This document shows positions 1-64,000 of a DNA stretch of 64,000 nt, piece by piece. The stretch comes from Spirochaetales bacterium (GTDB taxonomy: Bacteria; Spirochaetota; Spirochaetia; DSM-2461), in NCBI GenBank assembly GCA_016936555.1, contig JAFGXR010000108.1:1-64000 (forward strand), in the 5' to 3' direction. Every line of letters starts with the position of its first letter. Position 1 is the stretch's first letter. The notes beneath the pieces are model-generated. The model did not search any database. It saw only the letters and a program-made list of their open reading frames with translations, and was not told where the DNA came from. A program made the translations under genes and the position numbers.

Positions 1-3
1 AAT

Positions 4-75
<72 letters not shown>

Positions 76-77
76 TT

Positions 78-110
78 AAAAAAAGTTCGACTCCGGTCGG
101 ACTTTTTTTT
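78..110 (+). terminator. Rho-independent terminator after tRNA-Gly
   Basis: The stem AAGTTCGAC/GTCGGACTT (9 bp including one G-T pair) has loop TCCG. An A-run precedes it and eight T follow. It lies three bases after the tRNA and ends its transcript. Read on the other strand, the A-run becomes a U-run, so it could also stop transcripts from the gene at 159-791. Confidence 0.9.
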
Positions 111-158
111 GCTTCGCCGGAGGGGCGGGAATCGATCGGGAATGAGCTCAAGTTTCAT

Positions 159-791
159 CTACCCGCAATATGCGACAGCCTGATCAGCCGCGGAAGCTGC
201 ATCAGCCGTATAAGCATCTGCACCGATGGTATCGCAGAAATTCTGCGTAACCGGCGCGCCGCCGACCATGATCTTGACCGATTCTCTCAGTCCCGCTTGA
301 TCAAAAGCTTTAACCACCTTTTCCATTCCGGTCATCGTCGTGGTCAGCAGAGCCGAGCAGGCGATGATGTCAGCACCGCTTTCCTTTGCCGCGTCGACAT
401 ATTGTTCCGGAGAAACATCGGTGCCCAGATCAATGACTTCCAGCCCCTTACCTTCCATCATCATTTTTACAAGGTTTTTACCGATATCGTGGAGGTCGCC
501 TTTAACAGTCCCGATCACGACCTTACCCTTTGCTTTGACCCCTTCGTCAACCAGGAGAGGTTTCAGCAGGGCGGCGCCCATATTCATGGCTCTTGCGGCA
601 ATAAGTACTTCGGGAACATAGATTTCATTGTTCTTAAACTTTTCACCGATAATGCTCATCCCCGGCATCATTCCCCTGTTTAGGATTTCCTCTGCACTTA
701 TTCCCTCATCAATAGCCTCCTGAACCATCTCCGTAACATCTTTGGCTTTGCCTTTCTGAAGCGCCAGTGACATTTGCTCAAAATCCGCCAT
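159..791 (-). CDS. Corrinoid-binding methyl-carrier protein (MtbC/MtmC/MtaC family)
   Basis: A two-domain corrinoid protein of about 210 aa, the usual length for methanol/methylamine/glycine-betaine type carriers. The N-terminal helical cap (about residues 1-85) carries the family pattern MPGMSIIGEKF. The C-terminal Rossmann-like B12 domain has GDLHDIGKN (the DxHxxG motif whose His ligates cobalt), a central DLGTDV and a late VGGAPV. It would accept a methyl group from a substrate-specific methyltransferase and pass it to a URO-D-type or tetrahydrofolate methyltransferase. An upstream in-frame ATG at 815 exists. The start at 791 is preferred because GGAGA lies 4 nt before it. It is divergent from the activator gene at 1092. 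The substrate cannot be read from the sequence. Confidence 0.92.
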   Translation of the reverse strand: MADFEQMSLALQKGKAKDVTEMVQEAIDEGISAEEILNRGMMPGMSIIGEKFKNNEIYVPEVLIAARAMNMGAALLKPLLVDEGVKAKGKVVIGTVKGDLHDIGKNLVKMMMEGKGLEVIDLGTDVSPEQYVDAAKESGADIIACSALLTTTMTGMEKVVKAFDQAGLRESVKIMVGGAPVTQNFCDTIGADAYTADAASAADQAVAYCG

Positions 792-1091
792 ATTTTCTCC
801 TTGTATGTCCGACAACCCTATAACGGTTTGACAATTTATTTTGCAATTTTCTTGTTATTTTAAATTCAGCTGAGCCGTCCGTATCAAAAAAGCTTTCGAT
901 TTTTTGTATTTTTTTACGATAACATTTCTATTCATCCAAAACATTATTATATCCTCCTTGGAGGAGGTCAAACGGTACATGGTTCCAGGAGGAAGATATT
1001 CGGCGCCACTTACAAGCCGATAAAAAAAAATTACAAAAAAGATAGGATTTTTACAATATAATACATTCTCTTCCATGGGATACTTATTTAA
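792..1091. other. Divergent intergenic region of the corrinoid cluster
   Basis: 300 bp, AT-rich, with no convincing gene. For the leftward corrinoid gene a weak minus-strand promoter can be drawn (TTGCAA, 18 nt, TATAGG). For the rightward gene a TATAAT lies at 1057-1062, about 30 bp before the start, without a good -35. A short inverted repeat CCTCC-TT-GGAGG lies near 952-963 and is followed by a second GGAGG-rich stretch. I looked for cobalamin-riboswitch landmarks and saw none. Confidence 0.45.
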
Positions 1092-2852
1092 ATGGATACG
1101 TTATTAATCAGAAACAGAGAAAAAACCGTTCTTGAAGCTATAAGAGAAGATTTCAATATTGCACTGGACGCCCCTTGCGGAGGGAAGGGTACCTGCGGAA
1201 AATGCCGCGTCAGAATTATCAGCGGAGAAACAAATCCTCCGGCTGAAGAGGAGTTGAAACATCTTTCCCGGAAGGACCTGGGCGAAGGTATCCGGCTGGC
1301 CTGTTATATCAGACCTGTCACGGAACTCCTTATCGAACTGGACCGCCATAACGGACCGGTTCAGATTCTGGAAGACCACGGAGGCTTTTCAGGAACGGTT
1401 GATCCTCCGGTCAAAAAGACATTTATTTCACCGGGTTTACCGAATCTGGAAGATCAGCGGGACGACCTTGCGAGGATTCTTCATGCTCTGGGAAAGCCGG
1501 AATTGACTCTATCGCGGCATCTTCTGAAAAAGATACCCTCCCTGTGCCGAGTGAATAATTACAGAATAACTGCGCTTTATTCCGAAAAAGAGCTTCTGGC
1601 TCTCGAACCGGGCGATTCTACTGGAGAGCACTACGCCCTTGCCTGCGATATCGGTACGACGACTGTCGTTGCGTACCTGCTCGATGCCAATTCAGGCTAT
1701 ATTATCGATAGGGCCAGCGAACTGAATGCCCAGAGACCCTACGGAGCCGATGTCATTGCCAGAATCGATTACACGATGAATAATCCGGATGGGCTGAAAA
1801 TCCTTCAATCGGGGATACTGAAACAGATAGAAAAACTGACAAAAAAACTTCTGGAAAGGAATAACCGCAATGCCAAGGCACTCTATTCCATAACCGTGGC
1901 GGGCAACACGACAATGATCCATTTACTGGCAGGCATCGATCCGTCGGGCATTGCCGCAGCACCCTTTGTTCCGGCATTTCTGAAAAGTTTTATCTGCCGG
2001 TCCGGGGAACTGGGAGATTTCTTTATCGACTGCCAGTTCTCTTTTCTGCCTTCCATTTCCGCCTATGTGGGATCGGATGTTGTCGCCGGCGTTCTGGCTA
2101 CGGGAATGGAAGAAAGTGATGAAATGGCCCTTCTGGTCGATTTAGGCACCAACGGGGAAATTGTTATCGGAAACAGAAGGGGGTATGTCAGCTGTTCGAC
2201 TGCAGCGGGACCTGCTTTCGAAGGCGCTCATATTCAATGCGGCACCGGAGCCGTATCGGGAGCTGTCAAAAGAATAACATTGAAAGAGGGTAAAGTTGAT
2301 TTCGACGTCGTCGGAGTAGGCGATCCAGCGGGAATCTGCGGTTCGGCCATCGTCGATATCACTGCCGAACTGCTAAAAAACGGAATTATCGACGAGACGG
2401 GACGACTTCTCGATCCCGATGAACTGGAGGAGAATGATTACCGCTCTCTGGTTAATGAGAATTCATTTATGATCGTACCTGAAAGATCGATCGTCTTCAC
2501 ACAGAGAGATATAAGAGAGGTGCAGCTGGCAAAGGCGGCCATTTCCGCGGGAATCGAAACGCTTCTCCATGAAGCGGGAAAGACAATGGACGACATAAAA
2601 CACTTCTTTATCGCAGGGGGATTCGGGAACTATATCAGCAAAGAGAGCGCGGCGGCTATGGGGCTCATTCCCGGAGAGCTTCTGGATAGAGCCGTTTCCG
2701 TAGGTAACACAGCGGGCCTCGGAGCCATCGGATGCGCTCTGAACAGAGAGAACAATGAAATCTGCCGGAATATAGTTGCCAAAACCAGGTATATCGAATT
2801 ATCGGGAAGCGCTTACTTTCAGCAGAAATACATGGAAGGGATGGTATTCTGA
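1092..2852 (+). CDS. RACo-like ATP-dependent reductive activator of corrinoid proteins
   Basis: 586 aa. The N terminus has a plant-type [2Fe-2S] ferredoxin fold with Cys29, Cys35, Cys38 (PCGGKGTCGKC) and a distal Cys near residue 75 (LACY). The rest is the ASKHA-type ATPase (DUF4445) with phosphate loops ACDIGTTTVVAY (about 185) and VDLGTNGEIVIG (about 355) and a late FIAGGFGNYI. Known RACo enzymes use ATP to reduce inactivated Co(II) corrinoid to Co(I), so the partner is very likely the corrinoid protein at 159-791. The next gene starts 2 nt after its stop. The ATG start has only a weak upstream purine stretch. Confidence 0.93.
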   Translation: MDTLLIRNREKTVLEAIREDFNIALDAPCGGKGTCGKCRVRIISGETNPPAEEELKHLSRKDLGEGIRLACYIRPVTELLIELDRHNGPVQILEDHGGFSGTVDPPVKKTFISPGLPNLEDQRDDLARILHALGKPELTLSRHLLKKIPSLCRVNNYRITALYSEKELLALEPGDSTGEHYALACDIGTTTVVAYLLDANSGYIIDRASELNAQRPYGADVIARIDYTMNNPDGLKILQSGILKQIEKLTKKLLERNNRNAKALYSITVAGNTTMIHLLAGIDPSGIAAAPFVPAFLKSFICRSGELGDFFIDCQFSFLPSISAYVGSDVVAGVLATGMEESDEMALLVDLGTNGEIVIGNRRGYVSCSTAAGPAFEGAHIQCGTGAVSGAVKRITLKEGKVDFDVVGVGDPAGICGSAIVDITAELLKNGIIDETGRLLDPDELEENDYRSLVNENSFMIVPERSIVFTQRDIREVQLAKAAISAGIETLLHEAGKTMDDIKHFFIAGGFGNYISKESAAAMGLIPGELLDRAVSVGNTAGLGAIGCALNRENNEICRNIVAKTRYIELSGSAYFQQKYMEGMVF

Positions 2853-2854
2853 AG

Positions 2855-3523
2855 TTGGAAATACTGGATACGCCTTTTGAGTTCGACAGGGACGAATTCG
2901 ACAGAAGGATAAAAATAGAGATATATGAGGGTATGGAGGATGAAATAGCCTCGCTTCTTGAAAAAGCTCTCCCGAAACTCAACCCCAGAACACTTTTCAG
3001 AGAGTTGTCTGCCGATAACCGCGATAAAAAGATTATCCACGTGGGAGACCAGTGTTTTGATGATCCCGTGGCCTTGATGCATCTGGGTAAAACCGATAGA
3101 GTTTTCCCCTATATCTCCACTTGCGGGGACGGGTTGGAGGAAATGGCATCATATTCTCAGGATATGCTGGAAATATTCTGGTTTGACGCCCTGAAGCAGA
3201 TGGCCATGGACAGGACTTTCAGTCATTTCAGAGCTTATATAAAAAAAGAATACTCCATACCGAAACTCTATTCTCTGAATCCCGGATCCGACACCTGCCG
3301 TGAGGGATGGGACATAAGTAATCAGAAAAAGATATTTGCCCTGCTGCCTCTAGCCGGGGAAAGAGGCGGCGTGATCCTTACAGAGAGTCTCCTCATGCGC
3401 CCCAATAAAACCGTATCGGGTCTCCTTTTCCAATCGGATAGAGACTTTGTCAGTTGTCAGGAATGTGATAATATACACTGTCCCAACAGAAGAATGATTC
3501 ACGACGGGGCGATAGTCATTTAA
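2855..3523 (+). CDS. MetH activation domain-like protein of the corrinoid cluster
   Basis: 222 aa resembling the stand-alone 'B12-dependent methionine synthase activation domain' proteins that accompany RACo genes. The S-adenosylmethionine/B12-binding signature region appears as YSLNPGSDTC near residue 145, comparable to RxSPGYP in MetH. The C terminus is Cys-rich (CQECDNIHCPNR), which could bind a metal or Fe-S cluster. It probably takes part in reactivation or handling of the corrinoid carrier. The start is TTG at 2855, two bases after the previous stop, with AAGGGA inside the upstream gene as a possible ribosome site, so the two are likely translationally coupled. The biochemical role of the stand-alone form is not established. 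Confidence 0.8.
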   Translation: MEILDTPFEFDRDEFDRRIKIEIYEGMEDEIASLLEKALPKLNPRTLFRELSADNRDKKIIHVGDQCFDDPVALMHLGKTDRVFPYISTCGDGLEEMASYSQDMLEIFWFDALKQMAMDRTFSHFRAYIKKEYSIPKLYSLNPGSDTCREGWDISNQKKIFALLPLAGERGGVILTESLLMRPNKTVSGLLFQSDRDFVSCQECDNIHCPNRRMIHDGAIVI

Positions 3524-3529
3524 TTCGGA

Positions 3530-4900
3530 ATGTACATGCTGGATATTGAAAAGTCTTTGAAAGCCGCCGCCGATTTCTCCCTGGTGACGGGAGTCGAATG
3601 CATCGTCACAAACGAGAACGGAGAAACGATCGGAGAGAAGGGCATTGTGCCCAGCTCCTGTTCGCTCTGTTCAGCCTTAAAGGCATGCACCGGCAAGGAA
3701 ATAAACTGCCGTCAGTCTCATTTATACGGCAGTGAGAACGCCCTGCGTTTCGGAGGAAAATATACCTATTTCTGCCCTTTGTCCATGACCCATTTTACAT
3801 CACCTATTCTCATTGACGGCGTGGTCCGCGGCGCGTTGACCGGAGGGCCTGTGCTCCTTATTGACAGAGAGGAATTCCTGCAGGACGAGATGTCCCGGCA
3901 CGGTGCCCTCAATGATGACGATTTTAATATGCTGAGGCGGTCCTTATACGATATTCCCCATATCAGCCCCCGTAAAGTGACGGCTCTCTCAGAGCTCCTT
4001 CTCGCCTCGGCATCGATGCTCTCCGATATCAAAGTCAGCTCCTATGCCGAGGAAATGATGTTCAATTCCCAGCAGTCCCGTATTTCCGAGTATATCCATC
4101 ATCTGAAAAGCATGGGAGGAAGCGAAGAGAGGACCTATTCCATCGACAAGGAAAAGGAGCTTCTGAAGCTGATTACCCTGGGTGATAAAAAAGGAGCCCA
4201 GGAGCTTCTCAATGAAATTCTGGGGGAACTGTTCTTCTCTTCCGGTCAGAACTTCGAGATCATAAAATCCCGGATTCTCGAACTTGTCGTTCTTCTTTCA
4301 AGGGCGGCCATGGACGGCGGGGCCAATGTGGAGCAGATCTTCGGTCTCAATTTCAACTACCTGAAAGAGATCAACCAGTTCCGGAGCATTGAGCCGCTAT
4401 GCAACTGGCTCACAAAAATTATGGTCCGTTTCGTCGATTTCGTCTTTGATCTGGACAAGGTGAAGCACGCCGATGCCATCTATAAATCCATTCAGTATCT
4501 GCAGGAGCACTACGCGGATAAAGTAACACTGGAGGAAGTGGCATCGGCCATCTATCTCAGTCCGGCTTATTTCAGCAAGATATTCAAAGAGGAAATGAAA
4601 ATCACCTTTAAGAACTACCTGAACACTTTGCGGATCGAAAGAAGTAAGGTCCTTATGGAAAACCGTGATATTCAGCTCATTGATATAGCCGGGTTGGTGG
4701 GCTATGAAGATCAGAGTTACTTCAGCAAGGTATTCAAGAAAATCACAGGTCTGTCACCGGGCAAGTACAGGGAAAGACGGGGCAGGATTCCCGGTGAAGA
4801 TGTGGAAATACATCAGGAAAACTCCCTAAATCAGGATAATCCGGGGACGCGAAAGCGCCGGATCAGGAGTTATTCCGTAAAAAAAGACAAAAAGCCGTAA
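3530..4900 (+). CDS. PocR-domain AraC-family transcriptional regulator
   Basis: 456 aa. An N-terminal PocR ligand-binding domain (about residues 8-165) holds the typical Cys-rich region CSLCSALKAC and CPLSMTHFTSPI. A helical middle follows, then a C-terminal AraC-type double helix-turn-helix (about 325-430) with LEEVASAIYLSPAYFSKIFK and DIAGLVGYEDQSYFSKVFK. PocR-type regulators respond to small molecules and often control corrinoid-dependent pathways. Here the gene sits within the corrinoid operon, 6 nt after the activation-domain gene, so it is probably the pathway activator. The ligand is unknown. A GTCACtccgGTGAC inverted repeat at 4954-4967, upstream of the next gene, is a possible but weak binding site. 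Confidence 0.9.
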   Translation: MYMLDIEKSLKAAADFSLVTGVECIVTNENGETIGEKGIVPSSCSLCSALKACTGKEINCRQSHLYGSENALRFGGKYTYFCPLSMTHFTSPILIDGVVRGALTGGPVLLIDREEFLQDEMSRHGALNDDDFNMLRRSLYDIPHISPRKVTALSELLLASASMLSDIKVSSYAEEMMFNSQQSRISEYIHHLKSMGGSEERTYSIDKEKELLKLITLGDKKGAQELLNEILGELFFSSGQNFEIIKSRILELVVLLSRAAMDGGANVEQIFGLNFNYLKEINQFRSIEPLCNWLTKIMVRFVDFVFDLDKVKHADAIYKSIQYLQEHYADKVTLEEVASAIYLSPAYFSKIFKEEMKITFKNYLNTLRIERSKVLMENRDIQLIDIAGLVGYEDQSYFSKVFKKITGLSPGKYRERRGRIPGEDVEIHQENSLNQDNPGTRKRRIRSYSVKKDKKP

Positions 4901-4980
4901 TTTTCTCCAATATTTCCTCATCGATCGGGAATACAGTGAGTTATTGAAGATAAGTCACTCCGGTGACCTGAGGAGACGTT

Positions 4981-6327
4981 GTGAACGGAAAAGAACTTAT
5001 ATATAGAGCCTTTAATAACGAAAGTCTGGAGCGGACGCCCTGGGTTCCCTACACGGGGGTACAGGTCGGAAAGCTCAGGGGGTATTCGGCGGAAGAAGTT
5101 CTCAAAGAGGGGGACAAGCTCTACGAATGTCTGGTTGAAGCGAACAGGCAATACAGCCCTGACGGGCAGCCGGTCATTTTCGATCTTCAGGTTGAAGCTG
5201 AAGTTCTCGGATGCGATCTGCTCTGGGCGGAAGATGCTCCTCCCACGGTAAAAACTCATCCCCTGGCGGATTCCGCTGAAATCCCGGCTAAAATCCCCGC
5301 AAAGGATGAAGGCCGTTTTCCCCTGATTCTCGATGTTATGAAAAGAATGAAAGAGACGGTCGGAGAAACGACGGCGCTCTACGGTCTGGGCTGCGGTCCC
5401 TTTACGCTGGCATCGCACCTTCGCTCGACCAATCTTTTTATGGATATGTATGACGATCCCGATTATGTGCATAATCTGCTCGATTACTGTGCCGATGTAT
5501 TCATCGCCGTAGCCGATTACTATATCGAAGCAGGCATGGATATCATCGGGGCCGTAGATCCGCTTATTTCACAGATATCTCCCGATTCCTTCGAAGAGTT
5601 TATGATGAAGCCCTACAAAAAAGTTTTTGACCATATCAGGAGCAAAGGGGTTTTCTCGTCCTTCTTCGTCTGTGGAGACGCGACCAAGAATCTCGATGTC
5701 ATGTCTCAGACCGGACCGGACTGTCTCAGTATTGATGAAAACATCAATCTGGTTGAAGCGAAGAAGGTGACAGACAAATACAATATTGTTATAAGCGGAA
5801 ATATTCAGCTGACAATCTGTATGCTTCTGGGAACCCAGCAGGACAACCAGAAAGCGGCGATCGAAAAGATCGGTCAGATGGGAGACCGCAACTTCATTCT
5901 GGCCCCGGGATGCGATATGCCCTACGACACACCACCGGAAAATATAATCGGCATCGGACAGGCTGTTCAGGATGTGGAAGCGACCAGAAAGCTGCTCGAG
6001 AATTATGAAAAAGCTGAATTGGATATCGATGTGAAGATGCCCGATTACGCCAACCTGGAACGACCGCTTATTGAAGTTCTGACCATCGATTCGGCCACTT
6101 GCGCTGCCTGCGGTTATATGACCGCCGCAGCCAGGGACATGAAGGCGATCTTCGGTTCGAAAATCGATGTGGTTGAACGGAAAATTACCGAACCGGAAAA
6201 TATCATCCGTGTCGGAAAGCTCGGGGTCATGAATCTGCCTACCATGGTTATAAACGGCGAAGTGAAGTTCATTTCCATCATCCCCAACAGGGAAGAACTG
6301 AAAGCCGCTGTCGAAGCCGTGCTGTAG
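4981..6327 (+). CDS. URO-D family corrinoid methyltransferase fused to a thioredoxin-like domain
   Basis: 448 aa. Residues about 1-340 match the MtaA/MtbA/CmuA branch of the uroporphyrinogen decarboxylase fold, which moves methyl groups between corrinoid proteins and thiols. About 360-448 is an extra thioredoxin-like domain with a CAAC redox motif (DSATCAACGYM) and the cis-Pro segment NLPTMVINGE. Stand-alone MtaA-type proteins are about 340 aa, so the extension is a real fusion. In canonical members zinc is held by HxC and a later Cys. Here the first motif reads FFVCGD, without the His, while the later Cys is kept in LAPGCDMP. The GTG start has GAGGAG 6 nt upstream. The next gene follows within 10 nt. 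Confidence 0.85.
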   Translation: MNGKELIYRAFNNESLERTPWVPYTGVQVGKLRGYSAEEVLKEGDKLYECLVEANRQYSPDGQPVIFDLQVEAEVLGCDLLWAEDAPPTVKTHPLADSAEIPAKIPAKDEGRFPLILDVMKRMKETVGETTALYGLGCGPFTLASHLRSTNLFMDMYDDPDYVHNLLDYCADVFIAVADYYIEAGMDIIGAVDPLISQISPDSFEEFMMKPYKKVFDHIRSKGVFSSFFVCGDATKNLDVMSQTGPDCLSIDENINLVEAKKVTDKYNIVISGNIQLTICMLLGTQQDNQKAAIEKIGQMGDRNFILAPGCDMPYDTPPENIIGIGQAVQDVEATRKLLENYEKAELDIDVKMPDYANLERPLIEVLTIDSATCAACGYMTAAARDMKAIFGSKIDVVERKITEPENIIRVGKLGVMNLPTMVINGEVKFISIIPNREELKAAVEAVL

Positions 6328-6336
6328 GGGGTGAAC

Positions 6337-7248
6337 ATGGAGCAGAAAATCGAACTTGTCATAATAACCGGATTCCTCGGGGCCGGGAAGACCACCCTTC
6401 TCAATAAGATTATAACTTCATACGGCGATAGAAAAATCGGACTGCTGATAAATGATTTCGGAAAGGTCCCTGTAGACGGAAGTCTGATAAGAAAAAGCCA
6501 TACAGATCTGGAGGAAAGCAGGATTTACGAGATCGGAAATGGTTCTATCTTCTGCTCCTGTCTCACGTCATCTTTTATCCTGGGCCTGAAGTACTTTATG
6601 GAACAGAAACCGGACATCCTCTTTATCGAGACTTCGGGTATGTCCGATCCCGGCAGCATGGCGCGTCTGCTGGAGGAATATCAGCTTCGCGGGGCTTTTG
6701 CAATCCGTCATGTCCTGGCTGTCGTGGACAGCACTAATTTCCTTAAAATGAGGGCGAATCTGACTTTTGTGGACAGGCAGATCAGGGCCTCAAATACGGT
6801 TCTTCTCAATAAAGCCGATCTGATCGATGATTCCTTAAAAGAGGAAATCGAAAAAACAGTAAAAGAGATTAACAGTTTTGCCTTTATACGCCGGACCACA
6901 TTCTGCGATTACGATTATTCGTTACTGAAAGAAGAGGCGTTCCTTCCCGGCAGATCCCTTCCTTCCTGTAATACGCCCTCCAGCGCTCCGGGTAAAATGT
7001 TTCTGGAACAGAGTGATATTCCGGCAGAGCCGTTCCGTAAATTCCTTTCGGAAATCGCCGGCTATACGCTGAGGCTCAAAGGATATTACGAGCTTGATGG
7101 AGTCGTTTCTTATTTTACAAACAACAATGGTTCCGTTGAATCCTCTGAAAAGGACGATTCTTTCCGCGGAGAAAAAGGAATCACTCTCATCTACGAGAAG
7201 AAGAATGAGCCGGTAATTAAAGAAAAATGGGCAGCTCTGAAGCCGTAA
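6337..7248 (+). CDS. CobW/COG0523 family GTP-binding metal/cofactor chaperone
   Basis: About 303 aa G3E-family P-loop GTPase. It has the Walker A motif GFLGAGKTTLL at the N terminus, a metal-binding CSC segment after GNGSIF (the family normally has CxCC or similar), Walker B-like LFIETSGMSDP and NKADL for guanine recognition. The C-terminal CobW domain is short. Members deliver metals or help cobalamin-related enzymes. Placement at the end of the corrinoid operon suggests a role in supplying zinc or cobalt/corrinoid to the methyltransferases. A GTG at 6331 is possible. ATG at 6337 is preferred for its spacing from GGGGGTG. Confidence 0.87.
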   Translation: MEQKIELVIITGFLGAGKTTLLNKIITSYGDRKIGLLINDFGKVPVDGSLIRKSHTDLEESRIYEIGNGSIFCSCLTSSFILGLKYFMEQKPDILFIETSGMSDPGSMARLLEEYQLRGAFAIRHVLAVVDSTNFLKMRANLTFVDRQIRASNTVLLNKADLIDDSLKEEIEKTVKEINSFAFIRRTTFCDYDYSLLKEEAFLPGRSLPSCNTPSSAPGKMFLEQSDIPAEPFRKFLSEIAGYTLRLKGYYELDGVVSYFTNNNGSVESSEKDDSFRGEKGITLIYEKKNEPVIKEKWAALKP

Positions 7249-7251
7249 TTT

Positions 7252-8250
7252 TCATCCCTCTCTTTTAATCATGGCCAGCAGATTCTCTTCGGGAGTGAGC
7301 GGTGTAATTTCGCAGCCCGCCGACAGAATGAACGGCCTGCCTTTTTCCCGTTCGATCAGCTCTTTGACTTTCTGCCGGATTTCCCCGGGCGTGCCCCGTT
7401 CGATAACCGCCGCCGGATCGATATTCCCGCAGCGGATGACATCGTTACCAAGTATGGCATAGGCTTTTTCAAGGTCTACTTCCCAGTCCAGATCCAGAAT
7501 ATCCATCCCCACTTCTTTCAGGCCTCCGAGCAGATGGGTGATATTGCCGCAGATATGGATCTTGGCCATGGCTCCGCGATCCTGTATGAACCGGACAAGC
7601 TCCCTGTGGAGGGGCTGTACGAATTCATTGTATTGTCCGGCACCTATCTGGGAGCATATGGCATCGCCTATACCGATGATATCGCAGCCCGCATCGATCT
7701 GGGCCGCGGAAAAATCTTTTGCCGTCTGCAGTGTTTTTTCAAGAAGGACCCGGGTCTTCTCCGGTTCCGTCATCATCTGCACAAGCACTTCGCTCAGTTC
7801 CATGATGTCGCAGGCTGAAGCCATGGGCCCCTCCACCCAGCCGATGAGGGGAACATTTTCCGGTTTCTCCATTCTGAGTCTTTTGGCCGCTTCCAGGCGG
7901 TCATTCATTCGTTCCGCCTGACGGGGGTCCGGATTTCTGAGAAAAGCCGGATCATCTTCATTTTCAAGAACATAACGGGTACAGTGGGGAACCCGTTCAG
8001 GAGCATAGCTGAACCGGGCGCCGAATCCTTCGGCTTCACGGCCGGGATCGGAAATCAGACTGACTGTATCGGTATGGTATTTTTTCTGACAGAAAAGATT
8101 CGCTTCCACCAGGACATCGTGGTTCAGGTAGAAATTGCTGTAGGTCGAGTGGACTTCATGAGCTGCGAACTGCATCAGTATGGGGCTGAAGAGGGGGTTC
8201 CCCTCCCGGGATCTTTTCAGTGTCAGTTTGTAGAAATCATCTTTATTCAC
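7252..8250 (-). CDS. URO-D family (MtaA-like) methyltransferase in a glycosidase operon
   Basis: About 332 aa, full length for the MtaA/MtbA-like branch of the URO-D fold. It keeps the expected zinc-site elements: HICGN (HxC) near residue 220 and a second Cys in LSAGCEITPLTPEEN. It lies directly behind the glycosidase lipoprotein gene, whose stop overlaps a possible TTG start at 8256. GTG at 8250 is chosen because GAGGAG stands 8 nt before it. Although convergent with the corrinoid operon, it is transcribed with the glycosidase. Inference: it transfers a methyl group released from, or placed on, a glycan-derived compound. The substrate is unknown. Confidence 0.82.
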   Translation of the reverse strand: MNKDDFYKLTLKRSREGNPLFSPILMQFAAHEVHSTYSNFYLNHDVLVEANLFCQKKYHTDTVSLISDPGREAEGFGARFSYAPERVPHCTRYVLENEDDPAFLRNPDPRQAERMNDRLEAAKRLRMEKPENVPLIGWVEGPMASACDIMELSEVLVQMMTEPEKTRVLLEKTLQTAKDFSAAQIDAGCDIIGIGDAICSQIGAGQYNEFVQPLHRELVRFIQDRGAMAKIHICGNITHLLGGLKEVGMDILDLDWEVDLEKAYAILGNDVIRCGNIDPAAVIERGTPGEIRQKVKELIEREKGRPFILSAGCEITPLTPEENLLAMIKREG

Positions 8251-8252
8251 AA

Positions 8253-10928
8253 TCAATTCTCCTCTGCCTTATCGAGGGTAAGGGCGATCAGCCAGAAATC
8301 CGATTCCTGCGGTACAGAGAGGCTTTTCAGCTTTCTGCCGCTGTCGGTCTCTATGTTTATCAAAGTGATCCGCGGCTCCGCGTCCTGGAGAATCCCTGTC
8401 GTCAGGTGCCGATAGGGCGCTTTCATAACTTCGACTTCATCGTATTTCGCATCGACGCACCAGTCTGTTATTTTTTTCGTCACAGTTTCCCGGTTTCCCT
8501 CTGTGTACTCCAGAGCGAACTCTATTTCCTTGTTGCCGTTGGTTGCCGAAACAAGAACAGCCAGTCCGCTGCAGTTGTATTCGGGGAGGCTTATCCTGTA
8601 AGGGCCTTTGTCCAGACGGAGCGCATTCAGCATTCCTGTCTCCGTAGGCGGGAATGCGAAAGTCCAGCCGTACTGGCCCGCAGTTTCTCCGGAAGGATAG
8701 AACCGGGCCGGGTAGCTGAAGGGGCCGCCGAAATTGTCCACATCATCAAAGGCATCTTCCCCTGTAAAAAGGTCGGAATCGAAATAGGCACTTATGTCGA
8801 CCGGCAGAGACCGGCGCCGGGGATAATCCCTGACGAAAACAATCCCTTCCCTGCTGAAATCCGTCCCCATATACTCAAAGGAAACTTTTACGGGGTACTC
8901 TCCCGGTTCCGTACCTTCGGGAAGTGTAAAGCTCAGGAGGTACTCGGCTCGCTTTCCCTCTTTCACCATGTAATCCTGCCCGGGGGAATGGCTCCATCCC
9001 CCGGGAAAATCCGCTGACAGGCGGCCCCGGATGTCTTCGGTAAAACTGTTCCGGGCTTTGACCAGGATAGAACTGTCTTCTCCGGGAGCGGCGTAATTGA
9101 TCCGCGGGACGATATCGAAATCCACAGGTGCCAGGACCCGGAGTTTCAGGGGAATCCCGGCAAAGGAAAGGCTCCTCTCTCCGGAGCGTCTCGCCTGAAT
9201 GTAAGCCAGGACAGCCGCACCTTCTTTCGGCGTGGCACTTTTTGCCGTTATTCTGACGCGGCAGCTAAGGGAATCGCCGTTGTTCATATCCTCGAAACTA
9301 CGGGAATCGAGATATTCCACATCCCAATCCTGATTCTGCCCGACCAGCGTCACTTTTCCGCTGACCGGGACAGAACCCCTGTTGGTCACAGTGAGCAATC
9401 CGGTTGTTGAATCTCCCACGATGAGAGAATCGTCATCAACTTCGAATGTTCCGAAAATGAAATCTTCCTGGCGGCCTGATGCTATTTCCAGAGAGACGGC
9501 TCCGGAGGGGGGGATCGTAATCCTGTATGCCGCGGATCCGGATATTATGCTGTCTGTCCCGGTCAGTCTCACCGTCCGGCTGTCGATGGTGAACATCGAC
9601 AGAGTCCTTTCCTTTCCGTCATCGGGAAAGTCGAGCCTGACATCGAGACTGATGTCCCTGTCCAGGTTGTTGTTGAGGATAAGCGATTCCATCTCTCCTC
9701 CGGTGTCCCGGGACGCGATCGCGTCAACTCCTACGGGAAGACCGCTGCCTGTAAGAGGGACTGTCCTTCCCCGGAGGGAGCGGGATGCGAAATAGGGGTT
9801 GTAGTTATGGGGTATGATCGACCCGTCTGTATCGATCAGACCGAAATCGTAAGCTCCTTCGGAGTACCGGGGGAGGCAGAACTGATGGAATCCCAGAAAG
9901 GTGCCGCTCTCCTCTGCGAGCCGGATCTGCCGGTTCAGTAGATAATTGAATTTGTCATCGGGAGTCAATTCCCTGTAATCGGCTTCGCTGATAATGATTC
10001 CCGGGCCGGTTCCTCCCGCCGCGGCACGGAATCGCGCAAGAATCTCTTTTGATTTTTCTATCAGGCTGTCCGGATTTTCGGAATAGGAGTGAAAAGATAT
10101 GAAATCGGCATAAGGGCCGCAGTTTTCTATAAAGCCGCTTATCCATCGTGAGAAATCTCCGGCCGAAGGGTCGGGACTCAGAACAGGTCCGCCGACGAGA
10201 ATGCCGGGGAACTCTTTATGGATGGCTTCCGAGGTTTTGTTGAAGAGACTGTAATATTCATCTAAGGTGCCGGACCAGTAGTTTTCCACATTCGGCTCGT
10301 TCCAGATTTCCACATATTTAACATCAGCTCCCGATGCGACGGCATCGGAGATGATGGCTAGAGCGAACTCCGCCCACTCCTCCTCCGAGGAAGGCGGCCC
10401 GTTGAACCGTCCTGTGGTACTGTTCCATTGGGTATTGTAATCGAGGAGGAGCAGAACTTCCTGATTCATGTCCTTCAGATCACTGTAGAAAGCCGCGGTG
10501 TCACCGCTGTAGGGCAGGGCTTCGGAGCTGAAGAACCGTCCGCCATCGAGGATCCCGGGATCTCCATTATCGTTTTCCGGTTCCGCCAGATTGAATCTGG
10601 CCTCGACTCTGGCCTGGGTGTTCTCCGGTTTGAGCTGCCTGTAGATCATCGAGGCTACAGGGGATTTTTTGTTCCCGTAAAGGTACTGATAATTCACCAG
10701 ACCGAAAAGCTCTCTTCCGACGGGAATTCCTTCTCCTGCAAAATCGACAGTCAGGTCTGTATCACCGGAAGGAATCCGGTCAAGTTTAACTGAACGGATC
10801 CGGGCTTCGCCGGATGGAAGGTTTTCGACGGTCATATCATCTTTTCCCCTGTCTTCCATATGAAGACAGCCGGCAGAGAGCAGAGACAGAACCCCTATGA
10901 GGAGCCCCGGTAATAAATGATTTTTCAT
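8253..10928 (-). CDS. Exported clan GH-A glycoside hydrolase lipoprotein (GH39-like)
   Basis: 891 aa. The signal peptide ends in the lipobox LLSAGC, giving a lipid-anchored surface or periplasmic enzyme. A TIM barrel (about residues 60-370) has acid/base Glu in EIWNEPN and a likely nucleophile Glu in IIISEADY, as in GH39 and related GH-A families. Beta-sandwich modules follow (about 390-700), then a C-terminal jellyroll with TDWCVDAKYDE and KAPYRHLTTGIL. The same layout and C-terminal motif occur in the gene at 40568-43246, so the two are paralogues. The substrate is not known. Context (mannosidases, GH172) suggests a mannose-rich heteroglycan. It is divergent from the sugar permease operon and has a URO-D-like gene downstream. 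Confidence 0.82.
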   Translation of the reverse strand: MKNHLLPGLLIGVLSLLSAGCLHMEDRGKDDMTVENLPSGEARIRSVKLDRIPSGDTDLTVDFAGEGIPVGRELFGLVNYQYLYGNKKSPVASMIYRQLKPENTQARVEARFNLAEPENDNGDPGILDGGRFFSSEALPYSGDTAAFYSDLKDMNQEVLLLLDYNTQWNSTTGRFNGPPSSEEEWAEFALAIISDAVASGADVKYVEIWNEPNVENYWSGTLDEYYSLFNKTSEAIHKEFPGILVGGPVLSPDPSAGDFSRWISGFIENCGPYADFISFHSYSENPDSLIEKSKEILARFRAAAGGTGPGIIISEADYRELTPDDKFNYLLNRQIRLAEESGTFLGFHQFCLPRYSEGAYDFGLIDTDGSIIPHNYNPYFASRSLRGRTVPLTGSGLPVGVDAIASRDTGGEMESLILNNNLDRDISLDVRLDFPDDGKERTLSMFTIDSRTVRLTGTDSIISGSAAYRITIPPSGAVSLEIASGRQEDFIFGTFEVDDDSLIVGDSTTGLLTVTNRGSVPVSGKVTLVGQNQDWDVEYLDSRSFEDMNNGDSLSCRVRITAKSATPKEGAAVLAYIQARRSGERSLSFAGIPLKLRVLAPVDFDIVPRINYAAPGEDSSILVKARNSFTEDIRGRLSADFPGGWSHSPGQDYMVKEGKRAEYLLSFTLPEGTEPGEYPVKVSFEYMGTDFSREGIVFVRDYPRRRSLPVDISAYFDSDLFTGEDAFDDVDNFGGPFSYPARFYPSGETAGQYGWTFAFPPTETGMLNALRLDKGPYRISLPEYNCSGLAVLVSATNGNKEIEFALEYTEGNRETVTKKITDWCVDAKYDEVEVMKAPYRHLTTGILQDAEPRITLINIETDSGRKLKSLSVPQESDFWLIALTLDKAEEN

Positions 10929-11016
10929 AAGATCCTACTTGATTTATGGTATGATGGTCATTATATGTCGTGTTCCTGTCAATTTCAACTAAATGTATAC
11001 TAATAATATAACAATG

Positions 11017-11055
11017 TTGACAATAAGTACTTATAATGTTTAATATGTATATACA
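11017..11055 (+). promoter_or_regulatory. Promoter with AraR-like operator (site A)
   Basis: -35 TTGACA (11017-11022), 17-nt spacer, AT-rich -10 TTAATA, then the perfect palindrome TGTATATACA at 11046-11055. It drives the permease operon starting at 11076. The distance from the -35 to the operator (29 nt) equals that at site B. A degenerate match (TGTATACTAA, 10993-11002) might serve the divergent glycosidase gene, but its promoter is not clear. Confidence 0.75.
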
Positions 11056-11075
11056 ATATTGACAGGAGTGTGCAA

Positions 11076-11987
11076 ATGAAGTCGGAACCGGTTCTTTCGG
11101 AAAGGGCGAACAGCAGATATAAAAATCTCTATGATAAATATGTTTTACCCTTTCTCTTTATATTGCCGGCAGTGCTTTTATTCACTGTTTTCGCCTGGTT
11201 TCCTATTCTGAAAGGATTTTATATCAGCTTTCTTGATTATGATCTGCTCAAAGGAGCCAGCTTTACAGGATTGGACAATTTTAAAGCTGTCCTCTCCGAT
11301 CCTCTCTTACCTAAAGCCGTAATCAATACACTGTATTTTACTTTACTGGCTATTCTGTTCGGGTATGTCGTTCCGGTTTTTCTGGCGATCGCCATCAATG
11401 AGATGCGGTCCGCCCAGAGTTTTTTCCGGCTGGCTTTTTATATTCCGGTTGTTCTTCCGCCCATGGTGGCTGTGCTTCTCTGGAAATGGTTTTACGATCC
11501 CGATATAGGCCTGGCCAATGTGCTTCTGAACTTCGTCGGACTGAACGGGCTTCCCTGGTTGAATTCGCCGAAAACATCGATGTTTTCCCTGATCATCATG
11601 TCCACCTGGGCCAATGCCGGCGGATCTGTTCTGATTTATCTGGCGGCACTGAAGGGGATTCCCGTTTCCATGTACGAAGCGGCCGAGCTGGAAGGGGCGG
11701 GAATCTTTCAGAGAATCAGGTTTGTCACCATACCGCAGATTCTGGGGGTTATGCTCATTATGCTTGTTCTCCAGATTATCGGGACCATGCAGGTTTTTAC
11801 GGAACCTTTTGTTATGACCGATGGAGGTCCGGCCAACTCGACCCTGACTATTATGATGCTGTTATACCGCTACGGTTTCAAGTTTTTCGATTTCGGCGCG
11901 GCCGGCGCGCTGGGGCTTCTGTTCTTCTTTCTGCTTGTTTCGTTTTCCCTTGTGTATTTCCGGCTGACCAAAAAGTTTAAGGATTAA
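11076..11987 (+). CDS. Sugar ABC transporter permease, MalF/UgpA type
   Basis: About 303 aa inner-membrane protein with six predicted transmembrane segments. The cytoplasmic coupling-loop motif of carbohydrate permeases is EAAELEGAGIFQRIRFVTIP near residue 205. It pairs with the MalG-type permease 10 nt downstream. No binding protein or ATPase gene adjoins. The binding protein at 45117 belongs to the same probable regulon and is the likely partner, and the ATPase must be encoded elsewhere. AGGAG lies 7 nt before the ATG at 11076. A GTG at 11070 is less well placed. It imports oligosaccharides released by the exported hydrolases (inference). Confidence 0.93.
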   Translation: MKSEPVLSERANSRYKNLYDKYVLPFLFILPAVLLFTVFAWFPILKGFYISFLDYDLLKGASFTGLDNFKAVLSDPLLPKAVINTLYFTLLAILFGYVVPVFLAIAINEMRSAQSFFRLAFYIPVVLPPMVAVLLWKWFYDPDIGLANVLLNFVGLNGLPWLNSPKTSMFSLIIMSTWANAGGSVLIYLAALKGIPVSMYEAAELEGAGIFQRIRFVTIPQILGVMLIMLVLQIIGTMQVFTEPFVMTDGGPANSTLTIMMLLYRYGFKFFDFGAAGALGLLFFFLLVSFSLVYFRLTKKFKD

Positions 11988-11997
11988 GGAGATTTTC

Positions 11998-12921
11998 GTG
12001 GCAGTAAAATCCAATACTAAAAGATCCCGCCTTGTCAATTCTTTCGACAGGGCCGTTATCTCCCATAGGGAGTATGCCGATCCGGCTGTTAAAACCGCTT
12101 TTATTCTGGTATTTATTTTTCTCTCGCTTCTGGCCGTTACGACGATTTTTCCCATCTACTGGATGTTTACAGGCGGTGTGAAAAGTTCAACAGCAATAGC
12201 TCAGGTTCCTCCCCAGCTTATTCCCGAAGCTCCCCAATGGGGGAATTTTCTCAAAGCCTGGGGGCGGCTCAATTATTCGCTCTACTTTTTAAACACGTCT
12301 CTGCTCTGCCTGGGCGCTCTGGTTCTCCAATATCTCATTTCGGCAACGGCGGCATTTTCTCTCTCGAAATTGAACCCTGTTCTGAAAAAGTTCTGGCTGG
12401 CTTTTTTTCTAACGACCCTTATGGTACCGCCCAACGCCTACCTTATACCCCAGTATCTGACGATCGTCCGCTTTCCGGTTTTCGGTTTTTCTCTGCTCGA
12501 CAACTGGCTGGGGGTTCTCCTGCCCATGGCGGTCAGCGCCTTCAATATCTTCCTGCTGAAAAGCTTTTTTGACGATATTCCCGGCGATCTCGTTGATGCC
12601 GCCAGAATTGACGGGGCCAATGCATGGTTTATTTATCTGAAGATCATGATTCCCCTTTCCAAAGCCGTTCTGGCCGTCATCAGTATTTTTACGATCGTGG
12701 GAACCTGGAAGGAGTTTTTCTGGCCCTTTCTTGTGCTGAAGAAAACATCGGTTCAGCCGATTATGGTGGCTCTCTACAGGCTGACAAGCCAGACCGTCGG
12801 TGAGCCTCTCAATCTGGTTGTCGCCGGCATGGCAATCGCGAGTCTGCCGCCGTTGATTCTCTTTTTCATATTTCAGAAACAGATTCTCCAGGGAATCTCC
12901 CTGACGGGCATTAAAGGTTAA
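11998..12921 (+). CDS. Sugar ABC transporter permease, MalG/UgpE type
   Basis: 307 aa with a long N-terminal cytoplasmic segment, six transmembrane helices and the EAA loop VDAARIDGANAWFIYLKIMI near residue 200. The C-terminal segment (FQKQILQGISLTGIKG) is typical of the MalG family. The GTG start has AAGGAG 7 nt upstream. It is the second half of the permease dimer with 11076-11987 and is cotranscribed with the GH3 gene that follows 12 nt later. Confidence 0.93.
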   Translation: MAVKSNTKRSRLVNSFDRAVISHREYADPAVKTAFILVFIFLSLLAVTTIFPIYWMFTGGVKSSTAIAQVPPQLIPEAPQWGNFLKAWGRLNYSLYFLNTSLLCLGALVLQYLISATAAFSLSKLNPVLKKFWLAFFLTTLMVPPNAYLIPQYLTIVRFPVFGFSLLDNWLGVLLPMAVSAFNIFLLKSFFDDIPGDLVDAARIDGANAWFIYLKIMIPLSKAVLAVISIFTIVGTWKEFFWPFLVLKKTSVQPIMVALYRLTSQTVGEPLNLVVAGMAIASLPPLILFFIFQKQILQGISLTGIKG

Positions 12922-12933
12922 TAATCCGGCGGT

Positions 12934-15153
12934 ATGCAAATGAAATTTCAGGATATGACTCTGCCCGTTTCAGAGAGGGTGGAAGATCTTATGGACCGCT
13001 TGACTGTGGCGGAGAAAGTTTCTCAGCTCGTCCACAGGTCCCGGGGAATCGAGAGGCTCGGCATCCCCGAGTATAACTGGTGGAGCGAAGGGCTCCACGG
13101 TGTCAGCCGGGCGGGTATATCAACGGTATTTCCCCAGGGAATAGCTCTTGCGGCGTCTTTCCATATCGATCTTTTCAGAAAAGTTGTCAAAGCCATTGCC
13201 GATGAGGCCCGGGCGAAATATCACGAGTTCGTCCGGCGGGGCGACAGGGGGATCTACAAAGGAATCACCCTCTGGTCTCCCAATGTCAATATTTTCCGCG
13301 ATCCCCGGTGGGGAAGAGGTCAGGAGACATACGGCGAGGATCCCTACTGGACATCCCGTCTCGGAGTCGCTTTCTGTAGGGAGCTCCAGGATGAGGACGG
13401 TCCGTCCCCGTATCTGAAAGTCATGGCGACCCCTAAGCATTTCGCCGTCCATTCCGGGCCCGAAGAGGGGCGTCACAGCTTTAATTCCACGGTGGGAAAG
13501 AAGGATCTCTTCGAAACCTATCTGCCGGCTTTCCGTGCCTGCGTCATTGAGGGAAAAGCTGTCAGCGTCATGGGCGCCTATAACCGGATAAATGGTGAAG
13601 CGGCCTGCGGAAGCCCGACCCTTCTTCAGACAATCCTCCGTGATGACTGGGGGTTCGAGGGGTTTGTCGTTTCGGACTGCGGCGCCATCGAGGATATTTT
13701 CCGCCATCACAAACTAGCGGAAACCGCCGGGGAAGCGGCAGCCCTGGCCCTGAAGGCCGGCTGCGATCTCAACTGCGGCAAAATCTACGATCATCTGATC
13801 GGGGCTTTTGAATCGGGAATGATCAGTGAAGAGGATCTCGATATCTCGCTGAGACGGGTTCTGACCGCGCGTTTCCGGGCGGGAATGCTCGATCCCGATG
13901 AAACGGTTCCCTATTCGGCCATATCCTATGACGCTGTCGATTCTCCCGGGCACAGAAAGCTCTCCCGTGAGATGGCTTCCCGGGCGATGGTCCTCCTTAA
14001 AAACAGAGACAGTATTCTTCCTCTCGACAGGAACAACATAAAGAACATCGCTGTTATCGGCCCCAATGCCGACAGCCTCGATGTCCTTCTGGCCAATTAT
14101 CACGGAACGCCTTCCTGTCACACAACTGTGGTTGAGGGAATACGCCATGCCGTGAACGAAAATACGCGGGTCTACTATCATCCGGGCTGTGATCTGACCT
14201 CGCTGGAGGAGAACTTCTGGGGCGAACATTCGCGGATGCATTTCACCGAAGCCTGCCTCCTCGCGGAAAAGTCCGATGTCGTCGTCATGGCTCTCGGCCT
14301 GTCTCCCCATATCGAAGGGGAAGAGGGCGACGCGGCCAACTCCGACGGCGGCGGCGACAGGAAAAACCTTTCCCTGCCGGGACGGCAGGAGGAGTTACTC
14401 AAGGCTGTGGCTGCTACGGGTACTCCCGTGATTCTCGCCGTCCTGAACGGAAGCCCCCTTGATCTGGGATGGGCCCAGGAAAATGTTGACGCCATAATCG
14501 AAGCCTGGTATCCCGGTCAGGAGGGCGGCAACGCTCTGGCTGACATTCTCTTCGGAAAGGTAAACCCGTCGGGTAGACTCCCCGTGACTTTTCCCGCATC
14601 AGCCGGCGATCTGCCCCATTTTCACGACTACTCCATGAAAGGGCGGACCTACCGCTATGCTGAGGCGGAACCTCTTTATCCCTTCGGATACGGGCTCAGC
14701 TATACGGATTTCTCCTACGGGAATCTGGTGGTGGAAGACCTACTTGAAATTTCTGGTATCATCAGAGTTGCCGCTTTCGTAAAAAATACCGGTCACCGGA
14801 CCGGTCGCGAAGTCGTACAGCTCTATTTCCGTGCCGAATCGGAAGAAGGTGGAGATGGCCCTGTTCATCAGCTTGCCGGAGTCCGGAACATCTCTCTGGA
14901 TCCCGCAGATGAAGTCTCTGTGGAATTTCATCTGACCCGGGAGGATCTGGGTTATTATACGGAGAGAGGAGATCTGGAAATCGGGCCGGCTAAATACACT
15001 TTTTTTCTGGGCGGACAGCAGCCCGGCAGCAGAAGTGCGGAGCTGACTGGAAGGGGCATCCTTCAGGCGGATTTCTATTATAATGGTGAAAGAGAAGTGC
15101 TCAGAGAAGCACCGGAGTTGAATTGGAACAAAAAGGATGGTGAACATGTTTAA
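12934..15153 (+). CDS. GH3 family beta-glycosidase, cytoplasmic
   Basis: 739 aa, no signal peptide. The N-terminal GH3 barrel (about residues 1-330) has WWSEGLHGV, KHFAVHSGPE and the catalytic nucleophile Asp in FVVSDCGAI (about 248). An alpha/beta sandwich domain holds VVMALGLSPHIEGEEGD, and a C-terminal FnIII-like domain starts after YPFGYGLSYTDFSY. The NWWSEGLHGV and GEEGD features are those of the beta-xylosidase/alpha-arabinosidase/beta-glucosidase branch. Specificity cannot be decided here. It would trim imported oligosaccharides. The last codons overlap the following GH172 gene by 8 nt, implying coupled translation. Confidence 0.92.
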   Translation: MQMKFQDMTLPVSERVEDLMDRLTVAEKVSQLVHRSRGIERLGIPEYNWWSEGLHGVSRAGISTVFPQGIALAASFHIDLFRKVVKAIADEARAKYHEFVRRGDRGIYKGITLWSPNVNIFRDPRWGRGQETYGEDPYWTSRLGVAFCRELQDEDGPSPYLKVMATPKHFAVHSGPEEGRHSFNSTVGKKDLFETYLPAFRACVIEGKAVSVMGAYNRINGEAACGSPTLLQTILRDDWGFEGFVVSDCGAIEDIFRHHKLAETAGEAAALALKAGCDLNCGKIYDHLIGAFESGMISEEDLDISLRRVLTARFRAGMLDPDETVPYSAISYDAVDSPGHRKLSREMASRAMVLLKNRDSILPLDRNNIKNIAVIGPNADSLDVLLANYHGTPSCHTTVVEGIRHAVNENTRVYYHPGCDLTSLEENFWGEHSRMHFTEACLLAEKSDVVVMALGLSPHIEGEEGDAANSDGGGDRKNLSLPGRQEELLKAVAATGTPVILAVLNGSPLDLGWAQENVDAIIEAWYPGQEGGNALADILFGKVNPSGRLPVTFPASAGDLPHFHDYSMKGRTYRYAEAEPLYPFGYGLSYTDFSYGNLVVEDLLEISGIIRVAAFVKNTGHRTGREVVQLYFRAESEEGGDGPVHQLAGVRNISLDPADEVSVEFHLTREDLGYYTERGDLEIGPAKYTFFLGGQQPGSRSAELTGRGILQADFYYNGEREVLREAPELNWNKKDGEHV

Positions 15154-16225
15154 CGGTTTAGGTATGAATATGGGAAATCTTTCCCTGCTTTCATCGGGGC
15201 AATCCAGATCGATCAGCCCTGAAAATATGACCGGAGAAAAAGGCAAAGGCGGCATGGCGACAGAAGGGACCGGCGCCACCTGTGCCAGAGAGCTGGGGCA
15301 GGGGTGGAAAATGTCTCCCTCAGTCGTAATCGGCCCGGGACAGACTTTCGAACTCGCCCATATCGAAGGGAGCGGTGCGATCCAGCAGATCTGGATGACC
15401 CCCACAGGCAACTGGCGCTTTACCATTCTCAGAATGTACTGGGACGATCAGGAGCAGCCTTCCGTTGAGTGTCCCGTAGGCGATTTCTTCGCTATGGGCT
15501 GGGGTTCCTATTCCCAGCTGAGCAGTCTGGCCGTCTGTGTCAATCCCGGCTCGGCTTTCAATTCCTACTGGGAAATGCCCTTCCGGAAACGGGCCCGGAT
15601 CACCATGGAAAATATCAGCGACGACGATATGGTCGTATACTATCAGATCAATTATACCCTGACAGACGTTCCGGAGGACAGCGCGTATTTTCACGCCCAG
15701 TTCCGGCGGCGGAATCCCCTGCCTTATAAAGAAACCTTCAAAATCCTAGACGGTGTAAAGGGTAGAGGACATTATGTGGGTACCTATATGGCCTGGGGCG
15801 TCAACGCCGGCGGCTGGTGGGGAGAAGGGGAAATCAAGTTCTATATGGACGGCGATAAGGAGTTCCCCACGATCTGCGGAACCGGTACGGAAGACTATTT
15901 CTGCGGTTCCTACAATTTCGATGTCGGTAAAGAGAAAGGGGGATACCGGGAGTTTACGACGCCTTATGCCGGACTGCATCAGGTTATCCGCCCCGACGGA
16001 CTCTATCAGTCGCAGCAGCGCTTCGGTATGTACCGATGGCATGTGACGGACCCTATCCGCTTTGAAGAGGAGCTTAAAGTGGATATTCAGGCTCTGGGAT
16101 GGCATTACGGTTCAAAATACATCCCCCGTCAGGATGATATCGCATCGGTGGCCTACTGGTATCAGACCCTGCCGACGGCGCCTTTTCCCGAACTTCCGGT
16201 CCGGGATGTCCTCGAAGTTATTTAA
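15146..16225 (+). CDS. GH172 family (former DUF2961) glycoside hydrolase, cytoplasmic
   Basis: About 359 aa, no signal peptide. The N terminus LLSSGQSRSISPENMTGEKG, the EGSGAIQQIWM strand and the strongly conserved GTGTEDYFCGSYNF loop are DUF2961 hallmarks. The family is now GH172 and includes difructose-anhydride enzymes and alpha-D-arabinofuranosidases, forming trimers or hexamers of double-jellyroll subunits. It is the last intact gene of the permease-GH3 unit. An ATG at 15137 is also in frame. The ATG at 15146 has AAGGA 8 nt upstream. It is similar to 53330-54382, and a secreted relative lies at 43254. Which sugar it releases here is unknown. Confidence 0.88.
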   Translation: MFNGLGMNMGNLSLLSSGQSRSISPENMTGEKGKGGMATEGTGATCARELGQGWKMSPSVVIGPGQTFELAHIEGSGAIQQIWMTPTGNWRFTILRMYWDDQEQPSVECPVGDFFAMGWGSYSQLSSLAVCVNPGSAFNSYWEMPFRKRARITMENISDDDMVVYYQINYTLTDVPEDSAYFHAQFRRRNPLPYKETFKILDGVKGRGHYVGTYMAWGVNAGGWWGEGEIKFYMDGDKEFPTICGTGTEDYFCGSYNFDVGKEKGGYREFTTPYAGLHQVIRPDGLYQSQQRFGMYRWHVTDPIRFEEELKVDIQALGWHYGSKYIPRQDDIASVAYWYQTLPTAPFPELPVRDVLEVI

Positions 16226-16243
16226 TTCAAAAGGAGTCATCTT

Positions 16244-16403
16244 ATACGGGATTTAACCGGACGGAATGTGTTTTCTCTTGAAAGTGATATGGTCAGACTC
16301 TCCATAACCAAATCCGGCGGACAGATGGCTTCTGTTGAATCTTTCAAAGGGCCGAGCCGTGTCTTTTTATTACTACATAAGCGCCTGGCAGTTTAACGGA
16401 ATA
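16244..16403 (+). pseudogene. Remnant of a truncated, frameshifted gene after GH172
   Basis: AAGGAG at 16231-16236 is followed 7 nt later by ATA instead of ATG, then a readable frame with VFSLESDMVRLSITKSGGQM, which looks like a protein N terminus. About 40 codons on, the sense moves to another frame (AVSFYYYISAWQFNG), and the frame is lost before the terminator. This fits a gene at the end of the operon that lost its start codon, picked up a frameshift and was deleted at its 3' end. The parent family was not identified. Confidence 0.5.
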
Positions 16404-16438
16404 AAAGCGGTAACCGACGTCGATTACCGCTTTCTTTT
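16404..16438. terminator. Bidirectional terminator between convergent operons
   Basis: A 10-bp perfect stem, AAAGCGGTAA (16404-16413) and TTACCGCTTT (16424-16433), with a 10-nt loop is followed by CTTTTC. The A-rich left arm gives a U-tract on the other strand, so it can end both the GH3/GH172 transcript and the leftward mtlD operon, whose last stop codon touches it. Confidence 0.82.
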
Positions 16439-17595
16439 CAGTTCATCAGATTTCTAATCAGTTGAGAATCAGTCAGTGGTGAAAGTCCGCAAATTTTTTC
16501 CAGAACAGCTTCTTCTCCCTCTCTTTCCAGGAGATTATGAAATTCTTCATCGGCAGGGAAGAGTTTTCCGTCGAGGTCCTTTTTTCTGAACCTGATGGCC
16601 GAATGATAGATCCGGCTAATGGATTGATTCGGCATTTGCCGTGATGAGGCCAGCCTTAAGGCGCCGATGACTCTATCCTCTCGGCCCAGTTTTCTCGGAA
16701 GGTCTCTACCGACTCTGTATATAGTATCGCCGAGGGCTTTGTTGGAGAAACGGTAGAGCAGGTCTTTGATATGGTCATCGATATCATCGCGGGTAAAAAC
16801 ATGGGGATATTGATCGGCAACGGCATATCCGGACTCTTTCATGGCTTCTTTAACGTAGGCGTACACCTGTTGATTGCTCAATGCTTCCCAGATATAATTC
16901 CACTCCGAATTATAGGCGTAGCCCAGATAAGCGGCCGCCGCGTGGCCCATATTGTGAATGAACAGTTTCCTGTCCACATAGGCGCGGATGTCCGATACTG
17001 CTTTCAGCGTTTTAATGTCCGGTTGTTCTGTCAGAAATGCTTGTCCGTCGACGATCAAGGTATTATAGGCTTCGGCGTAAACCATTAAGGGATCTTTCTT
17101 CAGATCCTCTCCGGAGACGAGGGGAACCATCTTCCCTATGCTGGTTTCCACCAGACCGGCCATCTCTTTGAGAGGATAGTCCGAAGGGAGGGACTCTTTG
17201 AGATGCTGTTCGGCGAAGTAAGCTCCATTGTGAATATTTTCCGCCAGAATGATATCGATCGGACGGCTTCTTTTAAGCAGGCCTTCGGCTACAACAGGAA
17301 GAATCCGCGGGAGAATGTTTTTCCCCACAGATGTGGCGATACAGGAGGCCTCGGCTATTTCATCGGCAACGGCATCCCTATCGTTGATATTGACAGCACG
17401 TATTCTGTTCACTGCCAGGATCTGTGAACCGCTGTCCTCCTTTATGCAGACCTTATAGGTTCCTTTTTTATTCAGTTCATCGATTAATGATTGATTGACA
17501 TCGACAAAGACGACTTCGTAGCCGGCTTCGCTGAAAAGCTGTCCGATAAAGGACCTTCCGATATTACCGGCTCCGAATTGAATCAATTTCTTCAT
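16438..17595 (-). CDS. mtlD: Mannitol-1-phosphate 5-dehydrogenase family oxidoreductase
   Basis: 385 aa, close to the about 382 aa of enteric MtlD. The N-terminal Rossmann fold starts LIQFGAGNIGRSFIGQLF with the NAD(H)-binding GxGxxG pattern. The C-terminal helical domain carries KLFIHNMGHAAAAYLG, the family's catalytic Lys/Asn/His region. Such enzymes interconvert mannitol-1-phosphate and fructose-6-phosphate, although related members act on other hexitol or hexonate compounds. Its start overlaps the stop of the kinase gene by 4 nt, and no PTS gene is nearby. With the isomerase and kinase upstream it completes a mannose-to-fructose-phosphate module and may balance NAD(H). Confidence 0.85.
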   Translation of the reverse strand: MKKLIQFGAGNIGRSFIGQLFSEAGYEVVFVDVNQSLIDELNKKGTYKVCIKEDSGSQILAVNRIRAVNINDRDAVADEIAEASCIATSVGKNILPRILPVVAEGLLKRSRPIDIILAENIHNGAYFAEQHLKESLPSDYPLKEMAGLVETSIGKMVPLVSGEDLKKDPLMVYAEAYNTLIVDGQAFLTEQPDIKTLKAVSDIRAYVDRKLFIHNMGHAAAAYLGYAYNSEWNYIWEALSNQQVYAYVKEAMKESGYAVADQYPHVFTRDDIDDHIKDLLYRFSNKALGDTIYRVGRDLPRKLGREDRVIGALRLASSRQMPNQSISRIYHSAIRFRKKDLDGKLFPADEEFHNLLEREGEEAVLEKICGLSPLTDSQLIRNLMN

Positions 17596-18788
17596 AAATT
17601 TTCACTCCCGGCGGTAATCCGGGCTGTCAATTTTCCGGCAATTCTATCGATAGCCATCTTTTTTTCACCCCTCTCTTTCTCGAAGTAGGCTCCCCCTTCG
17701 TAATAACAGGCGAATCCCCCTGCCGCTGTTGCCGTCACCGCGGCAGCTGTCAGGTCAAGTCTCCTGCCGGCTTTCAACTGATGGGCCAGTTCAGCCGTCA
17801 GTCCGCCGAGGAAATTATCTCCGCACCCGGTCGTATCGCCTTTTTTTCCGGGATTCTTTTCCAGATCTTCTTTTACGTATTGGCTGATCGGAAGCTCCCT
17901 GTAGCCTTTCTCCGTCCAGGGAGATCCCTGTGCGTAGAGAAGAGAGCCTTCAGCGCCTCTGGTTATGACAAAGGCTTTCGATCCCTGTTCTTTGAAAAAC
18001 TCTCCCGCTTTGAAAATATTGTCTCTGCCGGAAAGCCGGAGAGCTTCCACTTCATCTGTCACCAGCAGGTCAATCAACGGGTAACTGTTTCCCCGTCCCA
18101 GCGGCCAGGCTTCTGCCGGGGCTTTTTTCTCGTTATAGAAGTCGTATACTGTTCCGACTATGGTAAAAGCCCCTCTCTCTTTACCCCGTTCAAGAATTGA
18201 CGTCAGGTCTTGGTGAAGCCGGGGCTGCAGAGCGGTACCGGCAATTAAAAGCAATTCACCGTCATAAAAATCATCGGGTATGTCATTCAGGGATAGAGTT
18301 CCGGCCGCGCCGATCCGGTTGAGGAAACTCCGCTCTCCCGCGCCGTTGTTGTAGTTCCCGTCGGACAGAACTATTGTCGAGGGTGTCGAAAGAGGGTATT
18401 TTTTCAAAGATATCTTATTCAGGGGGAATTTCTTCAGAAAATCTTCGAGGATTTTTCCTGTTTCGTCGTTGCCGACGGCTCCGTAGAAGGCTGTTTCAAA
18501 GGAATCGTCCAGGAGCAGCTGGGAGGCCTGGACAAGGGAAACTGCCGCCGGGCCCCCCAGGTTTACTTTCCGGGGGCTGTTGTTCCCTACGAGTTTGTTC
18601 AGGATCTCTCTTTCATTCAGTCCGGAAAACTGCTCCAGATCTTCGGTGAAAACGAGTTTTCCCGGAGAGATGCCGCCGTCTCCCGGTTTTCTGCTGCTCA
18701 GATCCTCGAACGGGTCGGAGCTGAAATCCACATCGGTGTAGAGATAATCGATTAAAGAACAGCCGAGACCGTTGATTCTGTATTTCAT
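17592..18788 (-). CDS. PfkB family carbohydrate kinase
   Basis: 398 aa, somewhat longer than the usual about 310-350 aa because of insertions near the N terminus and before the C-terminal motif. It shows VNLGGPAAVS, VITRGAEGSLL and the signature KKGDTTGCGDNFLGGL, whose Asp is the catalytic base of ribokinase-fold kinases. Given the D-mannose/D-lyxose isomerase just upstream and the MtlD homologue just downstream, the likely reaction is ATP-dependent phosphorylation of fructose, but this is inferred from context. It overlaps both neighbours by 4 nt. The protein is cytoplasmic. Confidence 0.85.
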   Translation of the reverse strand: MKYRINGLGCSLIDYLYTDVDFSSDPFEDLSSRKPGDGGISPGKLVFTEDLEQFSGLNEREILNKLVGNNSPRKVNLGGPAAVSLVQASQLLLDDSFETAFYGAVGNDETGKILEDFLKKFPLNKISLKKYPLSTPSTIVLSDGNYNNGAGERSFLNRIGAAGTLSLNDIPDDFYDGELLLIAGTALQPRLHQDLTSILERGKERGAFTIVGTVYDFYNEKKAPAEAWPLGRGNSYPLIDLLVTDEVEALRLSGRDNIFKAGEFFKEQGSKAFVITRGAEGSLLYAQGSPWTEKGYRELPISQYVKEDLEKNPGKKGDTTGCGDNFLGGLTAELAHQLKAGRRLDLTAAAVTATAAGGFACYYEGGAYFEKERGEKKMAIDRIAGKLTARITAGSENL

Positions 18789-19468
18789 CGGAGGGCCCCG
18801 AGAAACCTGCCGTAGTCGTTCACCAGAAGTCTGTAGGGCTCTTCATCCTCGATTATTTCGGGAAACCGTCCCGCCGGTTCATAGAAACGGTTGTCGCTGT
18901 TGTCGTCGTTGACTTTGCTCACTTCTCCGGTCAGAACGGTGCCTGAGCCTTTTTCTCCGTAAAACCGGTGATAGATATGATCTTCCAGCGTCAGGCTCAT
19001 TCCGGGAGTCAGGCACAGTGACTCTCCCGCCCGGACTTCCGTTTTAATCCCGTCGATCTGTACGGAAAAGGGCGAAGGATCAAGTTCGCCATCCCTGTCT
19101 CTGTACAGCTCGAAAATAAGGTTTCCGCCGCTCCGGTTGATAATATCTTCCGTTTTATGCCAATGGAAATGAAGCGGGGTTTCCTGATCTTCCCCTACGA
19201 CCATAATCTTCTCGGCATAGTCCTTATTTGTTTTGCCAGGAATCCCATTCCTCAGGGTAAAGAGAACCAGTCCCTTTCTTTTGAAATCACCGCTTCCGAA
19301 ATCGGTGATATCCCATCCCAGGGAAGATGTAAAAATTTCACGGCAGTTCTTCCTGTTTTCCATCCATTCATGGAGAGTCCAGCCGGCCCAGAGGGGCAGG
19401 TAAAAATTGCTGCGATTCATGAAAGCTTCAGCTTCCCTGATTATGGTATTGATTTCACTTCGTTTCAT
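18785..19468 (-). CDS. D-lyxose/D-mannose ketol-isomerase family protein
   Basis: About 227 aa cupin-type isomerase. The metal site is visible as HFHWHKTEDI, with later acidic and His residues in LTLEDHIYHRFYGEKG. Known D-lyxose isomerases of this family also convert D-mannose to D-fructose, which fits the mannosidase-rich surroundings and the kinase that follows. Upstream ATGs at 19507 and 19480 are in frame. 19468 is preferred because GAGG lies 7 nt before it. It is the first gene of a three-gene overlapping operon read from operator site F. Confidence 0.88.
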   Translation of the reverse strand: MKRSEINTIIREAEAFMNRSNFYLPLWAGWTLHEWMENRKNCREIFTSSLGWDITDFGSGDFKRKGLVLFTLRNGIPGKTNKDYAEKIMVVGEDQETPLHFHWHKTEDIINRSGGNLIFELYRDRDGELDPSPFSVQIDGIKTEVRAGESLCLTPGMSLTLEDHIYHRFYGEKGSGTVLTGEVSKVNDDNSDNRFYEPAGRFPEIIEDEEPYRLLVNDYGRFLGALR

Positions 19469-19486
19469 TCTAATCCTCATTGCATA

Positions 19487-19526
19487 TGTATAAACAAATA
19501 ATAGCATTAATAATACAATATAGCAA
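19487..19526 (-). promoter_or_regulatory. Promoter with AraR-like operator (site F)
   Basis: Read on the minus strand: -35 TTGCTA (19521-19526), 17-nt spacer, -10 TATTAT (19498-19503), one base, then TGTTTATACA (19487-19496), one mismatch from TGTATATACA. It serves the isomerase-kinase-dehydrogenase operon. The geometry is identical to the other sites. Confidence 0.72.
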
Positions 19527-19574
19527 TAAATAGAACATTGCTCCCTAAAAATTGCCTTAAAGTTATCAAAGTAC

Positions 19575-19613
19575 TAGACAAATAGGGTACATCGTGTAAT
19601 ATAGGTATATACA
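19575..19613 (+). promoter_or_regulatory. Promoter with AraR-like operator (site E)
   Basis: -35 TAGACA (19575-19580), 16-nt spacer, -10 TAATAT (19597-19602), one base, then GGTATATACA (19604-19613), one mismatch from the perfect palindrome. It drives the HAMP protein and the URO-D-like gene. Together with site F it makes the whole divergent region a shared control region. Confidence 0.73.
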
Positions 19614-19639
19614 TATTTCCGGAATTACAGGAGGGCGAG

Positions 19640-20494
19640 GTGAAGATCCGGGTTAAATTGCTTTTGCTGTTAACAGTGCTGCTGCTCTCTTTTGCCGTGG
19701 CGTTCGGTTCCTATCTGATGCTGCAAATCAGAGTCGGCAGGATCACGGCGGAGCAGAATGTTCTGGAGTTCCTCCATGAGAGTCTGGTCCTTCAGGGCGC
19801 CGCCCTTGAAAAGATGATTCTTTATCCCCTCGATGATCAGCTGAAGGAATTGAAAACGGCGAATTTCCGGACGGAAGAGGCTTTTGCCCGTCTCGATGAA
19901 TTGTATCTGCTTCCTGAAATGAACGGCATGGTAAGAGAATCTCTCACCAGGATCGGGAATCTCTACAGTATTATTTCTTCCGGCATGGAAGAACTTTTCG
20001 CTTTGTCCGCTCAACTGACCGGTAAAATGGAAAAGGTTTATATGAGCCGGGAGGGTATTGCTGTTATCCGTTTTTATCAGGACGGCTTTCAGCACAGGGT
20101 TGATAGTATGGAGATCAGTTTCGTTCTGAAGAATTTTCTCTATTCTCTCGATCTGATTCAGACCTCTCTTTCCGGCTCTATTGCCATTCTGGAAAAACAG
20201 AAAGCTCTTATTGCCGGAGAGCTGGATAAAACGAGGGCTGCCGGTGTTTTCCGTACGGTTCTTGTTATATCGACGGTTGTGCTGATAGGAATTGTTTTCA
20301 GTCTCGTTCTCGGAGGCAGTATGGCCGGAACCATTTCAAAAATACAGAAAAGTATCAGCGCATTTTCCATGGGGAACATCAGCGACCGGATTTATGTCGG
20401 AGATTCGGGAGAGCTCGGTGTTCTGTCATCGGATCTCAATGCTTTTGCGGAAAACCTCGGCAGTATCATCGGGGCGCATAGAAATGCTGAATGA
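19640..20494 (+). CDS. Membrane HAMP-domain chemoreceptor-like protein, N-terminal part (frameshifted)
   Basis: 284 aa in this frame. Transmembrane helix at residues about 7-27, a helical periplasmic domain of about 175 residues, a second transmembrane helix near 205-228 and a HAMP-like segment (SKIQKSISAFSMGNISDRI). The frame then runs out at IIGAHRNAE. Removing one G from the run GGGG near 20471-20474 would continue directly into the next reading frame as IIGRIEMLNEKSR, so this and the following entry were one protein of about 379 aa. Even joined, it lacks the methyl-accepting hairpin tip. The GTG start has AGGAGG 5 nt upstream. Either a real mutation or a sequencing error is possible. Confidence 0.7.
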   Translation: MKIRVKLLLLLTVLLLSFAVAFGSYLMLQIRVGRITAEQNVLEFLHESLVLQGAALEKMILYPLDDQLKELKTANFRTEEAFARLDELYLLPEMNGMVRESLTRIGNLYSIISSGMEELFALSAQLTGKMEKVYMSREGIAVIRFYQDGFQHRVDSMEISFVLKNFLYSLDLIQTSLSGSIAILEKQKALIAGELDKTRAAGVFRTVLVISTVVLIGIVFSLVLGGSMAGTISKIQKSISAFSMGNISDRIYVGDSGELGVLSSDLNAFAENLGSIIGAHRNAE

Positions 20495-20777
20495 AAAGAG
20501 CCGTCAGGTTCTGAATATAGTTGATAATCTGGACAGTCTGTCTGAAACGGTCGGCCATAGTGCCGGTCTGATAGGAATCAGAAAAGAATCAATGGAGGGT
20601 GCCGTCTCTCAACTGGAGAAACTGGGGGCGCGCGTCGATTCGTCAGTCCGTATCGTAGCGGCTGGGCTGGAGAATTTCAGTTTCGCCATCGATCAGATCA
20701 ACCGGCTGGCGGAGACTCTCGATGAAGGGAGCGGCACGATTGATTCGGCTCTCCGGTTCTTTACGGTAAAAAGCTGA
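20484..20777 (+). CDS. C-terminal coiled-coil part of the frameshifted HAMP protein
   Basis: About 97 codons from an in-frame ATG at 20484, overlapping the upstream frame by 11 nt. The sequence is helical and heptad-like (NIVDNLDSLSETVGHSAGLI), as in the signalling helices below a HAMP domain, and ends in RFFTVKS without the conserved chemoreceptor tip. It is the natural continuation of the upstream protein after a one-base slip. Independent translation is possible but has no ribosome site of its own. 13 nt separate it from the URO-D-like gene. Confidence 0.6.
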   Translation: MLNEKSRQVLNIVDNLDSLSETVGHSAGLIGIRKESMEGAVSQLEKLGARVDSSVRIVAAGLENFSFAIDQINRLAETLDEGSGTIDSALRFFTVKS

Positions 20778-20790
20778 TTGAGGAGCATAT

Positions 20791-22050
20791 ATGAGGAAAG
20801 CGGATTTGGTAAAAGTGACTGAGGCCGACAGGAGGATTCTGGGGGATCTGGCAGAGCGGCAGAGAAAACTTGCGGACCGCGGAATTGAAAAGGAAAAAGC
20901 CCGTTTGTGGACGGATCACAATGATTTGATGACGACGGTGCCTCTTGTTTTTATCGACCCGGAAAACGGTTGGAATGAAATCATAAGGGAACAGGACCTG
21001 CTCTGTTCCGACCCCCTGCTGCGGGAATGGGAAAGAATTCTCAGAAAAGAGATCTTCTGGGGTGAGGAAATAAAGGATGACCGGGTCATCCGCTCCTTTT
21101 TTGATGTCGAATACGTTTATGAAGATACCAAGTGGGGGCTTCATGAGACGAAGAAGCAGGTCAACAGCGCCGGCTCTTATTCCTGGGAGCATCCTCTTAC
21201 CGATTATGAAAAGGATTTTGATAAACTGGCATTTCCCGTTATAACCGTGGATTACGGCGAAACTCAGAGCCGGATTGAGCTGGCCGAGTCGATTTTCGGC
21301 GATATTCTGACGGTGCGGAAGCGGGGGAACTGGTGGTGGACCCTCGGGATGACCTGGGACTTTATCAATCTCCGGGGACTGGAAAACTTTATGTTCGATA
21401 TGTACGACCATCCCGAAGGCATACACAGGTTGATGACGTTTCTTTCCGAAGGGACCATATCCAAAATCAAATGGCTGGAGAAAAACGATCTGCTGTCCTC
21501 CAATGTCGGAGGCGAGTACGTGGGTTCCGGCGGATTCGGGTGGACAGAACAGCTTCCCGGCCCCGGATCTCTCAATGCTGCCGCCCGACTGCAGGATATG
21601 TGGGGGTTCGGTGAAAGTCAGGAGACGGTCGGTCTGGCCCCTGATATGTTTGCCGAATTCATTCTTCCCTACCAGATTAAAGTCCTTGAGAATTTCGGCC
21701 TGAACTGTTACGGCTGCTGCGAGCCGATCGATCCCCGGTGGGACTACGTGAAAACCATCCCCCGGCTCCGCCGCGTTTCCTGTTCACCCTGGGCCGACAG
21801 GGAGGTCATGAGCCGTCAGCTGGAGCAGAATTACATCATGTCCATGAAACCCTCTCCGACTCCTCTCGCTTCCGCTGTGATGGATGAAGATGAAGTGCGG
21901 ACAGGGCTCCGGCGGGATCTCGCCGTCGTAAAGGATAACGTTGTGGAAGTGATCATGAAAGACAATCATACAATAGGAAACAATCCCCGCAATGTTACAA
22001 GATGGGTGGAGATTGTAAGGGAGGAAATTGACCGGCTTAAAGGGATGTAG
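20791..22050 (+). CDS. URO-D superfamily protein of a glycan regulon
   Basis: 419 aa, longer than MtaA-type proteins, of the COG0407-like URO-D fold. A Cys cluster NCYGCCEPID stands where MtaA-type enzymes have HICGN, and RVSCSPWAD may supply a further Cys. This suggests a thiol-rich metal site and a methyltransferase-like role rather than haem synthesis. It has no signal peptide, and GAGGAG stands 6 nt before the ATG. It is cotranscribed with the frameshifted HAMP protein from operator site E. The substrate is unknown. Confidence 0.72.
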   Translation: MRKADLVKVTEADRRILGDLAERQRKLADRGIEKEKARLWTDHNDLMTTVPLVFIDPENGWNEIIREQDLLCSDPLLREWERILRKEIFWGEEIKDDRVIRSFFDVEYVYEDTKWGLHETKKQVNSAGSYSWEHPLTDYEKDFDKLAFPVITVDYGETQSRIELAESIFGDILTVRKRGNWWWTLGMTWDFINLRGLENFMFDMYDHPEGIHRLMTFLSEGTISKIKWLEKNDLLSSNVGGEYVGSGGFGWTEQLPGPGSLNAAARLQDMWGFGESQETVGLAPDMFAEFILPYQIKVLENFGLNCYGCCEPIDPRWDYVKTIPRLRRVSCSPWADREVMSRQLEQNYIMSMKPSPTPLASAVMDEDEVRTGLRRDLAVVKDNVVEVIMKDNHTIGNNPRNVTRWVEIVREEIDRLKGM

Positions 22051-22060
22051 AAAGAAAAAA

Positions 22061-22088
22061 TTGACAGAGGTGGTTAGCGATGCTAACC
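22061..22088 (+). promoter_or_regulatory. -35 box overlapping-region with GGTTAGC inverted repeat
   Basis: TTGACA at 22061-22066 is followed by the perfect 7-bp inverted repeat GGTTAGC-GAT-GCTAACC (22072-22088), located in the spacer and -10 region. It looks like an operator of a different regulator than the TGTATATACA sites, since LacI/GntR-type operators often contain GTTAGC halves. It precedes the lipoprotein-porin-lipoprotein genes. The -10 box is not clear. Confidence 0.55.
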
Positions 22089-22123
22089 TTCAATAAACAA
22101 TAGAATACATAGGGGGAGTATGT

Positions 22124-22861
22124 ATGAATAAATATGTACAAATAATGATTGCTGTATTGATGTCCATATATGTTTTGACTGGTTGCCGGTTTCCCGGTGA
22201 GGATGATGTTTTCGATCCCGGCGTTCCCGGTGTTCCTGTCGAGGGCTACGGCGTGGCCTGGGTTGACTGGGAGAATGATGCGACTGCTGATGCCTGGAAC
22301 GATACGGATATTTCCGGAGTCGATGCCGGGATCGGCGACATCTATCTTCTGTCGGAAGATGATGGCGGGGATCACAGGGAGAAGCCGATCTCTTTTTCCG
22401 ACAACGATGATCAGACTGCTGAGGAGCAGCAAGCTGAAGTCATTGCGCGCTTTCAGACATGCTGGGCTCTGTTTAATGAGCAGGGATATAATCTGGGCAC
22501 TCCCCAGATTCATCCTTCCGACGGTCAGGTTCACTTGTGGGGATCTGTGTGGGCGCAGAATCTCAGTGATGGCGATATTGCTGTCGTGGATCCCTGGGGA
22601 GTCGGGATCAGCACAATCCTCGTCTCCAAAAATGCCGTAGGGAGTGCTGTTTATGCTGTGACGGGTCCGGTCCTCGAGATCTGGGATATCGGTCCTCAGA
22701 CGACAGGAGCCCCTCTGGAAAATTTCGGTTTTACAAAAGACGGCTATCAGCAGTTTCAGAAGGGGTATGTCTATGTGGAGACAAAAAACGGCATTGTGTT
22801 TACTCAGTGGGTCGCCGGTGGCGAGGTTCCCGACTGGGCCGGTGAAGAACTGGTTGATTAG
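22124..22861 (+). CDS. Lipoprotein with LGFP-like C-terminal motif, function unknown
   Basis: 245 aa. The signal peptide ends in VLTGC. The middle contains GYNLGTPQIHPSDGQVHLWG, QNLSDGD and DPWGVG. The C-terminal part GAPLENFGFTKDGYQQFQKG resembles LGFP-type repeats, which are linked to cell-envelope association. The same order of motifs (GFNPGKP, VHQW, QNFSDGD, AWGI, RFGKGIM) recurs in the lipoprotein at 24340 and more weakly in that at 26833, so this is a local paralogous family. It stands first in the group that includes the porin-like barrel. A role in binding or presenting glycans is a guess. Confidence 0.75.
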   Translation: MNKYVQIMIAVLMSIYVLTGCRFPGEDDVFDPGVPGVPVEGYGVAWVDWENDATADAWNDTDISGVDAGIGDIYLLSEDDGGDHREKPISFSDNDDQTAEEQQAEVIARFQTCWALFNEQGYNLGTPQIHPSDGQVHLWGSVWAQNLSDGDIAVVDPWGVGISTILVSKNAVGSAVYAVTGPVLEIWDIGPQTTGAPLENFGFTKDGYQQFQKGYVYVETKNGIVFTQWVAGGEVPDWAGEELVD

Positions 22862-22878
22862 GGAGAAGGCGGAAAAGA

Positions 22879-24321
22879 ATGTTTAATAAAATACACTATT
22901 TGGTTCTGATTGTTTTGTTTGCCGCGGTATGGGCCGGTTTCGCGCAGGATGCGGGAACACCCGATGAGTCCGGAATTGATGCGGTTTCTGAAAATACTGT
23001 TGACAGCGAAGTACTTCTTGAGGAAATCGAAGTTCTGAAGGAGACAGTGGATGCGCTCAGGAAGGATCTGGATAAAGTGGAGAGAAAAGTCGACGGTTCC
23101 CAGCCGAAACTGCAGCCTTCCTTTAATACTTCGGTGACTCTGGAGGCGGGAGTGGATCTGGATACCCTGGCTTTCGGGTTTTCCAATAAAATCAGCCATC
23201 AGCTGACACTGACTCTTCTCGATGAGGCCACCAAGGAGTCTGTCGCGAGAGGTCCGCTGGTCGGCTATATCAAGATAACCGATTTCAGTGTCGATCTGCT
23301 TGATGCGAATTCCATCAGCGGTTCCAACGGCTCTGTTGAAGCGAAACTCCTCTGGGGTGCCTGGGATCTGCTGGTTTCCAGCGCGCCGGCGCTTCTGCTG
23401 AATAATGCCTGGAAAATATACCCCGATCAGACCGCGGCCATTACGGCCATAGGCAATGTGGCTTACAGTCCTGACTATCCGGCGATGGGCGGTCTGACTG
23501 TTCACTATAACAGGCCGCGGTTTTCCCTGGGGCTGGGGCTTGCTTCCGAAGGGAATTACGAAGCCAACAGTCTCAACACTTTTCATGTAAAAGCCGATTT
23601 CGAGTATGATTATGAGCCCTTCTATATTTATGCCGCTGTGGCCGACCAGTTTAAAATCGGAACGCTCGATGAAGAGTCTGGTTTTACGACAAATGGCGAT
23701 TTCGGAGCAACGGCTCTGTTTGAAGGGACGATTCCTCTGGTCAACGGCCTGATTCTCGGAACCGCAGCGGATTTCTATCTCGAAAAGGCGCTCGATGCTT
23801 TTGCTGATTTCGGGAGTCCGGAATTTGATTTCCGCCCCTATGCGGAATTCCGTTACAGCAGTAAAGCTGTCCGGGATTTTGAAGACGTTTACTCCAATGT
23901 CAGGCTCGAAGGGTACTTGAATCCTGAATCGAAGCGCCTGGATCTCAGGGTCTCCGCCTATGAAATCGATGAAGATGACGGTCTTTTTAAAGGGCTCGGA
24001 TATGAAATCGGCGCGGGATTTTACGATATCCTGGAGTCTATGGATGATGAAGGGGGGTTCCGGTATTCTCTCGATGGAGAGGTCAGCTACCTTATTAAAA
24101 AGATCAAGCCCTATGTCGCCGCCTCCTATTTTAATAAAAAGGTTATTCAGGAAACCGTGTCGGGGGAACAGGTTCTGTCGACAAAGGACGGTGTTGTCGC
24201 CCTTACCGCCGGGGTCAGCCTGACAATGGTGCCGCGGACGGAATTTGTCTTCGAGTATGCCAATGATGATCTGAGTTCCGGCAACGGCGTCTTTACTTCC
24301 AAATGCATTATTACTTTCTAA
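22879..24321 (+). CDS. Porin-like outer-membrane beta-barrel protein with N-terminal coiled coil
   Basis: 480 aa. The signal peptide is cleaved near AGFAQDAG. A short coiled coil (residues about 45-75, LEEIEVLKETVDALRKDLDK) is followed by a run of alternating polar/hydrophobic strands to the C terminus, which ends in KCIITF with a terminal Phe, the usual signature for barrel assembly. It probably forms a sugar-permeable pore or tethers to the cell wall through the coil. Its place between two related lipoproteins and upstream of a surface hydrolase suggests a joint role in glycan capture. The exact porin family is not recognised. Confidence 0.75.
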   Translation: MFNKIHYLVLIVLFAAVWAGFAQDAGTPDESGIDAVSENTVDSEVLLEEIEVLKETVDALRKDLDKVERKVDGSQPKLQPSFNTSVTLEAGVDLDTLAFGFSNKISHQLTLTLLDEATKESVARGPLVGYIKITDFSVDLLDANSISGSNGSVEAKLLWGAWDLLVSSAPALLLNNAWKIYPDQTAAITAIGNVAYSPDYPAMGGLTVHYNRPRFSLGLGLASEGNYEANSLNTFHVKADFEYDYEPFYIYAAVADQFKIGTLDEESGFTTNGDFGATALFEGTIPLVNGLILGTAADFYLEKALDAFADFGSPEFDFRPYAEFRYSSKAVRDFEDVYSNVRLEGYLNPESKRLDLRVSAYEIDEDDGLFKGLGYEIGAGFYDILESMDDEGGFRYSLDGEVSYLIKKIKPYVAASYFNKKVIQETVSGEQVLSTKDGVVALTAGVSLTMVPRTEFVFEYANDDLSSGNGVFTSKCIITF

Positions 24322-24339
24322 AAAAAGGAGTTTGGTATT

Positions 24340-25287
24340 ATGAAAAAAGCAGTTTTTAAAATGTTGTTTCTTCTTGTTCTCGGTTCGGCCTTTATGAGCT
24401 GTGCCACGGGAGGGGCCGCTGTGGCGGGTCTCGGGGTTCTCGATGGTATGGATGAAGCCTCTTCGGCTATTGTCGTGGATCGCTTTGAACGGGCTCAGCA
24501 GGTTCTGGAATATTGTGAAAAACCTGTTAAATCCGTTGCCGGTGATGCCGTAATGGCCGACGGAGCGGTTCTTCAGCCGGTTCTGCTCAAAGATGAATCC
24601 CCGGCTTATATTGTCCTCTCTTCCCTCGATGCCTGGACGGCCTATCCGGTTACGGGAGTTTTTGCCGAGGCCTATGCCGATGGGGGGTACAGTACATACG
24701 GAGCTCCGCTCACTTATGAATTCCTCGATGACGGATTTCCGACCCAGGTTTTCGAGAAAGGTGTGATGGTAGTCGAAGCGGGAACGGCGGACTGGGTTGC
24801 CGAACCCGCCGAAATGCCCGCCGAACTGGCCGGTGTCGGTGAACTGAGGGGAGATGACGAAGTTCTGTCCGCTCTTGATGATGAAACGCGAAGCAACATT
24901 ACTTCGGCTGTCAAAGAAGCCTATAAACTGGCCCGTCTTCAGGGATTCAATCCGGGAAAACCGGCAGGAGGCGATAAAGTCCATCAGTGGGACGGCCCCC
25001 TGTCCCAGAACTTCAGTGACGGAGACAGTATCTCCGGCGCCTGGGGAATCAATTCGCTGGCCATTGTGTTTCTATACCCCGAATCAAAAGATGCTTTCTT
25101 TGTCCGTGATGAGTTTGTCAATAAAATGGAAATCGGCGAGGGGATCGATGCCCACTCCGGTGCCTTCGGTTACGGCGGCGCTTTATCGCCCGAATACATA
25201 ATCGATGGAAAAGTCTGCCAGAGATTCGGAAAAGGAATTATGCAGAGGGAAGATGACGGTTCAGTCTCCTTTATCCCTCTTATGTAA
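24340..25287 (+). CDS. Lipoprotein of the LGFP-like paralogous family
   Basis: 315 aa. The lipobox is FMSC (signal peptide about 20 residues). Two related halves are visible: one with AYADGGYSTYGAPLTYEFLD and VFEKGVMVVE, one with GYGGALSPEYIIDGKVCQRF and FGKGIMQRED. The part GFNPGKPAGGDKVHQWDG, QNFSDGD and AWGI is shared with the lipoprotein at 22124. AAGGAG stands 9-10 nt before the ATG. The porin-like gene lies 18 nt upstream, and a hairpin then separates it from the hydrolase gene. Function unknown. Confidence 0.75.
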   Translation: MKKAVFKMLFLLVLGSAFMSCATGGAAVAGLGVLDGMDEASSAIVVDRFERAQQVLEYCEKPVKSVAGDAVMADGAVLQPVLLKDESPAYIVLSSLDAWTAYPVTGVFAEAYADGGYSTYGAPLTYEFLDDGFPTQVFEKGVMVVEAGTADWVAEPAEMPAELAGVGELRGDDEVLSALDDETRSNITSAVKEAYKLARLQGFNPGKPAGGDKVHQWDGPLSQNFSDGDSISGAWGINSLAIVFLYPESKDAFFVRDEFVNKMEIGEGIDAHSGAFGYGGALSPEYIIDGKVCQRFGKGIMQREDDGSVSFIPLM

Positions 25288-25306
25288 ATAGGATCTCCGA
25301 TGAAAA

Positions 25307-25326
25307 GGGGCTGTTGCAGCAGCTCC
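25307..25326 (+). terminator. Hairpin between lipoprotein and hydrolase genes
   Basis: Stem GGGGCTG/CAGCTCC (one G-T pair), loop TTGCAG, followed by TTGTTC, a weak terminator or attenuator. The left arm GGGGCTGTTGCA also matches the ends of the MITE-like element at 34596-34704, so it could instead be a scar of that element. Confidence 0.45.
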
Positions 25327-25353
25327 TTGTTCAATTATAGAAATGAGGGAAAT

Positions 25354-26736
25354 ATGAAGAAGTTTTTTTTATCGGGGCTGGCGGCCCTTTTTTTGTTTTC
25401 ATGTACACAGCCGCAGGATCCCGAAACCGGGGATGATGAGATTATGCTCTCATCCCGGGCGGTTGACGGTTTGTCTCAGGGGATTGTGACGGGCCGGTAT
25501 TACCGCGAGATGTTTGAAGATCCCGATTCCTTTTTCCGGGCCTGGTACAACGCCGATATCGAGTGGATCAGGATGGAGTTCGAGGAATACAATTTCGATA
25601 CTTACTACAGCGGATTGTCCTATCAGGACAAGGTCGATATGTATAAAAAACTGGTCGATACGGCAGAGCTTTACGGGATTCAGGTTCTGGGTGTCATCGG
25701 CTACAACTCTCTCTATTATCCAAAACCAGACTTTGATGATTCTTATCATCTTACACAGGATAGCATCGATGCCTATATCGCCGCAGTGGAGAAGCATATA
25801 ACGGACTACGGCCTGCAGGCTGTGGAAATCTGGAATGAGCCCCGGCAGTTCCATTTTAAGGATGTGACGGGCGGGGACCGGATTAAGTTGCCGGCCTACG
25901 CTCAGCTGCTGGTGGCGGTTTATGAGGAATTGAAACCGAAGTATCCCGACGTTCTCTTTGTCGCCCCTGTGACATCCCAGGCTTTTGCCGATACCTGGGT
26001 GGGTAGGGACCACAGCAGCCTGAGTCTCCTGTCCGACCCGGAGAACAGTATCTTCAGTTCTCCCGCTATCATGAATTACCGCGATGCCAATAATGGCAAG
26101 CTGCCCCTCGATGTTGTGTCGTGGCACCCTTACGGGCGGATACTTCCGGAAGATCAGGGAGGCGGGCCGAAAGGGAGTTTTTATTACAGTCAGGATTTCT
26201 CGGCCTATCACGATAAGGTGAAAAGTTTTACCGACAGCGAGGGCCGGTCCATTGTGGGGGATTACCCCGTCTGGCTGACCGAGTACGGTTTCGATGTCAA
26301 TCAGACCCGGTCGGAAGCGACGCAGGATCTCTATTACCGCCAGATGATTGATGAGGTTAAAAAGAAAGAGGAAATCGAAGTTGTCTTTATGTATACATTT
26401 TATGATGATCCTCCTGTTTCGATCCGGCCCGACAGTGAAGGGTATAAATACGGGATGTACCGCTATAATTCCCTGACAGGGGAATTTGAGCCGAAACCGG
26501 TATTTACCTCTTACGTTTCGCTGAACTCCCGGGTGGGAATGGAATCAAATTTAAATGTTCATACAAATGCCGTGGGTTACTATCTCGAAAACGGGGGTAA
26601 GCGCAATTTCGGGCAACCCCGGGAGGGGGTATCTCTGTTGGGAAGCTTGTATAGTCAGTCATTTTCCGGAGGAGAAGCTGGATTGGGGGTTTTTGAGTGG
26701 ACATTAGGTGGACAAGTGTCATTTGTTCAAAAATAG
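25354..26736 (+). CDS. Exported clan GH-A-like glycoside hydrolase lipoprotein with LGFP-like tail
   Basis: About 460 aa. The signal peptide ends in LFLFSC. The barrel has acid/base Glu in VEIWNEPRQFH and nucleophile Glu in WLTEYGFDVN, with DVVSWHPYG between, which fits GH39/GH5-like members of clan GH-A. The last about 70 residues (NAVGYYLENGGKRNFGQPRE, LYSQSFSGGEAGLGVFEW) resemble the LGFP-like segment of the neighbouring lipoproteins. The start at 25354 has GAGGGAA upstream. The in-frame ATG at 25300 would disrupt the signal peptide. Substrate unknown; probably an endo-acting surface enzyme. Confidence 0.78.
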   Translation: MKKFFLSGLAALFLFSCTQPQDPETGDDEIMLSSRAVDGLSQGIVTGRYYREMFEDPDSFFRAWYNADIEWIRMEFEEYNFDTYYSGLSYQDKVDMYKKLVDTAELYGIQVLGVIGYNSLYYPKPDFDDSYHLTQDSIDAYIAAVEKHITDYGLQAVEIWNEPRQFHFKDVTGGDRIKLPAYAQLLVAVYEELKPKYPDVLFVAPVTSQAFADTWVGRDHSSLSLLSDPENSIFSSPAIMNYRDANNGKLPLDVVSWHPYGRILPEDQGGGPKGSFYYSQDFSAYHDKVKSFTDSEGRSIVGDYPVWLTEYGFDVNQTRSEATQDLYYRQMIDEVKKKEEIEVVFMYTFYDDPPVSIRPDSEGYKYGMYRYNSLTGEFEPKPVFTSYVSLNSRVGMESNLNVHTNAVGYYLENGGKRNFGQPREGVSLLGSLYSQSFSGGEAGLGVFEWTLGGQVSFVQK

Positions 26737-26764
26737 TTGACACTTGATTTATGTAATGTATAAT
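26713..26764 (+). promoter_or_regulatory. Strong promoter with overlapping inverted repeat
   Basis: TTGACA (26737-26742), 16-nt spacer, TATAAT (26759-26764): a near-consensus promoter for the lipoprotein at 26833. A 9-bp perfect inverted repeat CAAGTGTCA (26713-26721) / TGACACTTG (26738-26746) overlaps the -35 box and the end of the upstream gene, so a repressor could act here. No T-run follows, which speaks against a terminator. Confidence 0.65.
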
Positions 26765-26832
26765 AATGATTAGTAAGGTATAATGTAAAGTGTATCTTTG
26801 TACAAACTTAATTGTTTCATTGGAGGAAAGTA

Positions 26833-27561
26833 ATGAAAAGAAAAAGTTTATTTAGTTTAATGGTTTCCCTTTTGTTTTTCTCTTTTGCCTTCGTTGGCTG
26901 TGATCTTGATGGAGAAGATCCCATTGTTGATGACGATCCCATTGTTGAAGATGACGGTTGGGCGACATCTATTGATGTGAGAGATTTTACGACCGAAGAG
27001 CAGACTCTTATTGATTCTGCTGAATGGCTGGTCGGCAGCGAAGGTCCGATTGCTGGTGATGCAGATGCTCAGGCGGCTGTCCTTGCTCAAGTGAAGCATG
27101 GTATCGAAATCGCAATCCTTGCCGGTTTTGATCCGGGTACAATCTCCCAGAATGTTCACGAATGGTTAACTGCCGATGTACAGATTTATACAGCGAACTG
27201 GGCTGGGGGAGATGGTGCTGCTGATGAGACATGGGGCGTAACAGGTATATCTCTGGCTTCTCCGGATTATGAAGTGGCCGGTTTTGTTGCAGCTAATGAA
27301 ATCATCAATGAATGGACAAGGCTTGTTGGTCTGGGTGGTGTCGGTGTCGGGGCTGCTCTTACCCCTCCTGTATTTGGTGGAACTGTTTCATTTGACGATA
27401 CTCTCGGACATGCTGTCATTACAGGCGGTGTAATTGATTATACAGCATCTAAAGATGGTGTTGTTCAGGTTTTTGAAAGAGGAATCATAACAATCGATGC
27501 AGACGATCCGAATGGAAGAGGCGCTGCCTGGACTGACAATGCGACATTGGCAGCTGAATAA
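26833..27561 (+). CDS. Lipoprotein related to the neighbouring LGFP-like family
   Basis: About 242 aa. The lipobox is FVGC, with an acidic linker after it (DGEDPIVDDDPIVEDDG). Shared family elements are LAGFDPGTISQNVHEWLTAD, TWGVTGISL and a final VQVFERGIITID. It is more AT-rich and less elaborate than its relatives. It has its own strong promoter, and GGAGG lies 6-7 nt before the ATG at 26833. A hairpin follows, then the GH130 gene. Likely an abundant exported protein. Function unknown. Confidence 0.72.
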   Translation: MKRKSLFSLMVSLLFFSFAFVGCDLDGEDPIVDDDPIVEDDGWATSIDVRDFTTEEQTLIDSAEWLVGSEGPIAGDADAQAAVLAQVKHGIEIAILAGFDPGTISQNVHEWLTADVQIYTANWAGGDGAADETWGVTGISLASPDYEVAGFVAANEIINEWTRLVGLGGVGVGAALTPPVFGGTVSFDDTLGHAVITGGVIDYTASKDGVVQVFERGIITIDADDPNGRGAAWTDNATLAAE

Positions 27562-27587
27562 TATCTGACTCTCTTATAGTGTTTATA

Positions 27588-27640
27588 GGGGGCTGTCCGC
27601 CTGATGGAACTGTCGGTTCCGTCGGTCGGGCGGCCCTTCT
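27588..27640 (+). terminator. Hairpin between lipoprotein and GH130 genes
   Basis: GGCTGTCCG pairs with CGGGCGGCC (wobble pairs included) around a loop of about 20 nt and is followed by CTTCTTTTA. It ends right before the GGAGG of the GH130 gene. It probably acts as a partial terminator so that the lipoprotein is made in excess over the enzyme. Confidence 0.55.
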
Positions 27641-27659
27641 TTTATGGAGGTACGGAACA

Positions 27660-28604
27660 ATGGTTTCTGGAAAGAGGGCCGGCCTTGTTATGGGACCGGA
27701 AAGCGGTTCCTACGGCAGGGCGGCCCGTTTTAATCCCGGTGTCGTTTTCGAGCGGGGCCGGGTTCATATGGTCTACAGGGCGACAGAAGGTGATATCGGC
27801 GACAAAGAGGCTTACGTCTCTTCTCTCGGATATGCCAGGCTTACGCCGGAAGGTGATATTCTGGAGGACAGGGATTCCCCCTGGATTCTGAAAGCCAATG
27901 AAGAAGAGAAAATGGGTATCGAAGATGCCCGTATTGTTTCCTTCGAGGGGAAATTCTACCTGTTTTATACAGCCTATTCCGGCGATATTACCAATGTGGG
28001 TATCATCGAAACTGAGGATTTTACCGGATTCAGGAGGCTCGGTTATATCAAAAACGGTTTCTGGGACAAGGATGCCTTTATCTTTCCCCGGAGAATCAGC
28101 GGGAAGATCGCTTATATCCACAGGGTCGAACCGGGAATACAGATCGATTATTTTAATACCATTGAGGAGATGCTCGATCCTGCGAGCTGGAAGGGCTACG
28201 GGAACAGGATCGGGGAATCAACCATCATGAACCCCCTCTACGACTGGGAAAAGAAAAAAATCGGCGGCAGCGTTCCTCCCATAGAAACGGAGGAGGGGTG
28301 GCTGTTCATTTATCACGGCGTCTATGAAACTGTCCCGGGCGATGTTTCAACTATGGTCTATTCCGCCGGAGCCGCTCTCCTCGATCTCGAATATCCCTCC
28401 GTGGTAAAAGGGCGATTGGAACTCCCCATACTCAAACCGGAAGAGGAGTTCGAGATTGTCGGCGATGTTCCCAATGTGGTTTTTCCCCAGGGGGGGTATG
28501 TCCATGAGGGGAAACTTTATCTCTACTATGGAGCGGCTGATAAATATGTGGCCCTTGCCACTTACGAAGTGAAGGATCTCCTGGGAGCTTTGCTCTCTCC
28601 ATGA
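27660..28604 (+). CDS. GH130 family beta-mannoside phosphorylase/hydrolase, cytoplasmic
   Basis: About 314 aa five-bladed propeller of the GH130 family. Visible elements are MVYRATEGD, MGIEDARIVSFEGKFYLFYT (the conserved E-D-P/A-R motif), KDAFIFP, WLFIYHGV and VVFPQGG. Most characterised members phosphorolyse beta-mannosides to mannose-1-phosphate; some hydrolyse beta-1,2-mannosides. This fits the mannosidases and mannose isomerase of the region. No signal peptide. ATG at 27660 has GGAGG 9 nt upstream, and the open frame extends further upstream only through the hairpin. Substrate linkage unresolved. Confidence 0.9.
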   Translation: MVSGKRAGLVMGPESGSYGRAARFNPGVVFERGRVHMVYRATEGDIGDKEAYVSSLGYARLTPEGDILEDRDSPWILKANEEEKMGIEDARIVSFEGKFYLFYTAYSGDITNVGIIETEDFTGFRRLGYIKNGFWDKDAFIFPRRISGKIAYIHRVEPGIQIDYFNTIEEMLDPASWKGYGNRIGESTIMNPLYDWEKKKIGGSVPPIETEEGWLFIYHGVYETVPGDVSTMVYSAGAALLDLEYPSVVKGRLELPILKPEEEFEIVGDVPNVVFPQGGYVHEGKLYLYYGAADKYVALATYEVKDLLGALLSP

Positions 28605-28684
28605 GAGATGGAGTTAGACCCGGCCCTCACCCACGCAGACTGTGTGAAAACCAGGAGATTGCTTTTACCAACCCTCACCCCCGT

Positions 28685-28707
28685 CCCCTCTCCCACGAGG
28701 AGAGGGG
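28685..28707. repeat. GC-rich hairpin, terminator-like repeat
   Basis: CCCCTCTCC-CACGA-GGAGAGGGG, a perfect 9-bp stem inside the common CCCTCACCCC/GGAGAGGGG type of intergenic repeat, followed by GGTGTCTTTT. It may end the GH130 transcript. A related C/G-rich hairpin lies inside the MITE-like element at 34596-34704. Confidence 0.55.
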
Positions 28708-28710
28708 GGT

Positions 28711-28848
28711 GTCTTTTATGGGTTCTACTATTGGCGGCAACTGTTTTTGATCACTTTGCTCATTGGTAATTTCAGCAGCGATAATCAGCTTGTTTTTATC
28801 ATCAACGGCAGTTTGAGGGTTGTGGAAATGGACTTTTGCAACAGCCCC
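28711..28848 (-). pseudogene. Transposase fragment with one terminal inverted repeat
   Basis: On the minus strand 42 codons (28836 to 28711) read KVHFHNPQTAVDDKNKLIIA followed by AEITNEQSDQKQLPPIVEPI. This matches the central DDE-transposase segment 'NxQTAVDxKxxLIVxxxVTNxxxDxxQL' of IS1182/IS4-like elements. It is fused directly to the end sequence GGGGCTGTTGCAAAAGTC (28831-28848), so both flanks of the element have been deleted. There is no start codon and no catalytic context. The same end repeat bounds the element at 34596-34704. The rest of 28605-28914 holds only GC-rich hairpins. Confidence 0.75.
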
Positions 28849-28914
28849 CCGGGGATGAGGGGGGAGTGTTTATTGAAATCAGGATAGGAAAAGGGACGCA
28901 AAAGTTCCCCCCAT

Positions 28915-30285
28915 TCATAATTCCGGTTCATAATCCGGACAGACATCCTGAAAATCGGGGCCGGAATCCGGGGATTCCTTGTACATAAACCTGACATTCC
29001 AGGCATCGTAAATGGGGCTGGCTGCCAGTATATTTCTGAAATCCGGATCTTCAGTTTCATTTGTCCAGTGCTGCCACCTGATCCATCCATAGTTTTTCGC
29101 ATACCAGTGGCGCTCGACTTTTGTGGGCCGGAAGGGTATGAGCGGGCGGACTTTCGTTTCTATCACTATTACATCGATCACGCCGAGCTCGCTGTCGGCT
29201 CCGAAGTACTGTTCCGTATCAAGAGCCGCGTTGTGATAGATAAGCTGCCTCTGCCCGGGCCATCTGGTATCCGCCGTCATTATGTTATCCACAGTCGTGT
29301 AGTCGGGCGGTGTGAAATTGAATCCCCGTATCCAGGTGTCGAAATTGAGGACTTCTCCGGGCAGCCAGTTGTGGTACGGGGCCAGTTTCATCGATCCCCA
29401 CGGCAGGGCGTCATAGGCTCTGAAGCCCCCGTTATCCATCTCCGGCCAGGTCGTGTCTCTTTCAAGCCATATATATTGTCCATCATACCGGTATTTCTCC
29501 CAGCGCCATCCGTCGTAGGGGTTTTTGACATACCGGAAGGTCGATGCCGACGGATCTGAATGGAACTTCTGGATATCTCCCGTCGGGCTTTGCAGCACAA
29601 AACCGGAGTTATTGTACATGTACTCGATGGGATTGATTCCCTGAGGTGCTGCCGGAGCCCTGTTCCCGACATAAACCGAGTCCATGAGAATTTCGTAATC
29701 CGGGGTCTGATAATTGTATCTGTTATCGAAGAGCATAGTCACATCTTTCAGTGTGTACCCGACCAGTTGGCTCAGGTCCGCCGAGACATAGATCCACTGC
29801 CCTTCAGGGTTCTGCCGGGATCCGGGGGTGAGCCCGAGCGCGCTCCGGTCCGCAATGAAGCTCATGCTTTCGAGACCGGTTCCGCTGCTGACAGTCGCGG
29901 AAAGGGTCAGGGATGTCCCGCCGGTTTTGTTTTTGACCCGGAAGGAGAGAGCCGCACCGCTTTCAATCACGATCGCTGTATCGGCCAGCTTTATTTTAAA
30001 AGATCCTCCTCCCGGAATTGTTGTGCCTTTAATGAATAAAGAACCGCTTCCTGTTTCACTGTCTTCGCTGCTGTAACCGGTTTGCAGTTCCGTAATGCCG
30101 GTTTTTTCCAGGACAGACAGAGAGACAGGGATATCTGAACTGCTGTTAAAGTCCCCGATGTATTCCGAAGGATATTCCACAGGTTCCGGCTCCTCCTCTA
30201 CCGCTTCTGAAATATCCGGTTCCGATAAGGTGCAGGATAATATAAAAAGGGGAAGTGTCAGGGCGGCAAAAGATCGCAGTCCCAT
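28915..30285 (-). CDS. Lipoprotein with jellyroll domain and DUF1329-like C-terminal region, function unknown
   Basis: About 456 aa. The signal peptide ends in LFILSC. An acidic linker leads to a beta-rich domain (about residues 55-215) with SGSLFIKGT, GAALSFRVKN and ILMDSVYVGN, like carbohydrate-binding jellyrolls. The remaining half has many aromatics (GWRWEKYRYDGQYIWLERDT, RHWYAKNYGWIRWQHW) and no catalytic motif I can name. It could be a glycan-binding surface protein or an unrecognised lyase or hydrolase. The start at 30285 follows GGAG and lies just after the GH1 stop, so the two are cotranscribed. Confidence 0.65.
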   Translation of the reverse strand: MGLRSFAALTLPLFILSCTLSEPDISEAVEEEPEPVEYPSEYIGDFNSSSDIPVSLSVLEKTGITELQTGYSSEDSETGSGSLFIKGTTIPGGGSFKIKLADTAIVIESGAALSFRVKNKTGGTSLTLSATVSSGTGLESMSFIADRSALGLTPGSRQNPEGQWIYVSADLSQLVGYTLKDVTMLFDNRYNYQTPDYEILMDSVYVGNRAPAAPQGINPIEYMYNNSGFVLQSPTGDIQKFHSDPSASTFRYVKNPYDGWRWEKYRYDGQYIWLERDTTWPEMDNGGFRAYDALPWGSMKLAPYHNWLPGEVLNFDTWIRGFNFTPPDYTTVDNIMTADTRWPGQRQLIYHNAALDTEQYFGADSELGVIDVIVIETKVRPLIPFRPTKVERHWYAKNYGWIRWQHWTNETEDPDFRNILAASPIYDAWNVRFMYKESPDSGPDFQDVCPDYEPEL

Positions 30286-30287
30286 AT

Positions 30288-31610
30288 TCAAGCTCCATCC
30301 CGGTTTTTTATGAAAGATCCGTACCATCGGGCCGATTCTTTCAGAGTTCTTTTCTGCGTTGCATAGTCAACATGGATCAAACCGAACCGCTCCTTGTATC
30401 CCAGAGACCATTCGAAATTATCCATTACGGACCAGTAGCAGTACGCCAGAACCGGATATCCCTCGCTTTGGAGTTTTATCAGCTGTTCCGTGTAGCTCCG
30501 GATAAAGTCTATTCTGAAGCGGTCGTAAACCTTTCCGTCCGGTGAGACGCTGTCATAGCCGGCTATGCCGTTTTCCGTAATGACGAGAGGAAGTTTGTAC
30601 CGGTCGAAAAGGAGCTTCGGTCCCCAGTAAAGCACCTCCGGGGTAATTTCCCAGTCCATGACTGAACGGGGCCGTCCGGGACGTCTCTGCTGTTCTGTCC
30701 TGTTTTCCTGCTGATAAATATTAATTCCCGAAAAATCACAGGGTTCGTACTGTTCCTCGAGTCCGGCGTTCCAGTTTTCGCCGAGATAAGGGGTAAACCG
30801 GTCGACAGTTTCAGGAGGTATGGTGCCGGCAAAAAGAGGATCGGTCCACATCACGTTATTCCATAGAAGGGTATCGGTGCGGCTGAAATCGATAGCGAAG
30901 GATTTTCTTCGGGCCCTCTCCTCCGATTCGGGCGATCCTGTCTCCGGAACGTGGAATATTCCCACGGGTGCCGCGCTGACACGGGCTCCGGGGGAGTTTC
31001 TTTTTATAGCTTTAAGGCTCCGGTAGTGGGCTTCTATGATATTTCTGTAGACATGGGAGAGGCTTCTTTCATCAAGTCTCATGGCCGGGGCATGGTCTCC
31101 GTTAGCGTGGCCATTGGCAAAACACTGGGGTTCGTTCATGGTCAGCCAGAGGGAAACACGGTCTCCGAAAGCCATGGATGCGGTCTCCGCGTATTCCTCG
31201 AACCATTCCGGACTGCTTCTGTTGAGCCAGCCTCCCAGAAGAAAAAGCTCATAGGGATATTCCCAGTGGAACAGTGTTATCATGGGCTGTATATCCGCGG
31301 CGAGCAGTTCGTCGATCAGAGCGTTGTAGAAATCGATTCCCGCGCTATTGGTCCGGCCGGTTCCTCCGGGAAGAATCCTCGGCCAGTTGAGGCTGAACCT
31401 GTAGGTCTGCAGCCCGATTTCCTTCATAAGCGCCACATCCTCTTTAAATCTGCTGTAATGGTCACAGGCTGTCCTGCCGTTGTGATTCTCGAAAATAACA
31501 CCCTGCTTTTCCGTATGGGTGTCCCAAATACTCAACCCTTTTCCGTCTCTGTTCCAGGCACCTTCAATCTGATAGGCTGAAGACGCCGCTCCCCATAAAA
31601 TATGATTCAT
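30288..31610 (-). CDS. GH1 family beta-glycosidase
   Basis: 440 aa, full length. N terminus GAASSAYQIEGAW, acid/base Glu in TMNEPQCFANG (about 160), nucleophile Glu in LVITENGIAGYD (about 345) and a C-terminal WSVMDNFEWSLGYKERFGLI are textbook GH1. No signal peptide, so cytoplasmic. It hydrolyses beta-glucosides or related beta-glycosides; beta-mannosidase activity also occurs in GH1. It is divergent from the GH38 gene. Upstream TCAATATACA (minus strand) is a poor match to the regulon operator, and no good -35 goes with it. Confidence 0.95.
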   Translation of the reverse strand: MNHILWGAASSAYQIEGAWNRDGKGLSIWDTHTEKQGVIFENHNGRTACDHYSRFKEDVALMKEIGLQTYRFSLNWPRILPGGTGRTNSAGIDFYNALIDELLAADIQPMITLFHWEYPYELFLLGGWLNRSSPEWFEEYAETASMAFGDRVSLWLTMNEPQCFANGHANGDHAPAMRLDERSLSHVYRNIIEAHYRSLKAIKRNSPGARVSAAPVGIFHVPETGSPESEERARRKSFAIDFSRTDTLLWNNVMWTDPLFAGTIPPETVDRFTPYLGENWNAGLEEQYEPCDFSGINIYQQENRTEQQRRPGRPRSVMDWEITPEVLYWGPKLLFDRYKLPLVITENGIAGYDSVSPDGKVYDRFRIDFIRSYTEQLIKLQSEGYPVLAYCYWSVMDNFEWSLGYKERFGLIHVDYATQKRTLKESARWYGSFIKNRDGA

Positions 31611-31688
31611 GAAATGCTTCCTTTTTTTGTATTATATATAAATGAGCTATATTTGTATATTGAAAATATATATATGTTTATCTATGTG

Positions 31689-31717
31689 TTGACAGGGCGG
31701 AGAAGTTGTAGCATAGT
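31689..31717 (+). promoter_or_regulatory. Promoter of the first GH38 gene
   Basis: TTGACA (31689-31694), 17-nt spacer, CATAGT (31712-31717), 22 bp before the start. No TGTATATACA copy follows the -10 box, unlike the regulon promoters. An AT-rich TGTATATTGA lies upstream near 31651-31661, between this gene and the divergent GH1 gene. Confidence 0.65.
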
Positions 31718-31738
31718 GTTTTCTGACAGGAGGAATTT

Positions 31739-34471
31739 ATGGCTAATAAGGAATTTTGTGTCATCAGCCATACCCATTGGGACAGGGAGTGGTACCTGAC
31801 CCATGAAGAATTTCGTATGAAACTTGTTCAGCTGCTGGACAGGCTGACGGCCGTTCTCGAAGAGGACAGCCGGTATATATTCAATATGGACGCCCAGACT
31901 GTAGTTCTGGAGGATTATCTTGAGATCCGCCCTCACAAAAAGGATCAGCTCGAAAAGCTTATAAGTCAGGGAAGACTCGTCGTCGGTCCCTGGTATGTGC
32001 AGAACGATTTTTATCTGACCAGCGGAGAAGCGACGGTCAGAAACCTTCTCATCGGGTCGGATATCGCCCGGAAGTTCGGCGCTGTGGGCAAGACGGCTTA
32101 TGTTCCCGATCAGTTCGGGCTTATATCCCAGCTTCCCCAGATTGCCAGCCGTTTCGGAATGGATTCCTGTGTCTTCGGAAGAGGCTACCATGTCTGGGAG
32201 AAATACGGCGAGACCTATTCCCTTCTGAAAAAACCGACGGAATTCCGCTGGGAATCGCCTGACGGAAGCGGCGTGGTCTCTATCTGCATGGCCCACTGGT
32301 ACAATAACGCCCAGAGATTTTCTTCGGACCGGAAAAAAGCTGAAGCGCTGCTGAAAAAAATCGAAGGGGATTTTGAAGGGGAAGCCCGGACGCCTTATCT
32401 GCTCTGCATGAACGGGGTCGACCATCTGGAAGCCCAGAACGATCTTCTTCCCGTACTCGACGATCTGAACAAAACTATTTCCCGGGACAACAGTTCGGTG
32501 AAGCAGATGTCCCTCGATGATTACACCTTCAAAGTGAAGTCCTATATTCAGGAAAAAGGCCTCGAGCTGGAAACCGTGGGTACGGAACTGAGAGACGGCA
32601 GCGGCGACAACATTCTTCAGGGAACGCTCTCGTCGCGCATTTATCTGAAGGTTCTCAATGCGGATATGCAGACCAGGATCGAGTCGGAACTGGAACCTCT
32701 TAACGCTTTTATCGCATCAAAGTGGAAAGACAGTTCGCTGTACGACAGGGATTATCTCCGTCATATGTGGAAAGAGCTCATCAAGAATCACGCTCATGAC
32801 AGTATCTGCGGATGCAGCACCGACCGGGTCCACCTCAATATGGAAGACCGTTTTCTGCGGCTCGATGATATGGAGAAAGGGCTGAGGCAGAAAGGGATGG
32901 AGTTTCTCTCAGATCATGTGAATGTATCGGATCTGTCTTCCGGAGACGGTTATATCACGGTTTTCAACTCCCTTGAAATCGAGAGATCCGGCTATATCGA
33001 GTGCGATCTCGAGTTTACCGCAGAAGAAGGGGTCCGTTCCGTCTCGATTCTCGATGAGGAGGGGAGAGATGTGCCTTTTGTGGTTTTATCCCATAAGAAC
33101 GGATGCCGGGATATTATCAGCCCCATTAATCTTCCGGGGTTTGTCATTGCCGATACCTACAGGTGCCGGATCCTTGTGGAAAATATGGCCCCTCTTTCCG
33201 TCCGGCGCTACGCCGTTAAACCTTCGGCCGAACCGGTCGGATCTGAGAGCGGGAGAGGGAAGACCGCCGTGGAAGGGATTGAAAATGAGTTCTACAGAAT
33301 TTCCCTGGACGGATCCGGAAAAATGAGTCTCTTTCTCAAGGAACGGGGAAAAATGATTCAGGACTTCTTTCATCTTGAGGATGGGGAAGACTGCGGAACC
33401 GCTTATCTTCACCGTTACGGTGAAAATCCCGATATCAGAACCACGAAGGGGCTGGCTCCTCTCTCTGTGAAGGCAACCGGAGATAATCTGGCTGAAACTA
33501 TCGAATTCGAATATGAATGGACGCTGCCTCTAAGATATGACTGGAACAGTAAAAAGAGAAGCGGTGAGACTGCGCCTGTTCTGATCAGAATCGCGGTAAC
33601 TCTATACAGGGGAGACCGGCAGATCCGCTGGCATGTGGATCTGGACAACAGCTGCGAAGACCACCGTCTGAGAGCTGTCTTTGCGCCGGGCATCAGCGGA
33701 GATTTCACCTACGCCAGCACACCCTATGATATGATCAAACGGGACAGACGGGATATTCTGAAAGAAGTGCGGGACGGCGTGCAGCCAAACTCGGGTCTCG
33801 TGATGATGAAAGACAGTGAGGGGAGTTTCTCCTTCGTGAATAAAGGGATCTACAGTTACGAGCACAAACTCGATGATTCTCTGGCGGTGGGTCTTCTCAG
33901 GTCCAACGGTTATATCTTCATCAATGCCGGCGGCGAGGGGATTCAGAGCGATATGTGGTCCGTACCGGGAAACCAGTGCAAAAGGAAAATCAGTCTGGAT
34001 TTTGCCCTTCTCTTCGGGGGCCGGGACGCCTCCTTTGATGAAATGCTGAGAGAAGAGAAAAAATTCCGGTCCGCCCCTCTGAGTCTCTACCGGCCTGTGA
34101 ACAGACAGAAGTTCCAGGGAGGACGACCGGCGGTTCAGGATACGGAAATCATGGAAATCTTCTATGAAAAAATCCCCTATTCCGATACGCTTCTCCCTTC
34201 CGGAGAATCACTCCTTAAGGTCGAGGCGGAAGGCCTTATTATGACAGCCTGCAAACTCGGTGAAAGGGACGCAAGGATGCTTGTCCTCAGGTACTATAAC
34301 CCCGGCAGGGAGGCGCGGAAGATCGCTTTCGGTGATGGACTTCTGAAGTTGAATGAAGTCTTCGATCTGGACTTGGGGGAGGAAATTACCGGGACACTGG
34401 CTAAAGATCAGTCGAACTGGAGCGGAATCATCGGCAAGGCGGAAATCCGGACTTTCGGCATCAGATTCTGA
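31739..34471 (+). CDS. GH38 family alpha-mannosidase (first copy), cytoplasmic
   Basis: 910 aa, full length. Zinc-site motif HTHWDREW (residues 11-18), VVGPWYVQNDFYLTSGEA, YVPDQFGLISQLPQI with the presumed nucleophile Asp, and NHAHDSICGCSTDRVH for the C-terminal zinc His. Beta-sandwich domains follow. GH38 members release alpha-linked mannose; the bacterial MngB-like branch lacks a signal peptide, as here. AGGAGG stands before the ATG. It differs considerably from the second copy at 46579, so the two may prefer different linkages or modified mannosides (e.g. mannosyl-glycerate types). Confidence 0.93.
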   Translation: MANKEFCVISHTHWDREWYLTHEEFRMKLVQLLDRLTAVLEEDSRYIFNMDAQTVVLEDYLEIRPHKKDQLEKLISQGRLVVGPWYVQNDFYLTSGEATVRNLLIGSDIARKFGAVGKTAYVPDQFGLISQLPQIASRFGMDSCVFGRGYHVWEKYGETYSLLKKPTEFRWESPDGSGVVSICMAHWYNNAQRFSSDRKKAEALLKKIEGDFEGEARTPYLLCMNGVDHLEAQNDLLPVLDDLNKTISRDNSSVKQMSLDDYTFKVKSYIQEKGLELETVGTELRDGSGDNILQGTLSSRIYLKVLNADMQTRIESELEPLNAFIASKWKDSSLYDRDYLRHMWKELIKNHAHDSICGCSTDRVHLNMEDRFLRLDDMEKGLRQKGMEFLSDHVNVSDLSSGDGYITVFNSLEIERSGYIECDLEFTAEEGVRSVSILDEEGRDVPFVVLSHKNGCRDIISPINLPGFVIADTYRCRILVENMAPLSVRRYAVKPSAEPVGSESGRGKTAVEGIENEFYRISLDGSGKMSLFLKERGKMIQDFFHLEDGEDCGTAYLHRYGENPDIRTTKGLAPLSVKATGDNLAETIEFEYEWTLPLRYDWNSKKRSGETAPVLIRIAVTLYRGDRQIRWHVDLDNSCEDHRLRAVFAPGISGDFTYASTPYDMIKRDRRDILKEVRDGVQPNSGLVMMKDSEGSFSFVNKGIYSYEHKLDDSLAVGLLRSNGYIFINAGGEGIQSDMWSVPGNQCKRKISLDFALLFGGRDASFDEMLREEKKFRSAPLSLYRPVNRQKFQGGRPAVQDTEIMEIFYEKIPYSDTLLPSGESLLKVEAEGLIMTACKLGERDARMLVLRYYNPGREARKIAFGDGLLKLNEVFDLDLGEEITGTLAKDQSNWSGIIGKAEIRTFGIRF

Positions 34472-34478
34472 TTCGGAA

Positions 34479-34512
34479 TTTCCCGGTACCCGATAAAAGG
34501 GAACCGGGAAAA
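34479..34512. repeat. Hairpin downstream of GH38
   Basis: TTTCCCGGTaCCC and GGGaACCGGGAAA form a 12-pair stem with one A-A mismatch and loop GATAAAA. No T-run follows, so termination would depend on the stem only. The remainder up to 34595 is AT-rich without recognisable genes. Confidence 0.5.
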
Positions 34513-34595
34513 TCCATAAGAAATAGTTGTGTAATAAGCAATATTGTTGCGCATTAAGTCTGAATAGTATAGAATCCTGTGTATAAAATAAGTCA

Positions 34596-34704
34596 GGGGC
34601 TGTTGCAAAAGTCGAATAATTCCATTCTGTCCCTCAACCCCGATCCTTCTCCCAGTGGGAGAAGCCGGGCGAGGGGTGTGAAGATGGACTTTTGCAACAG
34701 CTCC
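34596..34704. mobile_element. 109-bp MITE-like element
   Basis: Ends GGGGCTGTTGCAAAAGTC (34596-34613) and GACTTTTGCAACAGCTCC (34687-34704) are inverted repeats with one mismatch over 18 bp. The interior is non-coding, with a CTTCTCCCAGTGGGAGAAG hairpin. The same end sequence flanks the transposase remnant near 28831-28848, so this is likely a non-autonomous derivative of that family. It ends 19 bp before the chemoreceptor start codon. No clear target-site duplication was seen. Confidence 0.72.
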
Positions 34705-34723
34705 ATTGAAACAGGAAAACCCA

Positions 34724-36322
34724 ATGACCCTTTCAGAAATCTACAGCGACGCTCCCTACGAAATCCGACTGAAGGCCCCCATACTGCAGATAAGCGGCTT
34801 TATTGTTGTTTTTCTGCTGGCGGCTCTGGCGGTCAATTCCTTTTATCAGGGGAATATCGTAGCGGCCCTGTTCACACTGCCCATGATGATTCTGCTTGTC
34901 TCCGCAGTCATACTTGTCCGACAGGGAAAATACTCTCTGGCGGGGAACCTTACGAGTTACAGTCTTACGGTCATAATCATCCTTATGAACAGTATTGAGG
35001 TGATCAGGACAGAGCAGTCTATGGCTTCACGGGCTGTTATCAGTATCCTTCTGGTCATACTCTCTCTTATTTTCAGCAGAACCCGGCGGGATATGTATGT
35101 CATCACATCACTGCTGGTTGCCGATCATATCAGGACGATTATTATTGGTCTCCTCTTTAAGCAGTTCACCTCCCATACGGTAGCTGTGGGGCAGCAGATC
35201 ATTGCCAATACGCTTTATCTCCTCATCGCTATTGTTCTTCTGAATCTGCTCCGCAGCATTTTTGACCGTGTCCTCAAAGACGCCGCGGAGAAAATGAAGG
35301 AGAGCGAGGAGAGGAGCGCCTATATGAGGGAGCTCGTCCGGGATTCGACCAATCAGCTGTCGGAAGCTCAGGGAATGACCGAGCAGGCTGATGATACCGC
35401 CTCCTCGATTATACAGATTGATAAGAATATCAAATCCCTGAAGGATCAGGCCGGTTATCTGAGCCGTCAGTATGACACATCCAGAAGCTCCCTGTCTGAA
35501 ATCAACAGCAGCCTTGCCGGGCTTGTGGGGATCGCCGAAGAGCAGTCCGCCAATATAACTGAAACCAGCGCGGCGCTGGAGGAAATGGTGGCATCCATCA
35601 AAAGTTCCTCCATGATCATAGAAAAACGGCAGGAGACGGTTAAGGAGCTGAGAAAGAAAGCTGAAAGTGGTTCAGACGTCGTCAAAAAAACAGTTTTGTC
35701 CTTTGACAATGTTTCGAAGCAGATTGAAAGCATCAAGGGGATGACGAAGATTATTACGGAAATCAGCAGTCAGACCAATTTGCTGGCCATGAATGCCGCT
35801 ATTGAAGCGGCTCATGCGGGAGATCGGGGCCGCGGATTTGCCGTTGTCGCCGGCGAAGTGAGGAAACTGGCCGAATCCAGTTCGGAAAATGCGAAACACA
35901 TTTCCGGCTCACTGGGTGATCTTGTCAAAGCCATTGAAGCAATGGGGGCCAATATGCAGGATACCGGTTCGGCTTTTTCTTCGATCAGTTCGGAAGTCGG
36001 GCAGGTCGACAGGGCTATGGATGAAATCAACCTCAATATTCATGAACTGAGCCGCGGCAGCGAGGAAATCCTCATTGCCACCGTCAGGATGAACGACCTG
36101 ACCTCGCAGGTCAATGAATCTCTGGATTCCGTATCGGCTAACGAACGGAACGTGACAGACAATGTGGATGAGCTGGGGAATTTTATCGGCCTGCTGAAAG
36201 GCGGATTGTTGGAGATCGGCGAAGGGACGGCCCATATAACCGGGGCCATGGAGAAACTGGCGGCCATTGCCTCGAGGCTGAACAATTATACCAGGGAGCT
36301 GAACGACAAAATGCTGCGCTGA
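34724..36322 (+). CDS. Methyl-accepting chemotaxis protein without periplasmic domain
   Basis: About 532 aa. Up to six closely spaced transmembrane helices (residues about 14-175) replace the usual periplasmic sensor. A cytoplasmic methyl-accepting domain follows with the hairpin tip [20 protein letters not shown] and [16 protein letters not shown]. No HAMP domain is obvious. It may sense membrane state or cytoplasmic/transport cues. ATG at 34724 is preferred (AGGA upstream); a TTG at 34706 is in frame. The MITE-like element ends 19 bp upstream, so its promoter may lie beyond or inside that element. It is convergent with a second receptor gene. Confidence 0.9.
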
Positions 36323-36391
36323 TTATTCAAGCCCTATGTATCTGTCATGAATGGCGCTTATGGTTCCGTTCTTTATACCGTCGAAACCCGG

Positions 36392-38278
36392 CTAATCTCC
36401 TTTTGTCCTGAAGTGGCTGAGGACTTTGAGAAGTCCTTTCAACGCCCTGTCAGTCCGGGTATTGTTGTCTTCCATATCTCCGGAAAGATTGGAAAGCTCC
36501 GTCGCCCTGTCATCAATGCCGGAAATCAATTCTTTCAGGCTTTCGCTGATATCGCGCATGTTGACAACGGCGGCGAGGATTTCCCTGTTTCCGATGCGCA
36601 TTTCCTGGGATCCTGTTATAACCTGGGAACTCAGCTCTTCAAGGCGTTTGAAAGAGTTGTCTAGATTGCTGCCGAATTCCTTGATCGACGACATGAAATC
36701 GCCTACTTCCCCGATACTGGCCTTTACGGAGGAAACCGTATCGCTGATGGCGGAAAAAGAGTCCTGAAGAAGCGAGGATTCATCTCCCAGGATTTCAATG
36801 AGGGATAGTGTATTATTCAGGTTGCTCCCGATATTCTTCGATTGCACCGTGGCTGTTTCGGCCAGTTTGCGGATTTCATCGGCGACGACGGCAAAACCTT
36901 TGCCCGCGTCTCCCGCATGGGCGGCTTCGATAGCCGCGTTCATGGCCAGGAGGTTCGTCTGGCTGGCCACGTTGGCTATAAGGTTGTTGGCGTCGATCAG
37001 GTTTGCGCTGCTGCTTAAGATATTTCTGATGTTATCTGCCATGGCCTCGAGTTTTTCCCTGCCTTCGTTGAACACGGTGACCAGTTCCGATGTATCTTCC
37101 AGGCTCTGTTCAGTCAAATCGGTTAATTTAAGGTTTGCTTCCCCAATCTGGCTATTGGCGGAGGAGGAGTCGCTGATTGTCCGGCTCTGGTCCGAAATGG
37201 TGTCTCCCAGGGCGTCTATGTTTCTGGCCAGCTGTTCAATGGCGGCGGTGGTTTCCACAATATTGCTGTTGTACCCCGTCATTTCTTCGACGGATATTTT
37301 GACGCTCTTATGTATCTCTGAAACGGAAGAGGCAACATTGCTGATATCGCTGTTCAGCTGTTCCTTGTTTTCGGAGAGAGTGCCTGCGTAATCCCTGATA
37401 TTTGTCAGACCGGAATTCAGGCTGCTTATCAGATGATTCGTCATCAATCCCAGCCGGCCCAGTTCATCGGTGGTATAAACCGATACTTCCGAGGAGAAAT
37501 CACCTTTGCTGGCGCTGCGGAACTCTCCGATCATCTGATCAATGGGAGATACGATAAGACTGACGATTCTGAAAAGGAGAGTAATAAAGCCGGCAATGGC
37601 AACCAGTCCGGCGAGAAAGTAGACAGGGAAATCCCCTAAAGGCAATGTCCGGCCGATGTCCCTGGAGATGGATGTGATAATGCCCAGAAGAACGAACATG
37701 AGAACGGTTCCCAGTGAAATGATCATGACCAGCCCTAGTATTTTCATTTTCGCGGAGAAAATCTCTTTTTCATTGGTACTGTGTTCTCTGTAAAAGGCAT
37801 CGAAGTGATTGATGGGAACAATAACCAGCGGAGCGCTGACCATGAAAGAATAGGCCAGGACCAGGAGCGCTCCGAAAATCAGGGCATGGGGAAAGTAATT
37901 ACCCAGAACAAAATAGACGAGAAAAGTTCCCTGTATGGATTCCTGCAGGGTCACTACGAGAAAGGTTGCTATGATCGTGTAGCCTGCTTTTCTGAAATAC
38001 TTTTCCGAATCGTCGGAAGAAATACCTCTGGAGATGTAGTTTTTCAGAAATACACGGCGTATAAGCAGGATTTCGCTTCCCATTATGGCTATATGAAGCA
38101 GGGTTACAGGGTTTTTCAGTAAAGCGAAGAACTGTTCTGCTGTGACTATACTGGTGAGGATGAGAAAAGGAGAGAGCAGCAGCAGAGGAAAAACCAGTAT
38201 TGAAAAATTGACCAGAAAAAAAGATCTTAATAGCGGTTTCATATTCGCCTTCGTTAATTTTTCGCGATTGATGTTCAT
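36392..38278 (-). CDS. Methyl-accepting chemotaxis protein with multi-helix membrane domain and HAMP
   Basis: 628 aa. About six transmembrane helices (residues about 15-245), a HAMP domain ([20 protein letters not shown]) and a long methyl-accepting domain with [20 protein letters not shown] and [25 protein letters not shown] stands before the ATG. It faces the receptor at 34724. Large membrane sensor domains of this kind occur in adenylate-cyclase or histidine-kinase sensors of unknown ligand. Gene placement suggests chemotaxis towards glycan products, but that is inference. Confidence 0.92.
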
Positions 38279-38303
38279 TGGGATATCCTCCGGAGTATTA
38301 TTA

Positions 38304-38333
38304 ACTATAATCTGTTGTTTATAGTTGTTGCAA
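38304..38333 (-). promoter_or_regulatory. Promoter of the leftward chemoreceptor gene
   Basis: Minus strand TTGCAA (38328-38333), 18-nt spacer, TATAGT (38304-38309), 25 bp before the start codon at 38278. No regulon operator is present. Confidence 0.55.
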
Positions 38334-38425
38334 CATCACCGGACATTTAAGATATAAATCTTTTTGCTGAAGAAATTGCAGGGAAAGCCGGCTATCATAC
38401 TTCGTCAATGGTACGGGTTTTAAGG

Positions 38426-38458
38426 GGAAAAAAAGGCTGCCGGAGCGTCGGCAGCCTT
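38426..38458 (-). terminator. Terminator of the AraR-like regulator gene
   Basis: Minus strand AAGGCTGCCG-ACGCTC-CGGCAGCCTT, a perfect 10-bp stem followed by TTTTTCCCC. It lies 26 bp after the regulator stop codon. Confidence 0.92.
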
Positions 38459-38484
38459 GTCATTTAAAACAGAGCAGGACTGGA

Positions 38485-39594
38485 TCAGGTGGATTTTCTG
38501 ATGATCATCTGGGTGGGAATCAGGACTTCTCTCTCCGGTTTGCGGGGATCTTCCTCTCCGATTCTATCCAGGATGAACCGGGCGGCCTGTCCCCCGATCT
38601 CGTCCCGGGCCTGCTGTACCGTCGACAGTTCTACGAAGGGCAGCGAGGCGGACTGGATATTGTCGAAGCCGGCTACCGCCACATCATCAGGTATCTCATA
38701 TCCGTTTTTCTTCAGGAACTGAATGACGCCGATCGCCAGAAAGTCATTGATGCAGAAAATGGCTGTCGGATGGTCATCCATGCTCATAATTCTCCTGATG
38801 ATTTCAAGTTCCTCATCTTCGTATTGCGGTATGGATTGTGTTTCCTGACCGGGTTTGTGTTCAACTTCGATGGCGACAAGGGGAAAAAGGCCCGAGTTTT
38901 TCATGGCATCTTCATAGCCTTTGATACGCTCGTTGACACTGCTCGGCCGGCTTTTTGTCGTCACGCAGCATATTCGTTTGTGGCCTTTACCGAGAAGATA
39001 GCTGACTATATCGAATGCTCCCTGATGGTTATTGGCCCCGACAAAATCGGATTTTATCGTTGAGAGCTTCCGGTCCAGAACCACAACGGGTAGATTTTCC
39101 GGGATGATTTCTGTTATATGAACGGTATTGTTCGATTCATCAATGGGGAAGAGTATGATCCCCAGAACCTGTTCATCTCTCATTCTTTTAAGCTGGCTTT
39201 CTTCGATAGCCGGATCGCCTTCGCTATGGCCGAGAAGCATCCCGTAGCCGTTCTGATGAAGATGGGACTCTATCCCCCTGATTATATCCAGAACAAAGGG
39301 GTCCTGCAGATAGGGAACCAGAACCCCTATCAACTGAGAAGTTTTGCTGGTGTAGGCTTTTGTGACGAATGTTCCCTTCCCCTGAATCCGTTTCAGGAGA
39401 CCTTCATTGACCAGAATGTCGAGAGCCTGTCTGACGGTGCCCCGACTGACTTTCAGCTTGTCGGCTATATCTACTTCCGGTTCGATTTTTTCATTTTCCT
39501 TTATCTCTCCGGTTTTTATCTTGCTTCGAAGGACATCGGCCAGCTGTTCATATAAAGGTAGTGGGGAGTTGTGATCTAATATTAATGTGTCCAT
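38485..39594 (-). CDS. AraR-like transcriptional repressor (GntR winged helix + LacI-type sugar sensor)
   Basis: 369 aa from ATG at 39594; the frame is open further upstream but that part is not protein-like. Residues about 8-75 form a GntR-type winged helix (PLPLYEQLADVLRSKIKTGE, VSRGTVRQALDILVNEGLLK). About 85-365 form a LacI/GalR-type periplasmic-binding-like domain (IGVLVPYLQDPFVLDIIRGI, VAGFDNIQSASLPFVELSTV). This order is that of Bacillus AraR, which binds a TGTAC/GTACA palindrome and is released by L-arabinose. The seven TGTATATACA-type sites in this window are its probable targets. Its inducer may be mannose or a derived sugar, unknown from sequence. Confidence 0.9.
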   Translation of the reverse strand: MDTLILDHNSPLPLYEQLADVLRSKIKTGEIKENEKIEPEVDIADKLKVSRGTVRQALDILVNEGLLKRIQGKGTFVTKAYTSKTSQLIGVLVPYLQDPFVLDIIRGIESHLHQNGYGMLLGHSEGDPAIEESQLKRMRDEQVLGIILFPIDESNNTVHITEIIPENLPVVVLDRKLSTIKSDFVGANNHQGAFDIVSYLLGKGHKRICCVTTKSRPSSVNERIKGYEDAMKNSGLFPLVAIEVEHKPGQETQSIPQYEDEELEIIRRIMSMDDHPTAIFCINDFLAIGVIQFLKKNGYEIPDDVAVAGFDNIQSASLPFVELSTVQQARDEIGGQAARFILDRIGEEDPRKPEREVLIPTQMIIRKST

Positions 39595-39614
39595 GCTTAT
39601 CAGGATAATCAATT

Positions 39615-39630
39615 TGTATGGATATGTACA
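39615..39630 (-). promoter_or_regulatory. Possible autoregulatory site of the repressor
   Basis: TGTATGGATATGTACA carries TGTA and TACA halves spaced wider than in the other sites, 21 bp upstream of the repressor start codon. A minus-strand -35 TTGACA lies at 39661-39666. The match is weak. Confidence 0.35.
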
Positions 39631-39702
39631 GCTGTTTTTAGAATAAATGATCAGTTGTTTTGTCAATAAGTACTGTGCAAGTGTAATAAAATAATAATCA
39701 AA

Positions 39703-39741
39703 TTGACAAATGTACCTTTTAGGTATAGCGTTGTATATACA
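39703..39741 (+). promoter_or_regulatory. Promoter with AraR-like operator (site B)
   Basis: TTGACA (39703-39708), a poor -10 (TATAGC or TAGCGT near 39724-39731), then perfect TGTATATACA (39732-39741). -35 to operator is 29 nt, as at site A. It drives the operon 39764-46460 and lies divergent from the repressor gene. Confidence 0.77.
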
Positions 39742-39763
39742 TAAATGAAAATTGGAGGAATTC

Positions 39764-40504
39764 ATGAAAAAGATACTTTTTCTTTTAGCGGTCGCGGGTT
39801 TGGCTATCTCCTGTGTAACAACGGGCGGCGGGTCTCCTGCCGCTGTCGATGAGAAAAATACTGTCGCCGTAAAAGAGGAACCGGCAAAAGAGATTGTACC
39901 GGGAACCGGTGAGGTTATTTTTAAGCTGGATCTTGAAGATCCCGCCATCGACGATCTTCTCGCGCCCTATGGAACCCTTGAGCCTTTCAACAGGATGGAG
40001 ATATTTGATAACAAAATCGAATTCGAAGGTTCCAACGGCTGGGAGGCATTCGGTTTCTTCCTGAACAGGGAGTTTGATCTCTCGGAAGGGCCGATTCTCG
40101 TTTCCATGGATGTTCTGAGAAACGCCAGTAATGAGCACAGCCAGATCGCGCTGTATTTTGTCAACCAGTATCTGGTCGACGGCGATCCCTGGACTCAGGG
40201 GGATTTTATCCGGGTTATGCAGAATTCTCTCAACACATCAACCCTCGTGGAACAGTCGAATGTGGACCAGCGGGGTGTTGGTATCGTGAAAATGGAAAAA
40301 CCGGGGCTCTGGAATATGGGAGAGAGTTACAGGCTCGGACTCGGTCTCGACGGATCGAAATTCAAAGTCTTTATCAACGATGTTCTTGTCGGCCAGGGGG
40401 ATTATGATATTCCTTTGAAAACGGGTTATCTCCATTTTATCGACTACAATTCCCTTGAAGGCGATGTGGATTATATCTCTGACTTTACTGTAGAGCGCTT
40501 CTGA
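39764..40504 (+). CDS. Lipoprotein with concanavalin-like jellyroll, function unknown
   Basis: About 246 aa. The lipobox is LAISC, followed by a short low-complexity linker. About residues 50-246 form one beta-rich domain with EAFGFFLNREFDLSEGP, FKVFINDVLVGQGDYDI and DYISDFTVERF, similar to LamG/concanavalin-type glucanase folds, without an evident catalytic pair. It is probably a carbohydrate-binding surface protein. GGAGGA stands 5 nt before the ATG at 39764. First gene of an operator-controlled operon, with a terminator hairpin right after it. Confidence 0.72.
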   Translation: MKKILFLLAVAGLAISCVTTGGGSPAAVDEKNTVAVKEEPAKEIVPGTGEVIFKLDLEDPAIDDLLAPYGTLEPFNRMEIFDNKIEFEGSNGWEAFGFFLNREFDLSEGPILVSMDVLRNASNEHSQIALYFVNQYLVDGDPWTQGDFIRVMQNSLNTSTLVEQSNVDQRGVGIVKMEKPGLWNMGESYRLGLGLDGSKFKVFINDVLVGQGDYDIPLKTGYLHFIDYNSLEGDVDYISDFTVERF

Positions 40505-40511
40505 TTTATGC

Positions 40512-40553
40512 GGGGCTGCCGATAGGTGTGATCTTCTGCAGCCTCTTTTTTTT
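40512..40553 (+). terminator. Terminator between lipoprotein and hydrolase in one operon
   Basis: GGGGCTGC (40512-40519) pairs with GCAGCCTC (40538-40545), followed by eight T. The ribosome site GGAGAGG of the hydrolase gene comes straight after. No second promoter is obvious, so downstream expression probably depends on read-through. Confidence 0.8.
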
Positions 40554-40567
40554 GTACGGAGAGGAAA

Positions 40568-43246
40568 ATGTTCCGAAAAATTTTAATCATGATTCTGTTT
40601 ATCCCCCTGCTGTACAGCTGTATGTCCAGCGGAAATCCGGCAGAAGATATTGCCAATGTTGTTAAAAGCGAAGCCGCGGAACCGGTATGGCAGGAAGCTG
40701 AAGCCGAAGCGGTATTTCTCGATCCGGCCCGCCCTTTCGAAGGTGCCCCGGAAGCAGTCCTGTCCGGTAAAGTTCTTTTTTCCGGGGACTCGGGAGCTGT
40801 GGACAGGACCCTTTTCAGTCTTGTGAATATGCAGTCGATATATGATCAGGGAGAACCGGTTACCCAGCTGATTCTGGAAAGCCTCAACCTAGAAGGCTCC
40901 ATGCAGAGGGTCTCCACATCGCCCCATCTCTTTGAATCTGAAAATGATAATAACGATCCCTTTGACATAAACTGGGAGGGATTCGATACAGATAAACTTA
41001 TCAACTCTGTCAATTATAAACCGGAAGAAATGATTGATAAGATCATTGAAGGGGGGATGGAGCCGGTTCTTTTACTGGCTTACAATATGCCCTGGCTTGC
41101 AGCTGACGGTTCTCTGACGGGGAGCCCTGAATCTGCGGATGAGTGGGCGGAAATGGCCAGTGCGGCGCTCTATTATCTCAATAAAGATAAAAAGAGAATC
41201 CGCTATATCGAGATATGGAATGAACCGGACGGGAATTATTATAAAGGTTCCCCTTCCGATTTTTTCGAGTTGTTCAATACCGTGGCCGGGAGGATTCATA
41301 GGGATCATCCCGGGGTTCTCGTCGGCGGGCCCGCCGCTATCAATTATACAGGTAACTGGTCGCTGAATTTCATCAGAAACTGCGGTGATTCGATGGATTA
41401 TTTTATTTATCATTCCTATAACGAAACCGTCGAATTTCTGACTGAACGTCTGGACAGAATGTATCAGTATATAAAGGATACGACCGGCCGGAACGATATC
41501 TTTATCATGATAACGGAATCGGACAATTATCAGCTTCACGGCGGGGATAAACTCGAATATCTGATAAGGCGCCAGATCGCCCTGCAGGACCGGAAGGGTT
41601 TTCTCGAAGGTTTTCATCATTTTCAGGCGGCCGGTTATGATGAAGGGGAGAGCCGTTTCGGTATCGCCTATCTCAAAGGGAATCTCGTTGAAGATAATTA
41701 TTGGCCTTACTGGCTTTTCCGGGATCTTGAAGGTGAAAGGGGATCCGTTCAGTGGGATGACGCCGCTGAAGCCGGAAAAATCCTGACCATCGCTTCCGAA
41801 TCGGCTGATTCGGTCAATGCCCTGGTATATGTTCCGTCGGAATATGAAAAGAAACGTGTCGATCTGGAGCTGGAGCTGCCGGTTCCCGCAGGGTTTGAAA
41901 AGGGGGTTCTGACTGTTTCAACAGCGGGGCCGGCCTATAAAGGGGTCCTGTCCTCCCGGGTCGTGACCGGCGGAGAGCCTCTCCGGGTGAAACTCGAAGC
42001 CGTGCCGGGCACAGCGTACTCGGTAACCGTAAAAGCGGAAAACAGCAGGGATCTTGTCTGGGGCAAGCTGCTTCTCGACCGCTCTGAAGGGCTTGTCGGA
42101 GAGACCATTGAGGCTAAAGTCCGGGTCATGAATACGAGCGCTTCGGAGCTTTCGGTGAAAAGCCTTCTTGTGGGGATTCCCCAGAAATGGAAATACCGGG
42201 TGACCGGAGGAAACAGTTCTTTCACATTTCTTCCGGGGCAGACGGCGGAAATCACATTCGAAATTGACGCTTCATCACCGACACCCCGGGGGGGCTCGGC
42301 TGTCTACGCCTATTTCAGCGTGAAAAAACCGGGAGAAAGGAATGCCAAACAGGCATCTCTTCCCGCAACTGTAGAAATGCTTTCTCCGGTTCTCATAGAG
42401 CCGAAGCCCGGAAGACTCAATGTTTCCGACGGTTATAAAACCGATTACGCCGTTGAGTTCGTCAATACTTTCAGCGCGGCCATTTCCGGTGTTGTTTCCC
42501 TGAATATGCCGGAAGGTGTTGAAGTGGGCCATAACGATATCGAGGTGGAGATTCCCGTAGGCGAATCCCTGGTGGTCCGCTGGCCCCTGAAGGTTTCTTC
42601 GGCGCCGGAGGGAGAATCGGCCGGTACCGTCCGCTTCGATTATGAGGGAATCCTTTTTGAGGAAAATATCACTGTGGTGAAAGGATCTTTCCCCGTAGGC
42701 AGGAACAGCGTGCCCGTCGATCTGGATGAGTATTATAATGCCGACGGCGTAACATTCAGTCCCGATTTTGACGATTACACCCAGTTCGGCGGTCCCTTTA
42801 CCATGGCCGGCAGATTTATGCCTCTCAGCGGCGCCAATAATTTCGCAGGTATCGATTTTATCATACCCGATATGAGCCGCGGCAAAATGAATCTTGTGGG
42901 CGGGAGAGGACAGGAAATATCTGTCAATCCCGGGAACTACCGCGGACTGGCCATTCTGACCACCACAGTCAACAGCAATAAAAGCGAAATACTGACCCTG
43001 AAATACAGCGACGGTTCAACGGAAGCACTGGACGTGAAATTGACGGACTGGTGCGTCAATCCTAAATTCGGAGAGACAGTAGTGATGAAAGCTCCATACA
43101 GACATATTACGACCGGGGTGCTGGAAGATGCGTCTCCCCAGCTTTTTTATCTGGAGTTTCCCGTAGACCGGGCCAGGAAGCTGGAAGCCGTGATTATGCC
43201 TGATAACCGCGAGCTGTTTATTATGTCGCTGTCGCTGATCAAGTAG
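40568..43246 (+). CDS. Exported clan GH-A glycoside hydrolase lipoprotein (GH39-like), second copy
   Basis: 892 aa. Lipobox LLYSC. A TIM barrel with EIWNEPDGNYYK (acid/base Glu) and IMITESDNYQ (likely nucleophile), then beta-sandwich modules and a C-terminal jellyroll with TDWCVNPKFGETVVMKAPYR and HITTGVLED. The whole length aligns by eye with 8253-10928, so this is a duplicated surface enzyme. It could attack the backbone or side chains of a mannose-rich polymer. Sits between a lipoprotein and a secreted GH172 in the operon from operator site B. Confidence 0.82.
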   Translation: MFRKILIMILFIPLLYSCMSSGNPAEDIANVVKSEAAEPVWQEAEAEAVFLDPARPFEGAPEAVLSGKVLFSGDSGAVDRTLFSLVNMQSIYDQGEPVTQLILESLNLEGSMQRVSTSPHLFESENDNNDPFDINWEGFDTDKLINSVNYKPEEMIDKIIEGGMEPVLLLAYNMPWLAADGSLTGSPESADEWAEMASAALYYLNKDKKRIRYIEIWNEPDGNYYKGSPSDFFELFNTVAGRIHRDHPGVLVGGPAAINYTGNWSLNFIRNCGDSMDYFIYHSYNETVEFLTERLDRMYQYIKDTTGRNDIFIMITESDNYQLHGGDKLEYLIRRQIALQDRKGFLEGFHHFQAAGYDEGESRFGIAYLKGNLVEDNYWPYWLFRDLEGERGSVQWDDAAEAGKILTIASESADSVNALVYVPSEYEKKRVDLELELPVPAGFEKGVLTVSTAGPAYKGVLSSRVVTGGEPLRVKLEAVPGTAYSVTVKAENSRDLVWGKLLLDRSEGLVGETIEAKVRVMNTSASELSVKSLLVGIPQKWKYRVTGGNSSFTFLPGQTAEITFEIDASSPTPRGGSAVYAYFSVKKPGERNAKQASLPATVEMLSPVLIEPKPGRLNVSDGYKTDYAVEFVNTFSAAISGVVSLNMPEGVEVGHNDIEVEIPVGESLVVRWPLKVSSAPEGESAGTVRFDYEGILFEENITVVKGSFPVGRNSVPVDLDEYYNADGVTFSPDFDDYTQFGGPFTMAGRFMPLSGANNFAGIDFIIPDMSRGKMNLVGGRGQEISVNPGNYRGLAILTTTVNSNKSEILTLKYSDGSTEALDVKLTDWCVNPKFGETVVMKAPYRHITTGVLEDASPQLFYLEFPVDRARKLEAVIMPDNRELFIMSLSLIK

Positions 43247-43253
43247 AACGATA

Positions 43254-45101
43254 ATGAAGAAACAGCTGACTTTTTTAGCATTATCACTTTTTTTCATTTG
43301 TTCCGTCGGAGGGGAGGAGCCCTTCCCTTCGGCGGACTCTCTTCTCGGCGGAATCTTTGTTCTGCCCGAAGGTGTCCGGGCTTACCAGTTTTCCAGTTAT
43401 GACAAAACAGGGGGTAACGATGACGGGAACCGGAAATACGCCTATACGGATTACAGCCGGGACGACCGTGTCTTCACTATTTTCCGCGAAACCGGGGCGG
43501 GGCGGCTGAACAGAATCTGGATGACCGGATGGCGCAATCCCGGCAGGTTGACTTTTACCGGATCGGATGACTCGATACTTTTAGAAAGAGATGTCGATCA
43601 GATATTTACCCCCTCCGGCATGGCTTATTCAGGGGATGAAAATTCTTCGAGCGGCGGCTTTTTCTATTATCCCCGGCTGGAGTTTTCCGATGGGCTTGTG
43701 GTAACAACAGGCCAGGTTTCCAGTTATATTCAATGGGGCTATTACCTCTATGATTCTCCCGAAGCTTCCCCGTGGGGAAAAGCCGCCATTCCCATTATCA
43801 GAAATGACAGCGATTTTCTGGAAACAGGAGTCTCTGCGGCACCCGGAAATAAGGAGCTGATTTTCAGAACCGGATCCGGCGGTATCATAACGGATTTGGA
43901 AATCAAACTGCCCTATTCACCTGATATATCTCTTGAGGATCTGATTCTCCATATTGATGCTGACGGGGGGAAAGGAGCGGCTGTTCTGCCCTTGAGCGGT
44001 CTGTTCGCCTCTCTTGAAGGCGAAGCTGTCGATTCCGCCCCTGTCAAGGTGAGCCGTGAGAATGGAGTTCTGAGCCTGTTGTCCCGCTGGCCTCTGCTAT
44101 GGAGGAGCGGAATAGAAATTTCTCTGGAAAACAGAAGCCCTTCAGGAAAAGATCTGGAAATCAGCATCATCTATGTCAGGGATGAACAGGTCGGCCAAGG
44201 ACTTGCTTCCGGAAAATTCGGGTATTTTCAGTCGGAGAGCACAAGCCGGGTTTTCCGCGGAAGCGAACCGGAGGACTACAATGCCGCATCCATTACCGGG
44301 AGAGGTGTTCTCGCCGGTGTTTTTCTTGTAGCGGAAAGCGATAATCCCGATGATCGGAAAATCCTGGAAGGGGATGAGCGGATATTTATTGATGGCGCCA
44401 TGACTCCCCAGATACACGGAACCGGGACCGAGGATTTTTTCAATGGGGGATGGTATTACAAAAACGGGACATTCTCTCTGCTTTATCATGGAAATCCCTA
44501 TCACGGGGTAACAGGCGCCGGCGATGTAACGACCCAATACCGATGGCTTCTGCCCGATCCGGTCCCCTTCTACAATAGCGCTGTTGTGAATTTCGAACAC
44601 GGTGAAGTCAACAATAAAGGCGGCCGGATAGAAAGCTCCCTTATCTGGTACGGACACCGCAGTGAAGGGATACTGGAGAAAACCGGATTTGTAGGGAGTG
44701 ATGATCTGGAGAGTTCCGGATCCCCGGATTTTCTCCGGGAGAAGCTTGTTTCCGGACCGCTTCAGGGGGTGGCTCCGCAGAGAACCGGAGACTGGCATCT
44801 CTCGTCGACATCGGAAGAGCATTTCTTTTCTCTTCCTGCGGGTGGTGAAGCCGGCGGACTCCTGCTGAGGCGCCTGTACGATTATTCTGTGAATAATCAG
44901 GAAGCCCGGGTTTTGGTCAACGGAGAGTTCTGCGGAACCTGGTACACTCCCGGATTCAGTCCGAAACCTTCAATAGCCCAGAATGAATTTATGATCCCGC
45001 CGGGGATCTTGAAACAAAACGGAGAGAACAGGATTACAATCAAACCGGTCAGCAGCGACTGGACTTTTGACGGTTATACCGTATATTCCCTGAATTACTA
45101 A
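43254..45101 (+). CDS. Secreted GH172 family (former DUF2961) hydrolase
   Basis: 615 aa. Signal peptide about 20 residues (FLALSLFFICSVGGEE); the Cys makes lipidation possible. The DUF2961/GH172 core is seen as YRFSxxD-like start, ETGAGRLNRIWMTG, and GTGTEDFFNGGWYYKNG near residue 390. A C-terminal beta-sandwich (NNQEARVLVNGEFCGTWY) completes it. It is nearly twice the length of the cytoplasmic copies at 15146 and 53330. Probably removes side-chain furanosyl sugars outside the cell before import (inference). Confidence 0.82.
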   Translation: MKKQLTFLALSLFFICSVGGEEPFPSADSLLGGIFVLPEGVRAYQFSSYDKTGGNDDGNRKYAYTDYSRDDRVFTIFRETGAGRLNRIWMTGWRNPGRLTFTGSDDSILLERDVDQIFTPSGMAYSGDENSSSGGFFYYPRLEFSDGLVVTTGQVSSYIQWGYYLYDSPEASPWGKAAIPIIRNDSDFLETGVSAAPGNKELIFRTGSGGIITDLEIKLPYSPDISLEDLILHIDADGGKGAAVLPLSGLFASLEGEAVDSAPVKVSRENGVLSLLSRWPLLWRSGIEISLENRSPSGKDLEISIIYVRDEQVGQGLASGKFGYFQSESTSRVFRGSEPEDYNAASITGRGVLAGVFLVAESDNPDDRKILEGDERIFIDGAMTPQIHGTGTEDFFNGGWYYKNGTFSLLYHGNPYHGVTGAGDVTTQYRWLLPDPVPFYNSAVVNFEHGEVNNKGGRIESSLIWYGHRSEGILEKTGFVGSDDLESSGSPDFLREKLVSGPLQGVAPQRTGDWHLSSTSEEHFFSLPAGGEAGGLLLRRLYDYSVNNQEARVLVNGEFCGTWYTPGFSPKPSIAQNEFMIPPGILKQNGENRITIKPVSSDWTFDGYTVYSLNY

Positions 45102-45116
45102 TTAAGGAGATTTGTT

Positions 45117-46460
45117 ATGAGAAAAGGAATTAATATTTTATTTGTCCTCCTTCTTGCTTTCGGAGGCACTATGCTCTCGGCTGAAGGCCAGCAGGATCAG
45201 AGCAGCGGCAGCACTGTCACTGTCAGAACGACAAACGGCCCCAGCGAAAACCGGCCCTGGGAAATCGAAAGACATAAAAAGCTTCTGGAGGATTTTTTCC
45301 GCCTTAATCCTCTTGTGAAAATTGAAGCCGGTGAAGGTCGGTTCGACAGACAGAGCTTTGCTGTCAAGCTGGCGGGCCACCAGATGGAGGATGCCTTTCT
45401 CGTCTCTTTTACGGAGCCTCAGTTCCTGATCGGAAACGGTTATGTCAGCGAAATAACCGAGTACATTAAAAAGTGGGATAAATTCGATCAGCTCAACCCC
45501 GATCTTCTGGATATCGTTTCCGATGATCAGGGAAGAATCTACGGTATTCCTGTTGGAGGATATTCCATCGGCCTGCTCTACAACCGCCGGTTGTTCGAAG
45601 AGGCGGGACTGGATCCCGATTCGCCGCCCCGGACCTGGGATGAAGTAAGGGAATACGCCAATATCATCACCGCGAAACATAAAGATGTCATCGCTTATGC
45701 CGACTTGAGCCGGGACGGCCAGGGGGGCTGGTATCTTGTTTCACACATCTATTCCCGGGGGGGGGATCTTGTCGTGAAGAACGGCGATAAATGGAAGGCC
45801 ACATTCAATACTCCCGAGGCGAGAGCCGCTCTCGAAATGCTTAAGGAAATGCGATGGGATGATGAAGTCATGGGGCAGCAGCAGCTCCTGGCGGTCAAGG
45901 ATGTCCTGCCTATGCTTTCCACGGGAAGAGTGGCCATGGCGATGATGGCCGGAGACAATCTGAGAACCATGAAGGAGCAGTACGAAGCGCCTCTTGAGGA
46001 TTTCGGAATGGGCCCTCTTCCCCAGGAAGGCGGGAACGCCACGCTGGCCGGTGGGGCAGCCTGGATGTTCAGCCCCAATCTCGAACCGGAGGTACTCGAG
46101 GCGGCAGTGGAATGGACACTTTTTCAGACGTTCGACAACTATGAAAGCGATATCATGCAGCAGGCCGGAAGGGGACAGCTGGTCGGCTGGCCCGAGCTCC
46201 CCGTATTTACCGGGTCTGCAGAAAAGGAACGGCAGGTCATTAAAGAAAAGTATGCCAATGCCCCCGTTGAAAACTACACTCCCTTCGTGGAAGATACGGC
46301 AGTTCAGCTCAGAGCCGAGCCTCCCGTTGAAACGCAGAAGATGTATCTGATTCTCGATGTGGTTATGCAGAAGATCCTGACCGATCCTTTCGCCGATGTC
46401 GAGCAGTCTCTCATTGAGGCGGAAAGAGAGTTCCAGACTTTTGTTCTCGATAAGCTCTGA
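45117..46460 (+). CDS. Sugar ABC transporter substrate-binding protein (family 1)
   Basis: 447 aa. Signal peptide cleaved near TMLSAEGQQDQ, a form common in spirochaete binding proteins. Typical cluster-B features are IYGIPVGGYSIGLLYNRRLFEEAGL, PPRTWDEVREYANII and a GPLPQEGG-type hinge region. AAGGAG stands before the ATG. No permease adjoins. The permeases at 11076-12921, which lack a binding protein and share the operator, are the best candidates for its partners. It ends the operon and is followed by a terminator. Confidence 0.92.
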   Translation: MRKGINILFVLLLAFGGTMLSAEGQQDQSSGSTVTVRTTNGPSENRPWEIERHKKLLEDFFRLNPLVKIEAGEGRFDRQSFAVKLAGHQMEDAFLVSFTEPQFLIGNGYVSEITEYIKKWDKFDQLNPDLLDIVSDDQGRIYGIPVGGYSIGLLYNRRLFEEAGLDPDSPPRTWDEVREYANIITAKHKDVIAYADLSRDGQGGWYLVSHIYSRGGDLVVKNGDKWKATFNTPEARAALEMLKEMRWDDEVMGQQQLLAVKDVLPMLSTGRVAMAMMAGDNLRTMKEQYEAPLEDFGMGPLPQEGGNATLAGGAAWMFSPNLEPEVLEAAVEWTLFQTFDNYESDIMQQAGRGQLVGWPELPVFTGSAEKERQVIKEKYANAPVENYTPFVEDTAVQLRAEPPVETQKMYLILDVVMQKILTDPFADVEQSLIEAEREFQTFVLDKL

Positions 46461-46466
46461 TAGGGA

Positions 46467-46496
46467 AAGACCCGGTAATTCCGGGTTTGTTCTCTT
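46467..46496 (+). terminator. Terminator after the binding-protein gene
   Basis: Stem AGACCCGG/CCGGGTTT (one G-T pair), loop TAATT, then GTTCTCTTT. Moderately T-rich tail. Confidence 0.65.
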
Positions 46497-46520
46497 TATG
46501 TACATGAAGATCTTTTAAGG

Positions 46521-46560
46521 TAGACAAATGAATATACATATGTCTATAGTGATATATACA
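46521..46560 (+). promoter_or_regulatory. Promoter with AraR-like operator (site D)
   Basis: TAGACA (46521-46526), 18-nt spacer, TATAGT (46545-46550), then GATATATACA (46551-46560), two mismatches from the perfect palindrome. It drives the GH38-GH78-GH37 operon. Confidence 0.68.
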
Positions 46561-46578
46561 AATATTAAGGGTTGAATT

Positions 46579-49260
46579 ATGGCCGAAAAAGATAAAAAGC
46601 AGCTTTGTGTTGTTTCGCATACTCACTGGGACCGGGAGTGGTATCAGTCCTTTCAGAATTTCCGTTACCGTTTTATCGATATGATGGATGAACTTCTCGA
46701 TCATCTGGATGCTGAACCTGAATACCGGTTTTTTCATCTGGACGGACAGACGGTCCTTCTGGAAGATTATCTTTCTATCCGGCCTGATAATAAAGAGAGG
46801 TTGATGAAATTCGTAGAGGAGGGGCGAATTCTGATCGGGCCCTGGTATGTTATGCCCGACCTCTTTATCCCCTCCGGCGAGGCTCTGGTGAGAAATCTCC
46901 GGAAAGGCCTTGATCAATGCCGGATCTGGAATGCGAAACCCCTCAACTGCGGTTATGTCGTCGATATGTTCGGCCACCCCGGCCAGATGCCCCAGATTTT
47001 CCGCCAATGCGGTCTCGAGTCGGCGATGCTGATCCGCGGGGTCGGTGATTTTGAGAAAGATCAGTTTATGTGGGAGGGGGTCGACGGAACAGAAATTCAC
47101 ACATTCAAGCTCGATAAAGAGAGGACGTACGGAAATTTCTATTTCGGTGTGAGATGGCCCTTTGACGACCGTTCCTACGAAAAAGAGGAGCTTATTGAAC
47201 GGGCCCGTTTTATCGCGGAATACGCCGGGTCTCTATCCACGACACCTTATATTCTCCTGATGGACGGAGTCGATCATATTGAAATTGAACCGGAATTGTC
47301 GGGGATTCTCGGGACTCTGAATGAAGAGCTGGAGGACTATGAGTGGCATCACTGCAGTCTCAATGAATATATTGAGAATACAAGATCCTACGGTAAACAG
47401 CTCGATGTCATCAGGGGTGAACTTTATTCCGTTGGCAGAAAAGGTGTGAATAATCTTGTCCTGAAAAATGTTCTCTCTTCCCAGGCCCGGTTGAAAAGAC
47501 TGAATTCCCTGGCGGAAAACAGCCTCACCGGCTGGGCTGAGCCCTTATCGGCCCTCTCTTCTCTGGCAGGAGATTCATTCAGGGAAAAGGATAATCTTTT
47601 TCTGGAAAAAGCCTGGGAGTATCTGCTTAAAAATCACTTCCACGATTCAATCGGCGGCTGTTCGATTTCCGAAGTTCACAAAGACAACGAGTACAGATAC
47701 CGCCAGGTTCTGGAAATCAGTGAAAATATCATCCGCCGCACAATGGAGAGGATCTGTCTCAATATCGACAGCAGCTCCGATGATGCGGACTATTCCATGA
47801 CGATATTCAATATGGGGCAGCAGGAGATTAATGGTCTGACAGAGGTCATTCTCTCTTTTCCGAGCCCCCATCCTGTGAAATTCCGGATATTCGATTCAGA
47901 GGGCCGGGAAGTGCCCTATCAGATTTCAAACAGGAAACTGGAAGTTACGACAGGATCGTTTCGGTACCGGCGGCTCCCTTCCTGGAGACATATGGATGAT
48001 CTGAAGGCTGTTCTTCCTGTCAAAATCCGGTCCTTCGGATATACGACCTTCCTGGTTAAAATCTTCGAGGATATCCGCGATGACAAAGGGGATTACAGCT
48101 GGCCTCTGTTCCACCCTCCTGTCCGTTATCCCGGAAGTATGAAAACCGGAGAGGGACGCTGGGAAAATGATTTTTACATACTGGAAATCTCTGACTCCAA
48201 TAAGCTGACATTAAGGGATAAAGAGACGGGACGGGTTCTTCCGAATATCCTCTGTTTCGAGGATGACGGTGACATCGGTGACGGTTGGAATTATGTATCA
48301 CTCCCCCAGAACAGCTCTATTGTTACAACAGGAGCCGGCGTGCATTTTGAAGTGGAAGCCGACGGGCTGCACCTTCTCCGTCTGAAAATCATTCAGGCTG
48401 TCGATATTCCCGAATCAGCTGATAACAGGGAGGTCTACAGGTCGGAAAGAAAGATCGGCCACGAGATAATTACCAGAGTCAGTATGTACCGGGATAGCCG
48501 TAAACTCGATTTCTCTATGGAAATCGACAATAAATCAATAGAACATCGGCTCCGGTACCGGCTGTATACTTCCACGGGAGCCAAGAGCTTTTATACGTCC
48601 ACTCCGTTCCTTATGCAGAAACGGCCGATCCTTATGGATGACCTCGCCGATTATCAGGAGCTGGAAACCGGTGTGTTCCCCAATCAGGGGACTGTACTGG
48701 TCCGGGACAGCGAAGGAGCCGTAGCCCTTTATACGGATGGAATCTATGAAGTCTCGTGCGATAATCTCCATGAGCATCCCGTTGCCCTGACTCTTTTCAG
48801 ATCTTTTACAAAAGAAGTCGGCCGGGGAAAAGCCGGTGAAGTCGGCCGGTCTCTCGGGAAATTGGAGTTCACCTGGGCTCTTGAGCTCTTTGCCGGAGAT
48901 ATTAACCCCGCAGAGGTTCTTGTCCGGTCATCGGACTGGAAAAAGAAGGTTAGAAATGTTATGAGCGAGCCGCACTGTGGATCAATGGCGAAGGATTTCA
49001 GCTTTTTCGAGGTTACCGGAAACCTGGTGGTCAGTTCGGTTCGGAAAGTCGGCGAGTTCTTTGAAATCAGGTTGTTCAATCCCGATGCCAATGCCTCCTG
49101 TTCCGGTGAACTGGATTTTGCGCGGCCTCTGGAAACGGCTGAACAGTGCGACCTTTCGGGAAACACATTGAAGCAGATTAATCTTAAAAATGATAAACGG
49201 CTTGCCCTGTCGCTGAGAGCCGGCGAGATCATGACATTGAAAATCCGCCCGAAAGACTGA
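46579..49260 (+). CDS. GH38 family alpha-mannosidase (second copy), cytoplasmic
   Basis: 893 aa. HTHWDREW (14-21), LIGPWYVMPDLFIPSGEALV, YVVDMFGHPGQMPQIFRQCG with the nucleophile Asp, and NHFHDSIGGCSISEVH for the late zinc His. No signal peptide. Compared with the copy at 31739 the DMFGH segment is the more canonical one. Starts the operon under operator site D, followed by GH78-like and GH37-like genes, so it probably removes alpha-mannosyl caps in the cytoplasm. Confidence 0.93.
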   Translation: MAEKDKKQLCVVSHTHWDREWYQSFQNFRYRFIDMMDELLDHLDAEPEYRFFHLDGQTVLLEDYLSIRPDNKERLMKFVEEGRILIGPWYVMPDLFIPSGEALVRNLRKGLDQCRIWNAKPLNCGYVVDMFGHPGQMPQIFRQCGLESAMLIRGVGDFEKDQFMWEGVDGTEIHTFKLDKERTYGNFYFGVRWPFDDRSYEKEELIERARFIAEYAGSLSTTPYILLMDGVDHIEIEPELSGILGTLNEELEDYEWHHCSLNEYIENTRSYGKQLDVIRGELYSVGRKGVNNLVLKNVLSSQARLKRLNSLAENSLTGWAEPLSALSSLAGDSFREKDNLFLEKAWEYLLKNHFHDSIGGCSISEVHKDNEYRYRQVLEISENIIRRTMERICLNIDSSSDDADYSMTIFNMGQQEINGLTEVILSFPSPHPVKFRIFDSEGREVPYQISNRKLEVTTGSFRYRRLPSWRHMDDLKAVLPVKIRSFGYTTFLVKIFEDIRDDKGDYSWPLFHPPVRYPGSMKTGEGRWENDFYILEISDSNKLTLRDKETGRVLPNILCFEDDGDIGDGWNYVSLPQNSSIVTTGAGVHFEVEADGLHLLRLKIIQAVDIPESADNREVYRSERKIGHEIITRVSMYRDSRKLDFSMEIDNKSIEHRLRYRLYTSTGAKSFYTSTPFLMQKRPILMDDLADYQELETGVFPNQGTVLVRDSEGAVALYTDGIYEVSCDNLHEHPVALTLFRSFTKEVGRGKAGEVGRSLGKLEFTWALELFAGDINPAEVLVRSSDWKKKVRNVMSEPHCGSMAKDFSFFEVTGNLVVSSVRKVGEFFEIRLFNPDANASCSGELDFARPLETAEQCDLSGNTLKQINLKNDKRLALSLRAGEIMTLKIRPKD

Positions 49261-49317
49261 AGCGGCAGCAGATCTTGCTCTCATGATTTATGGTTTACGG
49301 AAAAGAGGTTTGCTCTG

Positions 49318-52104
49318 ATGCTTGGGTTTGATAAAGAAGCCGGCTGGATCTGGCTTACGGGAAAAACTCCCCGACGTAATTGCCATGGAGAGTTCCGGAA
49401 ACTTTTTACCCTTTCCGGCAGGCTCTTGTCGGGTGAGGTCGCAGTTTATGCCGATTCGGTTTACAGACTTTCTGTCAATGGGAAGTGGATCGGGGACGGC
49501 CCGTCCCGCTCCTATCCGGAACATCCTGTATACGATCGGTATGATGTCCTGGCTGCTTTGAAGCCCGGAGAGAATGAAATCCGGTGCCTGGTCACCTCTT
49601 ATGGTGAAAGTACTTTTCAGTACGATTTTAACCCCGATTCCCCCTCTCAGGGAGGGCTTTTGCTTACTTTTCAAGGAGAAGGGGAGGACGGTGAAATCTC
49701 CTTTTCCACCGGGAAGGACTGGCAGGGGAGAATCGCCCCGGGATTCAGGTCAGCGGTTCCCCGCATTAGCTGTCAGATGGGATTTGAGGAGCAGTATGAT
49801 GCCCGGGAGGAGGAGCTGAATATACCCTGGCATCCTGTGCGGGTTGTCTGTGCCGCAGAGAGAGGGCCCTGGGAGGATCTGAGTCCCCGCAGCGTTGCTC
49901 ATTTTACATCGGATAAACAGAATCTGCCCCGGCTTCTCCGGTCCCGGGAGGTCATGGCTCCCGGCCATATTTACAACATCGAAATCAAAAGAGCTCTGAT
50001 GCCTGATGACGGCACAAGCAATATGATCTCCTATAAAGCTCTCCTGATGGGAGAATTCTGGTCTGAAACAGAGGGACCCGCCAGCCTGGCTCCGGCCTAT
50101 TCTTTTCCCGGACCCTGGTTTCTCAACGGCGGGCTTGTTGAATATACCGGAAAAAAAGCCTGTCATGTTGAACTTCAAAAGGGTTTGAACCGCCTGGTCA
50201 TCCCCCTTGTGGCGGATCGTCATGAAGGTGATGTCACCATTTCTCTGGACGGAGCGGAAATCAGGGAGAGTCCCCTATGGGCACTTTTCGATTTCAGAGA
50301 CATGCCGGGGAATCTCCCTGAAGCTGCGCAGGCAATGTCTCGGGACGGGGCTAAGCCGTGGAATGACCGGATAGTTCCTGTCGATCTCAAGGATTTCACT
50401 TCAGAAAGGGATATCTGGAATAGGGTTTTCGGCCAGAGGGTTCTGCGGGAACAGGCGGACGTGGAAGAGCTCGAAGACGGCGGTATCAAAGTGAATGCTT
50501 CCGGGGAGGATGTGGAACTTCTCTTCGATTACGGGCGGGAAGTACTCGGTTATACACAATTCCGGGTTACGGCTCCCGAAGGAGTCCGTCTCGACTTTTA
50601 TTATGGTGAAGCTCTCTGGAAAGAGGAGATCCAGCCTACCTGGCGGAACAGAATCTCTCTGGGTTATACCTGCCGGGAAGGCGGACAGACCTATTTCTCC
50701 AGGCAGAGAAGAGGTTTCCGCTACCTGTCGGTGACCATTCGCAGGGGCCGGGGAGGAGACGTCCTGTTATATCCTCCTGAAGTGCTGTTATCCACTTACC
50801 CGGTTGAAAACAGAGGAGAATTCAGCTCTTCCGATCCGCTACTGAACCGCATCTGGGAGACGGCCCGCTATACCATGCGGCTCTGTATGGAGGATGTGTT
50901 TACCGATTGTCCGGCTTATGAACAGACTTACTGGGTCGGAGACGGAAGAATTGAAGGCGCCGTATCGGCGGTCCTGTTCGGGGCCTGGGATATCTTCAGG
51001 AGATCTCTTGTTCTTCCGGCTGAATCCTATTCCCGCAATCCCCTTCTCCGTTCACAGGTTCCCGGCGGCTGGGACAATGTTATTCCTGCCTGGTCGCTTA
51101 TCTGGATACAGATGATTGAGAATTATTACCACTATACGGGAGACCGGGACACGGTTTCATCGCAGTATTCAGTCGCGCGGGATGTACTGGAGAATTATCT
51201 GAATCTCTGTGATAATCCCTACGGGCTCCTGAAGGTCAGCGCCTGGAACTTTTTCGACTGGGCGCCTATCGATTACAACCACGCCATTGTCGCCTACAAT
51301 AGTCTTTTTCTCTATGAAGCGCTGAGGGTGGGAATCGCCCTGGCGGAGCTGGAGGATGATGCCTCCCGTGCGGGCCGCTGGGCCGCAAAAAGGGAGAAGC
51401 TCGGTGAGAGTTTCAGGGAACACTTCTGGAGCGGGGAAAGAGAACTCTTCTGCGACAGCATTCACGAGAACGGTTCCCGAAGCGGAAGCTTCAGCCAGCA
51501 GGTGAATACCCTAGCGCTTCTCTACGGCATAGCCGGTGAAGGGCAGAAAGCCTCCCTGGAAAAAATCCTTCTGGCTCCTCCGGAGGGTGTCGTCCGCTTC
51601 GGCACGCCTTTCGCACTCTTCTTCCTCCTGGAAGCATTGGCTTCCTCGGGGCATATGGAAGAAGCTCTTGCGGTTATCCGGGAAAAATGGGGCGGGATGC
51701 TGGAAGGGGGGGACGCCACATTCTGGGAATCCTTTCCCGGTTTCGAGCCGGAATACCCCACCAGAAGCTATTGCCACGGCTGGTCCAGCTCTCCGGCTTA
51801 TTTCCTCAGTACCTATATTCTGGGGATCCGACCGATGGCTCCGGGATATGAAAGTGTCAGAATCGCGCCTCTGCCGGCCGGAGGGCTGAACAGGATAGCC
51901 GGCTCGGTTCCGACGCCCCGCGGGAACATTTCCGTCAATCTGGTCCGGGATGAAGAGCGGTTCAGTCTCAGGATTGAGAAACCTGCCGGAATGGGAGGAG
52001 TCGCCGTTCTGCCGGAAGGTTTCAAACAGGACTTTTTTTCAGGGAATGAATATCCTCTCCGCCCCTCCGAGACTCTGATTTTCATAGAGGGGGCTCTGCT
52101 TTGA
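49318..52104 (+). CDS. GH78-like alpha-L-rhamnosidase family protein, cytoplasmic
   Basis: 928 aa. N-terminal beta-sandwich modules (about residues 1-440) are followed by an (alpha/alpha)6 barrel with VFTDCPAYEQTYWVGDGRIE (Asp and Glu of the bacterial rhamnosidase signature DCPxxExxxWxGD), SAWNFFDWAPID and a C-terminal sandwich. The family mostly cleaves alpha-L-rhamnosides, but relatives in mannan-type loci may act on other sugars. No signal peptide. Its stop overlaps the TTG start of the next gene. Confidence 0.82.
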   Translation: MLGFDKEAGWIWLTGKTPRRNCHGEFRKLFTLSGRLLSGEVAVYADSVYRLSVNGKWIGDGPSRSYPEHPVYDRYDVLAALKPGENEIRCLVTSYGESTFQYDFNPDSPSQGGLLLTFQGEGEDGEISFSTGKDWQGRIAPGFRSAVPRISCQMGFEEQYDAREEELNIPWHPVRVVCAAERGPWEDLSPRSVAHFTSDKQNLPRLLRSREVMAPGHIYNIEIKRALMPDDGTSNMISYKALLMGEFWSETEGPASLAPAYSFPGPWFLNGGLVEYTGKKACHVELQKGLNRLVIPLVADRHEGDVTISLDGAEIRESPLWALFDFRDMPGNLPEAAQAMSRDGAKPWNDRIVPVDLKDFTSERDIWNRVFGQRVLREQADVEELEDGGIKVNASGEDVELLFDYGREVLGYTQFRVTAPEGVRLDFYYGEALWKEEIQPTWRNRISLGYTCREGGQTYFSRQRRGFRYLSVTIRRGRGGDVLLYPPEVLLSTYPVENRGEFSSSDPLLNRIWETARYTMRLCMEDVFTDCPAYEQTYWVGDGRIEGAVSAVLFGAWDIFRRSLVLPAESYSRNPLLRSQVPGGWDNVIPAWSLIWIQMIENYYHYTGDRDTVSSQYSVARDVLENYLNLCDNPYGLLKVSAWNFFDWAPIDYNHAIVAYNSLFLYEALRVGIALAELEDDASRAGRWAAKREKLGESFREHFWSGERELFCDSIHENGSRSGSFSQQVNTLALLYGIAGEGQKASLEKILLAPPEGVVRFGTPFALFFLLEALASSGHMEEALAVIREKWGGMLEGGDATFWESFPGFEPEYPTRSYCHGWSSSPAYFLSTYILGIRPMAPGYESVRIAPLPAGGLNRIAGSVPTPRGNISVNLVRDEERFSLRIEKPAGMGGVAVLPEGFKQDFFSGNEYPLRPSETLIFIEGALL

Positions 52105-53333
52105 AAGAAAGGTCATTGAATCAGATTGCCAGCAGCATAAGGAAGGACTGGACCGATACGGTCAGATATTCCAATCCCGCCGATGAGGAGAGAATTCCTC
52201 TCAGCCGGCCTTTTACAGTTCCCTGCAAGGAAGGACATTTTCAGGAATTGTATTACTGGGACACTTATTTCACATCAGTCGGTCTTCTTCATTCCGGTGA
52301 GACCGCAATAGCGAAAAACAACCTGCTCAATCTTCTCGAGGAAGTCGCTCTTCTGGGATTTGTTCCGAACAGCAACAGGAAGGATATGCTCAACAGGTCT
52401 CAACCGCCCTTTCTCATATACCTCGCGGACATCATGGTCAAAAATGATGAAGGCGGCACGGTGTTCCTTCAGGAGATTTATCCCCTTCTGGAGCGGGAAT
52501 ATGATTTCTGGATCAATGAGAGAACGACTTTTGAGGGGCTTCAGTCCTACGGTCATAAGGCCGATGTTTCCTCTCTCTGTACTTTTTCCGCGGAAGTCGC
52601 CCGCAGAATCGGTTTTGATCTCCATTCCCCGGATTTGAAAGGGGCCGGACATCTTCTCGCCGAAGCGGAGAGTGGATGGGATTTTACGCCCCGCTTTGAG
52701 GGTGTCTGCTCCGATTTCCTCCCGGTGGACCTTAATTCTCTTCTCTACGGATTCGAGACGATTATGGCGGATTTTGCTCTGCGGCTCGGAAGAGAAGGGG
52801 ATCCGGAAATCTGGGCCGGGAGGAGGAGCCGCCGCAGGGAAAAAATGGCCGGATACCTCTGGGATGGGGAACGAGGAGTTTTTACGGATTACAATTTCAG
52901 AACGGGAAAAAAGGCGGGACTGATGACAGCCGCCTCCCTGTTTCCTCTCTGGACCGGAATAGCTTCGGAACAGGAAGCCGGTGAAACAGTTAAAGCTCTG
53001 AAAGTTCTGGAATTCTCCTGCGGCATCGCTGCTACGGAATCGGGAACTTTCAGGAACCAGTGGGCTTATCCCAACGGCTGGCCTCCCTTGCAGTATATCG
53101 CCTACAGAGGGCTGGACCGGTACGGATACAGAGATGATGCGGAAAGACTTGCAGTCAAATATATCAACATCGTCGAATCGCTTTATGAAAGGACCGGACA
53201 TCTCTGGGAAAAGTACAATGTCGCCGATCCACTTTATGACGTGCTGGATGAATATAAAATGCCGCCCATGATGGGATGGACGGCCGGTGTTTATCTGGAC
53301 GCTCTGCAGTTTACGGGAAGGCTGCCGGTTTAA
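52101..53333 (+). CDS. GH37 (trehalase-like) family protein, cytoplasmic
   Basis: 410 aa. Trehalase-family signatures are all present: ELYYWDTYF, VPNSNRKDMLNRSQPPFL, AESGWDFTPRF (acid Asp) and NQWAYPNGWPPLQYI. It is shorter than Escherichia coli trehalases (about 550 aa), mainly at the N terminus, and has no signal peptide. The setting between alpha-mannosidase and rhamnosidase-like genes makes a plain trehalase role doubtful; an alpha-glycoside made in the same pathway is possible. TTG start overlaps the previous stop (TTGA) with GAGGGGG 8 nt upstream. Its stop codon overlaps that of the convergent GH172 gene. Confidence 0.82.
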   Translation: MKERSLNQIASSIRKDWTDTVRYSNPADEERIPLSRPFTVPCKEGHFQELYYWDTYFTSVGLLHSGETAIAKNNLLNLLEEVALLGFVPNSNRKDMLNRSQPPFLIYLADIMVKNDEGGTVFLQEIYPLLEREYDFWINERTTFEGLQSYGHKADVSSLCTFSAEVARRIGFDLHSPDLKGAGHLLAEAESGWDFTPRFEGVCSDFLPVDLNSLLYGFETIMADFALRLGREGDPEIWAGRRSRRREKMAGYLWDGERGVFTDYNFRTGKKAGLMTAASLFPLWTGIASEQEAGETVKALKVLEFSCGIAATESGTFRNQWAYPNGWPPLQYIAYRGLDRYGYRDDAERLAVKYINIVESLYERTGHLWEKYNVADPLYDVLDEYKMPPMMGWTAGVYLDALQFTGRLPV

Positions 53334-54382
53334 CGGGGCAGAAGGTCCTCAAGTCCGGGAATCTCTTCAAGTTCCGTATAAGGACGGTCGGCGTACCAGT
53401 AGGATGTTGCTGCAATATCATCTTCCAGAGGCTGGAACTTCATGATATCCTCATACCACCCCAGGGCCTGTACCGTCACTCTCAAATCGGAATCAAAACG
53501 GATCGGGTCGAGTATATGCCAGCGGTAGAGTCCGTGTCTGTGTACTTCCCGGGATGTATCGTGGAGGGGATAACCGAGGAATGGGGCGCTGTAGGGACCT
53601 GTGCTGAAACACCAGGCGCCCCCGACGTAGTCTTCTGTTCCGGTCCCGCAGATCGTGGGATATTCCCGGTCCCCGTCAATGAAAAATTTCAGTTCGCCTT
53701 CGCCCCACCAGCCGTTGGAGTGCTGTTTCCAGGCCAGATAGGTCCCCACATACTGCCCTTTTCCCCTGAATTCCGGTAAAATCGTGAAGTCGGGGTTCTT
53801 CCGGTCCGTCGTTTCCCGCCGCCACTGGCTGTGAAAGTAGAGAATTTCCTCGTTCACTTCCCGCTCGTTGTAGGTAATCTGATAAAAAAAACTGTCGATA
53901 TCACTTGTAAACCGGTTTTCAACGGCAATCCGGCATCCTTTTTTGTAGGGCATGGGCCAGTAGGAATTGAAACCTCCGTGGGAGTTTACATTGATGGGCA
54001 TGGAATTAATCGAACAGCGGATTCCGTGTCCGTTTGCGAAGAAATCTCCCATGGGGACCTGTACGGAAGGTTTGTCCTGATTTTCCCAGTAGATTTTCAG
54101 GATGCAGGACCTGTAGGCTTTCTCGCTCACGGTGAACCACATATGCTGAATCACTCCCGACCCCTTAATATCGGCCAGTAAGGTCTCTTCTCCGGCTTTC
54201 AGGGTTATGCAGGGCCGGGCTTTCCAGCCCTTTCCCAGTTTTTCCGCAGCGCTTCCTTTTTCCGGAACGGCCCTGCCTCCTTCTCCTTTGGCTCCCGTGG
54301 GGTTTTCGGCACTGATGGAGCGGGTTCTGCCCGGCGCCAGTCTGTAGATGTTTCCCAGGCTGTGTATAAAATTGTCTGTCAT
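53330..54382 (-). CDS. GH172 family (former DUF2961) hydrolase, cytoplasmic, second copy
   Basis: 350 aa. LAPGRTRSISAENPTGAKGE at the N terminus, DIKGSGVIQHMWFTV, and GTGTEDYVGGAWCFSTGPY are the GH172 hallmarks. It resembles 15146-16225 throughout and lacks a signal peptide. The ATG overlaps the GH2 stop by 4 nt, so the two are translated as a pair. Together they could remove a furanosyl side chain and a beta-mannosyl unit from imported oligosaccharides (inference). Confidence 0.88.
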   Translation of the reverse strand: MTDNFIHSLGNIYRLAPGRTRSISAENPTGAKGEGGRAVPEKGSAAEKLGKGWKARPCITLKAGEETLLADIKGSGVIQHMWFTVSEKAYRSCILKIYWENQDKPSVQVPMGDFFANGHGIRCSINSMPINVNSHGGFNSYWPMPYKKGCRIAVENRFTSDIDSFFYQITYNEREVNEEILYFHSQWRRETTDRKNPDFTILPEFRGKGQYVGTYLAWKQHSNGWWGEGELKFFIDGDREYPTICGTGTEDYVGGAWCFSTGPYSAPFLGYPLHDTSREVHRHGLYRWHILDPIRFDSDLRVTVQALGWYEDIMKFQPLEDDIAATSYWYADRPYTELEEIPGLEDLLPR

Positions 54383-56817
54383 AAAATATACTCTCCTCTG
54401 CTGTTGAATGCTTTTATATCAATCGTGCCGGCATCAGCCCGGCGGATCCTTATCCTGCGGGGGATTCCCGGCGCCACGTGGAACCAGTTGTCTTCCGGTT
54501 CGGCTCCGTCGGGGTGGCGAATTTCCGCCATGTAGGCGAATCTGTCCGTATGTATGGTGACCATCAGATCCCTGCCTTCTGCTTCTTCCTTCCAGGAAAG
54601 CTCACAGGGGGCAATTTCCAGATCACCGGGAATGGTGTGCAGAACCAGATCTTCCGACAGGATTTTCCCGTCTTTTCTGAGGGCTATATAGTTCCATCCC
54701 TTTGCGTCATAAACGACCGGTCCTTCGACAACGCAGTCCGGAGGCAGGGAGACAGCCCGGCAGATCCGCTGTCTTAAGGTCCCCGCCATGTCTTCGGCCT
54801 GGAATTCCATTTCCAGAATCTGTTCTTCATGGCTGTCATTAATAAGGTAGGTTTCGGTCCTTCTGGCAAAGCACTGGGTATAGGCTCCCACAGGCTGATA
54901 AGCTTTTTTGACCCAGTAATAGGAGGGCTTTCTCCGGAGGTAATAGTCTATGATCGTCCAGCCGTGGGCGGGCCAGCAGTCGGAGTACATCCAGAAGAGC
55001 GACCCGCCGCAGCGGGGTTTTCTTTTCCTGAAAGATACGATAGCTTCACGCATCCCCATAGCCTGATAGGCGAGACTGAGTTTTATCCGGTCTTCGTGGT
55101 TCTCCGGCCATTTCCTGAAAATCCATTCCAGAGCCTGCTTCATGAGGGGGCCGTTTTCCAGGTTGTCATGAAAGAGCGAGACATCGCTGTCCAGACGTAT
55201 TTCTCTTTCTCCGGACATGTCCCTGTAAGTCCGGGGCATCATATAGGAAAGCATGCCGTATTCGCTGATAAAGCGGGCCTTGATCTGCCTGTAGTGGCGG
55301 TAATCGGTTCTCTCCAGAAGATTGGGATAGTGAATGCTCACATCCCAGGCATGTTTGTCTCCTTCTTCATCGCTGTTGGGAAAATCCCCTCCCCAGGGGC
55401 TTGAAGGCCAGTAGGGGGTCTCGACGGATTGCTCTTTCATCAGGCGGGGCAAAAGCCTGTGGCTTATATCACTGCCGTAATAATAGGCCTGTTTTCCCTC
55501 CCGTCCCCCTCTTCCGTAAAAACCGAATATCCAGTCATTCTCATTATTCCCGCACCAGAGGACTATGGAAGGGTGGTTTTTCAGCATGGAAAGGGCCAGT
55601 CCCGATTCCTTTTCAACACTTTTCAGAAAGTCACCGGAATCTTCCGGATATTCGGAGCAGGCGAAAAGAAAATCCTGCCACAGGAGAATCCCCTGGCGGT
55701 CGCATTCTTCATAAAACGTTTTCTTTTCATAGGATCCGCCGCCCCAGATCCTGAGCATATTCATATTGGCGCCCAGGGCTTCCGATATAAGCTTTCTGTA
55801 TTTTTTATCTGTCGTTTCCTCCATGAAAAACTCGGCGGGCACCCAGTTCGACCCCTTTATGAACATCCTTCTGCCATTGACTGAAATGATAAAGGTTTTG
55901 CCTCCCTCATATGGTTCCTGAATCAGCGATATCTCCCGGAATCCTGTCCGGAAGGTATGAGAGTCGACGGTTCTGTTTTCCTTTTGAAGAAGCACAGTTA
56001 TGTCATAAAGGACAGGTTCTCCCAGCTCCCGGGGGTACCAGCGCTCCGTATTTTCAAGAGTGTAAAAGATTTTGCAGTTTGCCTTGAGGCCGCAGGAGGT
56101 CCGTTCTGTAAGAGGCTGTGGTTCTCCGCCGTTGATGATCAGGGCCAGAGAGTATTTCTCCGGTTCGTCGAGGCGGAGTTCCAGTGTAAAAGTCAGTTCG
56201 GCGCAGTTTCCGGCCAGAGAGTAGGAGAGGTCTGCTTTTTCGATTGACGGGGCTTTTACTGTTTCGATGGAAATGGAACCGGGTATGCCGCATGACACCA
56301 TTCTGGGTGCCCAGTCCCAGCCGAAAGTGTATTGCGGTTTCCGGAGAAACATTCTTTCGGGGCTGCTGGCCGGGAGATAGCGGGATCTGTCCTGCTTCTC
56401 CGCCCAGGAGACGCCTGAGTCCACTTCGATAGTCAGAGTCTGTTCTCTGCCCGGGGTGATGCAGGGTGTTATATCGAAAACCCAGGGATGATGGGCGTTG
56501 GAACATAGGCCGATTTCCACCCTGTCGATAAAGATCCTGGCAAAATAATCAACTTTTTCGAGTTTCAGTTTCATCTCTCCGTATATGGAGGCGGGAAGAG
56601 TGAATCTCCTGGAAAAAATAAACCGGCTCTTTTCAATCCATTGGTATTTTTCTCCATTGCGTCCTTTAAGGGGATCGGGCAGCAGCCCTTTTCTGAACAG
56701 GGCTATATGTACAGAGGAGGGGATCGTGATTTTCAGAGGACTGCGAAGATTCTCCGGGACTTCCGCACCCAGAGAGATCAGCTCCCATTCACCGTCGAGG
56801 GATATTGTTTCATTCAT
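54379..56817 (-). CDS. GH2 family beta-mannosidase-type enzyme, cytoplasmic
   Basis: 812 aa. The N-terminal sugar-binding fold has YTFGWDWAPRMVSCGI, typical for the beta-mannosidase branch of GH2. The barrel carries RIWGGGSYEKKTFYEECDRQ, acid/base Glu in WCGNNENDW and nucleophile Glu in FISEYGMLSY. No signal peptide. It would release mannose from beta-mannosides, complementing GH130. First gene of a two-gene operon read leftwards from operator site G. Confidence 0.92.
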   Translation of the reverse strand: MNETISLDGEWELISLGAEVPENLRSPLKITIPSSVHIALFRKGLLPDPLKGRNGEKYQWIEKSRFIFSRRFTLPASIYGEMKLKLEKVDYFARIFIDRVEIGLCSNAHHPWVFDITPCITPGREQTLTIEVDSGVSWAEKQDRSRYLPASSPERMFLRKPQYTFGWDWAPRMVSCGIPGSISIETVKAPSIEKADLSYSLAGNCAELTFTLELRLDEPEKYSLALIINGGEPQPLTERTSCGLKANCKIFYTLENTERWYPRELGEPVLYDITVLLQKENRTVDSHTFRTGFREISLIQEPYEGGKTFIISVNGRRMFIKGSNWVPAEFFMEETTDKKYRKLISEALGANMNMLRIWGGGSYEKKTFYEECDRQGILLWQDFLFACSEYPEDSGDFLKSVEKESGLALSMLKNHPSIVLWCGNNENDWIFGFYGRGGREGKQAYYYGSDISHRLLPRLMKEQSVETPYWPSSPWGGDFPNSDEEGDKHAWDVSIHYPNLLERTDYRHYRQIKARFISEYGMLSYMMPRTYRDMSGEREIRLDSDVSLFHDNLENGPLMKQALEWIFRKWPENHEDRIKLSLAYQAMGMREAIVSFRKRKPRCGGSLFWMYSDCWPAHGWTIIDYYLRRKPSYYWVKKAYQPVGAYTQCFARRTETYLINDSHEEQILEMEFQAEDMAGTLRQRICRAVSLPPDCVVEGPVVYDAKGWNYIALRKDGKILSEDLVLHTIPGDLEIAPCELSWKEEAEGRDLMVTIHTDRFAYMAEIRHPDGAEPEDNWFHVAPGIPRRIRIRRADAGTIDIKAFNSRGEYIL

Positions 56818-56848
56818 GACTGCCTATAGGTCTCCGTTATTCCATAAT

Positions 56849-56888
56849 TGTATGTACATATTCTATCCTTAATAAAAACTCCCCTCAA
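56849..56888 (-). promoter_or_regulatory. Promoter with AraR-like operator (site G)
   Basis: Minus strand: TTGAGG (56883-56888), 17-nt spacer, TAGAAT (56860-56865), one base, TGTACATACA (56849-56858), one mismatch from the perfect palindrome. Drives GH2 and GH172. Confidence 0.72.
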
Positions 56889-56954
56889 TGGGAATCTTCT
56901 CTTATCTGAAAATCCTTTAAAATACCGATTGAACCTCTTTAAGATGAGAGCGTG

Positions 56955-56994
56955 TTGAAAATAGTTGTATACATATTTAGTAAATGTATATACA
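56955..56994 (+). promoter_or_regulatory. Promoter with AraR-like operator (site C)
   Basis: TTGAAA (56955-56960), AT-rich -10 (TTTAGT near 56977-56982), then perfect TGTATATACA (56985-56994). A shorter TGTATACA lies at 56966-56973 within the spacer. About 170 nt of leader separate it from the start at 57166; nothing recognisable was seen in that leader. Confidence 0.7.
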
Positions 56995-57165
56995 ATTGTT
57001 CCGGGTATTTGATGCTGAATATGAGATAAAATTAAGGAAGTTTCTGAAAAAAACTGAATATATTATCATTTCCGGCGATGTAAAATTTCATATTGTAGAT
57101 TTTTTACTTCAGGAAGAGAATGAGAGCAATATTTGGTAGGATGGTTTTTAACTTTGAAGTATACA

Positions 57166-59937
57166 ATGAAAAACAATAATTCTTATATGTTTCTTAATGT
57201 GTATTGTCTTGTGATATTTCTGTTCGTCACCCTCTCATATGCAGGAGCACAGGAGATCGGATACGAAGAATACCGCAAGGGAAACGCAGGATTGAACCTG
57301 ATCCCTGAACCTGTTGAAATCGCCGGGGACCGGACTGCCGATCTCATTCTCCGGGAATCAGCTGATAGAAGCTGGACTTTTAAAATCACACAGAAAGGCG
57401 TCTACAATATAGAACTTCTCTATCTTCCTCTGGAGGGGAAAGGAACGGAAATCGAAGTCGGCCTTCAGATTGACGGTGAAGTCCCCTTCCGGGAGGCTGA
57501 GATCCTCACGCTTTACAGAAACTGGGTGGACAGCGGTTCCATAAGGAGAGATAACCGGGGAAATGACATCCGTCCGTCCCAGAGGGAAAATCCTGTCTGG
57601 ACCCGGGAAAGGTTCAGGGACCGGGAAGGGTATTTCGGAGAAGCTTTTGCCATCCGTCTTGACGAAGGGGTTCATTCCCTGACTCTTAAGGGCCGGAGAG
57701 AATCCTTTGTCATCGGACAGCTGAGGCTCGTTCCTGCGCAAAGGTTAATTTCCTACGAAGAGTACCGAAAGGAGTCTAAGTCCGGAAACGGATCCGGTAC
57801 CGTTTATTTTTTTAAGGTTCAGGGAGAGCTGGCCTCTTCGAAATCGGACCCGAGCCTTTATCCCCAGTATGATCATTCCAGTCCGGCTACCGAACCTTTT
57901 CATGTGTCCAAAGTGCGGCTCAATACGATCGGCGGTTCAAGCTGGCGAATGCCCGGGCAGTGGATAGAATGGGAAATCACCGTTCCAGAGGACGGATTCT
58001 ATAAACTGGGCGGAAGGGTCAGGCAGAATCTGCTCCGGGGAATTCTTTCCCACAGGCGGATTCTGATTGACGGCGAAGTCCCTTTTCAGGAGATGGACAG
58101 CGTCGGTTTCAATTTCGAAGCGGGCTGGGTCGGTTATGTTTTCGGCGGAGAGGATCCCTATCTCTTTTTTCTGGAAAAGGGGGAGCACCTTATCAGGATG
58201 GAAGTTGTTCTGGGGGAACTTTCCGACTACCTGAGAACCGTGGAGAAAAGCGTTCTGGAACTCAACAGTCTTTACCGGAAGATCATTATGATCACCGGTA
58301 CAGTGCCTGATCCCTATAGAACCTATAATCTGGAATATGAAATTCCCGAGATGCTGACAATCTTCCAAAGGCAGGCGGATATTATGAACAATCTGTCAGA
58401 AGAGCTGAAAGCCCGTACCGATGAAAACGGGGCCCAGGTGGCCATTCTGGCCAAGCTGGCTCATCAGCTCGAGGATTTTTCCAGACGGCCCGAAACGGTA
58501 CACCGGCGGCTGAGCGATTTCAAAATCAACATCGGAGCGCTCAGCGCCTGGATGCTGGAAGTGCGGGAGCAGCCTCTTGAAATCGATTATCTGGCTGTCA
58601 TGTCACCGGACCGGGAGATGCCTTCGTCCGAAGCGGGATTATTCCGCAGGATTAAAGCTTCCGTACAAAGCTTTATCGCCTCATTTTTCGAAGAATACGA
58701 TGTTATCGGGAATGTCGATGATCCCGATAAAGCCCTGAACATCTGGCTGGTCGGAGGACGGGAGCGGGCCACGATCATGAAAACCCTGATCGATGACCAC
58801 TTCAGCCGTCAGTACGATATTCCCGTCAATCTGAAACTGGTTTCCGAAAGCATACTTATACCTTCGACACTCGCCGGGCTTGATGTCGATGTGGCCATGA
58901 ATGTGAAGAGGGCCACGCCTGTCAACTTTGCCATGAGAAACGCCGTGGAGGATTTGTCCTCCTATCCGGGGTTCGATGAAGTGCTGAAACAGTTCCACGG
59001 AAGCGCCGTTGTTCCTTTCGAGTACAACGGCGGAACATTCGCTCTGCCGGAAGAGCAGATTTTCAGCGTCATGTTCGCCCGGACCGATATCCTCTACGAG
59101 CTGGGGCTGAGAGTTCCCGAGACCTGGGAGGATGTCTACGAAATTATTCCGGAACTGCAGAAGAACAACCTTCAGTTCGGTTTTCCCATTCCCGAAGCCG
59201 TAGAGGGGGCGGCCGGTGTCGCTTCGCCTTCCCAGACCTTCTCAATGCTCCTGTATCAGAACGGAGGGGATTATTACTCGGAAAACGGGGAAAGGTCGAT
59301 TCTCGATGAAGAAGTGGGGATCCGCTCCTTTCTCGAGTGGACCGATCTCTACACCAGTTACCGGGTTCCCTATGAATACAATTTTCAGAACCGGTTCAGA
59401 ACCGGCGAGATGCCTCTGGTCATAACCTATTACCGCTATTTCAATCAGCTTTCGGTATTCGCCCCGGAAATCAAAGGGCTCTGGGATTTCGGTCCGGTAC
59501 CGGGAAAAAGAGACGCAGACGGAAGGATCAACCGCGAAGTGGGTTCCGATGTGACGGGATGCATTGTCATGAAAAACTCTGCGAGAAAGGACCAGGCCTG
59601 GGAATTCCTTAAATGGTGGACCTCCACGGAAACACAGATTCGCTTCGGCCGGGAGATGGAAAGCCTTCTCGGGGCAGCCGGACGGGAGCCGACGGCGAAC
59701 CTGGAGGCCATTTCCTCTCTGGCCTGGCCAACAGACGTGTACGAAAAACTTAAGAGCCAATGGAACGATGTGAGGGGAGTCCCCGAAGTTCCGGGAGGTT
59801 ATTACACGGGGCGTCATCTGGAAAACGCTTTCAGACAGGTCGTGTTCGAAGGAGATTCTCCGAGGGAAACTCTGGAAGAGTATGTCGGAAAAATCAACGG
59901 GGAAATGATCAGCAAACGAAGGGAGTTCGGACTATGA
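57166..59937 (+). CDS. Large ABC substrate-binding protein fused to two jellyroll modules
   Basis: About 923 aa. Signal peptide (VIFLFVTLSYAGAQEI). Two repeated modules follow, each starting with YEEYRK and holding IDGEVPF(R/Q)E, at about residues 28-190 and 200-365; these look like carbohydrate-binding jellyrolls. A helical linker (about 370-500) leads to a complete family-1 solute-binding domain (about 530-920) with ETWEDVYEIIPELQKNN and WEFLKWWTSTETQIRFGREM. Ordinary binding proteins have about 430 aa. ATG at 57166 gives the best signal peptide; the frame is open from TTG 57133. The stop overlaps the permease start. Confidence 0.87.
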   Translation: MKNNNSYMFLNVYCLVIFLFVTLSYAGAQEIGYEEYRKGNAGLNLIPEPVEIAGDRTADLILRESADRSWTFKITQKGVYNIELLYLPLEGKGTEIEVGLQIDGEVPFREAEILTLYRNWVDSGSIRRDNRGNDIRPSQRENPVWTRERFRDREGYFGEAFAIRLDEGVHSLTLKGRRESFVIGQLRLVPAQRLISYEEYRKESKSGNGSGTVYFFKVQGELASSKSDPSLYPQYDHSSPATEPFHVSKVRLNTIGGSSWRMPGQWIEWEITVPEDGFYKLGGRVRQNLLRGILSHRRILIDGEVPFQEMDSVGFNFEAGWVGYVFGGEDPYLFFLEKGEHLIRMEVVLGELSDYLRTVEKSVLELNSLYRKIIMITGTVPDPYRTYNLEYEIPEMLTIFQRQADIMNNLSEELKARTDENGAQVAILAKLAHQLEDFSRRPETVHRRLSDFKINIGALSAWMLEVREQPLEIDYLAVMSPDREMPSSEAGLFRRIKASVQSFIASFFEEYDVIGNVDDPDKALNIWLVGGRERATIMKTLIDDHFSRQYDIPVNLKLVSESILIPSTLAGLDVDVAMNVKRATPVNFAMRNAVEDLSSYPGFDEVLKQFHGSAVVPFEYNGGTFALPEEQIFSVMFARTDILYELGLRVPETWEDVYEIIPELQKNNLQFGFPIPEAVEGAAGVASPSQTFSMLLYQNGGDYYSENGERSILDEEVGIRSFLEWTDLYTSYRVPYEYNFQNRFRTGEMPLVITYYRYFNQLSVFAPEIKGLWDFGPVPGKRDADGRINREVGSDVTGCIVMKNSARKDQAWEFLKWWTSTETQIRFGREMESLLGAAGREPTANLEAISSLAWPTDVYEKLKSQWNDVRGVPEVPGGYYTGRHLENAFRQVVFEGDSPRETLEEYVGKINGEMISKRREFGL

Positions 59938-60839
59938 AGACTTTATCCTCCACCTGGAAGGAGATGAAAAAATACAGGCATTCCTACCTGATGATAGCTC
60001 CTTATTACCTGCCTTTTCTGGTTTTTACGGTTTTTTCCGTTCTCATGGCTATGGGCCTCAGTTTCTCCTATTTCAATGTTCTCGAAACACCGCGGCTTAT
60101 CGGTTGGCAGAACTATATCAATCTGTTTCTGCAGGACGATATTTTTTCTATCGCCATGAAGAATACCTTTCTCTTCGTGGCGATTACGGGCCCTGCCAGT
60201 TTTATTCTATGCTTTTTTGTCGCCTGGGTAATCAATGAAATGCGTCCGAAGGTGCGGGCGGCCATAACATTGGTCTTCTACGCCCCGACACTGGCGGGAG
60301 TGAGTGCCTTCGCCATCTGGAAGTTTGTCTTCAGCGGAAGTGAATACGGCCTTGTTAACGCTTTTCTTCTCAAAGCGGGCCTGCTGATGGAACCTCTTAC
60401 GTATCTGAAAGACATCCGTTTTATTCTTCCCATCCTTATTGTCGTTCAGCTCTGGATGAGTCTCGGTCACAGTTTTCTCGCTTTTATCGCCGGACTTCAG
60501 ACCGTGGACAGGAAGCTTTACGAAGCTGCAGCCGTAGACGGCGTCAGAAACCGGTGGCAGGAGCTCTGGTATATCACACTGCCGGTCATGCGCCCCTTCC
60601 TGCTCTTCGGAGCGGTTATGCAGATAGCCCAGTCTTTCGGTGTCAGCGCCGTATCGATCAATCTCCTGGGGTTTCCCACGACAAAATACGCCGGACGAAC
60701 CATCGTGACCCATCTGATGGACTATGGAATCATCCGCTATGAAATGGGATATGCCAGCGCTATTGCGACGATTCTCTTCCTCATGCAGGTAATTTTCAAT
60801 AAAACAGTCCAGAGAGGGCTGAAAAGGATTGGAGAGTAA
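59934..60839 (+). CDS. Sugar ABC transporter permease, MalF/UgpA type (second system)
   Basis: 301 aa. Six transmembrane segments. The EAA loop is LYEAAAVDGVRNRWQELWYI near residue 195. ATG at 59934 overlaps the TGA of the binding protein (ATGA), so translation is coupled; the longer open frame upstream is just overlap with the binding-protein gene. Partner of the permease at 60841. Confidence 0.93.
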   Translation: MKTLSSTWKEMKKYRHSYLMIAPYYLPFLVFTVFSVLMAMGLSFSYFNVLETPRLIGWQNYINLFLQDDIFSIAMKNTFLFVAITGPASFILCFFVAWVINEMRPKVRAAITLVFYAPTLAGVSAFAIWKFVFSGSEYGLVNAFLLKAGLLMEPLTYLKDIRFILPILIVVQLWMSLGHSFLAFIAGLQTVDRKLYEAAAVDGVRNRWQELWYITLPVMRPFLLFGAVMQIAQSFGVSAVSINLLGFPTTKYAGRTIVTHLMDYGIIRYEMGYASAIATILFLMQVIFNKTVQRGLKRIGE

Positions 60840-60840
60840 T

Positions 60841-61716
60841 ATGACAAACAGACTCAACAGATCTGTCGGGGGGACTCTTTTCCTTCTTTTCTTTCTGGGA
60901 TTCCTGGGTATATTTATGGTTATCCCCCTGGTGTTCACCATCAGTAACGCCTTCAAACCGCTGAACGAGTTCTATCTTTTCCCGCCGAAGTTATTCGTTC
61001 GAAATCCAACCCTGACGAATTTTACGGACCTGAAGCAGATACTTGCCAATTTCTGGATTCCCTTCACCCGATATCTCTTCAATTCCCTGTGGGTTGTCGT
61101 TCTGGGTACGGGAGGGCATGTCCTCTTTGTCAGCCTGGCGGCTTATCCCATGGCAAAACACGATTTTCCCGGTAAGAACCTCCTTTTTTCCATTACCGTG
61201 CTGGCTCTTATGTTTTCTCCGGAGGTTACGAAAATCCCGAACTTTATCATCATGTCCAAACTGGGGCTTATCGATACATACACGTCGATGATCATCCCCT
61301 CGCTGGTTTTTCCTCTGGGACTCTTCCTTATGAAACAGTATATGGAGGATCTTCCCGATTCGCTGATTGAATCGGCAAAATGCGAAGGAGCCTCCGAGTA
61401 TGCGATTCTCTTCAGAATCATCATCCCCCTGGTCAAACCGGCTCTGATGACGATCGTTCTGTTCAATTTCACCTTCGTGTGGTCCCAGACCAGCGGAGAG
61501 ATGGGGGGAGGTTATATCTTCAGTGAGAAACTGAAAACTCTTCCCTATGTACTGGTGCAGATAACCCAGGGCGGTTTCGGATCCATGCAGGTTTTCGCCT
61601 GGGACGGAATCGTGGCTGTGATCAATTTCCTTCTCATATCGATACCCATCGCTGTCTTTCTCATAACCCAGAGCAGTATTGTGGAAACCATGGCCACTTC
61701 GGGAATAAAGGACTGA
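60841..61716 (+). CDS. Sugar ABC transporter permease, MalG/UgpE type (second system)
   Basis: About 291 aa. Six transmembrane segments. The coupling loop is LIESAKCEGASEYAILFRII near residue 190. GGAGAG stands 4 nt before the ATG at 60841. The second permease of this importer; no ATPase gene follows within the window. Confidence 0.93.
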   Translation: MTNRLNRSVGGTLFLLFFLGFLGIFMVIPLVFTISNAFKPLNEFYLFPPKLFVRNPTLTNFTDLKQILANFWIPFTRYLFNSLWVVVLGTGGHVLFVSLAAYPMAKHDFPGKNLLFSITVLALMFSPEVTKIPNFIIMSKLGLIDTYTSMIIPSLVFPLGLFLMKQYMEDLPDSLIESAKCEGASEYAILFRIIIPLVKPALMTIVLFNFTFVWSQTSGEMGGGYIFSEKLKTLPYVLVQITQGGFGSMQVFAWDGIVAVINFLLISIPIAVFLITQSSIVETMATSGIKD

Positions 61717-61718
61717 AC

Positions 61719-63806
61719 ATGAAGAACAATACTCTTAAATACAGGTTGACCCTGCTGATAACCTTTATGGTCCTTCCGCTTCTTCCTGCCGAGAGCTGGT
61801 ACTCCTACAACTATTCCTACTGGGAGAAACCTGTTCCGGCTCCGGAAGCCTACCGGCACAGTGAAATTCTGAGGGGTGAAGATTTCGGTGCCGGGGCTTT
61901 CCGCGAACCGGAGGACCTCTTCATATCTCCCGACGGGGATATGTATATAGCCGACGGGGGGAACAACAGAATCGTTGTTCTCTCTCCCACCCGGGAGACC
62001 CGGATTATCGACAGTTTCACCAATAAGGGAGTCCGGGATAATTTCAACCGGCCCGAAGGACTCTTCGTCGACAGCCGGGGAATTCTCTATGTGGCCGATA
62101 CGCTGAACCGGAGAGTCGTGGCTCTCAATGCCGATTTCGAGTCGCTGAACATTATCACCCGTCCCGATTCGGATATTCTGAGAGAGGAATACGAGTTTTT
62201 CCCTTCCAAAGTCGGCGTCGACAAGGCGGGGAGGCTTTATGTCCTCGGCCCCGGGATGTACGAGGGGATGATGGAGTTCGACCGGAGCGGGCGATTTCAC
62301 GGCTTTATCGGCAGCAACCGGGTTACTTTCAATCTCTGGAAATATCTTATGCGGACTATTGCCACAAAAGAGCAGAGGGAGAAAATGCAGATTTTCATCC
62401 CCCAGGAGTACAGAAACCTCGACATCGACGGCAGAGGGTTTCTCTATACGACCACCCGCGATGAAGATCAGAAGACTCCCATTAAAAAGCACAATGCCGA
62501 AGGACTGGATATTCTGACCCGCGAAGGTTTTTTTCCGCCTTCCGGGGATATATCGGTATCCTACAGCGAAACGGCGAGTTACGTGGGGAAATCCTTTTTC
62601 GCCGATATCGCCGTTGATGATTCGGGAGATATTTACTACGCTCTCGATTCCAAACGGGGGCGGGTCTTCACCTATAACAGCGAAGGGCAGCTCCTGTTCC
62701 TCTTCGGAGGAGCGGGGGAACCGGACGGCTGTTTTACCGATGCCTCGGCTGTCGATCTCTACGGGAATGAGGTATATGTTCTCGATAAAGTCAAAGGCTC
62801 CATAACGGTGTTCAGCCCTACGGAGTACGGAAATCTGATCCTTGAGGCGCAGCAGAGCCAGAGCCGGGGCGAATACCGGAGGGCGGAAGAGCTGTGGACG
62901 ACAATTCTCCGGCGGAACAGCAATTACGATCCGGCTTATACGGGTATCGGGAAATCGCTCCTCCGGAGCGGCAGCTTCCGTGAAGCTATGGACAATTTCC
63001 GCATGGGATACAATAAGAAGTCCTTCAGCAAGGCCTATAAATACTACCGCCAAGAAGTCATGAAAGACCATTTCAGCCTGATCGTTCTTTTTATCGCAGC
63101 CGCTGCGGTTGGACTGATTCTCATTCTGAGACTGAGAGACAGAAACCGGGAAAAAAGAAAGCGGAAATTTCTGGGGCCCGAACCTTCGCAGGGAGAGAGA
63201 ATCCTCTACGGGTTCCGTATCCTGGCCCATCCCTTTGACGGCCATTACGACTTGAAATTCCGTGCTATCGGGACCTGGGGTTCGGCTGCCGCCTGGACCG
63301 CGCTCATTATTTTCAGCATCACATTCAATATGCAGATGACGTCCTTTCTCTTCAATGAAGTGAATACGGTCACGGTGAAGCTGCAGTTCGAAGTGGCGAA
63401 GGTCCTTATCGCCCTGTTCGTTTTCGTTCTGGCCAACTGGACAGTGACCTCAATAATGGGCGGGGAGGGGAGTTTCAGGAGCATCTTCATCTCTACGGCT
63501 TATTCCGGCATTCCCATCGTCCTGGTGTTTGTTCCCATGGCGCTGCTGAGCAACTTCCTCATCCTCGAGGAAGGGGCATACTACTATGTTATGGAATCGA
63601 TAGCCGTCATGTATTCCCTGTTTCTCCTTATCGCGGGGAATATGACGATTCACAATTACAGTTTATGGAAAACGGTCTCCACACTCGTTCTGACTGTCGT
63701 GACAATCGCCATTATGGCTTTTCTGGCCTTGCTCTTTATAACCTTCATCGGACAGGTCTGGTCCTTTGTTTCCGCCATCTACAAAGAAGTGATATTCAGG
63801 ATATGA
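61719..63806 (+). CDS. NHL-repeat/TPR protein with C-terminal Yip1-like membrane domain
   Basis: 695 aa. Signal peptide, then NHL-type propeller repeats (about residues 50-370; e.g. FREPEDLFISPDGDMYIADG, FNRPEGLFVDSRGILYVADT). One to two TPR-like helical pairs (about 370-435), a transmembrane helix near 447-468 and a Yip1-like bundle of about five helices (about 505-690). Such proteins accompany ABC operons of this kind in Gram-positive glycan loci. It may gather or position substrate at the membrane. Starts 2 nt after the permease stop. Confidence 0.82.
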   Translation: MKNNTLKYRLTLLITFMVLPLLPAESWYSYNYSYWEKPVPAPEAYRHSEILRGEDFGAGAFREPEDLFISPDGDMYIADGGNNRIVVLSPTRETRIIDSFTNKGVRDNFNRPEGLFVDSRGILYVADTLNRRVVALNADFESLNIITRPDSDILREEYEFFPSKVGVDKAGRLYVLGPGMYEGMMEFDRSGRFHGFIGSNRVTFNLWKYLMRTIATKEQREKMQIFIPQEYRNLDIDGRGFLYTTTRDEDQKTPIKKHNAEGLDILTREGFFPPSGDISVSYSETASYVGKSFFADIAVDDSGDIYYALDSKRGRVFTYNSEGQLLFLFGGAGEPDGCFTDASAVDLYGNEVYVLDKVKGSITVFSPTEYGNLILEAQQSQSRGEYRRAEELWTTILRRNSNYDPAYTGIGKSLLRSGSFREAMDNFRMGYNKKSFSKAYKYYRQEVMKDHFSLIVLFIAAAAVGLILILRLRDRNREKRKRKFLGPEPSQGERILYGFRILAHPFDGHYDLKFRAIGTWGSAAAWTALIIFSITFNMQMTSFLFNEVNTVTVKLQFEVAKVLIALFVFVLANWTVTSIMGGEGSFRSIFISTAYSGIPIVLVFVPMALLSNFLILEEGAYYYVMESIAVMYSLFLLIAGNMTIHNYSLWKTVSTLVLTVVTIAIMAFLALLFITFIGQVWSFVSAIYKEVIFRI

Positions 63807-63808
63807 TT

Positions 63809-64000
63809 ATGATGAAAAGATATATTGCCATTCTGATTATTTTTATACCGCTCTTTTTGCTTTCCGGCGAGATCCCTGAAAATTACGAGCCGGTCCTCAG
63901 GAAAGGGGATCTGGCCCTATATTTCAACAGCGGAAATTTCCGGTTTTTTGTGGAGGATACCTCTTCGGGTAACCGCTACTTCTCAAACCCCGCCGGAGAG
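63809..64000 (+). CDS. Exported protein, 5' part only (DUF5696-like)
   Basis: 64 codons to the window end. Signal peptide MMKRYIAILIIFIPLFLLSG, then ALYFNSGNFRFFVEDTSSGN and RYFSNPAGE. The N-terminal pattern (a strand describing the field then 'vedtxSGxxYfSNP') recalls DUF5696 proteins, which often follow Yip1/ABC genes. Two ATGs are possible (63809, 63812). The rest lies outside. Confidence 0.6.
   Translation, partial: MMKRYIAILIIFIPLFLLSGEIPENYEPVLRKGDLALYFNSGNFRFFVEDTSSGNRYFSNPAGE

Follow-up and report, generated by a model that had tools for sequence, protein, structure and literature searches.

A porin-type barrel with adjoining LGFP-like lipoproteins: a candidate modular glycan-capture unit in a spirochaete sugar locus

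The window analysed here, 64,000 nucleotides of a Spirochaetales contig (JAFGXR010000108.1), carries a run of six genes encoding a beta-barrel protein, three lipoproteins (LP1, LP2 and LP3), a GH-A-type lipoprotein and a GH130 phosphorylase (Table 1). An ORF check of the window found all six on the + strand at the coordinates given in a first-pass annotation of this DNA. As that annotation had described, a barrel with an N-terminal coiled coil lies between two related lipoproteins (coordinates and heptads both agree), and a third relative, the GH-A lipoprotein and GH130 are present downstream, in the order GH-A, LP3, GH130. From LP1 to GH130 the successive intergenic gaps are 17, 18, 66, 93 and 17 nt. 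An antisense ORF of 708 aa overlies the barrel and LP2. The perfect inverted repeat ahead of LP1, for which a second copy was sought within the 64-kb window and none found, is a possible operator.

Table 1. Positions of the genes and sequence features in the window.
Feature	Position	Strand	Description
Inverted repeat GGTTAGC-GAT-GCTAACC	22072-22088		perfect; upstream of LP1; only copy in window
LP1	22124-22861	+	lipobox LTGC; one clear LGFP-like repeat and VHxW/WG half
Beta-barrel	22879-24321	+	distant Msp/MOSP-type porin; N-terminal coiled coil, residues ~45-73; C-terminal Phe
LP2	24340-25287	+	lipobox FMSC; profile matches three LGFP-like repeats, model shows four helix-sheet units
GH-A-type lipoprotein	25354-26736 (alternative upstream start 25300)	+	lipobox LFSC; WNEP and LTEYG motifs; weak LGFP-like tail motif
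Sigma-70-type promoter TTGACA-16-TATAAT	26737-26764	+	12/12 consensus; precedes LP3-GH130
LP3	26830-27561	+	lipobox FVGC; divergent LGFP-like domain
GH130 phosphorylase	27579-28604	+	PF04041 match; no obvious signal peptide
Two sugar ABC permeases	11070-12921	+	56-58% identical to permeases of the LGFP-like locus of genome G454
Sugar ABC solute-binding protein (SBP)	45117-46460	+	52% identical to SBP adjoining the G454 LGFP-like protein

The window also carries GH1, GH3, two GH38, two GH39-like and GH130 genes, the SBP, the ABC permeases and a GntR/LacI-type regulator. Hydrolases, binding protein, transporter and regulator are thus co-located, as in a broadly defined polysaccharide utilization locus, with the SBP and ABC genes 10-20 kb from the lipoprotein-barrel unit, in a separate operon.

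Judged from their sequences, LP1, LP2 and LP3 are homologous, with a similarity beyond chance: in single pairwise comparisons, LP2 matched LP1 with an E-value of 1e-6 and LP3 with one of 4e-5. As a search of 296 genomes with LP2 as lone query returned zero relatives, a profile was required. Built from LP1-LP3 alone, it found relatives in four other genomes (E 2e-14 to 6e-6) and matched several repeats of the MytA LGFP domain from C. glutamicum (PDB 6swz, E 2e-7; 6sx4, E 1e-5). When LP2 was folded alone, MytA was the sole Foldseek match at E <= 0.001 (E 1.4e-5 to 8e-5). The core of this model has a pLDDT of ~75-83, and its predicted helix and 3-4-stranded sheet per ~55-residue repeat agree with the LGFP feature; its TM-score to MytA is 0.25-0.39, so the arrangement of the repeats is unsure. 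Pfam and NCBIfam scans of LP1-LP3 gave no informative family; all three fall below the Pfam LGFP model (PF08310), which was also unmatched elsewhere in the genome, and one relative (L080, genome G520) exceeds its cut-off, with 27.7 vs 22 bits. Because the profile matches the MytA LGFP domain and the LP2 model matches MytA only, the "LGFP-like" label of the first-pass annotation is right even though the Pfam model missed these proteins; the profile search with the shared region and the structure prediction of a lipoprotein alone were both checks that it had suggested. The motifs it had listed, GF(N/D)PG, VHxW, Q(N)FSDGD, WG(I/V) and FxKG, were found too, in weaker form in LP3 (GGD for SDGD, FERG for FxKG). 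LP1-LP3 resemble the LGFP repeat (PF08310; MytA C-terminal domain) in the helix and 3-4 strands, the G-x-P ... Q-x-F-x-x-G spacing and the tandem copies, but differ from the family in that their two to four repeats are divergent and score under the Pfam threshold, and in having an extra VHxW/WG half. Unlike the LGFP proteins of actinobacterial walls, they are spirochaete lipoproteins adjoining a porin and hydrolases.

The "porin-like" character ascribed to the barrel was borne out by a match to NCBIfam msp_porin (NF033926; E 4.6e-7), of 29.1 bits against a curated cut-off of 200 bits. Neither Pfam MOSP_N nor MOSP_C matched it, and on these scores the barrel is a distant relative of Msp/MOSP-type porins that lies outside the family membership thresholds. 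With the Msp/MOSP and Tpr porins of Treponema it shares a homologous N-terminal half; apart from its score, it differs from Msp/MOSP in its N-terminal coiled coil and in its place between lipoproteins in a glycan locus. Related barrels were found on contig C23 of the same genome (E 4e-13) and in genome G361 (E 1e-7), and the barrel profile also reaches Borrelia P66. Against PDB sequences only chance matches appeared (bacteriorhodopsin, E > 0.1), and a related-locus search with the barrel as query returned no loci. A model of the barrel folded alone had a pLDDT of 32 and was discarded. The coiled coil comprises four a/d heptads and, at this end of a barrel, would sit in the periplasm. Porins of the ScrY/LamB type are sugar-specific trimers, and in ScrY, too, a coiled coil precedes the barrel on the periplasmic side; they have no known sequence relation to the present barrel and are not known to have a partner lipoprotein. 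Treponema MOSP-C forms trimeric porins (PMC8407342; PMC5643300).

The GH-A lipoprotein matched Pfam GH5 and Glyco_hydro_cc below cut-off only. Its WNEP and LTEYG motifs (putatively the NEP acid/base and strand-7 Glu of clan GH-A) are kept in a paralogue of the same genome (C27:85841-87325, E 5e-64). The tail of this protein had been described as similar to the lipoproteins; on its own the tail was not significant (E 0.46), and a BLAST comparison with LP2 gave nothing significant either. The homologous stretch of the paralogue did match the repeat profile, with E 1e-4 for the sequence and 4e-4 for the domain, so this likeness is weakly supported. GH130 scored over the PF04041 cut-off (167 bits, E 7e-49), and its nearest solved structures are beta-1,2-mannobiose and 1,2-beta-oligomannan phosphorylases. 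GH130, together with the two GH38 enzymes and a D-lyxose/D-mannose isomerase, points to a glycan containing mannose as the probable target.

Among 395 genomes, 5 have the LGFP-like family, which makes the LGFP-like set a rare variant; the unit was also sought in relatives of the same genus and was missing there. In genome G454, the LGFP-like protein is flanked by an SBP, a regulator and ABC permeases, which are 43-58% identical to their window counterparts. In three of the five genomes, LGFP-like proteins adjoin radC or PEGA-type genes, with neither barrel nor sugar cluster. The first-pass annotation had named as counter-evidence lipoproteins standing apart from barrel and hydrolases in most genomes; as far as the lipoproteins are concerned, these three genomes partly fit that description. 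Since the domain lies outside glycan loci there, the lipoprotein family alone is insufficient to define the unit, and these barrel-free copies rule it out as the defining mark.

Barrels related to ours recur in glycan loci beside other lipoproteins. Our genome holds three further glycan loci with related barrels, adjoining CBM32-like, CBM4/9 and beta-helix lipoproteins. In its second unit (C27:75-81 kb), the barrel is 29% identical (E 8e-28) and flanked by F5/8C lipoproteins. Pairs of a CBM_4_9 lipoprotein and a barrel were seen on its contig C66 and in genomes G298, G305 and G303, with SBP-ABC-ABC upstream in three, and GH10 or GH5 lipoproteins are paired with a barrel in G518, G300 and G570. 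From these arrangements, the predicted unit is the barrel with an exchangeable binding lipoprotein, rather than the LGFP-like family. We consider it fairly probable that this is a modular outer-membrane unit for glycan capture and uptake, in which the MOSP-type porin stays the same while the binding lipoprotein can be exchanged. Of the glycan-capture unit first proposed, the sugar-degradation setting stands, joined by homologous barrels beside other sugar-binding lipoproteins; the LGFP family as its defining part does not.

The genes could instead be co-regulated, independent parts, the barrel being a general-purpose porin that is induced along with the other genes of the locus and the lipoproteins being adhesins or enzyme anchors that do not interact with it. 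MOSP-type barrels are indeed widespread as housekeeping porins, and lipoprotein folds differ between units, so that no shared barrel-lipoprotein interface is evident. Against this, a lipoprotein gene lies <=61 nt away on the same strand in 9 of 11 glycan-locus barrels and in 0 of 24 other barrels, the two groups having been assigned by eye from gene lists, and the order SBP-ABC-ABC-CBM4/9 lipoprotein-barrel is retained across three genomes of two genera. We thus regard independent parts as unlikely.

An envelope tether was also weighed, in which LP1-LP3 would face the periplasm and bind the cell's own peptidoglycan, linking outer membrane to wall together with the coiled-coil barrel, and the position in a sugar locus would be incidental. 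It would suit the periplasmic placing of the coiled coil and the LGFP-like domains outside sugar loci in three genomes, as well as the binding of peptidoglycan-arabinogalactan by the MytA LGFP domain (PMC11299179). What LGFP is known to bind is the wall of the cell that makes it and not a foreign glycan (PMC11299179), a point against the capture reading. The tether is nevertheless quite unlikely: sister units place F5/8C and CBM_4_9 lipoproteins, which have sugar-binding folds, beside the barrel; GH-A paralogues accompany both units of this genome (window and C27); the G454 protein is inside a sugar ABC cluster; and our genome has the LGFP-like domain at this locus only.

The statement that spirochaetes lack SusC/SusD was partly upheld. 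SusD (PF07980) was detected in 0 of 118 genomes of the class, with a positive Bacteroides control. The TonB-receptor plug (PF07715) is absent from our genome but present in 57 of the 118, so the lack of SusC is true of this genome and not of all spirochaetes. SusC/SusD proper and TonB uptake were therefore rejected here. The idea of a substitute is supported by the homologous barrels that adjoin varied sugar-binding lipoproteins in other glycan loci, and the gene set suggests one version of modular polysaccharide feeding without SusC/SusD. As in Bacteroidota SusC/SusD loci, a barrel, an adjacent binding lipoprotein, a predicted surface hydrolase, intracellular hydrolases and a regulator share one locus; in contrast to them, the barrel is of porin type, the importer is an ABC system and the binding lipoproteins have unrelated folds (LGFP-like, F5/8C, CBM4/9). 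A true spirochaete counterpart, in which a MOSP-type porin would physically partner surface lipoproteins whose sugar-binding folds are unrelated to one another (LGFP-like, F5/8C, CBM4/9 and small uncharacterised ones) as a modular "utilisome" without TonB energy, seems to us rather doubtful.

In the capture model that we favour, LP1, LP2 and LP3, as outer-membrane lipoproteins of LGFP-like repeats, would hold polysaccharide at the cell surface, where the GH-A lipoprotein, possibly with one degenerate tail repeat, would cut it, as its clan motifs suggest. Oligosaccharides would diffuse in through the MOSP-type barrel, which is probably trimeric, held together by the periplasmic coiled coil, and presumably specific. 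The SBP and ABC permeases would then carry them over the inner membrane, and GH130 and the surrounding mannose-type enzymes would degrade them in the cytoplasm. Capture might also be periplasmic, with the lipoproteins on the inner leaflet of the outer membrane taking sugars after the barrel and passing them to the SBP; the coiled coil would offer a docking site there. Equivalent lipoproteins elsewhere are polymer glycanases (GH10, GH5, GH16), enzymes that one would expect to act outside the cell, and this variant is very unlikely. In the favoured model, MOSP-type barrels would have been recruited repeatedly into glycan loci, each adjoining a lipoprotein that binds or hydrolyses the substrate of its locus, and the LGFP-like set would be a binder that is rarely chosen.

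Guts, sediments and termites harbour abundant fibre-using spirochaetes, and how diderms without SusC/SusD take up pieces of polysaccharide is poorly known. We found no description of such a barrel-lipoprotein unit in the literature outside subscription journals. The barrel-lipoprotein signature would be a searchable marker for spirochaete glycan loci, and the type of lipoprotein may offer a guess at the substrate of each. It would also give a first nutritional role to relatives of Msp, otherwise studied as a virulence porin.

The six genes that the first-pass annotation had grouped as a possible glycan-capture unit were all located at the positions it assigned to them (see table). The window is G000:C27:1-64000, part of a genome of 4.73 Mb in 134 contigs, which probably belongs to the class Spirochaetia, judging by matches to Borrelia P66 among genomes of its class. 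The gaps between LP1 and the barrel (17 nt) and between the barrel and LP2 (18 nt) both contain Shine-Dalgarno-like sequences; the GH-A gene starts 66 nt past LP2, and gaps of 93 nt and 17 nt follow before LP3 and GH130, respectively. Since a perfect promoter (TTGACA-16-TATAAT) lies ahead of LP3, LP3 and GH130 may form a second transcription unit. A perfect palindrome, GGTTAGCGATGCTAACC, found once within the window, between the URO-D-like gene and LP1, is a candidate operator. The 708-aa antisense frame opposite the barrel and part of LP2, which misleads simple gene callers, is probably a codon-usage by-product.

Features of the window unit and of related loci (G000, own genome; other G numbers, genomes compared; L numbers, extracted loci)
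Feature	Location	Description
Corrinoid protein, RACo-like activator, URO-D-type methyltransferases, CobW-like protein	window 159-8256	
Weak URO-D relative	window 20791-22050	73 nt upstream of LP1
Palindrome	window 22072-22088	
LP1	window 22124-22861 (+)	
Barrel	window 22879-24321 (+)	
Antisense frame	window 22858-24984 (-)	
LP2	window 24340-25287 (+)	
GH-A lipoprotein	window 25354-26736 (+)	
Promoter	window 26737-26764	
LP3	window 26830-27561 (+)	
GH130	window 27579-28604 (+)	
Unit 2	G000:C27:75-87 kb	barrel 29% identical to window barrel; F5/8C lipoprotein 13 nt upstream, fn3+F5/8C lipoprotein 11 nt downstream; GH-A lipoprotein paralogue (33% over 413 aa, E 5e-64)
G361 unit		F5/8C lipoprotein, barrel, three small lipoproteins, GH lipoprotein
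Small lipoproteins	L011 11023-12569; L013 9305-10571	
C66 unit	L095 3793-15568 (G000:C66:~41.8-53.6 kb)	SBP, two ABC permeases, CBM_4_9 lipoprotein, barrel
C23 unit	G000:C23	barrel, beta-helix lipoprotein; GH2 and ABC genes
G518 unit		SBP, ABC, ABC, CBM_4_9+GH10, GH10 lipoprotein, barrel
G300, G570 units		two consecutive barrels with GH5; small lipoprotein in G300
Tandem barrels	L126 9089-12004; L128 808-3814	7-9 nt apart, then GH5
P66 match	L123 1501-3360	

LP1, LP2 and LP3 are mutual homologues by sequence comparison, and their label "LGFP-like" was borne out by both sequence profiles and predicted structure. Run against the PDB, the enlarged profile picked out the LGFP domain of Corynebacterium glutamicum MytA, hitting several of the repeats (6swz, E 2e-7; 6sx4, E 1e-5), and a relative in G520 exceeded the Pfam LGFP cut-off. 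The AlphaFold model of LP2, built on an alignment of four sequences, has four helix-plus-sheet units (pLDDT 63.8, core 75-83; pTM 0.60), and with it Foldseek retrieved only MytA chains at E <= 0.001 (1.4e-5 to 8.2e-5); the repeat packing is unsure because TM-scores were low (0.25-0.39). Each LGFP repeat pairs a helix with a sheet of 3-4 strands, and peptidoglycan-arabinogalactan is the ligand of the MytA domain (PMC11299179), which ties the fold to wall-polysaccharide binding. For LP1-3, the proposed ligand is a foreign glycan.

The profile built from LP1-3 alone found no further copy in the own genome and relatives in 4 others among 395 (E 1.7e-14 to 5.6e-6). G454 encodes a two-domain LGFP-like protein among genes that resemble those of the window: an SBP matches window 45117-46460 at 52% identity, a regulator matches 38485-39948 at 43%, and a pair of ABC permeases matches 11070-12921 at 56-58%. 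The contig is too short to reveal any barrel. Three genomes of group f8 have the domain in secreted proteins or lipoproteins whose genes lie close to radC or to PEGA-type genes, with neither barrel nor matching sugar cluster beside them; the family is thus not dedicated to glycan uptake.

The window barrel, which has a signal peptide, a four-heptad coiled coil and a C-terminal Phe, was rightly called porin-like. NCBIfam msp_porin matched residues 21-236 (E 4.6e-7), but the score of 29 bits is far short of the 200 set as cut-off, which by sequence makes it a distant relative of Msp, outside the family proper. Barrel profiles reached MOSP-like porins across the class (71/395 genomes at E <= 1e-6) and also Borrelia P66, whose N-terminal half matched at about 1e-11 to 1e-14 per genome (L123 and about 20 Borrelia genomes); P66 itself matched msp_porin at 1e-4. 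P66, Msp and these barrels may form one superfamily.

As to substrate, the nearest relatives of GH130 are beta-1,2-mannan phosphorylases, and nearby lie two GH38 (mannosylglycerate hydrolase-like), a D-lyxose/D-mannose isomerase, a mannitol-1-phosphate dehydrogenase-like enzyme, GH2 and GH1/GH3 enzymes. A mannose-containing glycan is our best guess, judged from these genes. The corrinoid and URO-D-type genes might serve O-demethylation linked to methylated sugars.

Comparable units occur elsewhere. The small lipoproteins of G361 are related to those of unit 2; this family of small uncharacterised proteins is common to both barrel units of the F5/8C type (E 4e-17, 1e-6), although the two genomes belong to different families. 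The C66 operon, a complete locus, is flanked by GH16 and GH3 lipoproteins, which points to beta-glucan; its gene order recurs in G298 and G305, and G303 has the CBM_4_9 lipoprotein-barrel pair reversed. The tandem MOSP-type barrels of L126 and L128, from different families, are possibly hetero-oligomeric porins. A same-strand lipoprotein lay <=61 nt from the barrel at 9 of 11 glycan-locus sites (the other two having one at 265 nt and an overlapping GH5 lipoprotein) and at 0/24 sites in other contexts, a contrast that is indicative, since the sites were assigned by visual inspection, in part on short contigs. When 37 barrels were placed in a tree, those from glycan loci clustered without making up a single clade; context changed 4 times, with at least 2 of the changes forced, and barrels thus seem to have been recruited more than once. 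The window, unit 2 and G361 have coiled-coil barrels that group together as a clade (99/96). Since F5/8C partners are common to unit 2 and G361, the LGFP-like set of the window seems to have replaced such partners later.

The proposed absence of SusC/SusD held for SusD_RagB (0/118 genomes of the class, with a positive control in Bacteroides) and, in the own genome, for the TonB-receptor plug; the plug is present in 57/118 genomes of the class. The PUL-like unit of the window, with its porin-type barrel and LGFP-like binding lipoproteins, is real and well supported, and its function is what we infer. More widely, MOSP-type barrels appear to be paired with exchangeable, putatively glycan-binding lipoproteins, a pattern that outranks the window unit in interest and is directly testable.
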